From NCBI GenBank assembly GCA_003056245.1, contig MVDH01000001.1, forward strand, positions 485,028 to 549,027: 64,000 nt of DNA, written 5' to 3'. The DNA is from Cellvibrio sp. 79 (GTDB lineage: Bacteria; Pseudomonadota; Gammaproteobacteria; Pseudomonadales; Cellvibrionaceae). Each line of letters begins with the position of its first letter. Positions within the stretch are counted from its first letter, which is position 1. The notes under the pieces were generated by a model, which was not told the origin of the DNA, did no database searches, and saw only the letters and a program-made list of their open reading frames with translations. A program made the translations under genes and the position numbers. Of the stretch, positions 1 through 64,000 are shown one piece after another.

Positions 1-1095
1 ACTTCCTTTATGAGCCAAGAGCAAATTATGGAAGTGACTGAAGGTATGTTCCGCGAGCTGTTCAAAGATTTGTTGAATATTGAATTCGCTGAAATCAAAC
101 ATATGCCTTTCTCTGAAGCGATTGCCAAATACGGTTCGGATAAGCCGGATATGCGTATCCCGCTGCAATTGGTAGATATCAAGGATCTGGTAACTGAAGT
201 TGATTTCAAAGTATTTGCCGGCCCGGCGAATGATCCAAAATCGCGCGTAACTGCGCTCAAAGTTCCTGGTGGCAACGAGAAGTTGACTCGTAAGCAAATT
301 GACGATTACACCAAGTTCGTAAGCATTTACGGTGCAAAAGGTTTGGCGTACATCAAAGTGAACGACAAGTCGGATCTGGAAGAAGGTTTGCAATCACCGA
401 TTGTTAAAAACCTGCCGGTGCCGGTACGTGCTGCAATTCTTGAGCGTGTTGGTGCAGAAAATGGTGATTTGATTTTCTTTGGTGCAGACAAACATAAAAT
501 CGTTACTGAAGCGTTGGGCGCGCTGCGCTGCAAGCTCGGTGCAGATTTGAGTCTATACACCACCGAGTGGGCACCATTATGGGTTGTTGATTTCCCGATG
601 TTTGAAGATGACGACAAAGGCGGTTGGACGTCAATCCATCATCCATTTACTTCTCCGAGCTGCACGCCTGAGCAACTGGTTGCCAGCCCGGGAGATGCAT
701 TATCCCGTGCATACGATCTGGTATTGAACGGTACCGAATTGGGTGGTGGCTCGGTGCGTATTCACTCGCCGGAAATGCAACAGGCCGTATTTCAAATTCT
801 CGGCATCAGCGCTGAGGAACAACGGGAGAAATTCGGGTTCTTATTGGATGCATTGAGTTACGGAGCTCCACCACATGGTGGGTTGGCGTTTGGTTTGGAT
901 CGTTTGATTATGTTGATGGTGGGTGCAAGCTCTATTCGTGACGTAATTGCATTTCCAAAAACCCAAAGCGCTGCCTGCGTAATGACCGATGCCCCCGGCA
1001 CAGTCGATGAACTGCAATTACGCGAGCTGCACATCCGTTTGCGTAATCAGAAGAAAGAGCAGCCGGTGGGGGAATCGCCGGAATATGGAATGTAA
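1..1095 (+). CDS. aspS: Aspartyl-tRNA synthetase, C-terminal part (5' truncated by window edge)
   Basis: Cytoplasmic class II aminoacyl-tRNA synthetase that charges tRNA-Asp (or tRNA-Asp/Asn) with aspartate. The frame is open from base 1 (T-S-F before the first ATG at 10), so the gene starts outside the window; about 364 residues are visible of a usual ~590. Seen: the GAD insertion domain (start of the visible part to about residue 140), the [13 protein letters not shown] aspartate-binding stretch around residue 247, and motif 3 ([13 protein letters not shown]) around residue 295. The stop is followed by a 26-38 base gap to a Wzz-like gene rather than directly by yebC. Identification is secure; only the N-terminal anticodon-binding domain is missing. 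Confidence 0.97.
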
Positions 1096-1133
1096 TTGAT
1101 TGTTAATTATAAGGAAAAAGGTTGGTAGTAATA

Positions 1134-2177
1134 ATGTCTATTGATAGTACGCTGGATGGCGATGAAATTGATTTAGCCAAACTGATTAAAAATGTATGGC
1201 GAGGTAGGTGGATTCTTGTCGCATGGACTGCGACATTAATTCTGTTGATGTTGTGTTATGCATTTTTGAGAACTCCAATCTATAAAATTGAATCAATAAT
1301 TAGCCCATCTCAATCTGCTAATTTAATTCCAATCCAACCATCGGTTATGAGTATAGCTGAAGTGCATCCAGTGCCTAAATTGGATGAAAGGGTTATTTAT
1401 AGTTCTGTTCTATTTCAACTGGGATCTATTAGTGTCCTTCGTGATTTTTGGGCGACTTTTTCTTCCAGTGGAGGAGAGAAAAACGAAAATGATTTTCGAT
1501 CATTTATTGATGACTTGAACATTGTTTCCGTTATCTCGCAAGGCGAGGAGATTGACTCAAGGCGGATCGAAGTTAAATTTTCAAATCCGGAAGCTGGTGA
1601 AAAAACTCTTAATGCTTATTTGGAATTTCTTAATAAGCGTATGCAGCAGCAAGCCATTGAAGATATCAACCGTAGTATTAAGGCAAGTGCAACGGCAATT
1701 GATAATGCTATTGCCTTGCTTGAAGATGACGCGCAAAAAAAATTATCTTATGAGTTGTTGAAGCTTAAAGAAAATTATGAAATTGCCAAATCTTTAAAAA
1801 TTACGACTACCCCCTATAAAGATCTGGAGAACATTGCTTTAACCATTCTTGATGGGCGAGACTACTTGCTAGGAACTGATGCGTTATTGTTACAAATTAA
1901 TATGCTATCAGCGCGGCAAGGAAAGTCTATGAGGGCATACGATAGAAGAATTAATGACCTGTTTTTAGCTCGCAACATTATTGATTCTGATGCTGCAAGG
2001 CTCGCGGAATTCAAAGGTTTTGTTCCTATGTTTAGGATTGAAAACAGAGCGGAATCATCTATTGATCCTGTTGGGCCGGAAACACTTCTTTTACTTTTAG
2101 GTGGATTAGTTGCTGGTTTATTTTTAGGATGCTTACACATAGCGCTCATAAATCTCATGAAACAAAATGGTGATTGA
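1134..2177 (+). CDS. Wzz/chain-length-determinant-like inner-membrane protein
   Basis: A protein of about 347 residues with a short cytoplasmic N-terminus, a transmembrane segment at about residues 27-46, a long periplasmic region with helical, charged sequence (about 150-300), and a second transmembrane segment at about 321-343. This two-TM arrangement is that of Wzz/polysaccharide co-polymerases, which set O-antigen or exopolysaccharide chain length. The ATG at 1134 is preferred; a TTG at 1122 in the same frame sits directly after the AAGGAAAAAGG stretch. No polysaccharide genes are nearby, and base composition looks more AT-rich than in the neighbours, suggesting an insertion between aspS and yebC. 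The gene ends six bases before the yebC start. The substrate is unknown. Confidence 0.65.
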
Positions 2178-2182
2178 GTCGT

Positions 2183-2926
2183 ATGGCCGGACATTCCAAA
2201 TGGGCGAACATGAAACACCGCAAGGCTCGTCAAGATGCCAAGCGGACGAAAGTTTTCACCAAAATTATTCGCGAGTTAACTGTCGCAGCAAAAGGTGGCC
2301 CAAATCCAGCAGATAACCCGCGTTTGCGTGCGGCAGTTGAAAAAGCCTATCTTAATAACCTCAAAAAAGATGTTGTCGAGCGTGCGATTGCACGCGGCGC
2401 TGGCACCAATGAATCCGATTCTTATGAAGAGCTTACTTACGAAGGCTACGGTGTAAATGGTGTCGCCTTTATCGTTGAATGCATGACTGACAATCGCAAC
2501 CGTACGGTAGGCGATGTGCGTCATGCGTTTGACAAACGCGGCGGTAACCTCGGCACTAACGGTTCGGTTTCTTATCTATTTACACGCAAAGGTCAAATTG
2601 GCTTTGAGTCTGGTTTCAATGAGGATGCATTAATTGAAGCTGCGCTCGAAGCAGGGGCTGATGATGTTGTTGTGAACGAAGATGGTTCAGCTGATGTAAT
2701 GACTACCTTTGAAGATTTCTTCTCCGTAAAGGATGCAATTACTGCTGCCGGATTTAATTTTGCCGCCGCGGATTTTGTCATGGTGCCTTCAATGACTGTC
2801 TCGCTCGATAAAGAGGCCGCCGAAAAAATTATCAATTTAATCGATGCGCTCGAAGATCTTGATGATGTACAAAACGTTTATACCAATGCTGATATTTCTG
2901 AAGAAATAATGGAACAGTTGGGTTAA
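2183..2926 (+). CDS. yebC: YebC/PmpR-family transcriptional regulator or translation factor
   Basis: Cytoplasmic protein of 247 residues, the usual YebC length. It begins [14 protein letters not shown], the family hallmark, so the ATG at 2183 is chosen over an in-frame TTG at 2174. Members have been described as DNA-binding regulators (PmpR) and, more recently, as factors that relieve ribosome stalling. The gene lies just upstream of ruvC in many gammaproteobacteria; here an XRE-type gene separates the two. An inverted repeat follows the stop codon. Confidence 0.96.
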
Positions 2927-2944
2927 TTTGCCTTCATTTATACA

Positions 2945-3010
2945 AAAAGCCGCCATGTCGCATTGCTGTCGTATACAACACGACTGATTTAGCGAAATCT
3001 GGCGGCTTTT
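2945..3010 (+). terminator. Inverted repeat after yebC, probable terminator with long loop
   Basis: AAAAGCCGCCA (2945-2955) and TGGCGGCTTTT (3000-3010) are exact reverse complements, 11 bp, separated by 44 bases that contain a smaller hairpin (GTCGT/ACGAC at about 2969-2984). The right arm ends in four T. The loop is longer than in a normal intrinsic terminator, so the stem could also have another role, for example in the leader of the XRE gene that starts 23 bases downstream. Confidence 0.5.
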
Positions 3011-3032
3011 CAGTTTAAGCGAGGCGAAAACC

Positions 3033-3650
3033 ATGGATATGAAAATTAATAAAGAAATATTGCGCCGTGAACGCGAATTGCGCGCCTGGACTCAAAGCCA
3101 CCTGGCCGAAGTTGCTGATTTAAGTATGCGTACTGTGCAACGTATTGAGCGTACTGGTGATGCATCGATGGAATCTGCTAGTGCATTAGCTGCTGCCCTG
3201 GATTTGGAGCTTGCAGCGCTGTTGGATGCTCCACTTGTGGCCAGTCGCACCGTTCCCTCCAAATTGCATCGCTATAAATTGTGGAGTGCGATTGGGGTGA
3301 TTGGTTCTGCATTGGTTGCGTTGGGGTGTTGGTCCACTGCAACTGCAGAACAGGTGATGGTGAGCCTCTCTATTGAGGCGCCTGGAAATGTCTACTCAGA
3401 TATGATGTTGTTGAATGAGATTGGTAAGGAAAGCGAAGTGAATCTGGATAACCAGTTTCGCATGGTCTTTAGTACTAATCGTCAAGGTGAGCACTTATTT
3501 GTTACAGCCAAAATTTATAATTTTGTGGAAAATGAATACCGGTTATTTTCGAACCCTGCGATGCTGGTTGAGGATCAAAAACCTGCTTCCATGCATGTGT
3601 CCTTTCCTGATGGGCAGCGTATAAACTTGCAGCTTGTGGCAGATTTTTAA
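3033..3650 (+). CDS. Membrane-anchored XRE-family (HTH_3) regulator
   Basis: A 205-residue protein with three parts. Residues about 6-62 form a Cro/CI helix-turn-helix (ELRAWTQSHLAEVADLSMRTVQRIE). Residues about 88-108 are a single hydrophobic segment (LWSAIGVIGSALVALGCW). The C-terminal ~95 residues are predicted periplasmic and rich in beta-type sequence. This would let an envelope signal reach a DNA-binding domain without a kinase. The function of the C-terminal domain is not recognised. The gene lies between yebC and ruvC on the same strand. A second ATG two codons downstream (3039) is also possible. Confidence 0.7.
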   Translation: MDMKINKEILRRERELRAWTQSHLAEVADLSMRTVQRIERTGDASMESASALAAALDLELAALLDAPLVASRTVPSKLHRYKLWSAIGVIGSALVALGCWSTATAEQVMVSLSIEAPGNVYSDMMLLNEIGKESEVNLDNQFRMVFSTNRQGEHLFVTAKIYNFVENEYRLFSNPAMLVEDQKPASMHVSFPDGQRINLQLVADF

Positions 3651-3773
3651 GAGCAATAGACCAATGGCTGCAAACTATGGACGAAGGTGGTTTGTTTGCC
3701 TTTAAAATCTTACTTGCGTCCCCTCCAATCCCATGCAACACTGCGTCAGAACTACTGTATAAAGATACAACTT

Positions 3774-4295
3774 ATGGCGCTTATTCTCGGCATCGACCCC
3801 GGCTCCCGTAAAACTGGCTTTGGCATTATCAATGTCATTGGCAGTAAATCGGAATATGTCACCAGCGGCGTAATTCGAATGAAAGATACCGACGAATTAC
3901 CCGCGCGCCTGAAGGTTATTTTTGATTCTCTTACCCAAATCATCGAGCAATATTGCCCGCAGGAAATGGCGATTGAACAAGTGTTTATGGCTAAGAACGC
4001 GGCCTCTGCCTTAAAGCTAGGGCAGGCGCGTGGTGCGGCAATTGTGGCGGCGACGGCGCAAAATGTTCCGGTATCAGAATACGAAGCGCGTAAAGTAAAG
4101 CAATCGGTTGTGGGGAATGGCGCTGCTGATAAATTGCAGGTGCAGCATATGGTGAAAACATTGTTGCGCCTTCCTGCGTCCCCACAAGAAGATGCCGCAG
4201 ATGCCTTGGCGGTAGCACTTTGCCACGCCAATACGCGCGATCATTTAATTCGCATGGCGGGTTCATCCAGTTTTCGCCGTGGGCGAATTGTTTAA
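3774..4295 (+). CDS. ruvC: Crossover junction endodeoxyribonuclease RuvC
   Basis: Holliday-junction resolvase of 173 residues, identical in length to E. coli RuvC. It starts [17 protein letters not shown], where the first catalytic Asp lies in GIDPG; the later acidic residues are in [10 protein letters not shown] and in the C-terminal [14 protein letters not shown], where the last DAADA-type aspartates sit. An upstream ATG-less extension of the frame is rejected because family homology begins at 3774. RuvC acts with RuvAB in recombination repair. Here it is separated from ruvAB by two minus-strand genes, so it is not co-transcribed with them. Confidence 0.97.
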
Positions 4296-4313
4296 TTGTT
4301 TCTGGCATTCTTT

Positions 4314-4907
4314 TTAAATCGAACGCAATGATGGTGGCTTGTCATCAATATCCAGACGATGACTTGCGCAGCTATTGGCGATCAAAAGTGATTCCAGCCG
4401 ATAAATGGCATGGAGTTTGGCCGGATTAATTCCCAGCCAATGGCGCAAATCATCCAGCTTGCAGCGGGAATATTTTTCAAAAGGAAAGCTATGCAAGTTG
4501 CGCATCGAAACGATGTGACCGAAGTTGAATCCCAAATCAAATGCAATTAAATCCTGATGGTTGAATTTATAGGGTGTGGGATAAATATGGGTGATAATCC
4601 AGCGAAAAAAATGAATTTGCCATGTGTGAATATTGTTGCTGTTTCCCATGGTAAAACCAATCACAAACGCCTCATCCTGATTGCGCAAACCACGCCCGAG
4701 TAAAACATGCAGTGCGTCGTGGCGAGCTAAATTAATTGCCCCCGGGAAGGCAATGGGACTGGCCGGGTTTTCAAATAATTTCACCAGCCAGGGAATATCG
4801 TTTGAATCTGCCGCTGGCAATGTGGCAATTATATCTTGCAATATTGAATCCCCGTTGTGCAGGCCCGGGTTCCATTCGTACCATTTAATATCAACATAGC
4901 TATTCAT
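4314..4907 (-). CDS. Coq4-like protein with HDxxH-x11-E metal-binding motif
   Basis: A 197-residue protein without signal peptide. Residues 63-79 read H-D-x-x-H followed by 11 residues and E (H63, D64, H67, E79). This is the spacing of the zinc site of the ubiquinone biosynthesis protein COQ4. A conserved-looking DLIAFDLGFNFGHI stretch follows at about 120-133. COQ4 organises, and is reported to act enzymatically in, coenzyme Q synthesis. Assignment rests on the motif and length only; overall similarity to COQ4 is not obvious by eye. The gene sits 7 bases downstream of putA on the same strand and is probably co-transcribed. PutA passes electrons to quinone, which makes a quinone-related role attractive but unproven. 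Confidence 0.55.
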   Translation of the reverse strand: MNSYVDIKWYEWNPGLHNGDSILQDIIATLPAADSNDIPWLVKLFENPASPIAFPGAINLARHDALHVLLGRGLRNQDEAFVIGFTMGNSNNIHTWQIHFFRWIITHIYPTPYKFNHQDLIAFDLGFNFGHIVSMRNLHSFPFEKYSRCKLDDLRHWLGINPAKLHAIYRLESLLIANSCASHRLDIDDKPPSLRSI

Positions 4908-4914
4908 AAATCCC

Positions 4915-7900
4915 TCACTCAGTGTTGGGTGCTGAGGGCTTTTGTGTTAGCAACTGGATATTGCCACCGACGGCTGCCAGATAATTGCTGACGGTTTTCT
5001 CCCGCACAAAACGTAGCAGATAATGAGGTCCGCCCGCTTTGGGACCGGTGCCAGAAAGACCACAACCACCAAAAGGCTGCACTCCTACCACCGCGCCAAC
5101 CATATTGCGATTGATATACACATTGCCCACATTTATTTCACGAGCAATTTTCTGGCCGATTGTTTCGTTGCGTGTGTGAATTCCCAACGTAAGCCCAAAG
5201 CCGGTGCGATTAATGCTAGCAATAACGTGCTCAAGATCCTGGATACGAAAGCGAATTAAATGGCAGACTGGTCCGAAATGTTCTTCCTGCAATTCATCAA
5301 TGCTATGAATTTCGAGCAACGTTGGTGCAACAAAACTTCCATGCTCCAATCCTGTAGGTAAAGGTGTTTGTGCAATTAATTGGCCTCCAGCTTTCGCTTC
5401 ATTAATATGCGTGATAAGTTTTTGTTGTTCCTGTTTGTCGATCACTGGACCAATATCTGTGCGGGTTTCGCGTGGATCACCTATTGTCAGGCAAGCCATT
5501 GCGCCTTTGAGTAACTCAATTACTTCATTCGCAATTTCTTCCTGTACAAACAAAACACGTAGCGCCGAACAACGCTGGCCAGCGCTGCCAAATGCAGAGC
5601 GAATAACATCTTTTACCAATTGTTCCGGTAAGCAGGTTGAATCTGCAATTAATGAATTCTGCCCACCAGTTTCCGCAATCAGGCTGGCAATACTGGAATT
5701 GCGCGCTGCCAACGCACGGTTAATGGTCCACGCACTGTGCGTTGAGCCAGTAAACGCAATGCCCTCAATTCGTGCATCGCCGGTTAATAATGGACTTAGT
5801 TCGCCGCTGGAGCCGGGTAAAAAATATAACGCTGCAGGCGGGATTCCAGCAGTAAGCATCAACTCAATGGCACGAAAGGCTATTAAACATGTTTGTCGTG
5901 CGGGTTTGGCTAATATTGTATTTCCCGCGACCAATGCAGCAATTATTTGGCCTGTAAAAATTGCTAACGGAAAATTCCACGGCGAGATACAAACAAAAAT
6001 ACCTCGCCCCTCTAACGACATTTGATTCTGTTCACCCGTTGGGCCTGTCAAGGGGAGTGGATTGGCGAGTTGTTCCCGTGCTTGTTGCGCATAATAATGG
6101 CAAAAATCTACGGCCTCTCGTACTTCATCAATAGCATCGCTTAATGTTTTGCCTGCCTCGCGTATTAATAATGCGATAAGCTCTGCTCGATGCTCTTCAA
6201 ACAAATCACCGGTTTTATCCATCAATGCTGCTTTTTCCTTTACCGGATATTGCCGCCAGCAAAATGAATAGTCCGAAGCTTGATTTAGTGCAGCTTTTGC
6301 GGTTTTAGTATCTGCTTGCAGGCAATGCCCGACCTGTTCGTTGTTGTTTGCAGGATTAACAATATTGATTGCTGAATTTGTTTTCAAATAATGACCGCCA
6401 ATAATCGGGCAGGCACTCCATTGATGTGTCAGCCACGGTTTGATTGCTTCCATTAATTGTTTGCGCTGCCTGGTAATTTGCATATTAAATCCGTGGGAAT
6501 TTGGACGGGATTTTTCCGGATCTGCGTGAAAAAATAATTCGGCAGGTAGTGGTAAGCGTTGTAAACATTCTTCTGTTTTTGTTAGCGGATGCCTGGCCAG
6601 ATTTTCCAGTGAAAAATCTTTGCGATTAAGTTGATTGATAAAAGAATTGTTTGCTCCGTTCTCCAATAAACGTCGCACCAGATAAGGCAGTAATTCCGCG
6701 TATTGACCTACGGGTGAATAAATCCTGCAATGGATTTGTGGGTGTTCTGCCAATAGTTGACGATAAAGCGATTCGCCCATGCCCTGTAATCGCTGAAATT
6801 CTATCGGCTTGCCTTTTGCCATAACGATCAGGCTGCACATTGTTGCCGCGTTGTGTGTAGCAAATTGTGGATTTAAATGGTGGCTTTGTAACAAGAATTT
6901 TGCGCAGGCCAGATAAGAAATATCAGTAGCTTTTTTTGCAGTAAATACCGGATAACCATCAAGGCCTGCACGTTGAGCCCATTGGATTTCACTGTCCCAA
7001 TATGCGCCTTTGACCAAACGAACACTGATTTTTATTTTTAGCTCATCGGCGAGTTGATCGAGAAACCCCAATACAGGCAATGCGCGTTTTGAGTAAGCTT
7101 GTACTGCCAAACCAAATCCATTCCAACCCTGTAGTGCCGGGTGTTGTAAACAAGCGGTGATTAATTCGAGCGAAAGCTTCAGTCGTTCTGATTCTTCCGC
7201 ATCAATTGTCAATGGGATATTTCCCAAGCGTGCATGTTGCGCCAGACGCACTAAAATTCCAGGGTTGATGTCAGTTCCAATTAAATCATCGAAGACCTGT
7301 GTGTACTGCACTGCTTCATAGCGTGGATGCAGCGCGCTTAATTTGATTGATAAACTGTAACGCTCTTTGTGCTCGGTTCTTGCAAGTTGTGCAAGTGCAG
7401 AGAAGTAATTATGTTGATACTGTTGCGCGACCGAATGAGTAATTGCCGCTTCCCCCAATAGATCAAATGAGTAGTGCCAGCGTAACTCCGGTGTTCTGTG
7501 ATTAATGTTTTGGGCGCGTTTCAGTGCTGCTTGCATATCGTTGGCGAAAACAAATGTATCGGCCAGCCAAAGCAGGACTTTTTCCAGCGCGGCGTGGATG
7601 ACTGGCTCACCCAGACGACGCATCAGGTTTTGCAAAATACTCGCGCTATCGACGGGTTCCAATATTTGCTCGCCCCATACCAGAGCCCAGGTTGCAGCGT
7701 TAATCATCCAGGATTGTTGTTTATTCAAGCGATCTTGCCAGTTGGTGGAAGAGAGTTTGTCGGCAATAAATGCGCGTGCTGAGGTTTTATCGGGAATGCG
7801 TACTAATGCTTCGGCCAAACACATCAGCACTACTCCCTCCCGAGTATTCAATCCATAAGCCTGCAGAAACTCTTGCGGCCAGTTGTGCTGCTCGACGGGA

Positions 7901-8088
7901 GCTTTTTTCCAGCGGGTTAAGAAGGCAAGCGTTTGTTGATAGGTGTAATGAGTTTGCTGCTCATCTTGATCTAGCCAATTGATCAATTCGATAAGGTAAG
8001 TTGCCTCATCGATCAAATAGCAATCGCCAATTGCACGACGCCAGTCATCGAGCGAATGAACTTTGGAAAAGTGGCGAGAAGAAAGCAT
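4915..8088 (-). CDS. putA: Bifunctional proline dehydrogenase / L-glutamate-gamma-semialdehyde dehydrogenase
   Basis: Oxidises proline to glutamate in two steps. The protein is 1057 residues from the ATG at 8088, which has GAGGTGG about 8 bases upstream; a 42-residue N-terminal extension of the frame is not family-like. The FAD-dependent proline dehydrogenase barrel occupies about residues 200-480 (LSIKLSALHPRYEA, RLVKGAYWDSEIQWA, YLVRRLLENGANNSF). The aldehyde dehydrogenase domain occupies about 560-1010, with AETGGQNS and catalytic Cys840 in GQRCSALR. There is no N-terminal ribbon-helix-helix domain, so this is the short PutA that cannot repress its own gene. Electrons go to the quinone pool. 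It precedes the Coq4-like gene. Confidence 0.95.
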   Translation of the reverse strand: MLSSRHFSKVHSLDDWRRAIGDCYLIDEATYLIELINWLDQDEQQTHYTYQQTLAFLTRWKKAPVEQHNWPQEFLQAYGLNTREGVVLMCLAEALVRIPDKTSARAFIADKLSSTNWQDRLNKQQSWMINAATWALVWGEQILEPVDSASILQNLMRRLGEPVIHAALEKVLLWLADTFVFANDMQAALKRAQNINHRTPELRWHYSFDLLGEAAITHSVAQQYQHNYFSALAQLARTEHKERYSLSIKLSALHPRYEAVQYTQVFDDLIGTDINPGILVRLAQHARLGNIPLTIDAEESERLKLSLELITACLQHPALQGWNGFGLAVQAYSKRALPVLGFLDQLADELKIKISVRLVKGAYWDSEIQWAQRAGLDGYPVFTAKKATDISYLACAKFLLQSHHLNPQFATHNAATMCSLIVMAKGKPIEFQRLQGMGESLYRQLLAEHPQIHCRIYSPVGQYAELLPYLVRRLLENGANNSFINQLNRKDFSLENLARHPLTKTEECLQRLPLPAELFFHADPEKSRPNSHGFNMQITRQRKQLMEAIKPWLTHQWSACPIIGGHYLKTNSAINIVNPANNNEQVGHCLQADTKTAKAALNQASDYSFCWRQYPVKEKAALMDKTGDLFEEHRAELIALLIREAGKTLSDAIDEVREAVDFCHYYAQQAREQLANPLPLTGPTGEQNQMSLEGRGIFVCISPWNFPLAIFTGQIIAALVAGNTILAKPARQTCLIAFRAIELMLTAGIPPAALYFLPGSSGELSPLLTGDARIEGIAFTGSTHSAWTINRALAARNSSIASLIAETGGQNSLIADSTCLPEQLVKDVIRSAFGSAGQRCSALRVLFVQEEIANEVIELLKGAMACLTIGDPRETRTDIGPVIDKQEQQKLITHINEAKAGGQLIAQTPLPTGLEHGSFVAPTLLEIHSIDELQEEHFGPVCHLIRFRIQDLEHVIASINRTGFGLTLGIHTRNETIGQKIAREINVGNVYINRNMVGAVVGVQPFGGCGLSGTGPKAGGPHYLLRFVREKTVSNYLAAVGGNIQLLTQKPSAPNTE

Positions 8089-8279
8089 AGGTTTACCACC
8101 TCTGGGTTTTTCTCGTAGATCTGAAGCAAGTATGGCACCAGAGCTGGAATATTTCCGTATCAGCAGCTGGTATGGATGACTCTTGTGTCTAAACTCCTTT
8201 ACAATGCCCAACAAAATACTGGCTATAAAAACAGTTCACCTTTGAAAGGCCGCATCGGCCATGATGGAAAGCTAATGCT

Positions 8280-8894
8280 ATGATCGGACGTTTGTGCGGT
8301 GTTCTTCTTGAAAAGCAACCACCTTATCTATTACTGGATGTAAACGGTGTGGGATATGAAGTACAAGCACCCATGACCACTTTTTATCGCTTGCCGTCCC
8401 TTGGGCAAGAAGTCACCCTGCATACGCACCTGTCGATAACTGAAAATTTGCATCAATTATTTGGCTTTAGTGAGCAGCGTGATCGTTCCTTGTTCCGCAC
8501 CTTAATCAAAGTAAATGGTGTCGGGCCCAAACTGGCAATTGCGATCTTGTCTGGAATGGAAGCTGATGATATCGCCCGTTGCGTACGCGATGACAATATC
8601 AATGCGTTGACTAAAGTCCCCGGCATCGGCAAAAAAACTGCCGAGCGTTTGGTCATTGAGCTGCGCGATCGCCTGAAAAACTGGGATATGCCACAGGGCG
8701 ATATGCTGGCTCACAGTGAAATCCAGAGTATTGCGACAGATAACGATGTATTTGCGGAAGCGGAAAGTGCGCTAATCGCATTGGGTTACAAACCGGTAGA
8801 AGCGGCAAAAATGATTTCACTCGCTAGCAAACAAAAACCGGATGCGAAAAGTGAAGAGTTGATTCGTATCGCCCTGCGCAGTATTGCAGGCTAG
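8280..8894 (+). CDS. ruvA: Holliday junction branch-migration protein RuvA
   Basis: A 204-residue DNA-junction-binding protein that forms a tetramer and loads RuvB. Seen: N-terminal OB-fold (MIGRLCGVLLEKQPPYLLLDVNG), two helix-hairpin-helix motifs (VNGVGPKLAIAIL and VPGIGKKTAERLV) and a C-terminal RuvB-contacting domain (ESALIALGYKPVEAAKMI). Length is normal. It is followed by ruvB after 55 bases and starts the ruvAB-ybgC-tol series. The upstream gap of 191 bases to the divergent putA should hold promoters for both. Confidence 0.97.
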   Translation: MIGRLCGVLLEKQPPYLLLDVNGVGYEVQAPMTTFYRLPSLGQEVTLHTHLSITENLHQLFGFSEQRDRSLFRTLIKVNGVGPKLAIAILSGMEADDIARCVRDDNINALTKVPGIGKKTAERLVIELRDRLKNWDMPQGDMLAHSEIQSIATDNDVFAEAESALIALGYKPVEAAKMISLASKQKPDAKSEELIRIALRSIAG

Positions 8895-8949
8895 TTTTTG
8901 TCCATAGAATGAACGTCACAGGGCTCATGTTTATAGGATTAAAGCCATC

Positions 8950-9975
8950 ATGATTGAAACTGATCGCCTGATTGCTCCCACTGCAAAAGAGCGCGAGGAT
9001 CATCTCGACCGTACTGTACGCCCGAAATATCTCGCTGATTATGTCGGTCAGCCGGCGGTGCGCGAGCAGATGGAAATTTTTATTGGTGCCGCAAAAAAAC
9101 GCAATGAAGCCCTGGACCACACATTAGTATTTGGTCCCCCAGGTTTGGGCAAGACGACATTGGCAAACATTATTGCTAATGAAATGAATGTTTCACTTAA
9201 AAGTACTTCTGGTCCGGTACTGGAAAAGGCGGGCGATCTTGCGGCGCTGCTCACCAACCTTGAGCCGGGTGATGTTTTGTTTATCGATGAGATTCATCGT
9301 TTGAGCCCAGTGGTTGAAGAAATCCTTTATCCGGCGATGGAGGATTTCCAGTTGGATATCATGATTGGTGAGGGGCCGGCAGCTCGCTCCATTAAATTGG
9401 ATTTACCGCAATTTACCCTTGTCGGCGCGACGACGCGCGCAGGTTTACTTACATCACCTTTGCGTGATCGTTTTGGTATTGTTCAGCGTCTGGAGTTTTA
9501 TAATGTCGCCGATCTCACCCATATTGTCGCGCGCTCAGCGGCTTTGCTCGGGGTGAAAATGGATTATGACGGCGCTGGTGAGGTAGCCAAGCGCTCGCGC
9601 GGTACACCGCGTATTGCCAACCGCTTGCTGCGTCGTGTTCGCGATTACGCAGAAATGAAAGGCGATGGTACGGTTACAGCAAAAATGGCAGATAGTGCGC
9701 TGAATATGCTGAATGTCGATGAGCGTGGCTTCGATCATATGGATCGTCGGTTGTTAATGGCAATGTTGCATAACTTCGATGGTGGTCCTGTGGGTGTGGA
9801 GAGTTTGGCAGCAGCAATTAGTGAAGATCGTGGAACTATCGAGGATGTTATAGAGCCATATCTCATACAGCAGGGTTTTATGGCACGCACACCGCGTGGC
9901 CGAATTTTAACCAATAATGCATATTTGTATTTTGGAGTCCCTGTTCCTAAACGATTGCAAGACTCTACTGAATGA
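8950..9975 (+). CDS. ruvB: Holliday junction DNA helicase RuvB
   Basis: A 341-residue AAA+ ATPase that drives branch migration with RuvA. Walker [10 protein letters not shown] is at residues 62-70, Walker B is DEIHRL (about 113-118), sensor 1 is GATTRAG, and the C-terminal winged-helix domain is seen in [22 protein letters not shown]. Length and start are typical. It is followed after 23 bases by ybgC, and the two are probably on one transcript with ruvA. Confidence 0.98.
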
Positions 9976-9998
9976 ATGATTAAGGAATTGTTGGATTT

Positions 9999-10421
9999 AT
10001 GCAGCCATTTAGCATCCCGATAAGGGTGTATATCGAAGACACAGATGCTGGTGGCATTGTGTACTACGTGAATTATCTCAAGTTCATGGAGCGCAGTCGT
10101 ACAGAATTCTTGCGCAGTTTCGGCTATGATAAGCCCGCGATTTTGGATGGTGGTTTATTGTTGGTTGTACATTCAGCACAAATTAATTACCGTCGTCCCG
10201 CTCGTTTGGATAATTTGCTTGGCGTAAGTGCGCAAATTAGTAAACTGGCGCGAACCTATGTCGAGTTTCAGCAGCAGGTGCTGCATGGCGAAGAATTATT
10301 GTGCGAGGGGCTAATTCGTATCGCCTGTGTCGATTCCGAATCTATGAAGCCCAACGCTATTCCTGCCAGTATGTACCAGCAATTGGATCAATCGTTTCGT
10401 CTTCATACTATTAAGAGTTAA
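9999..10421 (+). CDS. ybgC: Tol-Pal-associated acyl-CoA thioesterase YbgC
   Basis: Hotdog-fold thioesterase of 140 residues. The EDTDAGGIVYYVNYLKFMER stretch carries the catalytic Asp (D16), equivalent to D18 of E. coli YbgC. It is encoded at the head of the tol-pal cluster, 8 bases before tolQ, as in most proteobacteria. It hydrolyses acyl-CoA or acyl-ACP near the inner membrane and is linked to phospholipid metabolism, but it is not essential for Tol-Pal energy transduction. Confidence 0.95.
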   Translation: MQPFSIPIRVYIEDTDAGGIVYYVNYLKFMERSRTEFLRSFGYDKPAILDGGLLLVVHSAQINYRRPARLDNLLGVSAQISKLARTYVEFQQQVLHGEELLCEGLIRIACVDSESMKPNAIPASMYQQLDQSFRLHTIKS

Positions 10422-10429
10422 TCAAGCTT

Positions 10430-11116
10430 ATGCCTGCAACAGAGAACAATCTGTCTATTGCACATCTCATCTTGAATGCCAGTTTTCTGGTACAGGTGGT
10501 GATGTTCATTCTGGTTTTGGCCTCAGTGATTTCCTGGGCAATGATTTTTCAGCGCGAACGTTACCAGCGCAAAGCCTCGGGAGCTTTCAGTTATTTCGAA
10601 AAACAATTCTGGTCGGGAATTGACCTGAACCAATTGTATCGCCAAGGCAATGGACGCAATGAAATGGTGGAAGGAATTGAAAGTATTTTCCGTGCAGGAT
10701 TCAAAGAGTTTACCCGGTTACGCCAGACCGCCGGTGCCGATTCTGATGCGGTGATGGAAGGCTCTCAGCGTGCCATGCGTGTTGCACTTGCTCGTGAACA
10801 AGAAAAGCTAGAGGAGAATCTACCTTTCCTGGCCAGCGTTGCATCTGTAAGTCCTTATATCGGTTTGTTCGGAACTGTATGGGGCATTATGGTGTCGTTC
10901 CTTAATATTGCTAATGCGGGGCAGCCAAGTCTTGCTACTGTAGCACCTGGTATTGCAGAAGCATTGATTGCAACCGCTATGGGGCTGTTCGCAGCAATTC
11001 CAGCTGTACTGGCTTACAACAAGTTTTCAGCGCGTGCAGAAAATTTGTTAAGTAACTACCAAACTTTTGCGGAAGAATTTTCTGCCATTTTGCACCGTCA
11101 GGTTCACAGCAAGTAA
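10430..11116 (+). CDS. tolQ: Tol-Pal inner-membrane proton-channel subunit TolQ
   Basis: A 228-residue MotA/TolQ/ExbB-family protein with three membrane segments at about residues 14-36, 136-158 and 168-190, and a large cytoplasmic loop between the first two. The conserved stretches ASVSPYIGLFGTVWGIM and ATVAPGIAEALIATAMGL line the proton path. With TolR it powers TolA, which connects to Pal and helps constrict the outer membrane at division. Family length is normal. Confidence 0.97.
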   Translation: MPATENNLSIAHLILNASFLVQVVMFILVLASVISWAMIFQRERYQRKASGAFSYFEKQFWSGIDLNQLYRQGNGRNEMVEGIESIFRAGFKEFTRLRQTAGADSDAVMEGSQRAMRVALAREQEKLEENLPFLASVASVSPYIGLFGTVWGIMVSFLNIANAGQPSLATVAPGIAEALIATAMGLFAAIPAVLAYNKFSARAENLLSNYQTFAEEFSAILHRQVHSK

Positions 11117-11155
11117 CGCTGTTTTACAGTGATTTAAAAAAACAGGTTAATAGCT

Positions 11156-11584
11156 ATGTCTGGATTTGGTCCACCCGTTAAAAAGAAACTCAAAGCTGAG
11201 ATCAATGTTGTTCCATTGATTGACGTGATGTTGGTATTGCTGATTGTCTTTATGATTGCGGCTCCAATGATGACCCAGGGCATCAAGGTGGAGCTACCAA
11301 AGGCAGCTTCTGATCCGGTAGAAAGTAAAGACGAAGAACCGATTACCGTATCCATAAAAGCTGATGGTTCTTACTATATCGATTTGGCGGGTGATCCTGA
11401 AGCACCGCGCCCACTCGCAGAAATTAAATCGATTGTAAGTAAAGTATTAAAAGAAAAACCCAATACCCCAGTCTTCGTGCAAGGGGATAAAAAAGTTGAT
11501 TATGGTGCGGTAGTAAATTTAATGGGTGAACTTAAACAAGCTGGGGCGCCTTCGGTTGGCTTGATTACGGAGCCATCGCGCTAA
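11156..11584 (+). CDS. tolR: Tol-Pal inner-membrane subunit TolR
   Basis: A 142-residue ExbD/TolR-family protein. One transmembrane helix at about residues 20-39 contains the essential proton-binding Asp23 (VVPLIDVMLVLLIVFM). The periplasmic domain follows (about 55-140). It pairs with TolQ to harvest the proton motive force. It is separated from tolQ by 39 bases and from tolA by 5. Confidence 0.97.
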   Translation: MSGFGPPVKKKLKAEINVVPLIDVMLVLLIVFMIAAPMMTQGIKVELPKAASDPVESKDEEPITVSIKADGSYYIDLAGDPEAPRPLAEIKSIVSKVLKEKPNTPVFVQGDKKVDYGAVVNLMGELKQAGAPSVGLITEPSR

Positions 11585-11589
11585 CCTTT

Positions 11590-12432
11590 ATGAAGCTTGA
11601 AAAATCTTTATCGCTCCCCGTTTTTCTCAGTGTGTTTTTTCATGCGCTGTTACTGGTGTTGTTTCTGGGTAATTGGAATTTCTTTAAAAAAGAAGAAGAA
11701 CCTTATAAGCCTCACTATGTCACAGCTACATTGGTAGATTTAAAGCCTAAAGCAAAAGTTCAACCGCAACAGACGAAAGAGCAGGTATTGGATTCAAAAC
11801 CGTATGAGGATTTGAAAAACAATAAGAAGCAGGATGAGCAGCGTCGAATGGAAGCTGAAGCTCTGGTTCAAAAACAGCGGGAGCAAGAAGCAAAAGAGGC
11901 TGCTGTTGCAGAAGAGCAGAAACAACAAAAAATTAAAGAAGAGCAGGCAAAAATAGCCAAAGCCAAAGCGGAAAAAGAAGCAGCTGAGAAAAAGCGTAAA
12001 GCTGAGGAAGAGGCACGTAAAGCTGAAGCAGCTAAAAAAACCAAGCGTGAACAAGAGGCTCAGGAAGAGCAGCGCAGAATTCAAGCTGCCCAGCAAAAAG
12101 AAGCGAAGCATATTAGTGATACTAATGATGACGCGAATACCAAAAGTTACGAAGAAATGTTAATTGAGCGTGTTGAGCAAAATTGGAGTCGACCTCCATC
12201 GGCGCGGCGCGGCATGGAAGTGACTTTGGAAGTTAACATGCTGCCAACGGGTGTAGTAACTGGATTGCGTATTATTAAAAGTAGTGGTGACGCTGCATTT
12301 GATCGTGCTGCCGAGCAGGCGGTAAGGCGTGTAGACCGCTTTACGGAAGCTATGCAGATACCGCCCGATATTTTTGAGAAGTATTTTCGTGTATTTAGAT
12401 TTACATTCAGCCCAGAGGACTTAAGGTCGTGA
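11590..12432 (+). CDS. tolA: Cell-envelope protein TolA
   Basis: A 280-residue TonB-like linker protein. A single N-terminal membrane helix (about 9-28) carries Ser14 and His18, matching the SxxxH pattern that contacts TolQR. Residues about 75-175 are a long K/E/A/Q-rich helical domain that spans the periplasm. The C-terminal domain (about 180-280) ends with the TonB-like fold (VEQNWSRPPSARRGMEVTLEV). It overlaps tolB by four bases (GTGA). The biased composition of the helical domain causes a spurious Leu/Phe-rich open frame on the other strand. Confidence 0.95.
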   Translation: MKLEKSLSLPVFLSVFFHALLLVLFLGNWNFFKKEEEPYKPHYVTATLVDLKPKAKVQPQQTKEQVLDSKPYEDLKNNKKQDEQRRMEAEALVQKQREQEAKEAAVAEEQKQQKIKEEQAKIAKAKAEKEAAEKKRKAEEEARKAEAAKKTKREQEAQEEQRRIQAAQQKEAKHISDTNDDANTKSYEEMLIERVEQNWSRPPSARRGMEVTLEVNMLPTGVVTGLRIIKSSGDAAFDRAAEQAVRRVDRFTEAMQIPPDIFEKYFRVFRFTFSPEDLRS

Positions 12433-13709
12433 AGCGATATTTACTGTTGTGTTTAATTTTTGTAGCGGGTGTTGCCCATGCACAATTAAATCTGAAGGTA
12501 ACCAAAGGTGTGGATAATCCCACTAAAATTGCAGTGGTCCCATTTACATGGGCTGGTGGTCGTTTACCTGAGGATTTGGGAAAAATTGTTGGAAATGATT
12601 TGGAATTTTCCGGTCAGTTTGAAGCAATTGCCGCAGATCGCATGTTGTCATTTCCACGTTCGGAAACTGAGGTGCATTATCGCGATTGGAAAGCCTTGGG
12701 ATCAGAATATTTATTAATTGGCTCAATTACCCAGCAGGCTGATCGTTACTACGCCAGCTATGAGCTCTTTGATGTTGTCCAGCAAAAACGTGTTTTTGCC
12801 AAGCTCACAGTAGATGGTACTGAAGCTCAACTACGCGATATGGCTCATCATATTAGCGATAAAGTTTATGAAACTATCACGGGTATTCGTGGTATTTTTT
12901 CTACTAAGTTAATTTATGTTGAGGCTTTCACTCGCCCGCAAAAATATCGGTTGATGCTATCGGATATTGATGGTTTCCGTCCGCGTATGCTGCTTGAAAC
13001 AAGATTCCCTTTATTGTCTCCTGTTTGGTCGCCGAACGGGCAGCGAGTCGCTTACGTATCGTTTGAAGTTGATAATAAACCGTCAATTTATGTTCAAGAT
13101 ATTGCTACTGGTCGTCGTCAACAAATGACCAATTTCCGCGGTCTAAATGGCGCACCTGCCTGGTCGCCTGATGGTCAAAAATTGGCCATGGCGTTATCGA
13201 AGGATGGCAATCCGGAAATTTATGTTATGAATGTTTTGACGCGACAGTTGACTCGAATTACTAATCATTTTGCAATCGATCATGAACCAACATGGTCAGC
13301 TGATGGTGCATCAATTTTCTTCACTTCAGATAGAGGCGGCAAACCGCAAATATACGAAGTTAATGTAGCTTCTATGCAACAAGAGCGCGTAACATTTGAT
13401 GGTGATTACAATGCGCGTCCACGAGTATCTCCTGACGGCAAAAGTCTCGTGATGTTGAATAAGCGTCCAGGGACTAGCTATCATATTGCTGCACAGGATA
13501 TAAAATCTGGTAATTTGCGTATTTTGTCCGAGACAAATCTGGATGAATCGCCTACTATAGCGCCCAATGGCGCTATGCTAATGTATGCGACTCGTTCTGG
13601 TGGTAAAGGAGTGTTGGCGGCCGTGTCCCTTGATGCGCGTGTCAAAATCCTCCAGCCTCCAAAACAAGGTGATGTGCGGGAACCCGCATGGTCGCCATTT
13701 TTTAAGTAA
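12429..13709 (+). CDS. tolB: Tol-Pal periplasmic beta-propeller protein TolB
   Basis: A 426-residue periplasmic protein beginning at a GTG that overlaps the tolA stop. The signal peptide is residues 1-18, ending in VAHA. The N-terminal alpha/beta domain is about 20-160 and the six-bladed propeller about 170-426, with repeated W-S-P-(D/N)-G-Q-x-(L/V)-A motifs (PVWSPNGQRVAYVS, PAWSPDGQKLAMAL). TolB binds Pal and mediates its release by TolA. It forms one operon with tolQRA. Confidence 0.97.
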   Translation: MKRYLLLCLIFVAGVAHAQLNLKVTKGVDNPTKIAVVPFTWAGGRLPEDLGKIVGNDLEFSGQFEAIAADRMLSFPRSETEVHYRDWKALGSEYLLIGSITQQADRYYASYELFDVVQQKRVFAKLTVDGTEAQLRDMAHHISDKVYETITGIRGIFSTKLIYVEAFTRPQKYRLMLSDIDGFRPRMLLETRFPLLSPVWSPNGQRVAYVSFEVDNKPSIYVQDIATGRRQQMTNFRGLNGAPAWSPDGQKLAMALSKDGNPEIYVMNVLTRQLTRITNHFAIDHEPTWSADGASIFFTSDRGGKPQIYEVNVASMQQERVTFDGDYNARPRVSPDGKSLVMLNKRPGTSYHIAAQDIKSGNLRILSETNLDESPTIAPNGAMLMYATRSGGKGVLAAVSLDARVKILQPPKQGDVREPAWSPFFK

Positions 13710-13754
13710 ATCCCCGTTCAAACTAGATCAAAACTTCATTGGAGTTACACACAC

Positions 13755-14222
13755 ATGATCACCAAGGCACTTAAGCAAGGTCTCACTCTGGCTGTTGTTA
13801 TGTCTTTCCTGGTTGGCTGCTCTAATAGCGATACCAAACCAGTTGAGCCTACCACTACTGGTACTGCAACTACAGCTGCTCCTACTGAAACAGCTGCTCC
13901 TCTGTCAAGCGTTGTTTACTTTGACTTCGATCAATACTCTTTGACTGCTGAGAGTCGTGCTGTTTTGTTGGCTCACGCTGACAAATTGAAAGGTGCTTCA
14001 GTAGCTGTTCGTTTGGAAGGTCACGCTGATGAGCGCGGTTCACGCGAGTACAACTTGGCTCTGGGCGAGAAGCGTGCTAATGCAGTTCGCGATTTCCTGG
14101 TAACTCAAGGTGTTAATGGTTCTTCTTTGGAAGTTGTAAGCTTCGGTGAAGAGCAACCAGCTGCTACCGGTAGCGATGAAGCTTCTTGGGCTCAAAACCG
14201 TCGTGTAGAAGTTAAGTACTAA
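13755..14222 (+). CDS. pal: Peptidoglycan-associated lipoprotein Pal
   Basis: A 155-residue outer-membrane lipoprotein. The lipobox LVGC places the lipidated Cys at residue 22. A Thr/Ala/Pro-rich linker (about 27-48) leads to an OmpA-like peptidoglycan-binding domain (about 50-155), with the diaminopimelate-contacting Asp and Arg in LEGHADERGSREYNLALG. A GGAG ribosome site lies about 11 bases before the ATG. It follows tolB after 45 bases. Confidence 0.97.
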   Translation: MITKALKQGLTLAVVMSFLVGCSNSDTKPVEPTTTGTATTAAPTETAAPLSSVVYFDFDQYSLTAESRAVLLAHADKLKGASVAVRLEGHADERGSREYNLALGEKRANAVRDFLVTQGVNGSSLEVVSFGEEQPAATGSDEASWAQNRRVEVKY

Positions 14223-14236
14223 GAGTCTAAACCCGT

Positions 14237-14974
14237 ATGCTGAAAAATCTGATTGCTGCGGCAATTATCATTGCAGCTCCAGTGTTACAGGCGCAAGTAC
14301 GGGTTGTTGAGTCTTCACCTCAGGGCTTAGGCTCTGGGGTGGCTCAGCCCGGATTACCTGCATCCGCTGAGTCTGATGTTTACTCCCAAATTCGCGCATT
14401 GCAAGAAGAAGTGGCAATTTTGCGCGGTCTTCTAGAAGAGCAAAATCACCAGTTAAAGCAATTAAAGCAATTGCAACTGGATAATTACATGGATCTAGAT
14501 CGTCGTATATCTGGTGGTGCCTCTGCAGCAGCAACCGGTCATGATGAGCTATCCAAACCTATTAAGTCTTCTGCTTCCGAGTCGAATCTAGCTCTTCCTG
14601 ATACAGCTAGTGAGGCTGACCTTTATAAGGCGGCATACGATTTACTGAATCAAAAAGATTTTGATGGTGCAGTTGCAGCTTTTAAAGACCATTTAAACCG
14701 CTTTCCCAGTGGTAACTTTGCCAGTAATAGCCATTATTGGTTGGGTAAAGTTGCAATGCTGAAAAAAGATTACACGCAAGCCAGAACCTGGTTTACTGAA
14801 TTAATTTCGAATTTCCCAAACGCACCAAAAGTGCCAGATGCGCAGCTTGATTTGGGGAAAGTTTATTTTTTGACCGGTGAAAAAGCGAAAGCCAAGTCGT
14901 TGTTAACAGAAGTGGCTACTGGCGGTAGTGATGCAGCTCGATTAGCTCAGAAGTTTTTAACTGATAATTTTTGA
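14237..14974 (+). CDS. cpoB: Cell division coordinator CpoB (YbgF)
   Basis: A 245-residue periplasmic protein at the end of the tol-pal cluster, 14 bases after pal. Residues 1-19 are a signal peptide (ends VLQA). A coiled coil at about 45-78 (IRALQEEVAILRGLLEEQN) mediates trimerisation, and tetratricopeptide repeats fill about 125-245 (DLYKAAYDLLNQKDFDGAV). CpoB links peptidoglycan synthesis by PBP1B/LpoB to Tol-driven outer-membrane constriction in E. coli. The convergent RNA gene just downstream shares its terminator hairpin. Confidence 0.95.
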   Translation: MLKNLIAAAIIIAAPVLQAQVRVVESSPQGLGSGVAQPGLPASAESDVYSQIRALQEEVAILRGLLEEQNHQLKQLKQLQLDNYMDLDRRISGGASAAATGHDELSKPIKSSASESNLALPDTASEADLYKAAYDLLNQKDFDGAVAAFKDHLNRFPSGNFASNSHYWLGKVAMLKKDYTQARTWFTELISNFPNAPKVPDAQLDLGKVYFLTGEKAKAKSLLTEVATGGSDAARLAQKFLTDNF

Positions 14975-14978
14975 ATAT

Positions 14979-15009
14979 CAAAAAGAAAGGGGCTTTATTA
15001 TAAAGCCCC
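14979..15009 (-). terminator. Intrinsic terminator of the CsrB-like RNA, also the cpoB 3' hairpin
   Basis: GGGGCTTTA (14989-14997) and TAAAGCCCC (15001-15009) form a 9-bp stem with a 3-base loop. The T-rich tail (TTTCTTTTT) is on the minus strand, at 14980-14988. On the plus strand the hairpin follows the cpoB stop but is not followed by a T tract, so termination should be efficient mainly for the minus-strand RNA. Confidence 0.85.
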
Positions 15010-15334
15010 ATAGCGAATCCGTAATTGGATAGCAGCTATCTCCTTTTAGCTCAAGCATCCTGCTGAAACCCGATAATTTCCCTCTAAGTCCTTTTTAGCA
15101 AAAGCTCCTGCGATGTTTCCTTATCGTCAATCTGGTCTCATTCCCTAAGCGCACCCTTAAATCTACTCCCTGACACGATATGCATCCTGCTTTTTGCCTT
15201 CCTTGTCGATTACTATAACTCCTGTATTTTTCTTAAATGCTCCTGCGCCGGTTTGCAAATTAATTTTCCTTTTAATTTCCGTTAAGTTTCCTTACTGAGT
15301 ACTATTTCCTTCAGCACCGTATTCGCTCCTTGAT
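14980..15334 (-). ncRNA. csrB: CsrB/RsmX-type regulatory RNA (CsrA-sequestering sRNA)
   Basis: Read on the minus strand, this ORF-free interval carries 18 GGA motifs in about 310 bases. Plus-strand TCC positions begin at 15018, 15041, 15058, 15079, 15089, 15106, 15118, 15142, 15167, 15185, 15200, 15220, 15241, 15267, 15278, 15289, 15307 and 15327. Five are CAGGA, as in the E. coli CsrB repeat; most others are AAGGA or AGGGA. The RNA would end in a perfect GGGGCTTTA/TAAAGCCCC hairpin (14989-15009) followed on the minus strand by TTTCTTTTT, a good intrinsic terminator. A GATAAT -10-like box lies at 15341-15346, giving a predicted length of about 355 nt, close to the 369 nt of E. coli CsrB. Such RNAs titrate the translational regulator CsrA/RsmA. 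The exact 5' end is inferred. Confidence 0.87.
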
Positions 15335-15536
15335 GTGATCATTATCAATAAAAGAGGAGGAAGGAGATAGTCGCTAATTTCGCTTTCGCTTGTAGGAGAT
15401 TGACTATATTCAGCTGTCGCTCAGTCATTTTTGTTAGGCTACTCATATTGAAAAAAGTGCTATTAGTTTGGTTTTTAAAGTAATGCCTAATCCAGTAGAC
15501 TGCCTTTGCATTTGTGTTAATACGAGGTTGAATATA
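15335..15536. promoter_or_regulatory. Divergent regulatory region between the CsrB-like RNA and the metallopeptidase gene
   Basis: Minus-strand -10-like GATAAT is at 15341-15346. A purine-rich stretch on the plus strand (15351-15370, containing GAGGAGGAAGGAGA) lies in the expected spacer and -35 zone of the RNA promoter. A possible degenerate GacA/UvrY-type site (TGTAGG-N6-ACTATA, 15391-15408) is only a partial match to TGTAAG-N6-CTTACA. No strong plus-strand promoter is evident for the gene at 15537. Confidence 0.35.
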
Positions 15537-16802
15537 ATGCGTTTGCTTCCCTCTGCTCTAACCAGCTCATTCATGGTTGTTTTGTTTCTTATCAATATCG
15601 CGATAACTGCTCAAGCCAGCATGGCTGGAGAGCAAAGTGGTGAGTCTTATCATCTGGATTATCAGGTTGAATTGCTGCCGGAAAAAGGCGGGGCAGCTGT
15701 TCTGGTATCAATTGATAATGGTGAGTTACTGCGAAAAATGCGATTTGATAATTCGTCTGGCATTTATACAGATATCCACGCGAATGGAAAATTAACAATT
15801 AAAGGCAAGCAGGTTTTTTGGGAGTTGCCTACAAAGGATGCCAGGTTGAGTTATTTTGTAAAACTGAATCATGAGAGGTCCCCCGGAAAGTTTGATGCGC
15901 GAATGACCAATGAGTGGGCCTTATTTCGCGGCGATGATTTGATTCCTCCGGTGGAAACCTTTGAGCTACCTGGAGCTCGTGCTATAGCTCAATTGGAGTT
16001 TAAGTTACCGGCGTTCTGGCGCAGTGTTGAAACGGGTTGGCCGCGTAAAAAGGATAATGTTTTTACAATTGATAATCCTGATAGGTTATTTGATCGTCCG
16101 ACTGGTTGGATGATTGCGGGGAAAATTGGCACACGCAGAGCGACAGTAAAGAAAACTGCAATTGCAATCAGTGCGCCAGCAGGCCAAGGGCTACGTCGTA
16201 TGGATGCTCTCACTTTTTTTAATTTTGTATGGCCTGAATTACATAAGGCGTTTGAGAAGACACCCCAAAAGTTGCTAGTTGTTGGCGCTGGAGACCCAAT
16301 GTGGCGCGGCGGACTTTCTGCTTCAAACTCCCTATTTTTACACTCGGACCGCCCATTGGTAAGTGAAAATGGAACCAGCCCTTTGTTGCATGAGTTGACG
16401 CATATGGTGACGCGCATCAGCGGTAAAGTTACTGACACAGCAAACGATGATTGGATTGCGGAAGGCCTCGCTGAATTTTATTCTTTTGAGTTGCTGTACC
16501 GCGCAGACGGGATGACCAAAGCGCGCCGCACAAAAATTATTAGCGCTCTTTCCAAATGGGGAAATGGAGTAGAGCATTTACGGAAAACCAAATCGACTGG
16601 GCCTGTCACCGCGCGCGCAGTGGTTTTATTAGATGACTTGGATAAAGAAATTCGCAAGCGCAGTAACAATAAATTTGATATTGATGATGTGACTCGAGAG
16701 TTAATGAGACATCGTAAAGTTTCTCTTGAGGATTTAACGCAGGCCACACAAAAACTGATTGGGCCCAAAGTTGAAACATTAAATTCACCGCTATTAAAAT
16801 AA
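15537..16802 (+). CDS. Secreted zinc metallopeptidase-like protein (HExxH, M1/M61-like)
   Basis: A 421-residue protein with a signal peptide (about 1-24) when started at the ATG at 15537, which has GAGG about 10 bases upstream; the longer frame from 15468 lacks this. Residues 285-289 are HELTH and residues 308-314 AEGLAEF supply the likely third zinc ligand (E309), a gluzincin pattern with 19 residues between H289 and E309, similar to M1/M61 peptidases. The N-terminal half is predicted all-beta. Substrate unknown. It is monocistronic: a regulatory RNA lies upstream and a bidirectional terminator separates it from the convergent LpxR-like gene. Confidence 0.7.
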   Translation: MRLLPSALTSSFMVVLFLINIAITAQASMAGEQSGESYHLDYQVELLPEKGGAAVLVSIDNGELLRKMRFDNSSGIYTDIHANGKLTIKGKQVFWELPTKDARLSYFVKLNHERSPGKFDARMTNEWALFRGDDLIPPVETFELPGARAIAQLEFKLPAFWRSVETGWPRKKDNVFTIDNPDRLFDRPTGWMIAGKIGTRRATVKKTAIAISAPAGQGLRRMDALTFFNFVWPELHKAFEKTPQKLLVVGAGDPMWRGGLSASNSLFLHSDRPLVSENGTSPLLHELTHMVTRISGKVTDTANDDWIAEGLAEFYSFELLYRADGMTKARRTKIISALSKWGNGVEHLRKTKSTGPVTARAVVLLDDLDKEIRKRSNNKFDIDDVTRELMRHRKVSLEDLTQATQKLIGPKVETLNSPLLK

Positions 16803-16814
16803 AACGCAGAAAAC

Positions 16815-16856
16815 AAAAAGCCTCGACGTTTGCAGAAAACTCCGGGGCTTTTTATT
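16815..16856. terminator. Bidirectional intrinsic terminator
   Basis: AAAAAGCCTCG and CCGGGGCTTTTT form a stem with one G-U pair around a roughly 16-base loop. A-runs and T-runs on both sides fit termination of the metallopeptidase gene (plus) and the LpxR-like gene (minus). Confidence 0.75.
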
Positions 16857-16868
16857 TGTTAATTGTTT

Positions 16869-18020
16869 TTACAAACTGCGAGCAACAACAATCCCGCCCC
16901 ACAATAAATTACGATCACCTGCACCTTTTTTAATTTCCGAGCTATGACCACGTAATACATAGCTAACTCTATATCCGTGTTTAAATGCAAAGGTATAACC
17001 TGCCCAAGCTTCGACCAGCACTGGATTCAATTCGCCGTGATCGTAAGTCACCGGGCTAGCGCGAAATTGCCCTTGTACAAGCGCGTTATAAGCTCTTGCT
17101 TTGAGTGCGATGCCAGCCCAGAAATAACGTTCATTAACGGGTTTTGCATTGCTTGAGTAAGATGACTTTTCTCCATAACTCGCTAGCTCCGGATTGAATG
17201 ATGACCAGGGGCTGTGAATTCTGCCGCTGCGAAAACTTAAGCTCCAACTTGCTTCTGTTAAATATCCCACGGATGCTTGGACCGTACTTTTCACTTCAGT
17301 GTTGTCTGATGTGTTATCTAAGTACTTTTGGCGAGCTAATACATAGCGCCCAGTCAGCTCGCCACCTTCGCTAATTTGATTATCCCAACCTTGAGGTTTT
17401 TCGCTACTAGTGACTTCATGCACAAGATCTTGTAGTCCACCAACCAATCCGAGCCCGAGAGCCCCTATCGTTAAGGTGCTTTTCCAGGCGATGTTATCTA
17501 CTAGATCAATTTGTTCGCGAGAGCTGGATAAGTAAATCAGGCTAGCGTAAGGGCGATCATTGGGATTGGCCCGGTAAATACTGATATCTTCAGGTGTAAA
17601 ACCGAATGCGCCAATTTCGCGGCTAAAAGTTTCCTGCAAGCCTAATGACTTGTGCTCGTTGCCAAGCCATTTATCCAGACCAATTAAAGGCTTGTTCAAG
17701 GATATGAACGCTGTGCGTGCATCATCCCCGGTTTGGGTGAAGTTGATACCGTAGGTGTAATCCTGATCGCGACCGCCGGGAACTAACACATCATTGTCAA
17801 AAGCCAATGCCCAGCTTTTTATTGCTCTTGGATTGCGATTATCAAAATGTAGTGCCGGGCGTTTTTCTTCCTCAATCAAGCTGGCCAATTGCGTCCATTC
17901 CGGTTCTGACCTTGCGAGGTAAGGGATGTCTGCCGCAGCTGTAAATGAGCTAAGAGCTAACCCCAATGCAATCAGATGTTGTAGGCCTAAAAGACCGCCC
18001 CAATGTTTTAACGTGTTCAT
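16869..18020 (-). CDS. LpxR-family (DUF2219) outer-membrane protein, possible lipid A deacylase
   Basis: A 383-residue protein with a signal peptide (about 1-30, ending TAAA). The family signature is visible: AFDNDVLVPGGRDQDYTYG (about 72-90), NDRPYASLIYLS (about 152-163) and a C-terminal beta-barrel ending in an aromatic/hydrophobic strand. Salmonella LpxR removes the 3'-acyloxyacyl chain of lipid A in the outer membrane; whether this protein keeps that activity is not established. Two copies of a TetR-type operator lie at 18082-18092 and 18167-18177, upstream of its start, and the regulator gene is next on the same strand, so induction by an envelope or chemical signal is likely. Confidence 0.75.
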   Translation of the reverse strand: MNTLKHWGGLLGLQHLIALGLALSSFTAAADIPYLARSEPEWTQLASLIEEEKRPALHFDNRNPRAIKSWALAFDNDVLVPGGRDQDYTYGINFTQTGDDARTAFISLNKPLIGLDKWLGNEHKSLGLQETFSREIGAFGFTPEDISIYRANPNDRPYASLIYLSSSREQIDLVDNIAWKSTLTIGALGLGLVGGLQDLVHEVTSSEKPQGWDNQISEGGELTGRYVLARQKYLDNTSDNTEVKSTVQASVGYLTEASWSLSFRSGRIHSPWSSFNPELASYGEKSSYSSNAKPVNERYFWAGIALKARAYNALVQGQFRASPVTYDHGELNPVLVEAWAGYTFAFKHGYRVSYVLRGHSSEIKKGAGDRNLLWGGIVVARSL

Positions 18021-18081
18021 GATGGTAACTCCTTCTTTGTGGTTACCTTGATGTTTTAAATGGCATCCTAGATATTTAAGC

Positions 18082-18092
18082 GACCAGTCGTC
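18082..18092. promoter_or_regulatory. TetR-type operator, copy 1 (upstream of the LpxR-like gene)
   Basis: GACCAGTCGTC followed by TTG. The core is an imperfect palindrome (GAC...GTC). Identical 11-mers occur at 18167 and 18835, all within 800 bases and next to a TetR gene, and this copy lies 62 bases from the LpxR-like start. Confidence 0.75.
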
Positions 18093-18166
18093 TTGTTTTT
18101 ATTGCAAAAATAGGGCAGAACATATCCCTTCGCAGAATTTTTCATTTTTGCCAAAAACAAATAATT

Positions 18167-18177
18167 GACCAGTCGTC
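18167..18177. promoter_or_regulatory. TetR-type operator, copy 2 (between tetR and the LpxR-like gene)
   Basis: GACCAGTCGTC in the context TTGACCAGTCGTCTTATTTTT, with a TTGACC that could also serve as a plus-strand -35. It lies between the stop of the TetR gene and the start of the LpxR-like gene. Confidence 0.75.
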
Positions 18178-18230
18178 TTATTTTTGTCTGGAAAAAAATG
18201 TCCAAAAGGACATTTTTCAGATGCGGTAAA

Positions 18231-18821
18231 TCAAGCCTGAGGCTTGGTAAACAATTCCGGTAGTACAGTTAAAAAAGCATTTAACGGCTCGCGGCATTTG
18301 GAAGCCTTCATCCGCATCAGTGTGCCTTCCCATGCATTGAATAGAAATTCAGCCAATATGGGCGATGGTAAATGGCTTTTCAGGCCATCTTTTAGTCGCG
18401 CTTCTTCCAAAACATCCTCAATGGCTTGGGTGCTATTACGTAGCATTTGTCGAACTTTGATGCGAATTGCTTCGCTGGATTCTGACATCTCCTGGCACAT
18501 ATTCCCGATAAAACAACCACCATTAAGGTTATCCTCACAACCGCCAATATTTTCCACGAAAAAACGAGTAAGGCGTTCTTGAGGGCAAATACTGCGATCA
18601 TTAAGCAAGTGACGATTCTGCTCCATGCGCTCTTCAGTTACTTTCTCCAGCGCTTCAATCGCAAAGTCTTCTTTGCTTTTGAAGTAAGTATAGAAAGAGC
18701 CTTTCGGCACATTCGCAGCATTGACTATGTCCTGGATGCTGGTGCCGTTATAGCCACGAGTGGCCATTACTTTCAGGCCGGCATCAAGGAGATAATCTTT
18801 TTTCAGTTCACGTTTGCTCAT
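18231..18821 (-). CDS. TetR/AcrR-family transcriptional repressor
   Basis: A 196-residue regulator. The N-terminal helix-turn-helix is at about residues 25-48 (GTSIQDIVNAANVPKGSFYT, followed by YFKSKEDF), the canonical TetR signature. The C-terminal ligand-binding domain (about 65-190) has no recognisable ligand specificity. An operator-like palindrome lies 14 bases upstream of the start (18835-18845) and two more precede the LpxR-like gene, so the protein probably represses itself and that gene. Confidence 0.92.
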   Translation of the reverse strand: MSKRELKKDYLLDAGLKVMATRGYNGTSIQDIVNAANVPKGSFYTYFKSKEDFAIEALEKVTEERMEQNRHLLNDRSICPQERLTRFFVENIGGCEDNLNGGCFIGNMCQEMSESSEAIRIKVRQMLRNSTQAIEDVLEEARLKDGLKSHLPSPILAEFLFNAWEGTLMRMKASKCREPLNAFLTVLPELFTKPQA

Positions 18822-18834
18822 GGTTTAAATATAT

Positions 18835-18845
18835 GACCAGTCGTC
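18835..18845. promoter_or_regulatory. TetR-type operator, copy 3 (autoregulatory site)
   Basis: GACCAGTCGTC flanked by ATAT and TGTATT, 14 bases upstream of the TetR start. It matches copies 1 and 2 exactly over 11 bases. Confidence 0.75.
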
Positions 18846-18941
18846 TGTATTTTCAAGCGATGATTTAGTTTAAGTTGTTATAGGGGCGAGTGTTTTAGTT
18901 ATGGATCGCACAAGCAAACGTCTCTTTTTTGTTAGTTTCAC

Positions 18942-18970
18942 GATAAAAGAGTCCTAATGAGACTCTTTTA
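18942..18970 (-). terminator. Terminator overlapping the yejK stop codon
   Basis: AAAAGAGTC (18944-18952) and GACTCTTTT form a 9-bp stem around a 6-base loop that includes the TAG stop of yejK, with T-rich sequence on the minus-strand side. The last codons of yejK therefore lie inside the hairpin. Confidence 0.7.
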
Positions 18971-19973
18971 TGTGTTTGATTAACCGTGCCTTAAGTGCCG
19001 GGGGCAGGTTTCTAATAGTCAAAACATCCTGATCGGCATCATATTCAATTTCGCGCCCAAGGCAATCGGATGCGAAGCTCATACTTAAATTGTCATTGCG
19101 CCCACTGATACGGACATAGCTGCGAATTTGCCCCGCATGCGGGATAAACTCCGGTTTAATGTCCGGCTTGCTGGTTTCCACATAACGTGCAAAACGTTCT
19201 GGCTCGTAGCTTTTTACTTCTTCAGCGAGGTTTTGTGACAAATCGGCGATAGTCACTGCCTTACCCGCTTTATTTTGCTCCAGGCAATAATTCACCACCT
19301 TACTGCGCGTGATTTTAGCGGTAGCCTCATCCAGTGTCTGGCTAAAATCATCAACTACTTTCAGGAACTCCGCGGTTTCCTGTTTGATGTCTTGCTTGTC
19401 GGTAAAGGCGATAAATTGGGTGAATGCCTCCGAGATGTCTTTATCACTGCGCGAGCGGATTAAGGTAAGGTAAGTCGTTGAGTTCGCATCCACCCAGTCC
19501 TGCAACTGGATTTTAGCGGCAAGGTTGAAGCCACTGGTATCCAGATGGAGCGAGTCATCCATCGCCAGATCACCATCCAGATACAAGCCGCTCAAATGTT
19601 CGATCAAGTACACATGTAACATATCGCCAACTTCCAGTTTTTCTTCTACAAAAAACACATAAGCATCCAACAGGGATTCAGCGCTTTCCAATGATTGCTG
19701 GAATTGCTGCATCGCCTTATGGGTAAAGCTCAGAAAGCTCAGGCGATCTTCGCGCGAATCCTTTAACCATGCCGGCAACGGAAACTCGCCAATTTCATCG
19801 GAAAAGCGTCCATAGCTTTTGCCACCTTTGCGAATAAATTGTGTTTTTAACTCGTAGGCCAATTCTTCCAGCTTGCCATTAGTGGCAAACATTTCGCTGC
19901 GCAATTGCAATTCAAAGGCGCTGCCAGGTGAGTGGCGATAAATTCGATGAGCAACAATTGCGGAAATGGCCAT
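18954..19973 (-). CDS. yejK: Nucleoid-associated protein YejK (NdpA)
   Basis: A 339-residue cytoplasmic protein, close to the ~335 of E. coli YejK. It starts MAISAIVAHRIYRHSPGSAFELQLR, matching the family N-terminus, and ends with the conserved IRNLPPALKARLIKHI. It binds double-stranded DNA and associates with the nucleoid; its regulatory role is poorly defined. It is a single gene, divergent from the RidA-family gene. Confidence 0.9.
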   Translation of the reverse strand: MAISAIVAHRIYRHSPGSAFELQLRSEMFATNGKLEELAYELKTQFIRKGGKSYGRFSDEIGEFPLPAWLKDSREDRLSFLSFTHKAMQQFQQSLESAESLLDAYVFFVEEKLEVGDMLHVYLIEHLSGLYLDGDLAMDDSLHLDTSGFNLAAKIQLQDWVDANSTTYLTLIRSRSDKDISEAFTQFIAFTDKQDIKQETAEFLKVVDDFSQTLDEATAKITRSKVVNYCLEQNKAGKAVTIADLSQNLAEEVKSYEPERFARYVETSKPDIKPEFIPHAGQIRSYVRISGRNDNLSMSFASDCLGREIEYDADQDVLTIRNLPPALKARLIKHIKESH

Positions 19974-20084
19974 AGGGAATCGCTTAACTATCTATTAATG
20001 GATCTGGATTAATGGGATGAACTGGAAAAGGCCGCTATTATAGGCGTCACATCGAATTTGCACAGACTTGATTCCGGATCCCAT

Positions 20085-20435
20085 ATGACTATTCAACGTT
20101 TAAACCCCACGCCGCGCTGGTCAGACGCCACCATATTCAACAACATCGCCCATTTTGTAGAGGTTCCCAATAACACTGATTGCTCAATGGATGATCAGAT
20201 TGCACAGATACTGGCGCAAGCAGAAATTACCCTGGCGGAAATTAATAGCGATAAATCCCGCTTGCTATCAGCCACTATTTACATCACCGATAAAGCTAAC
20301 GTACCGGCATTAAACACCGCATGGCAAGCGTGGTTACCCGCAGGCGCTGCACCATCCCGCGCCTGTGTGAAAGTAGAATTGCTGGATCCGGCAATGCTGG
20401 TGGAAATTGCATTTGTTGCTGCAGTGAACGAATAG
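20085..20435 (+). CDS. RidA/YjgF-family protein
   Basis: A 116-residue protein from the ATG at 20085 (MTIQRLNPTPRWSDATIFNNI). The C-terminal signature PSRACVKVELLDPAMLVEIAFVAAV is typical of RidA-like trimers, which hydrolyse reactive enamine/imine intermediates of PLP enzymes; the Arg in SRACV is the expected substrate-binding residue. The N-terminal nine codons in the longer frame are not family-like. It is a stand-alone gene, probably one of the Rid paralogue subfamilies rather than RidA itself. Confidence 0.88.
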   Translation: MTIQRLNPTPRWSDATIFNNIAHFVEVPNNTDCSMDDQIAQILAQAEITLAEINSDKSRLLSATIYITDKANVPALNTAWQAWLPAGAAPSRACVKVELLDPAMLVEIAFVAAVNE

Positions 20436-20530
20436 CGATTCTGGTAATTGCATAAGCGGTCAAACGGGGATTCTTGCCTATACTTCTTGCTGTTATGTCG
20501 TCCTGACCGGTGTTTTAACAGGAGCTATGT

Positions 20531-21724
20531 ATGGCAACGCCGATTGATCAATATTTAAATATTCTCGCTAAAAAGGATGGCTCGGATTTATATCTGAGTA
20601 CTGGCGCGCCGCCCTGCGCAAAATTCCAGGGCGTATTAAAACCACTGTCTACCGAAACCTTAAAGCCAGGTGAAATTGAAGCGATTGCCAATGCAATTAT
20701 GGATGAAGAGCAGCGCGAGGCTTTCGTGCGCGATCTGGAGATGAACCTCGCCATTTCCATTCACGGTGTGGGACGTTTTCGCGTCAATATTTTCAAACAA
20801 CGCAACGAAGTGGCGATCGTTGCGCGCAACATCAAAACCGATATTCCCCAATTTGATGCATTGGGTCTGCCCGACGTGCTGAAAGATGTGATTATGACCA
20901 AGCGCGGCCTGGTGTTATTTGTGGGCGGCACCGGTTCCGGTAAATCCACATCGCTGGCGGCCTTGATTGACCATCGCAATTCATCCAGTGGCGGCCACAT
21001 TATTACGATTGAAGATCCGGTGGAGTTTGTGCACAAACATAAACGCAGTGTGATCAACCAACGTGAAGTGGGTGTGGATACGCGCAGTTACAAAGCCGCG
21101 TTAAAAAATACATTGCGCCAGGCGCCGGATGTTATTTTGATCGGTGAGATTCGCGATCGAGAAACCATGGAACACGCCCTGGAATTTGCCGAAACCGGGC
21201 ATCTCGCAATCTCGACATTGCACGCGAACAATTCAAACCAGGCGCTGGAACGGATTATCAATTTATTCCCCGAAGAACGCCGTCCGCAATTACTGATGGG
21301 GCTTTCGCAAAATTTGCGCGCGTTTGTCTCGCAACGTTTATTGCCGACTGTGGATGGTAAACGCTGTGCAGCAGTGGAGGTGTTACTCGGGACCAAAACA
21401 ATTCAGGAACTAATTTTTAAAAGCCGCCTCACCGAAATTAAAGAGATTATGGAGAAATCTGAAAATCTGGGCATGCAAACGTTTGATGGTGCGATTTTTA
21501 AATTGTATATGGCGGGCAAAGTCAGTTTTGATGATGCTATTGCCAATGCGGACTCACCCAATAATTTACGTTTACGGATAAAGCTGGCAACTGAAGGTGT
21601 AGCTGTACCTAAAGCGGAGCCGGTTGCTGCGAAGCCCAAGGCACCACCAACCAGTTTTGGTGAATTAAGTTTGCAAAAAATTGACGAAGATGAAGAGCCT
21701 CAAATTTTTGATAAGAAACCGTAA
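20531..21724 (+). CDS. pilU: Type IV pilus retraction ATPase PilU
   Basis: A 397-residue cytoplasmic PilT/PilU-family secretion ATPase. Walker A VGGTGSGKST is at about residues 133-142, the Asp box is TIEDPVEFVHKH, Walker B is DVILIGEIRDRETM, and the His box is STLHANNS. The length exceeds PilT (~345) and the sequence LAISIHGVGRFRVNIFKQR fits PilU, the accessory retraction motor. No other pilus gene is in the window; in Pseudomonas pilU is next to pilT, so here it is an orphan. The extra C-terminal tail (about 365-397) is acidic and low in complexity. Confidence 0.9.
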   Translation: MATPIDQYLNILAKKDGSDLYLSTGAPPCAKFQGVLKPLSTETLKPGEIEAIANAIMDEEQREAFVRDLEMNLAISIHGVGRFRVNIFKQRNEVAIVARNIKTDIPQFDALGLPDVLKDVIMTKRGLVLFVGGTGSGKSTSLAALIDHRNSSSGGHIITIEDPVEFVHKHKRSVINQREVGVDTRSYKAALKNTLRQAPDVILIGEIRDRETMEHALEFAETGHLAISTLHANNSNQALERIINLFPEERRPQLLMGLSQNLRAFVSQRLLPTVDGKRCAAVEVLLGTKTIQELIFKSRLTEIKEIMEKSENLGMQTFDGAIFKLYMAGKVSFDDAIANADSPNNLRLRIKLATEGVAVPKAEPVAAKPKAPPTSFGELSLQKIDEDEEPQIFDKKP

Positions 21725-21822
21725 AACCAAACCAATGAAAACCTTTTAGTAGTTTCATGAATTTAATGTGAGTATTCCATAAGCTTAACCTGATTTTTCC
21801 TTGAGCTTAATCTGAGTGTTTC

Positions 21823-24297
21823 ATGAGTTTAAAAAGTATCGAGCAATTATTAAAGCCTCATTCAATTGCTGTCATCGGCGCATCCAACCAGCCTAATCGT
21901 CCGGGCAATGCGGTGATGCGCAATTTATTGCAAGGGCAATTTAACGGGCCAATTATGCCGGTGACGCCGCATTACAAATCGGTGAACGGTGTATTGGCGT
22001 ATCGCTCGATTGATGAATTACCTATAGTTCCTGACTTGGCAATTATTTGTACTCGCGCAACGCGAGTGCCAGCAATTATTTTGCAATTGGGGCGCAAAGG
22101 AACACGCAATGCAATTGTGATTGCCTCCGGGTTAGACAATTTATACACCGCGCAAGGCACTAACCTGCAAGAACAAATGCTCGCTATCGCTAAAGAGTGG
22201 GGCGTGCGTATTTTAGGGCCGGATTCCCTCGGCATTATTGTGCCTGCCCTTGGATTAAATGCGAGTTACGCGCACACCAATGCGCTGCCTGGAAAAATTG
22301 CAGTGGTATCACAATCCAGTGCGGTATGTGTCACGCTACTGGATTGGTCCAGACGCCGGCGTATTGGCTTCTCTTATTTTATTTCACTCGGCGAAGGTGT
22401 TGACATTGATTTTGACGAGATGATTGATTTTCTCGGTCGTGATCCAAACACTTCTGCAATTTTGCTTTACATCGATGCAATTTTTGATGGTCGCGCATTT
22501 ATGTCTTCTGCGCGTGCCGCTTCATTTAATAAACCGATTCTGGTGATTAAAGCGGGGACTTATTCCGAGTCCGCATTGGTGACATCGCGTTTGCAGCCGG
22601 AACAAATTGGCGCCGATCCTGTTTATGATGCCGCTTTTCGTCGCGCGGGTATGTTGCGTGTAGGTGACCTGCGCGAATTGTTAGCAGCGGTAGAAACACT
22701 CGCGAATGGAAAACCAATTCATAATGAGCAACTGGTCATTCTTGCAAATGGCAATGGCCCTTGCGCAATGTCTGTCGATGCATTGTTGGAGCGTGGTGGT
22801 CGTCTTGCAAAACTTGATGATGCAGTTGTGCAGCAGCTACAAAAAATAATCCATACCGGTGGCCGCCCAACCAATCCTATTAATGTATTAGGTGATGCAT
22901 CACCGGACACTTATCGCAAGGTGATGGAAGTTTTATTGCAAAGCAATAGCATTGATAATTTGCTAATTATCCAAGCGCCCTCTGCATTAACACCGGGTGA
23001 AATTTATGCCGATGCGGTGATTGATGCGTATAAAAATCATCGCGGTAAAAAACCGAATGTATTCGCCAATTGGATGGGCGAGGACGCAGCACAAGAAGCG
23101 CGTTTGCGTTTTGCAGCGGCTGGTATAGCGTCTTTTCGTACACCTGAAGGTGCAGTCGGGGCGTTTATGCACATGGTGCAATATCGGCGCAACCAGAAAT
23201 TATTATCGGAAACACCGGAATCAATTAGCGAAAAAGTTCCGTATCAACCCGTTTATGCACAACAGTTAATTGAATTGGCGTTGAGTGAAGATCGTACGCA
23301 ATTAAGTTCCGGTGAAACCCTGGAGTTGTTATCTGCTTACGGCATTATTGGTGTGGATGTAACGACAAAAAATGTTGTTGCAGCTACCACGCCACATAAG
23401 TTACGCGTCCAGGTGCAAACTGATCCGGTATTTGGCCCCGTTATTTTATTGGGTGAAGCTGCCAGTAATTGGAATATGCGCAAGAGCGCGGTAGTCGCAT
23501 TGCCGCCGTTAAATATGGCGCTTGCGCGCTACATGGTTATCCAGGCGCTTGCAGAAGGAAAAATTCGTGAACGCGAAGGTTATACACCGCTAGATATGCC
23601 AGCACTTTGTTTGTTATTAACCCAGATCAGTCAAATTGTGATTGATCATCCGCGCGTGCATTCATTATTAATAAACCCTGTATTAGTTGCTGGCGAACAG
23701 GTTCATGCACTGGAAGCCAGTATCAAATTGCGGTTGGATAACCACCTTGCACCATTAGCGATTCGTCCTTATCCAAAAGAGTTGGAAGAAACTTATGTAT
23801 TGCGCGATGGACAAACAGTTATCTTGCGGCCCATTAAATCGGAAGATGAATTGTTGTTGCAGCAATTTGATAATTCGCAAACCAAAGAAGATAGATACAA
23901 ACGTTACTTTGCCGATTTACCACAATTTTCCCACGAACAAATGGCACGGCTTGCGCAAATTGATTATGCACGCGAAATGGCATTTGTTGCCATTTCACAG
24001 GTAGACCCTGCTGCAGAAAAAATCCTTGGTGTGGTGCGTGTACAAACCGAACCGGATAATTTTCATGCGGAATTTGCCATGGCAGTTCGCAGTGAACTAA
24101 AAGGCATAGGGCTTGGTTCGCGCTTGCTGCAAAAAATGATTGACTATTGCCGCAGCCAAAACACTAAAGTGCTTAGCGGAATTACTATGCTGGAAAATGC
24201 AGGCATGGCCAACCTCGCACGCAAATTGGGGTTTACTGTACGCTTTAACCGCGATGAAGGCCTTATTGATATGAAACTGGATTTGGAAAGCACGTAA
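21823..24297 (+). CDS. Pat/PatZ-type protein acetyltransferase (acyl-CoA synthetase-like + GNAT)
   Basis: An 824-residue two-part protein. Residues about 10-640 resemble NDP-forming acyl-CoA synthetases: CoA-binding domain (SIAVIGASNQPNRPGNAVMRN), succinyl-CoA-ligase-like domains (VSQSSAVCVTLLDW, VLANGNGP-like LANGNGPCAMSVDAL) and an ATP-grasp-like region. Residues about 655-824 are a GNAT acetyltransferase domain with the acetyl-CoA loop KGIGLGSRLL. This is the architecture of Salmonella Pat and E. coli PatZ (886 aa), which acetylate lysines in acetyl-CoA synthetase and other proteins. An HDAC-family gene lies 0.9 kb downstream on the other strand. Confidence 0.87.
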   Translation: MSLKSIEQLLKPHSIAVIGASNQPNRPGNAVMRNLLQGQFNGPIMPVTPHYKSVNGVLAYRSIDELPIVPDLAIICTRATRVPAIILQLGRKGTRNAIVIASGLDNLYTAQGTNLQEQMLAIAKEWGVRILGPDSLGIIVPALGLNASYAHTNALPGKIAVVSQSSAVCVTLLDWSRRRRIGFSYFISLGEGVDIDFDEMIDFLGRDPNTSAILLYIDAIFDGRAFMSSARAASFNKPILVIKAGTYSESALVTSRLQPEQIGADPVYDAAFRRAGMLRVGDLRELLAAVETLANGKPIHNEQLVILANGNGPCAMSVDALLERGGRLAKLDDAVVQQLQKIIHTGGRPTNPINVLGDASPDTYRKVMEVLLQSNSIDNLLIIQAPSALTPGEIYADAVIDAYKNHRGKKPNVFANWMGEDAAQEARLRFAAAGIASFRTPEGAVGAFMHMVQYRRNQKLLSETPESISEKVPYQPVYAQQLIELALSEDRTQLSSGETLELLSAYGIIGVDVTTKNVVAATTPHKLRVQVQTDPVFGPVILLGEAASNWNMRKSAVVALPPLNMALARYMVIQALAEGKIREREGYTPLDMPALCLLLTQISQIVIDHPRVHSLLINPVLVAGEQVHALEASIKLRLDNHLAPLAIRPYPKELEETYVLRDGQTVILRPIKSEDELLLQQFDNSQTKEDRYKRYFADLPQFSHEQMARLAQIDYAREMAFVAISQVDPAAEKILGVVRVQTEPDNFHAEFAMAVRSELKGIGLGSRLLQKMIDYCRSQNTKVLSGITMLENAGMANLARKLGFTVRFNRDEGLIDMKLDLEST

Positions 24298-24331
24298 CCT
24301 TTGGTATTTACATAACTGCGATGGGCTAATT

Positions 24332-25180
24332 ATGGTTATGAAAATTAATTCGCTTGTCCGATGCCTCCTCTTTTGTTGGATGTTCCTCATTGCTGTATGC
24401 GTTAACGCCCAATCCTCTGTGGTAGGTGTGATGGGGCGCTCCGATACGGATGGCGTTGATATTACTGCGTACTATGAAGATGTAATCAGGCTTGCGTTGG
24501 AAAAAACGCGTGCAAGCCACGGTGATTTTGTTATCCAGCAACGCCCGTTTGAAGCCAGCATTGATCGAGTAAAAGCCATATTGCAATCATCATCCGGTAT
24601 CGACGTGATTTGGGCATCGGTAACACCGGAGCGCATGGAAACTATGCGATATGTGCAAGTGGATTTGCTACATGAATTAAATAATTATCGCGCACTGCTT
24701 ATTCGTAAAAATGATCTGGAGCGATTTAAAGGTGTAAATACCCTGGCTGATTTGCATGCGCTGAAAACGGGTAATGGCAGTAGTTGGACCGATACCAAAG
24801 TAATGCAAGCAAATGGTTTTGCAGTCATTACAGCAGTGGATTTTGGTTTGTTAGTTAAAATGCTGAGTGCCAAACGCTTTGATTTCATCACTCGTGGTAT
24901 GCATGAAATAGGTATGGATCTGGCGATGTTTCCCAATGCGAATCTGGCAGTTGTTCCAAATCTGGTGTTGAAATATTCAGTGCCTGTACGTTATGGATTG
25001 TTTGTGCGTAAAACCGACGAGATTCTTGCCCAGCGCCTGGAGCAGGGCCTTGCACAGGCCAGCGCTGATGGTAGTTTACAAAAACTATTTGAACATATGA
25101 GCCTGTTTCAAGTGGGTAGAAAAATTATGGAAAATAAGCCGCGTATTATCGAACTGGATAACTCTGCTGTGTTTCATTAA
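24332..25180 (+). CDS. Periplasmic substrate-binding-like protein
   Basis: A 282-residue protein with a signal peptide (about 1-27, ending VNAQ). The rest resembles the solute-binding protein type 3 fold without a recognisable ligand signature: VVGVMGRSDTDGVDITAYY, ALLIRKNDLERFKGVNTLADL, FDFITRGMHEIGMDL and SVPVRYGLFVRKTDEIL. Such orphan proteins may sense small molecules or form part of transporters encoded elsewhere. It starts 34 bases after the Pat-type gene on the same strand. ATGs at 24332 and 24338 are both possible. Confidence 0.65.
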   Translation: MVMKINSLVRCLLFCWMFLIAVCVNAQSSVVGVMGRSDTDGVDITAYYEDVIRLALEKTRASHGDFVIQQRPFEASIDRVKAILQSSSGIDVIWASVTPERMETMRYVQVDLLHELNNYRALLIRKNDLERFKGVNTLADLHALKTGNGSSWTDTKVMQANGFAVITAVDFGLLVKMLSAKRFDFITRGMHEIGMDLAMFPNANLAVVPNLVLKYSVPVRYGLFVRKTDEILAQRLEQGLAQASADGSLQKLFEHMSLFQVGRKIMENKPRIIELDNSAVFH

Positions 25181-25209
25181 ACGATTTTCTGCAACTCGCA
25201 CTAATCCAG

Positions 25210-26154
25210 TTAAATCTTCCCTAGCGCCTTAATATGCGCAACGGCGCAACGCCCCAATCCTGGTAAATCGTAACCACCCTCCAGCATGGACACTATACCT
25301 TTGCATTGATCCTGCTCAGGAAGGTTTTTGCTGTTATCCATCAGTTGACGTATTTTTTGGGTAACCCAACTGTAATCTTGCTCAACCAAACTAATTGATG
25401 ACATATCATCATCAATATACGCATCAAATCCTGCAGAAATAAAAATAAATTGCGGTTTGAATTTTTCCAATGCAGGAAACCATTTCGCACTAAGCGCATC
25501 ACGAAATCCCTGGCTGCGGCAGGTTGCTGGCAGTGGAATGTTGATGATGTGCGTTGGAACATCATCAATTTCAGTGTTGGGATAAAACGGATACTGAAAA
25601 CTGGAGCAAAAAAGTACGCGCTCATCGTCCAGGAAAATATCCTGGGTGCCGTTGCCGTGGTGCACATCAAAATCCACGATGGCGATGCGTTGTAATCCAT
25701 AGCTTTCCAATGCATGTTTTGCGGCGACAGCAATATTATTAAAAATACAAAAGCCCATCGCGCGTGCATGTTCGGCGTGATGGCCGGGCGGGCGCACATT
25801 GCAAAATACCGCGTCGGTTTCTTTGCGCATAATCATATCCACACCGAACACACCGGCGCCGGCTGCATGGCGTGCCGCGGTTAATGTTTGCGGTGAGAGA
25901 TACACATCGTCTGCAAAAAAATGGATGCCGGATTGCGGCACTGCGCGCGTAATACGTTCGATATGTTCTGCAGTATGCGCGCGCAATAATTGTTCATTGG
26001 TAACAGCGGGCGCATCGCGCTGGTAGAGCAGGGCGTCAATACCATTGGCGAGTAATTGATTGACAATTGCTTCAACCCGGCCCGGGCATTCAGGATGTCC
26101 GTCCGGCATTTGGTGTTCAAGGCAACTGGGATGGCTAATTAATGTGGTAAGCAT
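25210..26154 (-). CDS. Histone deacetylase family (class II-like) deacetylase
   Basis: A 314-residue arginase/HDAC-fold enzyme. Seen: NVRPPGHHAEHARAMGFCIFNN with the catalytic His pair (H125-H126), zinc ligands in VDFDVHHGNGT (D163, H165), a third ligand in AGFDAY, and LEGGYDL near the C-terminus. Bacterial members deacetylate lysines, polyamines or acetoin-related substrates; the exact substrate cannot be read here. It is convergent with the Pat-type acetyltransferase and binding-protein genes, which suggests a reversible acetylation pair but does not prove it. Confidence 0.9.
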   Translation of the reverse strand: MLTTLISHPSCLEHQMPDGHPECPGRVEAIVNQLLANGIDALLYQRDAPAVTNEQLLRAHTAEHIERITRAVPQSGIHFFADDVYLSPQTLTAARHAAGAGVFGVDMIMRKETDAVFCNVRPPGHHAEHARAMGFCIFNNIAVAAKHALESYGLQRIAIVDFDVHHGNGTQDIFLDDERVLFCSSFQYPFYPNTEIDDVPTHIINIPLPATCRSQGFRDALSAKWFPALEKFKPQFIFISAGFDAYIDDDMSSISLVEQDYSWVTQKIRQLMDNSKNLPEQDQCKGIVSMLEGGYDLPGLGRCAVAHIKALGKI

Positions 26155-26324
26155 AATAGTTATTAATCCTTCGCAATCCGATCACTATAAACGCTTCGGT
26201 GATGCCTTGTGAATATTTCACAATGGAATCGGGATTAATTAACTGGGGCGTGTTTTGCACCTGCTTATACTGCACACCGTCGATTGATCATATCGACGCG
26301 TCACTAACCTAAAAGGAAATTTAT

Positions 26325-27188
26325 ATGAAAAAGTCACCCCTGTGGCTCGCAGTTCTGTCTGCACTGGCCGTTCAATCTGCTCTTACTGCAACCTCTGTTT
26401 CTGCTGCTGTAGCAACCCCGGAAAAAACCACCAGCATTGTGACCCGTGATTTGCTGGCGCAATCAGACCTGGTATTTTCTGGCAAAGTTGTGAGCGTGGA
26501 ATACAAAGATTCTGCGGATGGTCTCCCCCATACCTTTGTTACTTATGATGTGGATCAAGTGATCTCTGGTCGTCCGGATGGTTCGCAAGTAACCTTGCGT
26601 TTCCTCGGTGGCCGCCAGCAAAAAGGTGAAGTGATTCGCTATCTTGAAGTGTCTGAAACACCGGAATTCCAGGTGGGTGATACCGACGTACTGTTTGCAA
26701 GCAAAAACAACAGCAGCATTTGCCCATTGGCGAAATGCACGTCTGGTCGCTTCCGTAATCTGGATGGTGTATTAGCCAGTGATGATGGCCGTGCAATCAT
26801 CGAAAAAACCGACAGCAGCTACGCAATCTCTGCTGCAGTCATTGCGAAAGATACTGAAGGTAGAAGTGAAGTTGGCCATGGTGCTAATGCGCTGGCCAGT
26901 GTTGCGCGTGAACCTGTATCGCCTGTTGTTTCCGCGACAGCAGTTAAAGCAGAACAATTTATTGCCGATCTGCGTGAGCAGGCGAGGGAAGTCGCCAGTG
27001 CTCGTGCCGATACTCCGGTATTTGTGTCTGCATCGATTAAAGACGAGTTTAAATCAGCGGCTATGGCTCCCGAAGCTGCACCTGCTGACGCCGCTCCGAA
27101 CCTGTTGCGCCGTGTTACTACTCCAACAGATTTTGATCGTTGGGAAGAAGACGCTGTGCGCAAAAACAATGGCAATCCGGTTCTTTAA
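26325..27188 (+). CDS. Secreted protein with NTR/TIMP-like pattern, unknown function
   Basis: A 287-residue protein with a clear signal peptide (1-28, ending VSAA) and an AAGG-type ribosome site. Residues about 47-130 show an alternating beta pattern (DLVFSGKVVSVEY, FVTYDVDQVISG, QVTLRFLGG, FQVGDTDVLFAS, CPLAKCTSGRF) like that of bacterial netrin/TIMP-like OB-fold domains. The remainder is Ala/Val-rich and low in complexity, ending in FDRWEEDAVRKNNGNPVL. It is followed 40 bases later by a matrixin-like protease, and the two are probably one operon. A role in folding, inhibition or targeting of the protease is an inference. Confidence 0.55.
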   Translation: MKKSPLWLAVLSALAVQSALTATSVSAAVATPEKTTSIVTRDLLAQSDLVFSGKVVSVEYKDSADGLPHTFVTYDVDQVISGRPDGSQVTLRFLGGRQQKGEVIRYLEVSETPEFQVGDTDVLFASKNNSSICPLAKCTSGRFRNLDGVLASDDGRAIIEKTDSSYAISAAVIAKDTEGRSEVGHGANALASVAREPVSPVVSATAVKAEQFIADLREQAREVASARADTPVFVSASIKDEFKSAAMAPEAAPADAAPNLLRRVTTPTDFDRWEEDAVRKNNGNPVL

Positions 27189-27228
27189 TCATTCATCTTT
27201 TTAAATGTCTTTTGACAAGGAAACTATC

Positions 27229-28326
27229 ATGAAAAAATTATTATTAACATCGTTGGGCCTGGTAATGACCCTGAGCGCGATGAGCGCGAGTGCTGTTGGT
27301 TGGCGCACCTGCGATGGCAACAAAATTAAATGGGATAGCAATACAGTTACCTTTCGTGCAAGTAACGTTAGCTTTCCCGCTGGTTCTGCTTTTGGAAATT
27401 CATTGCAAACTTCCATCAGCCGCGTGAATGACAATCCGAGTAATTTTAATTTCTCATTGTTGTTTGGCGATACGTCGGTGAAGCGCAATAACGGTCAAAA
27501 CGAAACCTGGTTCACCAGTGACCCGGATGTGCATGGTGGTGCTCCTGCGCGTGCATTGACCTGGTACCACTGCTATTGGGCATTTGGCTGGCACTATGGC
27601 ATTGATGAGGTGGACGTTGTGTTTAACACCGCCGAAACCTACACCACTTCAATGAACAAAACCAGTTTGTGGGCGTTCGGTGGTGGTGCGCGCCCATTTG
27701 AAACCACAGCAGTTCATGAATTTGCACACGCGATGGGTTTGCTGCATGAAAATCGCTGGTACAGCATTATGGGTTCGGATTGGACTCACATCCATGCCAA
27801 CGGCGATACTGCGCGTTCCTATTTAGGTGAAGATGGTGCAGAAGGTTCGGTAATTCTTTACGGAACCCAAGCCAGTGCAATGGAAGATTTATCGCTCACC
27901 AATTTTAAATATTTGGGAAAAGATGGCGAGTACTCCACGCATCAACCAACGCAATTATTTAATTCTGCGGGCTCAGTATTGAGCTGGTTTACCGATACTG
28001 GCGAGCGCCGTTATCGCGTTAACAAAGGTCAATCTGTGCAGCTGGAGTTAACCGGTGAAAATAACGGTAAAACCAGTCAGACAGTAAAAATTGCTTACTA
28101 TATTTCCAGCAATAATTTAATCAGTACTGCAGACCGTTTGATTGCTACTGGCACTGTGACATTGAGTCGCAACCAGCCAGCAACATTCAAAAGCAATTTG
28201 GTTATTCCTGCTGATCTAACGTCAGGTACCAACTACTGGGTGGGTGCGATTGTGGATTATGACAATGCCGTAACTGAAACGGTGTCGGTTAACAATGCGT
28301 CTTACTTGCCGATTCGTGTAAATTAA
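27229..28326 (+). CDS. Secreted matrixin-like metalloprotease with C-terminal CARDB-like domain
   Basis: A 365-residue exported protein; the ATG at 27229 has AAGGAAA upstream and begins a signal peptide (about 1-22, ending SASA). The metzincin site HEFAHAMGLLHE covers residues 163-174 (zinc ligands H163, H167, H173; catalytic E164), and the Met-turn SIMG has M181. Residues about 245-365 resemble a CARDB/Ig-like domain (ETGENNGKTSQTVKIAYYISS-type and NYWVGAIVDYDNAVTETV). The spacing fits matrixins; the Glu after the third His also recalls astacins. Substrate unknown. A rho-independent terminator follows. Confidence 0.8.
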   Translation: MKKLLLTSLGLVMTLSAMSASAVGWRTCDGNKIKWDSNTVTFRASNVSFPAGSAFGNSLQTSISRVNDNPSNFNFSLLFGDTSVKRNNGQNETWFTSDPDVHGGAPARALTWYHCYWAFGWHYGIDEVDVVFNTAETYTTSMNKTSLWAFGGGARPFETTAVHEFAHAMGLLHENRWYSIMGSDWTHIHANGDTARSYLGEDGAEGSVILYGTQASAMEDLSLTNFKYLGKDGEYSTHQPTQLFNSAGSVLSWFTDTGERRYRVNKGQSVQLELTGENNGKTSQTVKIAYYISSNNLISTADRLIATGTVTLSRNQPATFKSNLVIPADLTSGTNYWVGAIVDYDNAVTETVSVNNASYLPIRVN

Positions 28327-28347
28327 TTTTTCACTTAACTGGCCAAT

Positions 28348-28376
28348 AAAAACCCGCAGTAATGCGGGTTTTTTTA
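28348..28376 (+). terminator. Terminator after the matrixin-like gene
   Basis: AAACCCGCA (28350-28358) and TGCGGGTTT form a perfect stem with a 4-base loop, followed by seven or eight T. Confidence 0.9.
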
Positions 28377-28522
28377 TGCGCGTTACATCTGTCATGAACG
28401 GGTAAAGAATTGATAAATTGCTATGGCCCCTTGTTTTGCTGGTTAATATTGATGTGCATAATTTATTCATTAAAAGTGAATAAATATAAAAATCACATAA
28501 AAACAAGCAATGAGAGTCAACC

Positions 28523-30163
28523 ATGTATAAATATATCTTATTAATATTTTCTTTGATGTTGATTGCCTGTGGTGGAGGTTCGTCCGGGTCATCCCCTGTA
28601 ACTCCCACTAATCTGTCCTCGGTTCAATCGTCTTCTCAAGCCAGCCAATCCATTTCAAGCCAATCCATTTCAAGCCAATCCGTTTCAAGCCAATCCGTTT
28701 CAAGCCAATCCGTTTCAAGTTTATCTACTTCCAGTCAATCCACATCCAGTCAGCTTCTTCAACAAGCACTCGTTCCCTGGCCTTCAGACGTTAGCGAGCA
28801 AAATGGCGTTGCGGAGATGGGAATACAAGCAACGTTGGAGTTTGATGCTTCAACACCAACCAGTACCCAAGCATTGACAACATTATTAAATGCATTGGGA
28901 ATTTCTGCTATTGAAAATGCCCCTTATAAAATTCAGTTGTTATTAGTCAATCAGCCGGAATTAGGGGCGGAAGGTTATCGTTTAGCGATTGCGGAAAATA
29001 TTCAAATCAGCGCTCAAACAGACGTTGGACTTTTTTATGGTGTACAAACGCTGAAACAATTATTTCCGGTGAATGCGAAAACTATTTATCAATTGCCGAA
29101 GATAACAATTACTGACATTCCTCAATACGCATGGCGTGGCAGTATGGTGGATGTTGCACGGCATTTTTTCAGTATTGATTATGTGAAAAAACATGTGGAG
29201 CGAATGGCGGCATTTAAATTAAATAAATTGCATTTGCACTTATCCGATGACCAGGGCTGGCGCATGGAAATAAAACAATATCCCAAACTCACCAGTGTTG
29301 GTGGTTCAACGCAAGCGGGTGGTGGCCCGAGTGGTTTTTACACACAGGAAGAGTTGAAAGATCTGGTCGCGTTTGCGGCACAGCATAATATTGATGTTAT
29401 TCCGGAATTGGATATGCCCGGCCACGTACAGGCAGCTATTGCGTCATACAACGAACTGGCGTGCGATAATGTAACTAATTTAAGCGTTTATATCGGCCTG
29501 GATGTTGGCTTTAGTTCTTTGTGTTTAACAAAACCTGATGTGATTTATCCATTTGTTAAAAATGTATTAACTGAAGTTGCGCAAGTGTTTCCGTCGCAAT
29601 ATATCCACCTTGGCGGAGATGAAATAAAGCATAATTTATATCCGGAATTTATTGATAAGGCACAACAAATTATCAAGGATTTAAACCGCACTATGATTGC
29701 CTGGGAAGAAGCGTCTGCGGGGAAAAATCTGGAGCAGGGCACGTTGTTACAATTGTGGAATGATAATTACAATATCCAATCTGCGCTGGATCGTAACATC
29801 CATTTAATCCTGTCCCCCTGTAGTTATTTTTATCTGGATCACGGCAATTACAATGGTCAGCCGGAAACTTATACCTGGTGCCGCAAACAAGGTGTTCCAA
29901 TGGAACGGGTTTACAGTTTTAATCCGCAAAAATATTCATTAGTCACTGGAATAGAAGCCCCGGTATGGAGTGAGGTTATTACCTCGGAAGCGGCGTTGGA
30001 CAATCGTATCTGGCCGCGCCTTGCTGCCGTGGCAGAAATTGCATGGACTCCACATGCCGCACGCGATTATCAGCAATTTAAATTGCGCTTGAAGGAGCTA
30101 AAGCCTTATTTTGATAAAGAAGGCATTCAGTATTATCGCGATCCGCAATTGGGCTGGCAGTAA
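28523..30163 (+). CDS. Beta-N-acetylhexosaminidase lipoprotein (GH20)
   Basis: A 546-residue cell-surface enzyme. The lipobox LIAC gives a lipidated Cys at about residue 16. A Ser/Gln-rich linker (about 20-75) follows, made by a 15-base tandem repeat. The GH20 N-terminal domain is about 80-200 and the barrel about 210-540, with LHLHLSDDQGWRMEI, the catalytic pair D366-E367 in HLGGDE, and WNDNY-type substrate-site residues. GH20 enzymes remove terminal GlcNAc/GalNAc from chitin oligosaccharides or glycans by substrate-assisted catalysis. This fits a polysaccharide-degrading lifestyle. It is monocistronic with a strong terminator. Confidence 0.92.
   Translation: MYKYILLIFSLMLIACGGGSSGSSPVTPTNLSSVQSSSQASQSISSQSISSQSVSSQSVSSQSVSSLSTSSQSTSSQLLQQALVPWPSDVSEQNGVAEMGIQATLEFDASTPTSTQALTTLLNALGISAIENAPYKIQLLLVNQPELGAEGYRLAIAENIQISAQTDVGLFYGVQTLKQLFPVNAKTIYQLPKITITDIPQYAWRGSMVDVARHFFSIDYVKKHVERMAAFKLNKLHLHLSDDQGWRMEIKQYPKLTSVGGSTQAGGGPSGFYTQEELKDLVAFAAQHNIDVIPELDMPGHVQAAIASYNELACDNVTNLSVYIGLDVGFSSLCLTKPDVIYPFVKNVLTEVAQVFPSQYIHLGGDEIKHNLYPEFIDKAQQIIKDLNRTMIAWEEASAGKNLEQGTLLQLWNDNYNIQSALDRNIHLILSPCSYFYLDHGNYNGQPETYTWCRKQGVPMERVYSFNPQKYSLVTGIEAPVWSEVITSEAALDNRIWPRLAAVAEIAWTPHAARDYQQFKLRLKELKPYFDKEGIQYYRDPQLGWQ
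28651..28725 (+). repeat. 15-base tandem repeat in the GH20 linker
   Basis: Five consecutive 15-base copies; two read CATTTCAAGCCAATC, two CGTTTCAAGCCAATC, and the last is degenerate. Each encodes a five-residue SQSIS/SQSVS unit of the Ser/Gln-rich linker, so copy number changes keep the frame and alter linker length. Confidence 0.9.
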
Positions 30164-30193
30164 AGTCGATAGCTGTAGCTAAAATGCGAGAAT

Positions 30194-30228
30194 AAAAAAA
30201 GCGAAGACAAAAGTCTTCGCTTTTTTTA
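30194..30228. terminator. Bidirectional terminator between the GH20 and FadL-type genes
   Basis: GCGAAGAC (30201-30208) and GTCTTCGC (30213-30220) with an A-run before and a T-run after. The T-run on the plus strand and A-run on the other side serve both convergent genes. Confidence 0.9.
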
Positions 30229-30246
30229 TTGCTAATAAATTAAACC

Positions 30247-31569
30247 TTAAAAAATCCAGTTAGCTTGAATGCCCACCACATTTACCGATGCATCAAAATT
30301 CCCTTCAACATGATGGCCCGTTTGCAAGTTAGTATTATTGATATTTGCCTCGTCTACCTTTATATAGGCATAGCCTACATCCATTGAAAAATCGTTGGAG
30401 AAGCGATAATTGAAACCACCGGTAAGCCATAAGCGATTCTCATCCGGAATTCGTGGGTTTACCAGAAGTGGATTGGTTTGCGGGGCTTCGTCATAAGCAA
30501 TACCAAAACGCCATGACCAGGGGCAATCGGATTTGTAACTGAATCCCAATGCATAACGCATTGAATCGTCGTATTGCAAATCCAATTGACTAACGGTGAC
30601 ATTATTACCGGTGTTAATTACGTCAATCGTGTCGATGCTGCTCCATTGTGTCCAGGCGATATCAGTATGTATCCACCAGTAATCAGAAAAACGATGTGAT
30701 GCACTGAACGTTACGGTATCGGGCAATTCAACACTGGCTTTTGCATCGCCCGCTAATGTGTTTAAGGTTGCCGCACAAATAGTTCCAGTTGTTGGCGCCG
30801 GCGGTGCACCGGTGGGAAAACCGGCTCCGGGGCTGCAAAGTGCATTTAAGGTAAATGTTGCGTCGCCTTCCAGATCAAACTCACCACCTTGTCTCCATAG
30901 CAATCCAACGCGCGTGCGATCAGTGGGTTTAAAATACAAACTCACATCACCAACAATATCATCATCATCACCCTGGATTTTTGCGCTGCTATCGGTTGCT
31001 GGTTGGGGATTTACGCCGAGTGTGGAATCAACCTGGCTTTTTAATGTTACATCAGCAGTTTGATAATCCAATCCCAGACCGAGCGACCATTGCTCATTTA
31101 ATTCAATTGCAAGCACCGCATTGATATTGGCAACTTCCAATTCGCTGTGCGTTGCAAGGTAACGTCCGGTCCAATCATCGTCGTATTTACTGGCTAAACC
31201 ATAAGGTGCATTTACACCGAGGCCCAATGTTAATTTTTCGGTGAGTGGCTGTACCCAATAAATGTTCGGTACATAACCTGTTTCACTGGTCTTACCAACA
31301 AAACCGTTTGTATTGGAACTGGTGTTATTGAATTCTGCGCTGGTAAATATTGCATTCACACCGAGCGTTAGTGTGGGCTCTTTTAATTCACTGAGTGATG
31401 CTGGATTAAAAAAAACGCTGGTTGCATCTTTGGTGTCGGATGCAGTTCCTGCGAACGCCTGACCGAGGAAAGCGGGGCTTTGTTCAAGTATTTGGAATGA
31501 TGCTGCATAAGAGAATGTAGGCAGCATTAAACTAATGCTGGCGAATAAAGCATGACGAGGAAATTTCAT
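30247..31569 (-). CDS. OmpP1/FadL/TodX-family outer-membrane transporter
   Basis: A 440-residue outer-membrane beta-barrel. The ATG at 31569 with GGAGG upstream is preferred to a TTG seven codons earlier. The signal peptide is about 1-22 (ends SYAA). The mature protein starts SFQILEQSPAFLGQAFAG, the FadL N-terminal hatch motif, followed by DATSVFFNPASL. It takes up long-chain fatty acids or other hydrophobic compounds; specificity is unknown. The C-terminal strand ends in an aromatic residue (NWIF), as expected for BAM assembly. It is a single gene. Confidence 0.92.
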   Translation of the reverse strand: MKFPRHALFASISLMLPTFSYAASFQILEQSPAFLGQAFAGTASDTKDATSVFFNPASLSELKEPTLTLGVNAIFTSAEFNNTSSNTNGFVGKTSETGYVPNIYWVQPLTEKLTLGLGVNAPYGLASKYDDDWTGRYLATHSELEVANINAVLAIELNEQWSLGLGLDYQTADVTLKSQVDSTLGVNPQPATDSSAKIQGDDDDIVGDVSLYFKPTDRTRVGLLWRQGGEFDLEGDATFTLNALCSPGAGFPTGAPPAPTTGTICAATLNTLAGDAKASVELPDTVTFSASHRFSDYWWIHTDIAWTQWSSIDTIDVINTGNNVTVSQLDLQYDDSMRYALGFSYKSDCPWSWRFGIAYDEAPQTNPLLVNPRIPDENRLWLTGGFNYRFSNDFSMDVGYAYIKVDEANINNTNLQTGHHVEGNFDASVNVVGIQANWIF

Positions 31570-31764
31570 AAAGCCTCCTGAATACAACAAAATTTATTCA
31601 ATAGGTCTTCTTAGTCTAGTGGATAATTTAAAAGTTTTTATCAGAAGGGCAATAATCGATTGAGAAATGTAAATGTGTAGAGGAATGCGACAAAATAAAT
31701 ATCAATATGAACAAATTCAAAATATTGCTGACTAAGAATGTCTTTATATATGAATTTTTCAGAT

Positions 31765-31800
31765 ATAAAAAAACGCACCATTTTTCAATGATGCGTTTTG
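31765..31800 (-). terminator. purD terminator
   Basis: AAAACGCA...ATT and AAT...TGCGTTTT form a stem with one mismatch around a short loop; on the minus strand it is followed by seven T. Confidence 0.8.
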
Positions 31801-31827
31801 AGGGTACTTCTGGCTTTTAAAAAATGC

Positions 31828-33114
31828 TTATTGCTGCTCACGAGCGATAGCGCGGTAAGCGATATCGTTGCGATAAAACATACCATTCCAGCTAATTTGT
31901 TTCGCAAGCTTATAGGCGCGTTGTTGTGCTTCCGAAACAGTATTTCCCAATGCAGTTGAACAAAGCACACGGCCACCGTTAGTTACAGTATTGCCATCTT
32001 TTTGTGCAGTACCCGCGTGGAAAACTTTTTCGCCAGCAACTTCATCTATCGGCAAACCGGAAATAATATCGCCTTTGTTGTAGCTATCCGGATAACCGCC
32101 GGCCGCAAGCACAATACCCACAGACGCACGAGGGTCCCAATTGGCGGTGGTTTTATCCAGATTGCCTTTCAGTGCAGCCAGACACAACTCCACCAAATCG
32201 GATTGCAAACGCAACATAATTGGTTGGGTTTCCGGATCACCAAAACGGCAGTTGTATTCAATCACTTTTGAGTTGCCCGCTGCGTCAATCATTAAACCGG
32301 CATATAAAAAACCGACGTAAGTATTACCTTCCGCCGCCATACCATTTACGGTTGGATAAATAATTTCTTTCATGACGCGATCATGCACAGCTTGAGTCAC
32401 AACCGGTGCAGGAGAGTACGCACCCATACCACCAGTATTTGGACCGGTGTCACCATCACCAACGCGTTTATGATCCTGGCTTGTCGCCATCGGTAAAACA
32501 TTTTTTCCGTCGACCATTACAATAAAGCTGGCTTCTTCGCCTGCTAAAAATTCTTCAATTACTACGCGACAGCCTGCATCGCCGAATGCATTGCCCGATA
32601 ACATATCGCGCACCGCATCTTCTGCTTGCTGCAATGTCTCGGCAACGATTACACCTTTACCAGCAGCGAGCCCATCCGCCTTAATTACAATTGGCGCACC
32701 TTTCTCGCGCAAGTAGGCGAGGGCAGGTTCCACTTCGATAAAATTTTGATAATCGGCAGTAGGGATTTTATGGCGTGCGAGAAAATCTTTGGTAAACGCT
32801 TTTGAGCCTTCCAATTGCGCAGCGCCTTTGCTTGGGCCGAAGCACATTAAATTGCGCGACTGGAAATAATTCACTACACCAGCAACTAAAGGAACTTCCG
32901 GACCAACAATCGTCAAACCGACATTATTTTGTTCGGCAAAATTTGCCAGGGCTTCAAAATTTAAAACGTCGATAGCAACGTTTTCCAATTTTTTTTCCAG
33001 TGCAGTACCGGCATTGCCCGGCGCAACAAATACTTTTTCGACTTGCGCGCTTTGTGCCGCTTTCCATGCGAGAGCATGTTCGCGGCCGCCGCTGCCGATA
33101 ATTAATACGTTCAT
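31828..33114 (-). CDS. purD: Phosphoribosylamine-glycine ligase
   Basis: A 428-residue ATP-grasp enzyme of purine synthesis (GAR synthetase). The N-terminal signature MNVLIIGSGGREHALAWK, the ATP-grasp stretch IVIKADGLAAGKGVIVA, and YNCRFGDPETQPIM near residue 290 are diagnostic. It is downstream of purH on the same strand, an order conserved in gammaproteobacteria, with a 111-base gap that holds a palindromic repeat. Confidence 0.98.
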   Translation of the reverse strand: MNVLIIGSGGREHALAWKAAQSAQVEKVFVAPGNAGTALEKKLENVAIDVLNFEALANFAEQNNVGLTIVGPEVPLVAGVVNYFQSRNLMCFGPSKGAAQLEGSKAFTKDFLARHKIPTADYQNFIEVEPALAYLREKGAPIVIKADGLAAGKGVIVAETLQQAEDAVRDMLSGNAFGDAGCRVVIEEFLAGEEASFIVMVDGKNVLPMATSQDHKRVGDGDTGPNTGGMGAYSPAPVVTQAVHDRVMKEIIYPTVNGMAAEGNTYVGFLYAGLMIDAAGNSKVIEYNCRFGDPETQPIMLRLQSDLVELCLAALKGNLDKTTANWDPRASVGIVLAAGGYPDSYNKGDIISGLPIDEVAGEKVFHAGTAQKDGNTVTNGGRVLCSTALGNTVSEAQQRAYKLAKQISWNGMFYRNDIAYRAIAREQQ

Positions 33115-33143
33115 GTTACTTACCCATCTTTGTAAATTCTTGA

Positions 33144-33221
33144 CCCCACCCTAACCCTCCCCTTACCAGGGGAGGGAACATTTCCCCCTTCTTGCGAAGG
33201 GGGAGGTTAGGAGGGGGTGTT
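33144..33221. repeat. Cruciform-like palindromic repeat between purH and purD
   Basis: Outer arms CCCCACCCTAACCCTCC and GGAGGTTAGGAGGGGGT are imperfect inverted repeats. Inside are two hairpins, CTCCCC/GGGGAG and CCCCCTTC/GAAGGGGG. The structure resembles REP/BIME-type intergenic elements that occur in many copies per genome. It lies within the purH-purD transcript and could affect mRNA stability. Confidence 0.65.
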
Positions 33222-33225
33222 TATA

Positions 33226-34821
33226 TTAATGACGGAAGTGACGCATGCCGGTAAACACCATCGCCATACCGTGTTCATCGGCTGCAGCGATAACTTCTGC
33301 ATCGCGCATTGAGCCGCCCGGTTGGATTACTGCGGCAATACCCACTTTAGCGGCGTTGTCGATACCATCGCGGAACGGGAAGAATGCATCTGAGGCCATC
33401 ACTGAACCGGCAACTTGCAAGCCGGCATGTTCAGCTTTAATAGCAGCGATACGTGCAGAATTTACGCGGCTCATTTGGCCTGCACCAACACCGATAGTGT
33501 GTTTGTTTTTTGCGTAAATAATTGCATTGGATTTTACGAACTTGGCGACTTTCCAGGCGAACAATAAATCCTGGATTTCTTCCGGAGTTGGTGCGCGTTT
33601 GGTGACGATTTTTAAATCGCTTTCGGTGATGATACCGTCATCGCGATCCTGCACTAACAAACCGCCGTTTACGCGTTTGTAATCCAAACCCCAGTTGCCT
33701 TTATAGAGAGGGCGAACGGTGCTCCATTCGCCGGTAGCAAGCAAACGTACATTTTGTTTTGCTTTTACGATTTCAATGGCTTCCGCAGAAACGCTCGGTG
33801 CAATAATGACTTCTACGAATTGACGCTCAACAATCGCTTTGGCTGTTTCTGCATCCAATTCGCGGTTGAATGCAATGATGCCACCGAATGCAGATTCGCT
33901 ATCAGTAGAGTAGGCGAGGTCATAAGCGTGTTTGATTGATTCCGCTACCGCAACGCCGCAAGGGTTTGCGTGTTTAACAATAACGCACGCCGGTTCGCTA
34001 AATGATTTTACGGTTTCCAGTGCAGCGTCGGTATCTGCAACGTTGTTGTAAGAAAGTTCTTTGCCCTGCAATTGTTTTGCAGACGCAATGCCCACTTCCT
34101 GCGGATTTTTTTCAACATAGAATGCGGCTTTTTGGTGTGGGTTTTCACCGTAACGCATTTCTTGTGCTTTGATAAATTGGGTGTTGAAGGTGCGCGGGAA
34201 ATCAGCGCTACCGCCCTCTACCAAGCGGCCAAAATAATTGGCGATAGCACCATCGTAAGCGGCGGTGTGTTCGTAGGCTTTGATCGCCAAATCGAAACGG
34301 GTCTTCAATGAAGTGCTGCCGTTGTTGGATTTGAGTTCTGCAAGGATATTTGCATAGTCGGAGGCGTTAACAACGATATTTACGTGTGCGTGGTTTTTTG
34401 CTGCGGCGCGAACCATAGTAGGGCCGCCGATATCAATATTTTCTACCGCGTCTTCCAATGAACAATCTTTATTGGCAACGGTTTTTTCAAACGGATAAAG
34501 ATTCACAACCACCATATCGATTGCGCTTATATCGTGTTGCGCCATCACATCTTCATCAATACCGCGACGACCCAAAATGCCGCCGTGTACTTTTGGATGC
34601 AGGGTTTTTACGCGGCCATCCATCATTTCCGGGAATCCGGTGTAGTCGGAAACTTCAATCGCGGGGATCTTGTTTTCGGTAAGTAATTTAAAAGTACCAC
34701 CGGTCGATAAAATTTCTACGCCTTGAGCGTGCAGGGCTTGGGCAAATTCAACAATGCCGGTTTTATCAGATACGCTGATCAGTGCGCGTTTGACTGCAAC
34801 AAGATCGGAAGTAGTAGACAT
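33226..34821 (-). CDS. purH: Bifunctional AICAR transformylase / IMP cyclohydrolase
   Basis: A 531-residue enzyme for the last two steps of IMP synthesis. The N-terminal MGS-like domain ([27 protein letters not shown]) is the cyclohydrolase; the C-terminal part is the transformylase, with [10 protein letters not shown] and [12 protein letters not shown] around the active site. Length is typical (E. coli 529). It is upstream of purD in one probable operon and downstream of fis, from which a strong terminator separates it. Confidence 0.98.
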
Positions 34822-34893
34822 ACACAGTTCCTGTAGATGAGAAAGGTTAAAGCGGAAGACGGTAATACAAAAAAATAAAGGTCGCTAAAAAGC

Positions 34894-34927
34894 AAAAGGG
34901 GTGGAAACGAATTACCACCCCTTTTTT
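34894..34927 (-). terminator. fis terminator (bidirectional hairpin)
   Basis: AAAAGGGGTGG and CCACCCCTTTT are exact reverse complements with a 10-base loop and T-rich tails on both strands. It ends the dusB-fis transcript just upstream of purH. Confidence 0.9.
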
Positions 34928-34951
34928 ATTTGCCATGCGGCGCTGGAAAAA

Positions 34952-35248
34952 TTACAGCAGGCCGTATTGCTTCAATTTTTTACGCAGTGTGCCACGGTTC
35001 AAACCTAATACCTGTGCAGCACGGGTTTGGTTGTGACGGGTGTATTTCAATACAATTTCCAACATTGGTGCTTCTACTTCAGCGAGTACCATTTCGTAAA
35101 CGTTGCTAACGTCCTGGCCGTCCAGATGTTTGAAGTAATTTTCCATAGCTTGCTCTACACAGCCGCGCAGTGATTGAGCTTGTACTGGTTGGTTCGGGTT
35201 TGCAGCTTGTGCTGGGGTTGATTCAGCAAAGAAAGTTGCAGTATTCAT
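34952..35248 (-). CDS. fis: DNA-binding protein Fis
   Basis: A 98-residue nucleoid-associated regulator, the same length as E. coli Fis. The C-terminal helix-turn-helix [25 protein letters not shown] is diagnostic; the N-terminal part is variable and includes the dimerisation helices. Fis bends DNA and activates growth-related promoters. Its start overlaps the dusB stop by four bases (35245-35248), the conserved dusB-fis operon of gammaproteobacteria. Confidence 0.97.
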
Positions 35249-36234
35249 GCGGCTTTTTCCTCTTTCGTAAGCAGCTGTTCAAAGAAATTTTGAATGCTGG
35301 TTTGTTGTTCTTCCGCGTTATCTATAGCGTTAAAGGTTTTGCGAAATACTTCGCTGCCTGGGACTGTCTGCAAATACCAGCTCGCATGTTTGCGCGCGAT
35401 ACGCGGCCCCATAAACTCACCATAAAAACGGTATAGCTCACACAGATGGGTACATAAAATATCCCTGACTTCCACCAGGGATGGTTCGGGTAATTGCTCA
35501 CCGGTACGCAGGTAATGCGCAATTTCCCGGAAGATCCAGGGGCGACCTTGCGCGGCTCGCCCGATCATCACCGCCGCTGCGCCTGTGTGATCCAACACAG
35601 CTTTGGCTTTTTGCGGTGAATCGATATCGCCATTGGCAAATACCGGAATCTTCACGGCATTAACAACGCTGGCGATGGTGTCGTACTCGGCCTCGCCCAG
35701 AAAAGCGTCAGCGCGGGTGCGACCGTGAAGTGCGAGGGCTTGTATGCCTGCATCTTCAGCAATGTGTGCAATACGCACCGCATTACGTTGATCGTTGCTC
35801 CAGCCGGTGCGAAATTTCAGTGTGACGGGAATGTCCACTGCGTTCACTACGGCGTGCAAAATTTCAGTTACGAGTTGCTCATCTTTGAGCAGGGCCGATC
35901 CAGCGGCTTTTTTGCAGACTTTCTTGGCCGGGCACCCCATATTGATATCAATAATCTGGGCGCCGTTGGCAGCGTTAAGGCGCGCTGCTTCCGCCATCAT
36001 GTCCGGATCGCCACCGGCAATCTGCACTGCAATTGGTTCAGCCTCTCCAGTGTGATCCATTCGCAGGCTGCTTTTGCGGCTGCTCCATAAATTGGAATCC
36101 GCCGTCAGCATTTCCGAAACTACCAGGCCGGCACCAAGCTCACGGCATAACTGGCGAAACGGCCTGTCAGTAACACCGGCCATGGGTGCGAGTATGACTT
36201 GAGAGTCTATGCAGTAAGAGCCGATGTTAAACAC
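35245..36234 (-). CDS. dusB: tRNA-dihydrouridine synthase B
   Basis: A 329-residue FMN-dependent enzyme that reduces uridines in the tRNA D-loop. It has [15 protein letters not shown] at the N-terminus, the catalytic Cys101 in NMGCPAKK, and the TIM-barrel stretches LALHGRTR and VFANGDI. It is translationally coupled to fis downstream. The upstream 309 bases would hold the promoter that drives fis. Confidence 0.96.
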
Positions 36235-36543
36235 GAGTCAGGTTTGCCGGTAACCATGAAGGCGGTTCGGGCGGAATCACTCCGCTTAAAAACTGAACCG
36301 GGCCTTGCGTTAAAGGGGCGCCATGATACCCGTTTGGGCTGGGGTTGGGAACGCAAAAAACGTAAAAACCGGTGTTTTTTTGAGCGATAAAAACAGGCTT
36401 TTTTAGTGATTTCGGGTTGCAAAAAAATGTGATTTGGGGCAGCGGTTGTTGCGATTCAGTTAATCGTGTGCGCAGTCACAGCCGATCTGCAAAATATGCA
36501 GCCGGGTTTAACCGGCGTTTGGCAAGGTGTGTCTTTAAATCGG
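36235..36543. promoter_or_regulatory. Intergenic region upstream of dusB-fis
   Basis: 309 bases without a supportable gene. It must contain the dusB-fis promoter (minus strand). At 36501-36516 there is a small palindrome, GCCGGG-TTTA-CCCGGC-like (GCCGGGTTTAACCGGC), just downstream of the DUF3426 gene, that may be part of its 3' end but lacks a good T tract. I see no clear -35/-10 pair that I would mark. Confidence 0.4.
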
Positions 36544-38205
36544 CTATTGGCGTGGAATGTAAATGTGGTAATTAACCGCTTTCTCGCCCGGATCGACCAG
36601 GTCTAATGTCAAATGAACTGGTTGTTTCTGTGGCATATGGCTGCTGCCTGCTGCTTCACCGCCCAAATATTCTTTAGGGGAAAAGCGGCGTGAGGCTACT
36701 TCATTTTCGTCGATATCCGTAAACATCAGTACGAGGTCCGGATAGGGCTGATCGAAAGGTGCATTGTTCATGATCATCACGTCTACCGCTAATGCCCCTG
36801 CGGTTTCGGGGTGTTCGCGTACTACCAGGTTAAATGCACTGATCTGACGGGTGTCGACTAATGATGGAAGCTGGCATTTGAAGTAAGGACAGAGTATTGC
36901 GTAAGCCGTTCGATAAGGTTCAACACGGCTGAAATAATCAAAGCTGAACCAGGCCAATTGGGCGATTAATGCAACCAATGCTACGAGACTGAGTGCCGGC
37001 CAGAGTATCCGCTGGTACCAGCGGCGCATGCGTTTGGCAGTGAACTCTATTGGTGCTGGAATAATATTCATCAATAGGGCAGTGCGTGAGCCATCATAAG
37101 CCCGGATTTTTGGTTGGGTTTTTACCTGGCGTTTAGGTGAGTCATCGCTGGTGGTGTTGTCAGGTGTTTCGAAAAGGCTTGGGTCTAACAGCGGCTCTTC
37201 TTGAGCGGCCAGTGGGGATTTAAAGCCGCTGTGATCGGGAATGCTGGCTAATTCATCGCTCAGGACAAAATCATCGTCCGCCTTTTGGTGAGTTGTTTCT
37301 GCGGCAGGTTTTGTAGAGTCCGATTGTTCCGGTTCATCAATCAGGCTAAACATCAAGCTTGGGCTGTTTTTCGCCGGCTCTGGTTTTTTTTCAATTTCAT
37401 GAGTTGCGGGCGGCTCAGGCGTGCGCTCGGTTGCGTAAAAGTCGTCCTCTTCAGTGTTGATGACCTGGGTTCTCTGGGCTGCAAATTTAGGGGTATCGTC
37501 ACCTTCGTCATCGATCAGCATTTCCGCCCAGGATTCATCGGCGCTATGTAGTTCATCGGCATCATTCTGGTGACGGATTTTGCGTTCGAACAACGATACC
37601 TCTGCTTTAGGAGTGGTATCGATATCCATAAAGCTGTCGAACTCATAGCTTTTTGTTTCGGATTTGGTGTCATCCATGTCATCGCTAATGAGTATGTCGT
37701 CGGCTTTTTCCAACGAAGATTTATCCAGTGTGCGAATTACCGATTTTTGCGATTCCGGTTTCGGGGTTGGCTTGGCTGTTGTTACTACCGGCGCCGGGTT
37801 TATCGGAAGTGGTTTGATAGTGCTAAGTATTGCCAGTTGTTCCGGTTTATTTACTGGTGCCGGTTTTGGCGTGGCGACTTTATTTTCAGATACAACCGTT
37901 GGTTGTGTGGCTGGTTTGGATGTATTTGATGCGTCCGCTGGCTTATTGGGTAATGGCGTGTTGCCAACGGGAAGCGAGTTTTTAGCGGCTGCCGTGGGCA
38001 CTTCTGGAGCGGTATTGATTGTTTTGGATGTTTCACTGGGTTTTGCAGCAACGGGTGCAACCAGGTAATCCATTGCTTTAAAGACGTTTAGGCAGGAGCC
38101 GCAACGCACTGCGCCATTGGCTGATTGCAATTGTGTCTGGGTGATGCGAAAAGCAGTTCCACACTTGGGGCAGCGGGTGATCTGTTGGTTGCTCGCAGAG
38201 GTCAT
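36544..38205 (-). CDS. Zinc-ribbon and DUF3426 membrane protein
   Basis: A 553-residue protein in the conserved slot between prmA and dusB. The N-terminal MJ0042-type zinc ribbon has C12, C15, C35 and C38 (TRCPKCGTAF, VRCGSC). Residues about 50-370 are a long Pro/Thr/Asp/Glu-rich, probably disordered region. A single transmembrane helix lies at about 398-418 (LWPALSLVALVALIAQLAWF), followed by the DUF3426 domain (about 430-553), predicted periplasmic. The function is not established in any bacterium I know. The disordered region is unusually long. Confidence 0.85.
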   Translation of the reverse strand: MTSASNQQITRCPKCGTAFRITQTQLQSANGAVRCGSCLNVFKAMDYLVAPVAAKPSETSKTINTAPEVPTAAAKNSLPVGNTPLPNKPADASNTSKPATQPTVVSENKVATPKPAPVNKPEQLAILSTIKPLPINPAPVVTTAKPTPKPESQKSVIRTLDKSSLEKADDILISDDMDDTKSETKSYEFDSFMDIDTTPKAEVSLFERKIRHQNDADELHSADESWAEMLIDDEGDDTPKFAAQRTQVINTEEDDFYATERTPEPPATHEIEKKPEPAKNSPSLMFSLIDEPEQSDSTKPAAETTHQKADDDFVLSDELASIPDHSGFKSPLAAQEEPLLDPSLFETPDNTTSDDSPKRQVKTQPKIRAYDGSRTALLMNIIPAPIEFTAKRMRRWYQRILWPALSLVALVALIAQLAWFSFDYFSRVEPYRTAYAILCPYFKCQLPSLVDTRQISAFNLVVREHPETAGALAVDVMIMNNAPFDQPYPDLVLMFTDIDENEVASRRFSPKEYLGGEAAGSSHMPQKQPVHLTLDLVDPGEKAVNYHIYIPRQ

Positions 38206-38383
38206 ACATCAAGGCCCTATTAACCACTTTTAAGTAGGTCGCTTTATTAATTGGAAAGCGGCTTCAAATTATTATTTAGACCAGACAGTGTAACTATCAA
38301 GAGACGTGCGGTAAATTCCAGCGACAGTCGGCTATGGTTGTCTCCATCAACAATGCCAACTGCCTCACTTTTATCTGACTATA

Positions 38384-39268
38384 TTACTGGCGAATTTTCG
38401 TTGCTGTTAAGCGTACCCACTCTTCCTGCTCAGCAACCGGATCAAAATCGAACCAGGGTTCGTAAGCGGCCATTACTGTTTTGGCTTGTATCGCCAGGAT
38501 TCCAGACAGGCAGAGCTTGCCGCCCACTTTGGTCATTGCATTGAGTGCGGGCGCCAATTCGGCGAGTGGTCCGGCAAGAATATTGGCTAGCATCACATCC
38601 ACCTGCGTCCTTGGGCAATCTGGTGGCAAGTAAACCGGCATGACATCCTCGGGCAAATTATTGCGTTTGGCATTTTCCGTTGTGGCCAGCAAAGCTTGCG
38701 GATCAATATCCACACCAATTACTTTTTTTGCGCCGAGTAATAAAGTCGCTATACCGAGAATGCCGGAGCCGCAGCCGTAATCCACCACCTCAAGATTGGT
38801 GAAGTCTTGCTGATCAATCCATTGCATGCATAAAAAAGTGGTGGGGTGTGTGCCGGTACCGAAGGCCAGGCCTGGGTCGAGCATCAGGTTTACCTTTTCC
38901 GGCTCGGGCGGTTGTTGCCAACTGGGGCAAATCCACAGGCGTTCGCCACAGCGAATTGCGTGGTAATTCGCCATCCATTCGCGTTCCCAATCTTTATCTT
39001 CGAGCTGTTCCCAATGATGTTCCGGAAGTGGATTACCGAAGCGGCGCTCAGCTAATGTGATGGTTTTTTCGGTATCGATTTCCGCATCAAATAAGCCAGT
39101 CATTTTCACGCTGTCCCATAGCGGCGTTTCGCCAAGACCGGGTTCGAGAATGGGCTGATCGGCGTTGTCTTGCAAAGTAACGGATGCGGCGCCGCAGGCG
39201 AGTAATGAATCTTCAAGTGATTCCACATAGCGACGCGAGGTAATAATTTTAAGTTGCAGCCAGGGCAT
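38384..39268 (-). CDS. prmA: Ribosomal protein L11 methyltransferase
   Basis: A 294-residue SAM-dependent enzyme that trimethylates L11. The N-terminal domain MPWLQLKIITSRRYVESLED is family-specific; the SAM-binding motifs are LDPGLAFGTGTHPTT and VVDYGCGSGILGIATLLLGA, with VDIDPQAL following. Length matches E. coli PrmA (293). It lies downstream of accC on the same strand after a gap that contains an inverted repeat. Confidence 0.97.
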   Translation of the reverse strand: MPWLQLKIITSRRYVESLEDSLLACGAASVTLQDNADQPILEPGLGETPLWDSVKMTGLFDAEIDTEKTITLAERRFGNPLPEHHWEQLEDKDWEREWMANYHAIRCGERLWICPSWQQPPEPEKVNLMLDPGLAFGTGTHPTTFLCMQWIDQQDFTNLEVVDYGCGSGILGIATLLLGAKKVIGVDIDPQALLATTENAKRNNLPEDVMPVYLPPDCPRTQVDVMLANILAGPLAELAPALNAMTKVGGKLCLSGILAIQAKTVMAAYEPWFDFDPVAEQEEWVRLTATKIRQ

Positions 39269-39296
39269 AGGTTTTAATTCTTGATAATTGATTGTT

Positions 39297-39401
39297 CGTA
39301 GGGGTGCGATTTATCGCGCCCAATATTTTGTCTGTTAGGAATAATGGGTGCAAATTATCGATGGCGCAATGTAAAAGGGCGCGATAAATCGCGCCCCTAC
39401 G
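39297..39401. repeat. 105-base inverted-repeat element between accC and prmA
   Basis: The left arm (39297-39321) and right arm (39377-39401) are 25 bases each and match in 24 positions as reverse complements; both contain CGATTTATCGCGCCC. The 55 bases between are AT-richer and contain a further weak copy of the arm (39355-39366). This has the look of a dispersed MITE/REP-type element. Confidence 0.75.
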
Positions 39402-39420
39402 GATCGAAAACCAACGATTT

Positions 39421-40761
39421 TTATTCGGCAAGTTTCTTTTCCAGATAATGGATATTCACACCGCCTTTACGGAAGGCTTCATCGCGCACCAGCATTTGCT
39501 GCAGTGGGATGTTGGTGCGAATACCATCAACGATGGTTTCGTCCAGCGCGTTGCGCATACGGTTCAATGCGATTTCGCGCGTATCACCGTAAGTAATGAT
39601 TTTCGCGATCATTGAATCATAGTTAGGTGGAACCGAGTAACCGTTGTACAAGTGCGAATCCACGCGCACACCCAAGCCGCCAGGTGCATGGAATCCTTTT
39701 ACCAGGCCGGGGCAGGGCATAAAGGTTTTTGGATCTTCAGCGTTGATGCGGCACTCAAAGGAATGGCCACGAATAACCACATCGGATTGCTTGATCGATA
39801 GCGGCAAACCGGAACAAACACGAATTTGCTCTTTGATCAAATCAATGCCGGTCACCATTTCTGATACCGGGTGCTCTACCTGGATACGGGTATTCATCTC
39901 GATAAAATAGAAGCGGCCATCTTCGTACAAAAACTCAAATGTACCGGCGCCTTTGTATTTGATATCGATACAGGCTTTCACGCAGGCAGCGTAAGTCGCC
40001 TCACGTACCTCCTGCGGAATGCCGGGTGCAGGAGCCTCTTCCAATACTTTTTGGTGGCGACGTTGCAGTGAGCAATCGCGATCACCCAAATGGATGGCGC
40101 TGCCCTGTCCATCAGACAGAATTTGCACTTCCACGTGACGTGGATTTTGCAGGAATTTTTCCATATACACAGTGCCATCACCAAACGCTGCTTTGGCTTC
40201 ACCCTGGGTAATTTGGATTGAATTGATCAGCGCCGCTTCGGTGTGTACAACGCGCATACCGCGACCGCCGCCACCGGCAGCTGCTTTAATAATGATTGGA
40301 TAACCAATGCGCTTGGCAATTGCATGGCATTCTTCCTCGTCTTCAGGCAGTGGGCCGTCAGAGCCTGGAACGGTGGGGACGCCCGCTTTTTTCATCGCTT
40401 TAATAGCTTCAACTTTATCGCCCATCATGCGGATTACATCCGGATCCGGACCAATAAATGTGAAACCACTTTTTTGGACGCGCTCAGCGAAGTCTGCATT
40501 TTCGGCGAGGAAACCATAGCCGGGATGAACGGCTTGCGAGTCGGTAATTTCCATCGCAGCGATAATCGCTGGAACATTCAAATAACTTTTGGGTGACGGG
40601 TTGGGGCCGATACATACCGACTCATCCGCCAGGCGCACGTGTTTCAAATCGCGGTCGATTTGGGAGTGGACAGCAACAGTTTTGATGCCCATCTCCTTGC
40701 AGGCGCGCAGTACACGCAACGCGATTTCGCCGCGGTTGGCGATCAGAATTTTATCAAACAT
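39421..40761 (-). CDS. accC: Acetyl-CoA carboxylase, biotin carboxylase subunit
   Basis: A 446-residue ATP-grasp enzyme that carboxylates the biotin on AccB in the first step of fatty-acid synthesis. It begins [21 protein letters not shown] and contains the ATP-binding [14 protein letters not shown] and the catalytic stretch [16 protein letters not shown]. It follows accB by 26 bases in the conserved aroQ-accB-accC operon. Confidence 0.98.
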
Positions 40762-40787
40762 GGACCGAATCCTCTGTTAGGTAGCGG

Positions 40788-41255
40788 TTAAACAATCGTT
40801 ACCAGAGGTTGGTCGAACTCAACGGGGTTGCCGTCTTCCACCAGAATGGCTTCAATCACACCGGATTTATCGGCTTCGATTTGATTCATCATTTTCATCG
40901 CTTCAATGATGCAGATTACATCGCCCGCTTTAACGGTTTTACCTACTTCGATGAATGATGGCGAGCCAGGGCTTGGTGAACGGTAGAAGGTTCCTACCAT
41001 CGGTGACTTGACTACGTGGCCAGCAAACGCTGGTGCAGCTGCAGCGGCAGGTGTTGCAACCGGTGCGGCTGCTACGGGCGCGGCAGCGACTGGTGCAGCA
41101 GGTGCAGCAAACGCCGGTGCCGGAGCACTGAAATATTGGGTGGTGCCGCTATTACGGGCAATACGTACAGATTCTTCGCCTTCTTTGATTTCCAACTCAC
41201 CGATGTTGGATTCCTCCAGCAGTTCGATCAGTTTTTTAATTTTGCGAATATCCAT
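40788..41255 (-). CDS. accB: Acetyl-CoA carboxylase, biotin carboxyl carrier protein
   Basis: A 155-residue carrier. The N-terminal [21 protein letters not shown] is typical, an Ala/Pro-rich linker occupies about 44-78, and the biotinyl domain carries the modified Lys121 in EAMKMMNQ. It lies between aroQ and accC on the same strand. The Ala-rich linker produces spurious open frames on the other strand. Confidence 0.98.
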
Positions 41256-41305
41256 GGTGTCCTCTCTGGCAACAAGTTGTTGTAATGGAATAGTTGGGTA
41301 AACGT

Positions 41306-41743
41306 TTATTTCACGAGTTTGAATGCGGCCTGAAGCGCCAGTTCATAACTGGTAGTTCCAAATCCGCAGATGACGCCCTGGGCGACATCGGAAAAATAAG
41401 AATGGTGGCGAAACGCCTCGCGCTTATGCACGTTGGATAAATGAACTTCAATGAACGGGATATTAACACCGAGCAATGCATCGCGCAGCGCAACGCTGGT
41501 GTGGGTAAAGGCGGCAGGGTTGATGATGATGAAATCGACCCCTTCCTTGCGCGCATCATGGATGCGATCAATCAATTCATATTCAGCATTGCTTTGCAGG
41601 GTTTGCAGGTGATGTCCGGCATTCTGTGCGGTTTGCGTCAGGGTACGATTGATGTCTTCAAGCGTAGTTGCACCATAGATCTCTGGTTCGCGCAGCCCTA
41701 GCAGGTTTAGATTGGGGCCGTGAAGTACCAAAATGGTTGCCAT
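41306..41743 (-). CDS. aroQ: Type II 3-dehydroquinate dehydratase
   Basis: A 145-residue shikimate-pathway enzyme. It has [20 protein letters not shown] (active-site loop with Tyr), [18 protein letters not shown] and [19 protein letters not shown], all family signatures. It is first in the aroQ-accB-accC operon, so the promoter is expected in the 342 bases upstream. Confidence 0.97.
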
Positions 41744-42085
41744 TGACAGTGTTCCTGCGGTTATTTTCTGCTTTATGTTGCGATTTTAGCCAATTGGTTG
41801 CTATTTGTTGCAATTTGGTTAAATCGCCCATCCGGGGAATTCAAAGTGAAGGGAGTTTGCCGCAAAAAAAAGGTTATGTCCACGATGACGGCAAAATTTT
41901 ATTCAGATGGCAGAAAATCGCTGCAAGATTGCAGAAGTTAGTTACCTAAGGAGTAAAAATTTCGGCGCAAATAGCCATTTTTTCCGATTATCCCCGCATC
42001 TTGCCAACCTGTTAGCGGCAAGATTGGGGAAGTTTCGCTAAAAAGCATCAAAATGTTCTTAAAATCGTCAAAAATCATCGATTTG
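41744..42085. promoter_or_regulatory. Intergenic region between dsbD and aroQ-accBC
   Basis: 342 bases without a supportable gene. It should hold the aroQ-accBC promoter (minus strand) and the dsbD 3' end. A hairpin TCTTGCC/GGCAAGA lies near 41999-42023 without a T tract. A repeated GTTGC-rich stretch (41778-41819, TTGCTATTTGTTGCAATTTGG) lies near the aroQ start. Nothing else is recognised. Confidence 0.35.
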
Positions 42086-43882
42086 CTAGTTTTTTTCACC
42101 TTTTAATGTGCTAACTAATAAATCTTTCGTCAAAAGTTGCGGCAAAATTTCTGCCTTACCGGTGTGGTTAGCCGGAAACCAAAGATATAAAGGCACGCCA
42201 CTGCGACCATATCCTTGTAGGAGTTCAGTGATTTTGGGGTCAGTATTAGTCCAATCGCCTTTGATTGTCGCGATATTCATTCTATCGAAGGTTTCTTCTA
42301 CGGCGGCTGTATGTAATGCGATTCGCTCATTTGCCAAGCAGGTAAGGCACCAATCGGCAGTGAGATTGATGAAAACTGGCCGACCCTGTGCCCGTAATTC
42401 GGCCACTAATTCCGGTGTATAAGCTTGCCAACGCCCGTTATTTTCCGCTTGCTGATTTTGCCCTTGGGTTTTGAATGGCAGGCTGATGGCGGCAATCCAG
42501 CTTAATGCAATCAACGCACGGCGAATCCATTGCCAGATCCCACCGGATTCGCGCCCAAGCAACCAGAAACCAAAGGCGATAAGCACAGCACCTGCTGCTA
42601 GTGCCGCCATACCATTTACACTTGTTTGGCGACCATAAACCCACAACAACCAAATGGCACTCAGGTACAACGGGAAGGCGAGGAATTGTTTAAGGTTGTC
42701 CATCCACGCACCGGGTTTCGGCAGTCGCTGGGCCAATGCCGGCAAATAGCAGAGCAATAACAGCGGTAGCGCCATGCCAAATCCCAATGCTGCAAACACG
42801 GCGATGCAAACATACGCGGGTTGTGTGAGTGCGAAACCTAACGCGGTGCCCATAAATGGCGCTGTGCACGGGCTGGCAACGACAGCGGCGAGTACACCAG
42901 TGAAAAAGGAACCACTTAAACCGGATTTTTGCGTAAGCCCCTGGCCCGCGCCCATCAAGCTGGTGCCAAAATTAATCAGCCCGGACATGCTCAGGCCCAT
43001 CACAAAGAATAAATAGGCGAGGGCTGCAATTAGTCCAGGCGATTGCAATTGAAAGCCCCAGCCAATGGCTTCGCCACCTTTGCGCGCGATCAATAAGGCA
43101 ATGGCAAATCCAACAAAGCACGCGATTATCCCGAGTGTATAAACCCAGCCGTGGATTGCGAGGCGTGCGCGATCCGCCGCCGCCAAGCTCATGACTTTAA
43201 TAGACAGCACCGGAAATACGCAGGGCATAAGGTTAAGGATGGTGCCACCCAGGATCGCCAATAAAATTGCCTGTAATAACCAGCCGGATTCGGTTGCGGG
43301 TGCTGTGTTTGGTGTTTCTGTCGCTGGTACGTCTGTGGTTGGTGGTGTTGATGTTGGCGCTGCTGCCGTTTGTTCAACAACCAATGCATTGGCTGGATCT
43401 ACCGAGAGGGTCTTCTTTTGTGGGGGATAACAAAGTCCTGCATCGGCACAGCCCTGGAATTCGAGCTTAAGGATAAAAGGCTTATTAATTGTGCTCAGGT
43501 CGAAACTGGCGGTAACTTCATGGTAGTGCACCATGGTTTCCCGCTCGAACAACTCGTCGTATTTCATCTTTCCCGGAGTGTAGCCCGGTGTGAGGGTGAC
43601 TCCTTCGTCCGCCTTGAATTTGAATCGCTCTTCGTACAAGTAATAGCCATCGGCAATTTTCCAATGCAAAACCAGTTTGCCTTGATCAATGGTGTATTCC
43701 GGAATAAATGCCTGAGCTACAGGTAAAAATTCATCCTGCGCTGCGATCTTATTTTCCAGCGATACCGGTGATTGGTTGAGATTCTGGTTTTTTGGTGCAA
43801 AAAGATCATCGGCCGCAACCGCTGAAAAACAGGTAATTAACAGCACGGATTGCAAGGCGAGGGAAATCAAGCGTGAAAGCAT
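42086..43882 (-). CDS. dsbD: Thiol:disulfide interchange protein DsbD
   Basis: A 598-residue inner-membrane protein that passes electrons from cytoplasmic thioredoxin to the periplasm. The signal peptide is about 1-24. The N-terminal periplasmic domain (about 45-155) carries the Cys pair in CADAGLCYPP. The membrane domain (about 200-450) has eight helices with Cys in LMPCVFP and ASPCTAPF. The C-terminal thioredoxin-like domain carries DWCLTCLANE near residue 510. Partners would be DsbC and cytochrome c maturation proteins. Confidence 0.95.
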   Translation of the reverse strand: MLSRLISLALQSVLLITCFSAVAADDLFAPKNQNLNQSPVSLENKIAAQDEFLPVAQAFIPEYTIDQGKLVLHWKIADGYYLYEERFKFKADEGVTLTPGYTPGKMKYDELFERETMVHYHEVTASFDLSTINKPFILKLEFQGCADAGLCYPPQKKTLSVDPANALVVEQTAAAPTSTPPTTDVPATETPNTAPATESGWLLQAILLAILGGTILNLMPCVFPVLSIKVMSLAAADRARLAIHGWVYTLGIIACFVGFAIALLIARKGGEAIGWGFQLQSPGLIAALAYLFFVMGLSMSGLINFGTSLMGAGQGLTQKSGLSGSFFTGVLAAVVASPCTAPFMGTALGFALTQPAYVCIAVFAALGFGMALPLLLLCYLPALAQRLPKPGAWMDNLKQFLAFPLYLSAIWLLWVYGRQTSVNGMAALAAGAVLIAFGFWLLGRESGGIWQWIRRALIALSWIAAISLPFKTQGQNQQAENNGRWQAYTPELVAELRAQGRPVFINLTADWCLTCLANERIALHTAAVEETFDRMNIATIKGDWTNTDPKITELLQGYGRSGVPLYLWFPANHTGKAEILPQLLTKDLLVSTLKGEKN

Positions 43883-44096
43883 AATCGTGTTTCTTTGTTG
43901 TAATGGTGAGTACCGGATGCCGGATCGGCCGAGTTACAGTAACATACGCGACCCTATGGACACTGGGCAATGCCTTTCATTCCCGAAAAGTCGCCATTCC
44001 GTAAGATTTTTATCCGCACTTCTATTTTTGTTATAAAGCGATCATTCGCTGCGGGAATTTCCGCAACAAATGTTGTTTTGCCAAGAGATGTTTTCT

Positions 44097-44828
44097 ATGT
44101 TCAGTATTGTTGTTCGCTTGTGTGTATTGGCTTTGGTTAGCTTGGGATTGGCTGGCTGCCAGGCTAATTTATGGAAGAAAAAGGAACCATTGCCACCGCC
44201 TGCGCCAGCTCCGGTAATACAAGCACCGGCACCGCTCACCAAAGACCAGCAGGCGGCGAAATTGTTGATCCTGAATGGCGAATATACGCTCTCGCAAAAC
44301 CAGTTGCTTACGCCTGCAAATGACAATGCGTTTGATTATTTTCGGGCAGCGTTAAAACTGGATCCAAATAATTCACGTGCAAAAGGCGGCTTGCAGGGAA
44401 TCGTCATGCGTTACGTGGATCTGGCCCGCCAGGCGGCAGCGCGTGGTAATTATTCGCAAGCGACTACGATGTTGAACAATGCCCGCGTCGTGGACCCGGA
44501 TAATTTATTGATCAAGGAGGTGTCTGCTGGAATTTCCGATCAAATCCGTTTAGCTCCGCCGGTCGAGCCTTATCGCGGCGGGTCCAATGAGTTTTTATTG
44601 AATGCCGATTTGCTTGGCAAAGAAGATCCACAAATACTGGCAAAACTTGGTGAAATCGCCCGTAAGTTAAAAGAAACCAATACGCTCGCCATTATTATTG
44701 CGCGTACCGATGTGGAAGGGCGCTGGATTTACCAGAAAATGCGCGAAGCGGTACCAGGTCATCGCGTGCGTGGGGATATAAAACTGGGTAGCCCGGCACG
44801 CGTGCAATTGGTTCCGATTGCACAATAA
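44097..44828 (+). CDS. TPR-containing lipoprotein of unknown function
   Basis: A 243-residue lipoprotein from the ATG at 44097; ATGs at 44070 and 44088 are in frame but the signal sequence MFSIVVRLCVLALVSLGLAGC begins here. The lipobox LAGC is at about residues 18-21. A Pro-rich linker follows, then tetratricopeptide-like helices (about 60-150; DYFRAALKLDPNNSRAKGGL). The C-terminal part (about 165-243) resembles a small alpha/beta domain (NTLAIIIARTDVEGRWIYQKM). No partner gene is evident. Confidence 0.65.
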   Translation: MFSIVVRLCVLALVSLGLAGCQANLWKKKEPLPPPAPAPVIQAPAPLTKDQQAAKLLILNGEYTLSQNQLLTPANDNAFDYFRAALKLDPNNSRAKGGLQGIVMRYVDLARQAAARGNYSQATTMLNNARVVDPDNLLIKEVSAGISDQIRLAPPVEPYRGGSNEFLLNADLLGKEDPQILAKLGEIARKLKETNTLAIIIARTDVEGRWIYQKMREAVPGHRVRGDIKLGSPARVQLVPIAQ

Positions 44829-44834
44829 GATCAA

Positions 44835-44869
44835 GGCCCTATCATTTCTTTTTTAGCAATGATAGGGCC
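44835..44869. terminator. Long hairpin after the TPR lipoprotein gene
   Basis: GGCCCTATCATT (44835-44846) and AATGATAGGGCC (44858-44869) are exact reverse complements, 12 bp, with an 11-base loop. There is no T tract on the plus side, so it may act as an mRNA 3' barrier rather than a classic terminator. Confidence 0.6.
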
Positions 44870-45095
44870 ATACCTCGGTCAATATTTTCACCCGTTGAAC
44901 AGTTTTTGCTCATCCCCGCCGCTGTCAGTTTTAATTCCTCACCCTTCATATATTAAATTTCCGCTACCGGCGTTCGATTTTGGGTATCCAGAATTGCGAT
45001 AAGCCAAACATTTGCTATACCCAATCTCAGGCGAGGAGGTTTTCGGGGTGGATGTGGGCCTTGCCAAGACCATATGAGATGCAAGCGAGGGTATT

Positions 45096-45917
45096 GTGGA
45101 GCTTAAAAATTTAATTGATAACGCACAAAAGTTGCCGAATATTCCTAAAGTGGTGCAGGAGTTGATCGAAAGCTTTGGCGATGAAAATATTAATAATGAG
45201 ACTATTGCGAAAAAAATCAGCGCTGACCAGGTGTTGACAGCCAAGGTGCTGCGGGCGGCTAACTCGGCGCATTACGGCGGTAATCGCAAAGTGGGTTCGG
45301 TGAATGATGCAGTATTTATTCTTGGATTTAATGCGGTACGCACATTGGTGTTAGCGTCGGGAATGACGGGCGCTTTTAAAGCACCGGAAGGTTTTGATTT
45401 GCCTGCTTTCTGGCATAACAGTTTTGCAGTGGCGGCGACCTGTAAATGGCTCGCGAAATTTTCTAAAGATGACGCAGAAACCGCGTTTACTTGCGGCATG
45501 ATCCATAACATTGGTGAGCTGCTAATTCATATCCTGTTGCCGGAAGAGTGCAAAGAGATCCAGAAAGTTGTGGATCGTGGCGGGCGTAATTCCGACATCG
45601 AAAAAAATGTACTCGGATTTAATTTTCCAGAGGCGGGCGCGGAATTGGCGAATCGCTGGAAGTTTCCCGATGCAATTGTGGCTGGCATCCGCTACCAGTT
45701 GAATCCGTTAACGGCTCCTGAGTTTTCACGTTTTGCAGCGTTAATTAACATCGCTGATTACATAGTCCATGTGCATGAAAAAGGTAATGATGCGGAATTG
45801 CTGGCTAATTTCCCTAATGAGCTGGCGACCAAATTGGGAATCAACCTGGTGAAATTGGCAGAGAAAATTGATGAGACTAACGATTTAATGGGCGGCTTTG
45901 ACGAGCTGATTCACTAA
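45096..45917 (+). CDS. HDOD-domain signalling protein
   Basis: A 273-residue single-domain HDOD protein starting at a GTG with GCGAGG about 9 bases upstream. The domain spans about residues 10-215 (QKLPNIPKVVQELIESFG, ISADQVLTAKVLRAANSAHYGG, FILGFNAVRTLVLAS, TCGMIHNIGELLIHILLP). HDOD proteins occur in regulation of motility, biofilm and cyclic-di-GMP output but usually lack enzymatic residues. No partner gene is adjacent. Confidence 0.88.
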   Translation: MELKNLIDNAQKLPNIPKVVQELIESFGDENINNETIAKKISADQVLTAKVLRAANSAHYGGNRKVGSVNDAVFILGFNAVRTLVLASGMTGAFKAPEGFDLPAFWHNSFAVAATCKWLAKFSKDDAETAFTCGMIHNIGELLIHILLPEECKEIQKVVDRGGRNSDIEKNVLGFNFPEAGAELANRWKFPDAIVAGIRYQLNPLTAPEFSRFAALINIADYIVHVHEKGNDAELLANFPNELATKLGINLVKLAEKIDETNDLMGGFDELIH

Positions 45918-45959
45918 GTCGGGTTATTAAAGGCTAACTACAACGACGGTGAGAGTCGA

Positions 45960-45990
45960 AGGCCCGCAATAATATGCGGGCCTTTTTTAT
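45960..45990. terminator. Terminator between the HDOD gene and dusC
   Basis: AGGCCCGCA and TGCGGGCCT form a perfect stem with a 7-base loop, then six T. It lies between convergent genes. Confidence 0.9.
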
Positions 45991-46010
45991 TGTGTGATTG
46001 CGCTGCAAGT

Positions 46011-46982
46011 TTATTGGGTAGTTGCTCCGCAAGCGGCCAATGCTTCCTGGAAACAGGCATCCAATTCCGGAGGTGTGGTTTTACGTTTTATCGCCTCAAA
46101 AAATACACTGGCTTGCGGATATTGGCGGCTTAAATACATAAGCCATTGTTTTACCCGGTTGCCACAGTTGCGTTCGCAATACAGCGGAGTGGTGAGACGA
46201 TAATAGTCGTAGAGCATGGTGCAGATTTCTGGCCATGTCAGTGGTGTGTAATCTTCATTATTAAGATGTGCTTTGATTTGCCGGGCGAGGTCCGGGCAGG
46301 ACAACAGGCCGCGGCCCAACATTACGTCCGCACCACCTGATTGCTCGCGGCAGCGCAGATAATCTTCCACTGTCCAGATCTCCCCGTTGGCGATCACCGG
46401 AATTGTTAATTCAGCGCGAATATCGGCAATGTAATGCCAGTAAGCGGGCGGTTTGTAGCCATCGGCTTTGGAGCGGGCATGTACGGTAAGTTCATTGGCA
46501 CCGGCAGCTTGTACGGCGCGGGCGTTGTCCAGGTAACTGCTGCGATCTTCATAGCCCAGACGGATTTTTGCAGTGACCGGGATTTCAGCGGGAACCGCAT
46601 CGCGCACGGCTTTGATTATCGTGTAAACGCGATCCGGGGTGCGCAGCAAGCAAGCGCCCCCTTCGTGGGAATTTACGGTTTTGGCCGGGCAGCCAAAATT
46701 CAGATCGATTGCTTTGGCTCCATAATTAACCAGTTCCAATGCATTGATCGCCATAGGTTCAGGTTTGCTACCTAATAGTTGCACTCGCACTGGCGTACCG
46801 TTGGGGGTGTTGCATCCGCTTTCCAGTTCGGGAGCGAACTTATAAAAGACTTTATAAGGAAGCTTTTGGTCAGTAACGCGGATAAACTCGGTGACGCAGC
46901 CATCCAGCCCGCCAATGCGGGTTAGGATATCGCGTACGTGGTGTTCAACAACGCCCTCCATCGGGGCCAACATAATTCTCAT
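46011..46982 (-). CDS. dusC: tRNA-dihydrouridine(16) synthase
   Basis: A 323-residue FMN enzyme. The start at 46982 (MRIMLAPMEGVVEHHVRDIL) fits the family; the longer frame does not. It has the catalytic Cys98 in LNFGCPAKTV, then VTAKIRLGYED and VIANGEIWTVEDY. It is a DusC-type paralogue of the dusB product in the same window. It is divergent from the SrmB-like helicase gene, about 130 bases away. Confidence 0.94.
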   Translation of the reverse strand: MRIMLAPMEGVVEHHVRDILTRIGGLDGCVTEFIRVTDQKLPYKVFYKFAPELESGCNTPNGTPVRVQLLGSKPEPMAINALELVNYGAKAIDLNFGCPAKTVNSHEGGACLLRTPDRVYTIIKAVRDAVPAEIPVTAKIRLGYEDRSSYLDNARAVQAAGANELTVHARSKADGYKPPAYWHYIADIRAELTIPVIANGEIWTVEDYLRCREQSGGADVMLGRGLLSCPDLARQIKAHLNNEDYTPLTWPEICTMLYDYYRLTTPLYCERNCGNRVKQWLMYLSRQYPQASVFFEAIKRKTTPPELDACFQEALAACGATTQ

Positions 46983-47111
46983 GAAGCTTGCCTGGTTTAC
47001 AAAAGGGCGGCATTTTAACGGCATGCGGGCAGTTTTGGTTGAAATATTGTCCAACCCTGCGTAGATTGCGCGGCCTTTTTGGCTATTCCTACTTATATAT
47101 TGAGGTTCACC

Positions 47112-48488
47112 ATGACTCTACCCGGCTTCCATGACCTGATTAGCGATAATCAGTTGCGCAAGGCCATCGATTTGCTGGGCTACGAGCAGGCCACACCGGT
47201 GCAAGCGAAAGCGATCCCGGCGGCATTGGCGGGCAAGAATCTAATCGTTAGTTCCAAGACCGGCAGCGGCAAAACGGTTGCCTTTCTATTGCCTGCGCTG
47301 CAAGCGATGTTGGCCAATCCCCCGGTGAATCCTACCTCCACGCGTATGTTGATACTGACTCCCACACGCGAACTCGCTCGCCAGATCGTTAAAAACGCTG
47401 AGCAATTGTTGAAGTTCACCGGTATGAAAGTAGGAACGATTTGTGGTGGTGAAGAACTTAAATACCAAAAAGCGATGTTGCGCAAAAATCCTGAAATTGT
47501 AGTCGGTACACCTGGCCGCCTGGCGGAGCATGTGATGTTAAAATCCACCGAATTTTCCGGTCTGGAGTTTTTGGTGTTGGACGAGGCGGATCGCATGCTC
47601 GATATGGGCTTGAGTGAGGATGTACTGAGAATTACTGCCAGCTGCCGCGCCGAACGCCAGACGTTATTATTTTCTGCCACTATGGAACAGAAAGGTCTGC
47701 GTCATCTAATTAAGCAAGTGATATTGGGCGAGGCGGAAGAAATTTACCTCGATGAAAAACCCAATGCGATCATCCAGCAAATGATGTTGGCCGACGATTA
47801 CAAACATAAAGAAAAATTATTGGTAGCGTTATTGGAAAAAGCCACCTTTGAAAAAGCAATCATTTTCACCAATACCAAAGCGCGTGCAACGCAACTGGAT
47901 AATTTCCTACGCTACAACAAATACAAAGTCAGTTGCTTGCATGGCGATATTACTCAGGATCAACGTAAAATCGCGCTGGAGCATTTCCGTCAGGGACGCA
48001 CACAGTTATTGGTGGCGACCGATGTCGCTGCACGTGGGCTGGATATTCCAGGTGTTGAATTGGTTGTGAATGTCGATGTAGCGCAATCGGGCGATGAATA
48101 TCTACACCGCATTGGTCGTACAGGCCGGGCTGATGCTGAGGGCAGGGCGGTAACCCTGGTCGATACGAAAGAATGGAATCTTTGCAAAGGGATTGAGCGT
48201 TACTTGAATGTTACTTTCGAAACCATTGGTATGCCCGGTTTGAAAGGAAAATATCAGGGGCCGGACAAAGTAAAAGCGTCGGGTAAAGCTGCCGGTACCA
48301 AAAAGAAATCGTTCAAAGATGATAAGGCTGACGATAAAAAGCCAAAAGTAAAAGTCCGTGAACGCGATAAGAAAAATATCGGCAATCGCCGCGTTCCCAC
48401 CGCTGTAAAAAATGCGCAGCTAGTCGACGGATTTGCGCCACCAAAAAAGAAAATCAGCAAGACTCTGGATGATGCCGGCGAAGAATAA
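47112..48488 (+). CDS. srmB: DEAD-box RNA helicase, SrmB-like
   Basis: A 458-residue ATP-dependent RNA helicase; the ATG at 47112 has TGAGG 8 bases before it. Motifs in order: Q-motif (GYEQATPVQAKAIP), SKTGSGKT (I), PTRELA (Ia), TPGRL, DEADRMLDMG (II), FSAT (III), RGLDIPGVELV (V) and HRIGRTGR (VI). The C-terminal tail (about 375-458) is Lys-rich and includes KVRERDKKNIGNRR, close to the SrmB tail. SrmB aids 50S ribosome assembly. Assignment to SrmB among DEAD-box paralogues rests on the tail. Confidence 0.85.
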   Translation: MTLPGFHDLISDNQLRKAIDLLGYEQATPVQAKAIPAALAGKNLIVSSKTGSGKTVAFLLPALQAMLANPPVNPTSTRMLILTPTRELARQIVKNAEQLLKFTGMKVGTICGGEELKYQKAMLRKNPEIVVGTPGRLAEHVMLKSTEFSGLEFLVLDEADRMLDMGLSEDVLRITASCRAERQTLLFSATMEQKGLRHLIKQVILGEAEEIYLDEKPNAIIQQMMLADDYKHKEKLLVALLEKATFEKAIIFTNTKARATQLDNFLRYNKYKVSCLHGDITQDQRKIALEHFRQGRTQLLVATDVAARGLDIPGVELVVNVDVAQSGDEYLHRIGRTGRADAEGRAVTLVDTKEWNLCKGIERYLNVTFETIGMPGLKGKYQGPDKVKASGKAAGTKKKSFKDDKADDKKPKVKVRERDKKNIGNRRVPTAVKNAQLVDGFAPPKKKISKTLDDAGEE

Positions 48489-48504
48489 GCCGGCTTTATT
48501 TTCC
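48474..48504 (+). terminator. Terminator overlapping the srmB stop codon
   Basis: GCCGGC (48474-48479) pairs with GCCGGC (48489-48494; the hexamer is its own reverse complement), followed by TTTATTTT. The stem begins inside the last codons of srmB. Confidence 0.7.
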
Positions 48505-48976
48505 CTCTTTAATACCGCTTGGCTATGTCACTTTTATTGCAAAGAAGTGATTGACCCACATCAAAAATAAGCCTAGTATCAAAACAAGGCGACGAATACA
48601 ACCAGTAGTTGCCCACTACAATCTGAACCACTATTGGTTGCTTTTTTCGAAAGCGATTGGGGTTCAGAATCACAAACGAATTTAGCAATTGCGGGCGATG
48701 TTCGCGAACTGGTTTGATTCGGCCTCGCGTCATCTTCCTGTCACAACTTTTTGTTTCACTGAATTTGTTTGTTGTTTGAACTGATGTTTAAATTGCAGAT
48801 CTAACGAGTTAGTTGGTTTTAGTTTTTATATTTTCAAAAACATTTTATATTTTATATATCGAGAGGAGGAGCAAACGACTGATCGACACAAACAACTTGC
48901 GTAAATCGGGTGACTCACATTAACGGGTATTGCTTAAATGCTCGTGTTATTTACCGACCGAAGGGGATTATGATTT
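48505..48976 (+). promoter_or_regulatory. Long upstream region of phoH with attenuator-like hairpins
   Basis: 472 bases without a supported gene. A stem AACCAGTAGT (48600-48609) / ACTATTGGTT (48630-48639), 10 bp with one G-U, is followed by GCTTTTTTC and looks like an intrinsic terminator. GTAGT (48605-48609) can alternatively pair with ACTAC (48615-48619), and TCTGAACC (48622-48629) with GGTTCAGA (48661-48668). The region nearer phoH is AT-rich and contains GAGAGGAGGAG (48860-48870). An 11-codon frame (48938-48973) overlaps the phoH ribosome site. The role of these elements is inferred. Confidence 0.4.
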
Positions 48977-49783
48977 ATGGCAAAAAAATCGCATGCCAGA
49001 CGCAGTGCAAATCACCAACATTTTGACGATAACAACTATTCGACGTCACGGCATAAGTCGCGAAAGAATCCACGGACTGATGACAATATCGTCGACCTTA
49101 AATCCCGTTCGCAACAACTTGAAACTGCTTACTCTCCGCCTCGCTCTCCCCAACCACTTCGCGCCAAGACAAAATCCCAGCAAGAATATATCCACGCTAT
49201 TAGTACGCATATGCTCACGTTTGGTATTGGCCCAGCCGGTACTGGTAAGAGTTATTGTGCTGGTGCGTTAGCGGCTGAAGCGCTGGAGTCTGGCCGTATC
49301 GAGCGAATCATTCTCACTCGCCCGGCAGTCGAATCCGGGGAGAATCTTGGCTTTTTGCCTGGTGATCTGGATCAAAAATTCTCTGTTTATATTGATGCTT
49401 TCCGCGATATTCTCAACGAGCGCCTGGGCGCGGGTACAGTTGATTATTGTTTGCGCCACGGTCGTATCGTGGCAGCACCGCTGGCATTTATGCGCGGAAA
49501 GACCTTTAACAGCAAAACCTTTGTAATTCTTGATGAAGCGCAAAACACTACTCCTGCGCAAATGAAAATGTTCCTGACTCGTATCGGTGAAGATTGCAAA
49601 GTAGTAATTAATGGTGATATCAAGCAGAGCGATATTCGTGGGCCCAATGGTTTGGCTGATGCCGTTGAGCGCTTACGAGGTTTACCGAATGTTTATCTGC
49701 ATGAATTCGAGCGTGAAGATATAGTCCGCAGTGGTTTAGTGCGCGATATTATTGACCGTTACGAAGTACCTGAAGAAAGCTGA
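48977..49783 (+). CDS. phoH: PhoH-family ATPase
   Basis: A 268-residue cytoplasmic P-loop protein. The basic N-terminal ~60 residues are variable; the PhoH core has Walker A GPAGTGKSY (about 85-93), LTRPAVESGENLGFLPGDL, Walker B FVILDEAQNTTPAQMKMFLTR and VINGDIKQSD. E. coli PhoH is phosphate-starvation-induced; related proteins act with RNases or as helicase-like ATPases, and the exact role is unsettled. AAGGGGA lies about 10 bases before the ATG. The gene is monocistronic with a strong terminator. Confidence 0.93.
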   Translation: MAKKSHARRSANHQHFDDNNYSTSRHKSRKNPRTDDNIVDLKSRSQQLETAYSPPRSPQPLRAKTKSQQEYIHAISTHMLTFGIGPAGTGKSYCAGALAAEALESGRIERIILTRPAVESGENLGFLPGDLDQKFSVYIDAFRDILNERLGAGTVDYCLRHGRIVAAPLAFMRGKTFNSKTFVILDEAQNTTPAQMKMFLTRIGEDCKVVINGDIKQSDIRGPNGLADAVERLRGLPNVYLHEFEREDIVRSGLVRDIIDRYEVPEES

Positions 49784-49795
49784 TGTTCATTTGAC

Positions 49796-49836
49796 GCCGG
49801 AGGTTCTGCTGTGATTAGCAGAACCTCCGGCTTTTT
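49796..49836 (+). terminator. phoH terminator
   Basis: GCCGGAGGTTCTGCT (49796-49810) and AGCAGAACCTCCGGC (49817-49831) are exact reverse complements, 15 bp, with a 6-base loop, followed by five T. Confidence 0.95.
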
Positions 49837-49908
49837 GCATCTATAACTTGCTTATTAATTAGCTAGTCGACATCCTGCGCGTTTATTTCCCCGGTTCTAT
49901 TTATTCCT

Positions 49909-50718
49909 ATGAAAGATTTCCGTTGTCCTTTGTGTAAGCTGCCGTTGCATTTGAATCCACAAGGGTTTGCCTGTGAAAACGGCCATCAGTTTGATCGCGC
50001 CAAAGAAGGTTATTTCAATTTATTGCCAGTACAGAATAAGCGCTCGCGCGAACCCGGTGATCCTAAAGAACAATTGCAGGCACGCCGTCAATTTTTGCAG
50101 GCCGGTTTTTTTGATCCCCTCAGGCAGCGATTGCAAGTAGTAATTCCAAAAGAGGCACAAACGTTATTGGATATTGGTTGCGGCGAAGGTTACTTCACCC
50201 ATTCTTTCGCAGAAGCGTTACCCGACGCACAAGTTTATGGAATAGATATTGCCAAAGCCGGGGTGCGACTTGCCGCAAAATCGGCAATTGATAAAAACCG
50301 CAACCTATTTGCGGTGGCATCGAGTTTCGATTTGCCTTTTGCTGATCAATCCCTGGATGTGGTAACCCGCATCTACGCACCCAGTAAAGACGCAGAGTTA
50401 TGGCGTGTAATAAAGCCGGATGGTCTTTTGGTTATAGTTGCACCCGCTGAAAATCACTTGCTGGGTTTACGGCAGCGTATATATACCGAAGTGCGTCCAC
50501 ATGAAGCACCAGTGACACCGGAAGGATTTGAATTGGTAAGGCAGGAACGGTTGACCATTGACATGGAGATAAAAGACAAGACGCTATGTCAGGCATTGTT
50601 GGCTATGACACCTTTTGCGTGGCGCTTGTCGGCCGTACTTCGCCAACAAATCGAAGAGGAGGGCTTGGTGGATCAACTGGATTTCGGCATTTATATTTAT
50701 CAGCGACAAGATTGTTAA
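49909..50718 (+). CDS. rlmA: 23S rRNA (guanine-N1)-methyltransferase RlmA
   Basis: A 269-residue SAM-dependent enzyme that methylates G745 of 23S rRNA. The N-terminal zinc-binding residues are C6, C9, C22 and H26 (FRCPLCK, FACENGHQFD). The methyltransferase core has LLDIGCGEGYFTHSFAEALP and GIDIAKAGVRLAAK. Length matches E. coli RlmA (269). It is a single gene. Confidence 0.94.
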   Translation: MKDFRCPLCKLPLHLNPQGFACENGHQFDRAKEGYFNLLPVQNKRSREPGDPKEQLQARRQFLQAGFFDPLRQRLQVVIPKEAQTLLDIGCGEGYFTHSFAEALPDAQVYGIDIAKAGVRLAAKSAIDKNRNLFAVASSFDLPFADQSLDVVTRIYAPSKDAELWRVIKPDGLLVIVAPAENHLLGLRQRIYTEVRPHEAPVTPEGFELVRQERLTIDMEIKDKTLCQALLAMTPFAWRLSAVLRQQIEEEGLVDQLDFGIYIYQRQDC

Positions 50719-51196
50719 GATGCGCAATAAGCAGAGTTTGGTTTATAGCAATGTGATATTGGTCACAAAGTTAAATTCTATTGTGGAATAAATCTTGATT
50801 GAGTTATGATGAAAACCGAGGTTTGGATGTTTTTTGTGCCATATTTGTACATGCATTGATGTTCTATCAGATGTTCCGTTGTAAGAGTTACCAAACCTGT
50901 TTTTTGCTGTGCCGCCAGAGCATTGCTGTTTTGCCAAAGTCCGGATTTTTATCGGGTATGGCTTGGCTGCAACAGGGAATTTTTTGCCTCGCCCAACGTT
51001 TTACATATGCCGATAATAATAAATCCGCCACTATTTCATCGGAACTCACTGTTATGTGGGGCATTTGCCGTGAATTGACTAGAATTCAGAAGGATTCTGG
51101 TGTTCATCATGTTGGTTGGAAATGTGAATACCTTGATGTTAGGGACGCTAAAACAGAATTAAATTTCTAACATTTAAAAAAATCGGAAACACACTA
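50719..51196 (+). promoter_or_regulatory. Long upstream region of the TolC-OmpA gene with a CRP-type site
   Basis: 478 bases. A perfect CRP/Vfr consensus (TGTGA-N6-TCACA) lies at 50752-50767. If it activates in a class II arrangement the transcript would start near 50801, leaving a leader of nearly 400 bases before 51197. A TTG-initiated frame (50799-51170, 123 codons, seven Cys) fills part of it, but its composition is unlike the neighbouring proteins and it lacks a ribosome site, so I do not call it a gene. The leader content is otherwise unexplained. Confidence 0.5.
50752..50767. promoter_or_regulatory. CRP/Vfr-type binding site
   Basis: TGTGATATTGGTCACA matches TGTGA-N6-TCACA at all ten conserved positions. 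By chance a perfect match would be expected only about 0.06 times in 64 kb at equal base frequencies. It lies 430 bases upstream of the TolC-OmpA gene and just after rlmA. Confidence 0.7.
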
Positions 51197-52978
51197 ATGA
51201 TCCGTTCACTTTTTCAACCCGGCATTTCGTTCAAACAATCGCTGCTTTTTATTTCCCTGTGTGCACTTTCCACTGGCGCTTTTTCCCAAGCGATTACAGT
51301 GAAGGATGCTGCATTAAAAGCCCTTGAATCCAACCCCGATGTACAAGCCAGCTGGCATGAGTTTAAAGCCGCTGCATTTGATGTACGTGTAGCCCGTGCG
51401 GGTTATTTACCTTCTGTAGATCTTGCGGCAACTGCCGGTGAGACTTCACGTGATTATGATGGCCGGGGAACTTATTCAACCGCACAAGGGCAGGTGACTC
51501 TCACGCAAATGTTGTTTGATGGCTTCCGTACATCCGGAGAAGTAAAGCGAATGGATGGTATTCGCCTGGTGCGTTATTACGAATTATTGAATACGGTAGA
51601 AACCACCGCGCTTGATGCGGTGCGCGCTTACGAAGATGTAAAACGCAATCGCGATCTGGTTGAACTTGCGCGTAATAATTATGCCAAGCATCGCGAAGTG
51701 TATTCGCAAATTGAAGAACGCGTATCCACTGGTGTTGGCCGTCGTGTCGATCTGGAACAAGTCGCCGGACGTTTGGCGTTGGCGGAATCCAATTTATTAA
51801 CTGAAGCTTCCAATTTGCATGATGTCACTGCGCGTTATTTGCGTATCGTCGGGCAATTACCTGCGGAACAATTAACGGCAACTGATTTGGCGGCGCAACA
51901 ATTGCCTCCATCGGTACGTGAAGCTTTGCTGCTTGCCTATCAGGGAAACCCCGGTTTTCATGCAGCGATTAAAAATATCAGTGCAGCGGAATCTGCAGTA
52001 AAAGTTGAACGTTCCGGTTATTACCCCAAAGCGGAATTGCGCGCGCGCGGCGTAACCAATCGCAACCAAAATGGTTTTGATAATCGTAACGACCCGGATT
52101 CATGGGGTGATGAAAATGCGGTTGAATTAGCGATTACCTACAATCTTTACAGTGGTGGCGCAAATCGCGCGGCGGTGCGCCGTTCATTGGAGCAAGTGAA
52201 CCAGGCAAAAGATTTACGTGATCAAGCGTGTGTGGATTTACGTCAAAATACACAAATTGCCTACAACGATTCGCAACGTATTCGCGAGCAATTAATTTCA
52301 CTGCAACAACATAAATTATCCAGTGATAAGGTTCGTTCGGCTTATGCGGAGCAATTTAATATCGGTCAACGCACACTGCTGGATTTACTCGATGCTGAAA
52401 ATGAATATTTCCAGGCAAGCCGTGCTTTGATTACTGCGGAAGGGGAATTGGAAGTTGCGTATGCCCGTTCATTGGCGGCGATGGGTAGTTTGTTACCTGC
52501 ACTGGGTATTGTGCGTGACGGCTTGGGAATTTTGCACGATGTTAAAGTAGAAGATTCATTGAAAATTTCTGAATCTGCTTGCCCTAATGATGCCCCAACA
52601 GCATTGAATCGTGGAGACCTGATTAGCGCGTTAACACCGGTTAGTGGCGATGCGTTGTTCGATGTGGGTAGTTCAGAATTAAAGCCTGGTGCTGCGCAAA
52701 AACTGGACAATGTTGTTGCGAGTATTAAAGCAACGCAAAACGTTGTACAAATCAAAATTGAAGGTCACACCGATAATACCGGCACCGATGCGCTGAATGT
52801 TCCGCTTTCCAAAGCGCGCGCACAACGTGTTCGTGACTATTTTATATTGAATGGTCTGGAATCAATTCCAATGACAGTAGACGGATTTGGTGCCGCCCGC
52901 CCGACGGCTGACAATACAACAGAAGCAGGTAAAGCGGCCAACCGCCGTGTAGATATCACCGTAACCCGCAGTCGTTAA
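51197..52978 (+). CDS. TolC-family outer-membrane channel fused to an OmpA peptidoglycan-binding domain
   Basis: A 593-residue protein with signal peptide (about 1-31, ending AFSQ). Residues about 33-445 are a TolC/OEP-type protein: two repeats of helical hairpins, LTQMLFDGFRTSGEVKRM and ITYNLYSGGANRAAVRRS mark the homologous strands, and FNIGQRTLLDLLDAENEYF the second coil. Residues about 485-593 are an OmpA C-terminal domain (IKIEGHTDNTGTDALNVPLSKARAQRV). LapE/AggA-type TolC proteins serve adhesin export. The OmpA fusion would anchor the exporter to peptidoglycan. A terminator follows, so the ABC and adaptor genes downstream have their own promoter. Confidence 0.88.
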   Translation: MIRSLFQPGISFKQSLLFISLCALSTGAFSQAITVKDAALKALESNPDVQASWHEFKAAAFDVRVARAGYLPSVDLAATAGETSRDYDGRGTYSTAQGQVTLTQMLFDGFRTSGEVKRMDGIRLVRYYELLNTVETTALDAVRAYEDVKRNRDLVELARNNYAKHREVYSQIEERVSTGVGRRVDLEQVAGRLALAESNLLTEASNLHDVTARYLRIVGQLPAEQLTATDLAAQQLPPSVREALLLAYQGNPGFHAAIKNISAAESAVKVERSGYYPKAELRARGVTNRNQNGFDNRNDPDSWGDENAVELAITYNLYSGGANRAAVRRSLEQVNQAKDLRDQACVDLRQNTQIAYNDSQRIREQLISLQQHKLSSDKVRSAYAEQFNIGQRTLLDLLDAENEYFQASRALITAEGELEVAYARSLAAMGSLLPALGIVRDGLGILHDVKVEDSLKISESACPNDAPTALNRGDLISALTPVSGDALFDVGSSELKPGAAQKLDNVVASIKATQNVVQIKIEGHTDNTGTDALNVPLSKARAQRVRDYFILNGLESIPMTVDGFGAARPTADNTTEAGKAANRRVDITVTRSR

Positions 52979-52998
52979 TAACCGTAATACCGGGTTTC

Positions 52999-53039
52999 CA
53001 AAAAACGCATCAAGTCCTGTGAGTTGATGCGTTTTTTTA
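52999..53039 (+). terminator. Terminator after the TolC-OmpA gene
   Basis: AAAACGCATCAA and TTGATGCGTTTT are exact reverse complements with a 10-base loop, followed by more T (seven in all). Confidence 0.92.
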
Positions 53040-53230
53040 TGGCCGCACCTTTTTTGTGGTGATGTAGCTGTTGCGATGGTTTTACAGAATGCTCGACGAA
53101 AAACTATGGCCAAAAACCGGCAAGGAAATTGCGAGTACATAAATCGCCATCTATATTACAGTGGCCTTATTACGCGCGTTCGCAAATTGGCACTGATTTA
53201 TAGCGTTTTCATGAGTGACACGGAGCAAGC

Positions 53231-55402
53231 ATGACCCTTGATGTTCAACCCGCGATGGACTATTCCGCCCCTGTTAATAAGGGTGGACCTTTGCTTGAGT
53301 GTTTATTAGTTGTTGCCCGTGCACACCAGCTAACTGCTACGCGTGAAGTTTTATTGGCGGGATTGCCGCTTGAAACCCAGGATCTGAATCCTTCTTTATT
53401 TGCACGCGCAGCGGTTCGCGCTGGCCTTACCAGCAAAATTATCCAGCGTTCCCTGGAACAATTAAACCCGGCGTTATTTCCAGTGGTGTTATTGCTCAAC
53501 AACAATAATGCTTGTGTCTTGTTGTCTCTTGATGCGAATAAAGCGCGAGTCATTTTTCCCGAGCTGGGTGAAGCCAGCGCTTCAATTTCAACTGCAGAGT
53601 TGCATGCGCAATATACCGGTCGTGCAATTTATGCGCGCCCGAGTGAGCGCATTGATGCGCGCGCTGCGGATATCGGCAAAACCTCTAATCAACAGAATCG
53701 CGATGCCCATTGGTTTTGGGGCGTTATTGCGCAGCACAAATATTTATATCGCGATGTATTGTTAACGGCGTTGCTGATCAATTTTTTTGCATTGGTGTCG
53801 CCGCTATTCGTGATGAATGTTTACGATCGAGTCGTTCCCAACCATGCAACTGATACCTTGTGGATTTTGTCCCTCGGTATGCTAATTGCGATAAGCGCCG
53901 ATTTTGCATTGCGTATGATGCGCGCGTGGTTTGTCGATCTCGCCGCAAGCCGTGTTGATGTCACGCTGTCCGCAACGATTATGGAGCGGGTGTTGGGAAT
54001 GAAATTATCCGAGCGCCCGGCATCTGTTGGTTCATTTGCGTCCGGATTGCAATCGTTTGAAGCGGTGCGCAGTTTTATTTCATCGGCCACTATTCTGGCG
54101 CTGGTGGATTTGCCGTTCGTATTACTGTTTATGGTTGTGGTGTTGATGATTTCATGGCCGCTGATTTTCCCGATTTTAGTGGGCGTTATTTTAGTCATGC
54201 TTTACACCGCCGCCGTACAACACAAAATGCACTTGTTATCGGAAAGTTCGATGCAAGCATCGGCACAACGTAACGCTACATTAGTGGAAAGTCTCGCCAG
54301 TCTGGAAACATTGAAAGTATTAGGTGCAGAAGGCCGCATGCAATCCATCTGGGAAAAAACGACATTGCTGGTATCGCGCGTGGGCGTGAAAATGCGTTTG
54401 CTTTCCGGTTCGGTGGGTAATAGCACGGCGTGGATCCAGCAAGCGGTATCGGTAGTTATTATTATCGTGGGTGTGTATCAAATTATTGATGGCAATTTGA
54501 GCCAGGGCGGTTTGATTGCGGCCTATATGCTTTCGTCACGTATCATGGCACCGGTAGGGCAAACTGCCGGATTATTGATGCAATACCATAGCGCTGCCAC
54601 AGCGTTAACGGCACTGGAACAAATTATGGCAAAACCGGTGGAACGTCCGCTGGATAAACAATGGATTAGTCGCCCGCGTTTACAAGGCGGGATTGAATTT
54701 AAAAAAGTTGCATTTAAATATCCGCAAGATGAACGTGAAGTGTTGCGCGATGTTTCATTGAAAATTAATCCGGGCGAACGCGTTGCTGTGCTCGGCCGCA
54801 ATGGTTCCGGTAAAACAACGCTGGAAAAATTAATCGCCGGTTTATATGAAGCGAGTTCGGGTACGGTATTGCTGGATGGAATTGATATTCGCCAATTGGA
54901 CCCCGCTGAGTTGCGACGCAATATGGGTTACGTTGCCCAGGATGTGAATTTATTTTTTGGTTCGCTGCGCGACAATATTGCGCTGGGTGCAACCCACGCA
55001 ACTGATGAAATGATTCTTGAAGCCGTGCGCTTGAGTGGCTTGACTGAATTTGTAAACCAGCATCCCATGGGTCTTGCCATGCCTGTGGGTGAGCATGGTC
55101 AATTATTATCAGGCGGTCAGCGGCAATCGGTCAGTATTGCGCGGGCATTGTTGAATGATCCTCCTATTTTATTAATGGATGAACCCACCGGTTCAATGGA
55201 TCACACTAGCGAAGAAGAATTCAAACGCAATTTATTGCAATTTGCTGCGCATAAAACCTTGCTGGTGATTACGCATCGCACTTCGCTGCTGGAATTGGTC
55301 AATCGCATTATTGTGATTGACGGCGGCAAAATTGTGGCGGATGGTCCGAAGGATCAGGTCGTTGAAGCCTTGCGCCAGGGCCGCATCGGGAGGGCTTCCT
55401 GA
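53231..55402 (+). CDS. lapB: Type I secretion ABC transporter (LapB-like)
   Basis: A 723-residue ABC exporter. The N-terminal ~140 residues are a C39-peptidase-like domain that lacks the catalytic Cys (LVVARAHQLTATREVLLAGLPL), as in RTX adhesin exporters. The membrane domain is about 165-440. The ATPase domain has Walker A GRNGSGKTT (about 522-530), signature LLSGGQRQSVSIARAL, Walker B LLMDEPTGSMD and the H-loop ITHRTS. It exports the adhesin with the adaptor and TolC partners. The stop TGA shares a base with the ATG of the adaptor gene. Confidence 0.92.
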   Translation: MTLDVQPAMDYSAPVNKGGPLLECLLVVARAHQLTATREVLLAGLPLETQDLNPSLFARAAVRAGLTSKIIQRSLEQLNPALFPVVLLLNNNNACVLLSLDANKARVIFPELGEASASISTAELHAQYTGRAIYARPSERIDARAADIGKTSNQQNRDAHWFWGVIAQHKYLYRDVLLTALLINFFALVSPLFVMNVYDRVVPNHATDTLWILSLGMLIAISADFALRMMRAWFVDLAASRVDVTLSATIMERVLGMKLSERPASVGSFASGLQSFEAVRSFISSATILALVDLPFVLLFMVVVLMISWPLIFPILVGVILVMLYTAAVQHKMHLLSESSMQASAQRNATLVESLASLETLKVLGAEGRMQSIWEKTTLLVSRVGVKMRLLSGSVGNSTAWIQQAVSVVIIIVGVYQIIDGNLSQGGLIAAYMLSSRIMAPVGQTAGLLMQYHSAATALTALEQIMAKPVERPLDKQWISRPRLQGGIEFKKVAFKYPQDEREVLRDVSLKINPGERVAVLGRNGSGKTTLEKLIAGLYEASSGTVLLDGIDIRQLDPAELRRNMGYVAQDVNLFFGSLRDNIALGATHATDEMILEAVRLSGLTEFVNQHPMGLAMPVGEHGQLLSGGQRQSVSIARALLNDPPILLMDEPTGSMDHTSEEEFKRNLLQFAAHKTLLVITHRTSLLELVNRIIVIDGGKIVADGPKDQVVEALRQGRIGRAS

Positions 55403-56856
55403 TGAATGTGCCACAAGGGCAAGCGCCGATTTCGCCCACAAAACATACGCGCGATAGAATCTGGTTTGAAAAAATCGGGCACTGGTTAAATAAATTGGGA
55501 ATCCCGGCAAGCAAAACCATTGATAAGGTTTACGCGCGTTGGCTGGACCCATTACATGAGCAACCAAAAGATTGGGTAACCGATTCCGATTGGGCGCGTT
55601 TGCAGCAGGAGCCAATAAAAGCCCGCATTATTTTGCGCGCAATTGCCCTGATTATTTTTATCTTGCTGGTGTGGGCTGCGTTCGCGCCGCTTGATGAAGT
55701 TGCGCGCGGTGAAGGCAAGGTGATTCCATCCTCGCAGTTGCAAGTGATCCAATCGTTTGATGGCGGTGTGGTGCAGGAAGTATTGGTGCGCGAAGGGCAG
55801 GTGGTTAATAAAGATGATTTGCTGCTGCGTATTGATCCAACCCGTTTTATTTCAACGTTCCGCGAAAACCGCGCCGAATTTTTATCGCTGCAAGCACGTG
55901 CGGCGCGTTTGCAGGCGTTGACATCCAATAGTGAATTTAAATTGCCGGATGGTTTTTCCACCGATGCGCCGGATATTGCCGCGCATGAAAGTAGTATGTA
56001 TCAATCCAATCGCAAGGAATTGGATGAGCAATTAAGTATCGCGCGTAGTCAATTGGATCAACGCAGCGAAGAATTAAATGAAGTGCGCGCAAAATTAACC
56101 CAGGCAACACGTGCATTGGAATTGGCCACGCAAGAACTAAATGTCACCAAACCATTGTTAGCCAGTGGTGCAATTTCTGAAGTGGAAATTTTGCGTTTGG
56201 AAGGGGAAGTTGCCAACGCAAAAGGTGCGCGCGAACAAGCAGCGGCACAAGAGTCGCGTTTGATTCTGGCAATTGAAGAGTCGCAAGGAAAATTGCGCGA
56301 AACAGAATTGCTCGCGAGTAATAAATGGCGTGCTGAATTATCGGAAGTGCTGAGCAAAATTGCAGCGCTAAGTGAAAGCAGTACCGGGCTTGCTGATAAA
56401 ATCAAATACGCCGAAATCCGTTCGCCGGTGCGCGGCACTGTCCAACGCGTATTTACGAATACGGTGGGTGGTGTAGTTCAACCGGGCCATGAAGTGATCG
56501 AGATGGTGCCGTTGGATGATGATCTGTTGGTGGAAGCAAAAGTATCGCCCAAGGATATTGCGTTTTTACATCCGGGCCAGGAAGCGATTGTGAAATTTAC
56601 CGCTTACGATTTTGTAGTTTATGGTGGCTTGCGCGGCAAGGTTGAACACATTAGTCCGGATACGATTACCGATGAAAAAGATCGCACTTTTTATATTGTG
56701 CGTGTGCGCACCGAACGCGCCGGTTTTGATCCGACCTTGCCAATTATGCCGGGCATGATGACGCAGGTAGATATTCTCACCGGTAAGAAAACCGTATTGG
56801 CTTATTTATTAAAACCTGTGTTGCGCGCACAACAAAATGCAATGACTGAACGATGA
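55402..56856 (+). CDS. lapC: HlyD-family type I secretion adaptor (LapC-like)
   Basis: A 484-residue membrane-fusion protein. The cytoplasmic N-terminus (about 1-72) precedes one membrane helix at about 75-95 (ILRAIALIIFILLVWAAFAP). Then come a lipoyl/barrel-sandwich half (GEGKVIPSSQLQVIQSFDGG), a long coiled coil (about 200-320) and the returning half with the beta-barrel (IRSPVRGTVQRVFTNTVGG). It bridges the ABC transporter and TolC. It overlaps the LuxR-type gene by four bases (ATGA). Confidence 0.92.
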   Translation: MNVPQGQAPISPTKHTRDRIWFEKIGHWLNKLGIPASKTIDKVYARWLDPLHEQPKDWVTDSDWARLQQEPIKARIILRAIALIIFILLVWAAFAPLDEVARGEGKVIPSSQLQVIQSFDGGVVQEVLVREGQVVNKDDLLLRIDPTRFISTFRENRAEFLSLQARAARLQALTSNSEFKLPDGFSTDAPDIAAHESSMYQSNRKELDEQLSIARSQLDQRSEELNEVRAKLTQATRALELATQELNVTKPLLASGAISEVEILRLEGEVANAKGAREQAAAQESRLILAIEESQGKLRETELLASNKWRAELSEVLSKIAALSESSTGLADKIKYAEIRSPVRGTVQRVFTNTVGGVVQPGHEVIEMVPLDDDLLVEAKVSPKDIAFLHPGQEAIVKFTAYDFVVYGGLRGKVEHISPDTITDEKDRTFYIVRVRTERAGFDPTLPIMPGMMTQVDILTGKKTVLAYLLKPVLRAQQNAMTER

Positions 56857-57458
56857 CCCAGCACCTTTTTATCGCGCCTGCGGATATCCAATCGCCGCGC
56901 TGGCAACAAGCATTTCCTTCCGCCGTTATCGCACCGGATTCTGCACAAATTGCAGAGGCTGATTGCGTATGGTTGTTATTGCGCGATGAAAATGATTTTG
57001 CGCAGCTGCAAGTATTAAGTGGCAGCGACAAAAAAATAATTGCGATGACGTTGATCGAAAATGCGCAACAAGCCCGCCAAGCGCTGGAGGCGGGCGCGAG
57101 TGGTTATGTGCATTACCTTGCGGTGCCGCAGGTATTGGAGCAGGTGGCTCAGGTTGTTGCAGCGGGAGGCATGTGGCTCGGCGCGGATTTAATGCGGCAG
57201 TTGGTACTGGCGACAGCGCGTATATTGCCAGCGCCGGTAGCTAAACCGGTCAATGGCACCAAAGTCGATTTATCCCAGCTTACCAGCCGTGAATTGGCTG
57301 TTGCGGAATTGGTGGCGGCCGGAAAAACCAATAAAGAAGTTGCACGTGAACTGTATATTACCGAGCGCACCGTTAAAGCCCATTTGGGATCTGCTTTTGA
57401 TAAGTTGAAAGTGCGCGACCGCCTTCATCTGGTATTGGTGATGGCGGCCAACAGTTAA
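56853..57458 (+). CDS. LuxR/NarL-type regulator with degenerate receiver domain
   Basis: A 201-residue protein translationally coupled to the lapC-like gene. The C-terminal 65 residues are a classical LuxR helix-turn-helix (LTSRELAVAELVAAGKTNKEVA, ITERTVKAHLGSAFDKLKVRDR). The N-terminal part (about 1-115) has a receiver-like alpha/beta pattern (ALEAGASGYVHYLAVPQVLEQVAQVVAAGGMWLG) but lacks a clear phosphoacceptor Asp and acidic pocket. It may control the adhesin locus, and probably acts without phosphorylation. The target is an inference from context. Confidence 0.8.
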   Translation: MTQHLFIAPADIQSPRWQQAFPSAVIAPDSAQIAEADCVWLLLRDENDFAQLQVLSGSDKKIIAMTLIENAQQARQALEAGASGYVHYLAVPQVLEQVAQVVAAGGMWLGADLMRQLVLATARILPAPVAKPVNGTKVDLSQLTSRELAVAELVAAGKTNKEVARELYITERTVKAHLGSAFDKLKVRDRLHLVLVMAANS

Positions 57459-57610
57459 ATAACCCGTTTGATGGCACTTAAAACATTTTTACTGAAATTT
57501 CCTGCCATCTATTCATTATTCTTTTATAGAAATAAAAAAAATCTGTTTATTGTCCTTTAGTCCAATGGCGCAATTTTCCTCGCTAACTAGACTGCACATC
57601 ATACCCTCAA

Positions 57611-57626
57611 TGTGATGTTGTTCACG
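57611..57626. promoter_or_regulatory. CRP/Vfr-like site before the adhesin gene (9 of 10 matches)
   Basis: TGTGATGTTGTTCACG matches TGTGA-N6-TCACA in nine of ten positions and ends 21 bases before the adhesin ATG. One such near-match is expected by chance every ~35 kb, so it gains weight only from the perfect site upstream of the TolC-OmpA gene. Its position, close to the ribosome site, would suit repression or a leader role. Confidence 0.35.
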
Positions 57627-57647
57627 TTTATCCTGTGGAGTCTATAA

Positions 57648-58730
57648 ATGAGTAATGCTGTTGCGACAGTTGCGTTCCTTCAAGGTCAGGCTTGGGCTAA
57701 AGCTCCGGATGGCAGTTTACGTCCGTTGTCAGTTGGCAGCGTATTGAATGCCGATGAGACGCTGGTAACCGCCCAGGGTGCGCAAGTGCAACTGGATTTT
57801 GGCAACGGTGAGCCGATTCAGGTAAACGGTGGTCTTGAAGTGGCAATGAGCCGCGACTTCAACAACGACACTGCAACTGATGCTGACGATGCAGCGCTGA
57901 ATGATGCCAGTGTGCAGGAAGCGTTAACCGTGTTGGAACAGGGCGGCGACCTGTTGGAAGAGTTGGAAGAAACTGCTGCGGGTGATAATGGCGGCGGCGG
58001 TTCGGACGGCAACAATAGTTTTGTCCAGCTCACCCGCATTTTTGAACAAACTGATTCCCAATTCTTCACCTATCAAAATACGACCGTTGCGGAAAACACA
58101 GTTGAAGAGACTGATGGTAATGGCGTTTATACCAACCGCGCGCCTTCAGCCACTGACCAAATCCTCGCTGGTAACGAAGACGAAGTTATTAGCGGTCAGA
58201 TTATTGCGACTGATATCGAAGGCGATGCCCTCACTTATGTTGTAACCACTGCGCCTGCTAACGGCACCCTGACTCTGGATGCAACTACCGGCCAATTTAT
58301 CTTCACGCCCAATGGCAATTACAACGGCAGCGACAGCTTTGTCGTGACTGTGACCGATGGTCGTGGCAATAGCAGTATCAGCACCGTCAGCTTGAATATC
58401 GCGCCTGTTAATGATGCACCTACCGCCAATAACATTAGCCTTACTACCGCTGAAGATGCGTCGGTTAATGGCCAGGTTATCGCTCAGGATGTCGAGGGCG
58501 ATACTTTGGCATATTCAGTATCCGGCCAGCCTGCAAATGGCACCGTGACTTTGAATGCGGCGACCGGCAGCTTTGTTTACACCCCGAATGCGAACTACAA
58601 CGGCAGCGATTCATTTGTTGTCACTATCAGTGATGGCAAAGGTGGTACTACTATTTTTTGTTGCGCTTTTGCATTCGCGGTGCTCATTGTGTGTAACACA
58701 AAAGCGCAACAAAAAACGCACCGCTTATAA
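57648..58730 (+). pseudogene. Giant LapA-like adhesin, truncated: retention module and two repeats, then fused to attC sequence
   Basis: The frame encodes 360 residues, but only about 335 (to 58652) are adhesin. Residues 1-112 are the N-terminal retention module of LapA-type adhesins, with TAAG at residues 109-112, matching the LapG protease site. Then come a Gly/Asp linker and two ~96-residue cadherin/VCBS-like repeats (about 150-245 and 246-335; NRAPSATDQILAGNEDEVISG, NDAPTANNISLTTAEDASVNG). LapA proteins are thousands of residues long and end in RTX repeats and a secretion signal; these are missing. At 58653 the frame runs into an attC arm and stops after 25 unrelated codons. GGAG precedes the ATG. 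Without its C-terminal signal it should not be exported. Confidence 0.85.
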
Positions 58731-58741
58731 CAACGTTAGAA
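58654..58741 (+). other. Truncated attC site at the adhesin junction
   Basis: A perfect 18-bp inverted repeat (58654-58671 and 58699-58716; arms contain GTTGCGCTTTTG and CAAAAGCGCAAC) is followed by CGCACCGC and a GTTAGAA core (58735-58741). The expected 5' partner (CTAAC plus the complement of CGCACCGC) is absent because the adhesin sequence takes its place. Confidence 0.65.
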
Positions 58742-58766
58742 AAAATCAAAATCAAGAGCAAACCCC

Positions 58767-58994
58767 ATGAATGGTCTAGTAAGTTATTTTGAAAGCGTAG
58801 ACGATGAGACATTACGATTGGTATTTAAAGACGTTTCATCCCAAAGCGAGAGCGCCAACTTTTGGGGAAATGCCGTTTTATTCACGTACAATGACTACCC
58901 AATTGAAAATCTTAAGTCTCTAAATCTAAGCAATGAAGAGTTCGCTATGATTGGGCAAAATCTAATTATCCGTCTTCTTGCTTTGGATAAATGA
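58767..58994 (+). CDS. Cassette A protein, unknown function
   Basis: 75 residues, no signal peptide, hydrophilic and acidic (MNGLVSYFESVDDETLRLVF). The start is the first ATG 25 bases after the attC core and has AAGAGC upstream. It matches no family I recognise. Its position between two attC sites marks it as an integron cassette gene; such genes are often small and of unknown function. It is not supported by neighbours. Confidence 0.55.
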   Translation: MNGLVSYFESVDDETLRLVFKDVSSQSESANFWGNAVLFTYNDYPIENLKSLNLSNEEFAMIGQNLIIRLLALDK

Positions 58995-59092
58995 TTTAAG
59001 TTGTTATCCAAAATTTAAATATTTTGTATTACCTAATACATAGTTTTGAATTTAGCCAACTTTCTATTTTGGCAATGTGTAAAAAAGTAAAT

Positions 59093-59221
59093 TTCTAACA
59101 AGGCGCAGCAACACGCCACTTCGTGGCTGGACAGTTTGTAAGTCGCGCTTTTGTGGTTTTGCTACGCAAAAGTATTCCACAACGCACAACTTACAAACTG
59201 CCGTTGTGCTAAACGTTAGCT
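59093..59221 (+). other. attC site after cassette A
   Basis: Starts at TTCTAAC (59093-59099), ends at GTTAGCT (59215-59221). CAGTTTGTAAGT (59132-59143) and ACTTACAAACTG (59189-59200) are exact reverse complements forming the central stem; further pairing extends inward with bulges. Confidence 0.8.
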
Positions 59222-59247
59222 GAAAGCAAGACTAGGAGAAATTGACC

Positions 59248-59625
59248 ATGATCTCAGACAAAGATATTGAAAAAGCTAAATTGCGAACGGACTACAATTT
59301 GGAATCTCCTCATCATGAACATAATGATTGCATTCGAATTGCATATGAGTGGCTTGATGCACAAAAGAAAACAAAAACTATTCCTCAGTGTGGGCATGCA
59401 TCCAAAAGTTTAATCGAGCGTTGGGCCGGTAGGTACGTATCACAGTCAGATGTTTCTGTGGCTGCTGAACTTCACCCTGAGATACATGGTAAATTTCCGC
59501 GCTTTAACATTAGCGCAAGGTTAACCGAGCCATCATTGTCACGCTTAAATAATATCGGTGAGGCTTTTAAGCATGAAAATTATCGTGAATTTCATAAATC
59601 AAAAGATTATTCAGTTCACGAATAA
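59248..59625 (+). CDS. Cassette B protein, unknown function
   Basis: 125 residues from the ATG at 59248, which has AGGAGAA 9 bases upstream. It begins MISDKDIEKAKLRTDYNLES and is rich in charged and His residues, with no membrane segment. The protein looks globular and alpha-helical (RIAYEWLDAQKK, KSLIERWAGRYV). I recognise no family. It lies between attC sites, so it is cassette-borne. Confidence 0.6.
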   Translation: MISDKDIEKAKLRTDYNLESPHHEHNDCIRIAYEWLDAQKKTKTIPQCGHASKSLIERWAGRYVSQSDVSVAAELHPEIHGKFPRFNISARLTEPSLSRLNNIGEAFKHENYREFHKSKDYSVHE

Positions 59626-59629
59626 AGGC

Positions 59630-59762
59630 AGCTAACAAATCGCTGAAGCACCGCACACTACGTGGGCTGGACAGTGTGTAAGTCGCGGCTTTGTGGTTTT
59701 GCTGCGCAAAAGTAATCCACAAAACCACAACTTGCAAACTGCCGTTGAGCACGGCGCTAGGC
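59630..59762 (+). other. attC site after cassette B, mutated core
   Basis: Starts AGCTAAC (59630-59636). It shares GGCTGGACAG-GTGTAAGTCGCGG-like and CCACAACTTGCAAACTGCCGTTGAG-like arms with the sites after cassettes A and F. The 3' core reads GCTAGGC (59756-59762) instead of GTTRRRY, a change that may reduce recombination at this site. Confidence 0.75.
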
Positions 59763-59775
59763 GGTAATCCAAAAG

Positions 59776-60132
59776 ATGACTACATACAAAGATTGGTCTT
59801 GCTGGACGTACGTATTGGTAGATGGCTACCTCGCTAGTGGTGGTTGCATCTTGGATTTTGACTTCGAGAAAAAATGGATTCAATATCAAAGATATTACCA
59901 ATACCCAAAGGAGGGACAAAATATTAATGTCCCTATCGAAGAGGCTCAATTTCAAGAGGTTTGGGTCGATCCTGAAAGGCGAAGTATATTGGAAAAGGAA
60001 ATTATCATGGGATTCGACGAAGCTAAAGTTCCAGAGTCTTTCATTAAACTTACAGATCAAGATCCTAAAGAATATTTTGGTGGGATAGTGACTTCAGATT
60101 CGACATATTTACTTCGAGATGAAGATGTATAG
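59776..60132 (+). CDS. Cassette C protein, unknown function
   Basis: 118 residues (MTTYKDWSCWTYVLVDGYLA), acidic, aromatic-rich, no signal peptide. It begins 13 bases after the attC core. It contains a beta-rich start and an acidic end (RDEDV). I recognise no family. It is flanked by attC sites. Confidence 0.55.
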   Translation: MTTYKDWSCWTYVLVDGYLASGGCILDFDFEKKWIQYQRYYQYPKEGQNINVPIEEAQFQEVWVDPERRSILEKEIIMGFDEAKVPESFIKLTDQDPKEYFGGIVTSDSTYLLRDEDV

Positions 60133-60141
60133 CAATTAAGC

Positions 60142-60242
60142 ACCTAACAAAGTTGTCAAATTGACAGTTTTTCCGTCGCTCCTTTTTGTGCTAAATAACA
60201 CAAACGGGTCCTCCAAAACTGCAATTTACAACGGCGTTATAT
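60142..60242 (+). other. attC site after cassette C, with extrahelical bases
   Basis: ACCTAAC (60142-60148) matches RYYYAAC exactly. The arms from 60152 (GTTGTCAAATTGACAGTTTT) and 60215-60232 (AAAACTGCAATTTACAAC) pair except for two unpaired bases, the extrahelical-base pattern that integrases read in folded attC. The core is GTTATAT (60236-60242). Confidence 0.75.
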
Positions 60243-60265
60243 TTATCGTGCAGAAGGTAAAAAAT

Positions 60266-60526
60266 ATGAATGACGGCGTAGTGACTAGATTTCCATATTC
60301 ACCTGATAGAACAAAAAGACTTAATTTAATTAAGCGTATTGTTCCATGTCAGGTTTCTGGTCGTTGGTTACAATTTCCAGAGGCTTTACATTGTCAACCT
60401 GACGGCACTTACATGCTTATTAATGTTATGACTGATAATGGTGAAGGGAAAGAGCGCAAGCTTTGTGAGTTGGTGTTATATAAGGAAGATCTCGAAGCAA
60501 TTCTCAAATATTACGTTAAAACTTAA
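60266..60526 (+). CDS. Cassette D protein, unknown function
   Basis: 86 residues from the ATG at 60266, with AGAAGG about 9 bases upstream. The longer frame from 60161 is rejected because it runs through the attC site. The protein starts MNDGVVTRFPYSPDRTKRLN; it is basic and appears globular. I recognise no family. The 105 bases after the stop are AT-rich and hold no gene. Confidence 0.55.
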   Translation: MNDGVVTRFPYSPDRTKRLNLIKRIVPCQVSGRWLQFPEALHCQPDGTYMLINVMTDNGEGKERKLCELVLYKEDLEAILKYYVKT

Positions 60527-60631
60527 ATTTTTCATTCGGTAATAGAAAATACTGCGCTTGTGTTGGTTAGCAACAAGGCTTTACTGTTTGTGTGTTTATT
60601 TCTGAAATTCTCTAAAACAAGGAAGTCAATA

Positions 60632-60744
60632 ATATAACAAAGCAATCAAACGGATGGTTTTTAAATTGCATTTTTGCCATTCCGCTGCGCTCCATTTTAT
60701 GGCAAAAGAGCAATTTAAAAACCACCTTTATCGCGGAGTTATGA
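60632..60744 (+). other. attC site after cassette D, containing the next start codon
   Basis: Begins ATATAAC (60632-60638). GGTTTTTAAATTGC and GCAATTTAAAAACC are exact reverse complements; the core is GTTATGA (60738-60744), whose ATG (60741) is the probable start of the cassette E gene. Confidence 0.75.
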
Positions 60745-61235
60745 GTAAAAATATGATTCTCAAATTAGGTCATTCATTAAGGTTAGTAGTTATTCTTCTA
60801 AATCTTTTTGTTTGTGATGCTTTTGCTCGAAATTACATAGATGATTATGAGTCAAACGATACATCACTTAGCGACTTATTTTTTTTAATACTTGCAATAG
60901 TTCTAAGCCTACCAATATATTGGGTTATTTTTGCTGTTTTAGATAAGATTGATAAATGGCTGCCAAATAAATATTACAGCGGCTTTAGTTCTATACGTCG
61001 AAAAGCATGGCTGGCAATTCCATTTATATGTAGTTTGCTTGTAGCTTGGCCAGTTTTTGCAGGTTGGGGGTTTTATGCTTCCTTTATTCTTATCGTAATA
61101 TTACTGTTTTTATTTTTGGCGTTACCGCCAATTGATTGGCTTTCTTCTAAAATAGGGATAGATATTCTTGAGGTTTTTATTTTGTTGAGTCTAGTTTTCG
61201 GTGTCGTTTATGCAATATATAAGTTCGTTTCATAA
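60741..61235 (+). CDS. Cassette E protein, polytopic membrane protein
   Basis: 164 residues starting at the ATG inside the attC core (an ATG at 60753 is also possible). It has about five hydrophobic segments: about 9-26, 47-66, 92-110, 112-131 and 145-162. The N-terminal frame from 60654 runs through the attC arms and is rejected. The stop codon is inside the next attC. The topology suggests an inner-membrane protein; the function is unknown. Confidence 0.6.
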   Translation: MSKNMILKLGHSLRLVVILLNLFVCDAFARNYIDDYESNDTSLSDLFFLILAIVLSLPIYWVIFAVLDKIDKWLPNKYYSGFSSIRRKAWLAIPFICSLLVAWPVFAGWGFYASFILIVILLFLFLALPPIDWLSSKIGIDILEVFILLSLVFGVVYAIYKFVS

Positions 61236-61282
61236 CAAATCGTGCCAGGCTCGCACACTTCGTGTGCTGGACAGTTTGTAAG
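61230..61282 (+). other. 5' half of an attC site after cassette E
   Basis: Starts TCATAAC (61230-61236) and continues through CACTTCGTGTGCTGGACAG and TTTGTAAG, closely like the sites after cassettes A and F. It then breaks off at about 61282, where the structured insert begins; the matching right half is missing. Confidence 0.7.
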
Positions 61283-61690
61283 GTGTACCAGAGTAAATAG
61301 TTTTATCGCGTAGCGATATTGGTATTTACGTAACTTCGCAAGAGATGGTGGTAGGCCCACCTCATTCGCTGTGCAGTAAGTGATTGCAAACCACTTCAAG
61401 CGGCATTGATAAAGAGTCATTGTCGTGAGCGTTGAAGAAAAGTCGAATGTAATTCGGCAGGTAGGATAAACGGAGACGAACGCAAGTGAACCTTTGATGA
61501 GGCGTCGTGATGTCCAACCCGTTGTCAAAATCAGCGACCCTTACAATCGCTGAGAGAAATCGGAAAGAAAACTGCTTACTGATCCGATGGCAACCGGCGT
61601 AAAGAAGGCGTGACCGTTTATCAGGCTTTTGTGAGGAACAATGTTGGCGGACGCATAAATGCGCCGCAAATCTTAACGTTAGTATCACAC
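61283..61690 (+). other. Structured ORF-free insert in the attC region; possible group II intron 5' fragment
   Basis: About 400 bases with no supportable coding frame but many stem-loops. GTAAATA (61292-61298) pairs with TATTTAC, and ATCGC pairs with GCGAT inside it. The sequence starts GTGTACC (group II introns start GUGYG) and contains GACGAACGCAAGTGAACC, which recalls domain I of bacterial group II introns. No reverse transcriptase and no domain V are visible, so if it is an intron it is a remnant. At the right end ATGCGCCGC and a GTTAGTA core (61684) look like the 3' half of another attC. Confidence 0.4.
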
Positions 61691-61701
61691 AAGGAGATCC
61701 C

Positions 61702-62421
61702 GTGAATAATCAAGTTAAAATATCTATCTTTATTTTGTTATGTATGTTTTTTGCTGAGCGTTCTCATTCAGTAAGCTTCAGCTGCGAGGCTCAGTTAAAT
61801 TCTATAGAATTAAAAATTTGTGAAGTTCGTGAGCTTGGAGCTCTTGATGACGAGCTAACTGTGCTTTATAAGAAAAAAATTGAAGAGGTTAAGTTTAAGC
61901 AGCCTCTTGTGGTCAGCCAAAGAAACTGGATCAAAAAAAGTCGAAACTTATGCACTGATATTGCCTGCATTAAAACTTCGTACAAAAGTAGAATTGACGA
62001 ACTTAATAACTGGAGTGACACTGAGGCTTTTCAATACAACAAAATTCCAGAATCATATATCGGAAAATTTAGAGCGCCTGCTTGCATCGAAGCCATTAAA
62101 GAAAATGGTGATTGGAAATGCATTTCCCCTGCGTGGAGCAACATTGATATTTCAAGAAAAAATGAAGAAAGCGCATTTTTTAGTATGAAAACTCGGGTAG
62201 CAGGTGGAGGCGGTTGCCAATTGTCAGGAATTGCCAGAGTACAAGGGGAATTTCTAATTGGTACTGGTAAGTCCAAATCTGGTGAGCGCGTTTGTATTCT
62301 GACTTTCAAATTACAAGGTGAAAATATAACCATAGAAAAGGAGGATGAAGCATGTGGGAAAATGGGCCTGTGTGGTTATGGTGACACTTTTCAAGAGTGG
62401 AAAACGTACAGCAAATACTAA
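61702..62421 (+). CDS. Cassette F protein, LprI-like (DUF1311) exported protein
   Basis: 239 residues from a GTG with AAGGAG 6 bases upstream. The signal peptide is about 1-23. Residues about 27-105 resemble the LprI/DUF1311 domain (SFSCEAQLNSIELKICEVREL, QRNWIKKSRNLC, KTSYKSRIDEL) with the four-Cys pattern seen in lysozyme-inhibitor-like lipoproteins. Residues about 110-239 form a second, Cys-containing domain that I do not recognise. The stop codon lies inside the following attC. Confidence 0.7.
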   Translation: MNNQVKISIFILLCMFFAERSHSVSFSCEAQLNSIELKICEVRELGALDDELTVLYKKKIEEVKFKQPLVVSQRNWIKKSRNLCTDIACIKTSYKSRIDELNNWSDTEAFQYNKIPESYIGKFRAPACIEAIKENGDWKCISPAWSNIDISRKNEESAFFSMKTRVAGGGGCQLSGIARVQGEFLIGTGKSKSGERVCILTFKLQGENITIEKEDEACGKMGLCGYGDTFQEWKTYSKY

Positions 62422-62546
62422 CAAAGTGCTGCAACTCGCGCACTTCGTGCGCTGGACAGTTTGTAGTTCGCGGCTTTGTGGTGTTGCTGCGCAAAAATAT
62501 TCCACAGCGCGCAACTTACAAACTGCCGTTGTGCTAAACGTTAGGT
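62416..62546 (+). other. attC site after cassette F
   Basis: TACTAAC (62416-62422) to GTTAGGT (62540-62546), 131 bases. The right half is almost identical to that of the site after cassette A (CAACTTACAAACTGCCGTTG, GTGCTAAACGTTAG). Confidence 0.8.
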
Positions 62547-62552
62547 AAGGCA

Positions 62553-62948
62553 ATGAATGAAAATTTAATTAAGCTGCTAGAAACAATAAAAAGCGTCCCT
62601 GATTTCTATGGGGTTGAATTTAGTTCAATCAACGACACCAATGTGTTTGGTGACAACGCTCTTCATTGTGTTTGCCTTTGGGGTGACATAGAAGCTGCCA
62701 AACTGTTAATAGAAAATGGAATTGAAATTAATCAGCACGGTGAAGGCGGTTTCACGCCACTTAACATGGCACTAGACTTTAAGCATCAAGAATTGGCCAA
62801 CTATTTAATATCAGTGGGTGCTGACACAAGCGTTATCGGTGCTAAATTTGTATACGACGCTGAAAAAAGCAAGAAGCATATGCAAGGCATGGCTGCTGAA
62901 ATAAAAGCTCTTGAAGAGAAAATTAAGAATACATGTGGTAATGCCTAA
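62553..62948 (+). CDS. Cassette G protein, ankyrin-repeat protein
   Basis: 131 residues, cytoplasmic. Two ankyrin repeats: NVFGDNALHCVCLWGDIEAA, KLLIENGIEINQ, and GFTPLNMALDFKHQELANYLISVGADTS. A C-terminal helix (about 100-130) is rich in Lys and Glu. GTTAGGTAAGG just before the ATG provides the ribosome site, so the attC core partly forms it. Ankyrin repeats mediate protein contacts; many immunity-type proteins have them, but no toxin is adjacent. The stop is inside the next, truncated, attC. Confidence 0.75.
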   Translation: MNENLIKLLETIKSVPDFYGVEFSSINDTNVFGDNALHCVCLWGDIEAAKLLIENGIEINQHGEGGFTPLNMALDFKHQELANYLISVGADTSVIGAKFVYDAEKSKKHMQGMAAEIKALEEKIKNTCGNA

Positions 62949-62970
62949 CAAGCAACTGTGGTAAAAAAAC
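62943..62970 (+). other. Truncated attC 5' end at the array edge
   Basis: GCCTAAC (62943-62949) matches RYYYAAC exactly and contains the stop of the ankyrin gene. No GTTRRRY core or matching right arm follows before the next gene, so only the 5' end of an attC remains. Confidence 0.55.
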
Positions 62971-63113
62971 CTCAATTGGCGGCTGAAGATACATTTTTAA
63001 AGTCCTGGATTTATTGACTCGAACGTCCGCTTTTGTGGCGAAAGCAGAAACAAAAATTATTCATTTAACTATCGCCAAAATCTCAACCCACCAAAAACCA
63101 AGGACATTAACCA

Positions 63114-63482
63114 ATGATAGATTTCAATAACAAAGGCTTTTTTAAGCTCAAGCAAAATAGTGAATATGCTGAAAAGGTAAAGCAGTTGTTGCTGGAGGGC
63201 GAACAAATAATTGATTCCTATAAATCCATGCGCGATGGTGTGGTTTTTACCAATAAGCGAATCATTGCAGTGAATGTGCAAGGTATTACGGGTAGTAAAA
63301 AAGATTACACATCCCTGCCTTATAAAAATATCGTCGCCTACTCGGTAGAAACCGCAGGAACATTTGATTTGGATTCCGAGCTGGAATTGTATTTCTCAGC
63401 GGTAGGAAAAGTTAAATTCGAATTTAGTGGAAAAACTGCACTGCTTGAAATATCGAAATACATCTCCAAACATGTTTTATAG
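63114..63482 (+). CDS. Bacterial PH-domain protein
   Basis: 122 residues, cytoplasmic. The whole protein fits the bacterial Pleckstrin-homology-like fold: EKVKQLLLEGEQIIDSYKSM, DGVVFTNKRIIAVNVQG, KDYTSLPYKNIVAYSVETAGTF and a final helix (ALLEISKYISKHVL). AAGGA lies about 12 bases before the ATG. Function unknown; such proteins are widespread. Whether it is a further cassette cannot be decided, as no attC core precedes it. Confidence 0.75.
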   Translation: MIDFNNKGFFKLKQNSEYAEKVKQLLLEGEQIIDSYKSMRDGVVFTNKRIIAVNVQGITGSKKDYTSLPYKNIVAYSVETAGTFDLDSELELYFSAVGKVKFEFSGKTALLEISKYISKHVL

Positions 63483-63567
63483 CGTTCAAATAGGACAAGA
63501 AGACTCCGGTTATCCGAACTATCAAGAACTGGTATCTGACTATAAAAAATATCCCCCATTTGTTTAA
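63472..63567 (+). pseudogene. Possible remnant ORF overlapping the PH-domain gene
   Basis: A 31-codon frame (MFYSVQIGQEDSGYPNYQEL and on) overlaps the last 11 bases of the PH-domain gene in another frame. Its residues look protein-like (acidic, Tyr-rich), so it may be the tail of a decayed gene, but it is too short to identify. Confidence 0.25.
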
Positions 63568-64000
63568 AGCGGTCAGGCCGATTTGCGACCTTTGGTGGTT
63601 TTTTTATTAATCACTTTTTTAATTTAAATATTAATTTTTATTGATCAGCCGCAAGAGTGATTTGAATCGCAATTGGAAGCAATGTCATGTTGCGGTTCGT
63701 TCCTCACCATTAACCTACGTTGAGTGCCAACTTCCGCTTGTGGCCGTTTTGGGACAAAGAACAGGTCGATTGGAATATTGTAGAGACGCCGTTTTTGATG
63801 TTACTCTGTTGTCGGCTGAGGATTTATCTGCGCTTTAGAATACGAATTTAATAAAAATATCGACACCTGCTTAGTAGCGGGCTGTTGAATCGCATTCGAC
63901 GCGTTGAAAGACACTCAATCCTGCGTAGAAGTTTCTCCATTTAACATGCCCGGCTCTTTGGGCGTAAATTTTTTTCGGCGTTAATAAATATTGTTCGTGC
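63568..64000. other. Unassigned 3' end of the window
   Basis: 433 bases. A T-rich stretch (63599-63640) follows a possible weak terminator near 63571-63607. A 65-codon frame from a TTG (63641-63838) has no ribosome site and resembles no family I know. The last 100 bases contain GCATTCGACGCGTTGAAAG and a TTTTTTTCGGCG stretch of unknown meaning. I see no tRNA, attC core or transposase. Confidence 0.4.

Follow-up and report, generated by a model that had tools for sequence, protein, structure and literature searches.

A LapA-type adhesin gene that runs into a truncated integron attC site in a Cellvibrio draft genome is most likely a chimeric assembly join

The window analysed here is a 64,000-nucleotide stretch of a Cellvibrio draft genome (G000; 5.7 Mb in 13 contigs), at positions 485028-549027 of its contig C1 (G000:C1). 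It carries the genes of a type I secretion system, followed by the start of a LapA-type adhesin gene that passes directly into an integron cassette array. The features discussed below are, in window coordinates:

51197..52978, + strand: lapE-like outer-membrane channel of the TolC family, 593 aa (Pfam OEP and OmpA; TIGR01844 at 266 bits, cut-off 225)
53231..55402, + strand: lapB-like type I secretion permease/ATPase, 723 aa (TIGR03375, type_I_sec_LssB, at 948 bits, cut-off 693)
55402..56856, + strand: lapC-like adaptor of the HlyD family, 484 aa (TIGR01843 at 397 bits, cut-off 209)
56853..57458, + strand: LuxR-type regulator, 201 aa (Pfam GerE)
57648..58652, + strand: first 335 codons of the lapA-type adhesin gene (NF033682, TAAG, two repeats; collinear with G010 and G014)
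58652..58653, no strand: point where lapA meets the inside of an attC site, most likely a chimeric assembly join (end of homology, attC structure)
58653..58739, + strand: attC site that lacks the outer part on its left (R''/L''); 18-base arms, R' box (GTTAG) at 58735-58739
58653..63500, + strand: integron cassette array with at least five attC-like sites, right end approximate (attC-attC similarity, low GC)

The secretion genes upstream of the adhesin had been described from the sequence alone as looking intact, and with the TolC-, LssB- and HlyD-type genes all above their NCBIfam cut-offs, that description holds. The adhesin frame itself (57648-58730) encodes 360 aa. Its LapA retention module matches NF033682 over residues 5-143 (99.2 bits, cut-off 50), and a TAAG motif lies at residue 109, which corresponds to the LapG cleavage motif of Pseudomonas fluorescens, cleavage here being a prediction. 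Two Big_9 (tandem-95) repeats follow, while RTX repeats and a type I target are absent from this frame. Among 20 genomes of the same genus, the closest relative is G010 (JAGKWO010000009.1, a metagenome bin), in which the N-terminal part of lapA is 91% identical; a second relative used throughout is G014 (C. mixtus J3-8). DNA homology to the lapA genes of these two stops at 58642 and 58648, respectively. Past the junction, the frame stays open for another 25 codons, made of sequence from the attC site. The adhesin N-terminus up to 58652 is as complete as the sequence-only reading had it, and the gapless, in-frame run into an attC site lacking its left end is borne out by both the open reading frame and the comparison of stems. 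The lack of any N at the join counts as a point against a chimera. Within the G000 genome, the 1,094-base stretch 57648-58741 occurs once.

The identity of the attC site rests on a perfect 18-base pairing of its arms (58654-58671 and 58699-58716), the longest found in 40 mononucleotide shuffles being 10, and on an intact R' box that is GTTRRRY-like. The 23 bases outside the stem find no complement on the left side, where 3 of 23 match in register and the best ungapped offset gives 12 matches. A search of the genome with the left half of the site returned the half itself, its own hairpin (E 0.012) and short chance matches, 28 rows in all with E <=10; that no separate left half turned up elsewhere counts against the chimera reading. 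Other attC-like repeats of the array lie near 59095, 59632 and 62418, with half an attC at 61233-61282, and the GC content is 0.39 in the array against 0.51 in the N-terminal part of lapA. These sites were compared by BLAST among themselves, as a home-made attC scanner gave mostly chance matches, and the pattern GTTRGNYG, found 35 times in the window against 27.4 expected, is not above chance. A full-length integron integrase gene is present on the same contig (G000:C1:1989312-1990298; TIGR02249 at 443.8 bits, cut-off 265), about 1.45 Mb from the array, and the 35 kb around it hold no attC similar to those of the window. An array without a neighbouring integrase is called CALIN; the present one resembles CALIN in being distant from an integrase gene on the same contig, but differs in that its first attC lacks the left end, at the join with lapA. 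Our literature search found no paper whose title concerned a truncated attC in an adhesin, and none on Cellvibrio with integron and attC.

Further along the array, the left half of an attC at 61233 is followed by group II intron-like DNA (61233-61680), with a match to Rfam RF01999 at 61347-61462 (95.4 bits). This match falls within an attC interrupted by intron-like DNA and was set aside as having no bearing on the junction. Parts of the same intron-like DNA are also found where C1 ends and where C10 begins, which makes it a repeat in which contigs end. Two more incomplete attC sites lie in the region G000:C9:1575000-1590000. One, lacking its left end, adjoins a group II intron reverse transcriptase gene (C9:1577703-1578947); the other, lacking its right end, adjoins an IS110-type transposase gene (C9:1580477-1581526).

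The remainder of the adhesin, which the sequence-only reading had proposed to look for in the rest of the genome, was found in part. The RTX region and the C-terminus lie on contig C11, where a stop-free stretch of 1,332 aa (C11:100384-104383) carries seven Big_9 repeats, RTX repeats and a T1SS_VCA0849 C-terminal target domain, at a scaffold gap and collinear with the relatives; the missing repeats themselves were not found. In a genome-wide scan for Big_9 (33 matches), scores above 60 bits occur only in the window frame and at C11:100421-103327. A LapG-type gene (Peptidase_C93) adjoins this C-terminal part in G000, and a lapD-type gene nearby is known in G000 by collinearity with G010 only, the genome in which LapD was found. 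Compared with G010, dN/dS amounts to 0.057 for the N-terminal part (335 codons) and 0.069 for the C-terminal part (1,331 codons). Such similar constraint on both halves fits an intact gene, to the extent that codon comparison can tell, as a recent break would stay invisible to dN/dS. The claims that the gene is cut by attC and that the exporter may have lost its main substrate thus find no support, since the C-terminal half, secretion target included, is present without stops.

What precedes the C-terminal part on C11 is a run of 10 N (C11:100374-100383). We take 10-N runs to be scaffold gaps; five of this length occur in the stretches of G000 examined, and one in G014. The DNA before this gap has an exact 40-base end overlap, C11:1-40 being identical to C11:100334-100373. 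Read across this closure, the gene there forms a single open frame of 777 aa, and contig C19 of G010 continues from the gene before the C11 gap straight into C11:1-6297. The G010 copies of the genes at the start of C11 include a RepA-type replication initiator (PF10134) and ParA-type proteins; relatives of the initiator, all at less than 60% identity, occur in 1,144 plasmid records. Judged by its sequence, C11:1-100373 is a plasmid-like circle of about 100 kb. Because the stretch closes on itself by an exact overlap, the plasmid-like neighbour of the C-terminal part is very probably false, the adhesin piece having been scaffolded onto a circle. Near the start of this circle, several predicted proteins resemble, by eye, parts of a type VI secretion system.

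In G010, the two parts of the gene lie on one contig. Window positions 47505-53053 and 53080-58642 align to C49:332002-343103, and C11:100384-110361 aligns to C49:344534-354454, at 84-87% DNA identity, with 1,430 bases of repeats between the two blocks. These 1,430 bases have no copy of their own in G000, where a search gave four matches (69-81%), all to repeats already placed. A single scaffold of G014 likewise carries both parts, with window 53109-58648 at C1:74063-79607 and C11:104817-118685 at C1:85739-99999 in four blocks, and its lapA is one frame of 2,247 aa. To judge from G010 and G014, the N-terminal and C-terminal parts in G000 would be continuous. The start of lapA is present in 18 of the 20 same-genus genomes, the two without an N-terminal match being 79% and 85% complete. 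Its frame reaches at least 1,111 aa in 15 of these 18, among which are all seven genomes assembled into no more than two contigs. The remaining three seem to owe their shorter frames to draft faults or contig ends: in G010 the frame changes after 341 aa, and in G011 and G005 it is still open where the retrieved DNA stops, a point taken as the contig end. Going by their assembled sequences, these other Cellvibrio drafts also break or shift frame in the lapA repeats.

It should be noted, as a point against the chimera reading, that G010 is a metagenome bin with a frame change in its own lapA. This change, after codon 341 (L062:10110-11213), falls close to the stop of the gene in G000. Nucleotides 894-1000 of the G010 gene, where G000 stops, recur at 1166-1272, the two copies sharing identical runs of 42, 34 and 26 bases. 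When exact repeats of at least 24 bases overlapping lapA nucleotides 900-1040 were sought, they were present in G010 and absent from G013, G014, G004 and G001, and the repeat block is thus not necessarily hard to assemble in every strain.

Taken together, the sequence comparisons suggest that lapA and the attC site were fused at 58652/58653 during assembly, a chimeric origin to which we assign a probability of roughly 0.83. The chromosome would then run from the secretion operon and the start of lapA through about 1.4 kb of tandem repeats into the C-terminal part and on to lapD and lapG. Assembly would have halted at either end of the repeat block. An integron-array contig would then have been attached by its end to the left stump, with no N between them, and a 10-N gap would have linked the right stump to one end of a circular plasmid contig. 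We observe directly which pieces are present, their order and their collinearity, as well as the end overlap of the plasmid; from these we infer the failure mode of the assembler and the length of the missing block. A single cause, an unassembled repeat block, accounts for both stumps and for their attachment to unrelated contig ends, and the missing part indeed begins at a scaffold break, at C11:100384 directly after the 10-N run, as a chimera predicts. Of the two origins that had been offered, recombination or an assembly join, it is the latter that is favored by the position of the C-terminal part at a scaffold gap and by its collinearity with the relatives' intact lapA.

The main alternative is a real rearrangement, in which the DNA broke both within the repeats of the adhesin and inside an attC in its folded form, the N-terminal part being joined to the array and the C-terminal part, lapD and lapG being moved elsewhere. 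The adhesin would then be gone, or reduced to a product of 360 residues that lacks a secretion target. The gapless, in-frame join speaks for such a rearrangement, as do the full-length integrase gene in the genome, a gene order at the array that differs from G010, and the attC sites interrupted by the group II intron and the IS110-type transposase gene nearby on C9. Against it stands the need for a second, independent fault, as 1,430 bases are found on neither side and the C-terminal part borders on a gap, with a plasmid end on the other side; a balanced real break would have kept these bases on one side, and their absence favors an assembly fault. Furthermore, the C-terminal part is stop-free with a low dN/dS, and no such fusion occurs in the other 18 lapA-bearing genomes, two of which end in lapA and are uninformative. 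We therefore consider a real rearrangement unlikely. A plasmid study describes deletions with one end inside an attC hairpin and no integrase motif (PMC10127599), which leaves a break at a folded attC conceivable. That the folded attC acted here as a breakage hot spot without integrase cutting, the break joining array and adhesin and so turning the adhesin off while exporter and regulators stayed intact, nevertheless strikes us as quite unlikely.

A canonical off-target insertion, in which the integrase recombined an attC with a secondary site in lapA, could draw on the attC and the full-length intI in the genome. According to that study, the integrase cuts the R' box at G|TT or G|NT (PMC10127599). 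Yet the R' box at 58735-58739 is intact, it is the roughly 23 bases outside the left foot of the stem that are missing at the join, and the join at 58652/58653 is not at a crossover, the nearest GNT triplets starting at 58644 and 58660. An inserted cassette, moreover, would begin with the TT of the R' side and not with half an attC. An integrase-made junction was rejected on the crossover position and is very improbable. Least probable is that a plasmid or other element truly inserted in lapA and that the C11 scaffold is correct, a reading prompted by the plasmid DNA that C11 puts beside the C-terminal part; the two ends of the plasmid stretch overlap by 40 exact bases, G010 continues across this closure too, and the N-terminal part is at neither plasmid end. 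Plasmid insertion into lapA was rejected on the end overlap.

With the assembly join as the preferred reading, the locus resembles the LapA/LapBCE/LapDG system of Pseudomonas fluorescens and FrhA/CraA of Vibrio cholerae, having a retention module, TAAG, tandem repeats, RTX repeats, a C-terminal type I target domain, an LssB-type exporter, and LapD- and LapG-type genes. It differs in that the gene lies on two contigs in this assembly, that a LuxR-type gene sits between lapC and lapA, and that the TolC-type protein carries an OmpA domain, located at the C-terminus of the channel (window 51197-52978). By analogy with the known LapA system, it would operate as an ordinary one, with a TolC/LssB/HlyD-type exporter, an adhesin whose N-terminal retention module keeps it in the outer membrane, and a LapG-type protease that cuts it near TAAG under control of a LapD-type receptor. 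The break at repeats and the stumps on unrelated contig ends are like assembly errors in tandem-repeat genes, a subject of earlier work (PMC5771137, PMC6868369). What differs here is that the partner contig end happens to come from an integron array, so that the fusion resembles recombination. If the join is an artefact, the strain most likely has a normal LapA-type adhesin gene, and counts of integron insertions or lost adhesins drawn from draft genomes would be misleading here. Were it real, an attC hairpin would have broken a chromosomal gene outside the cutting rule of the integrase.

The position of the array itself is a separate matter. Its right flank, a DUF899-like gene and a chemotaxis receptor (L022:1446 / L156:6575-8686), adjoins MBL-fold and TetR-type genes in G010 (names given by eye), and these are on C9 in G000. 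As the neighbours of the right flank differ from those in G010, the array is at a synteny break. It may well mark a genuine point of rearrangement, the doubtful part being its link to lapA. The genes beside DUF899 in G010 are found at C9:1608999-1617436 in G000.
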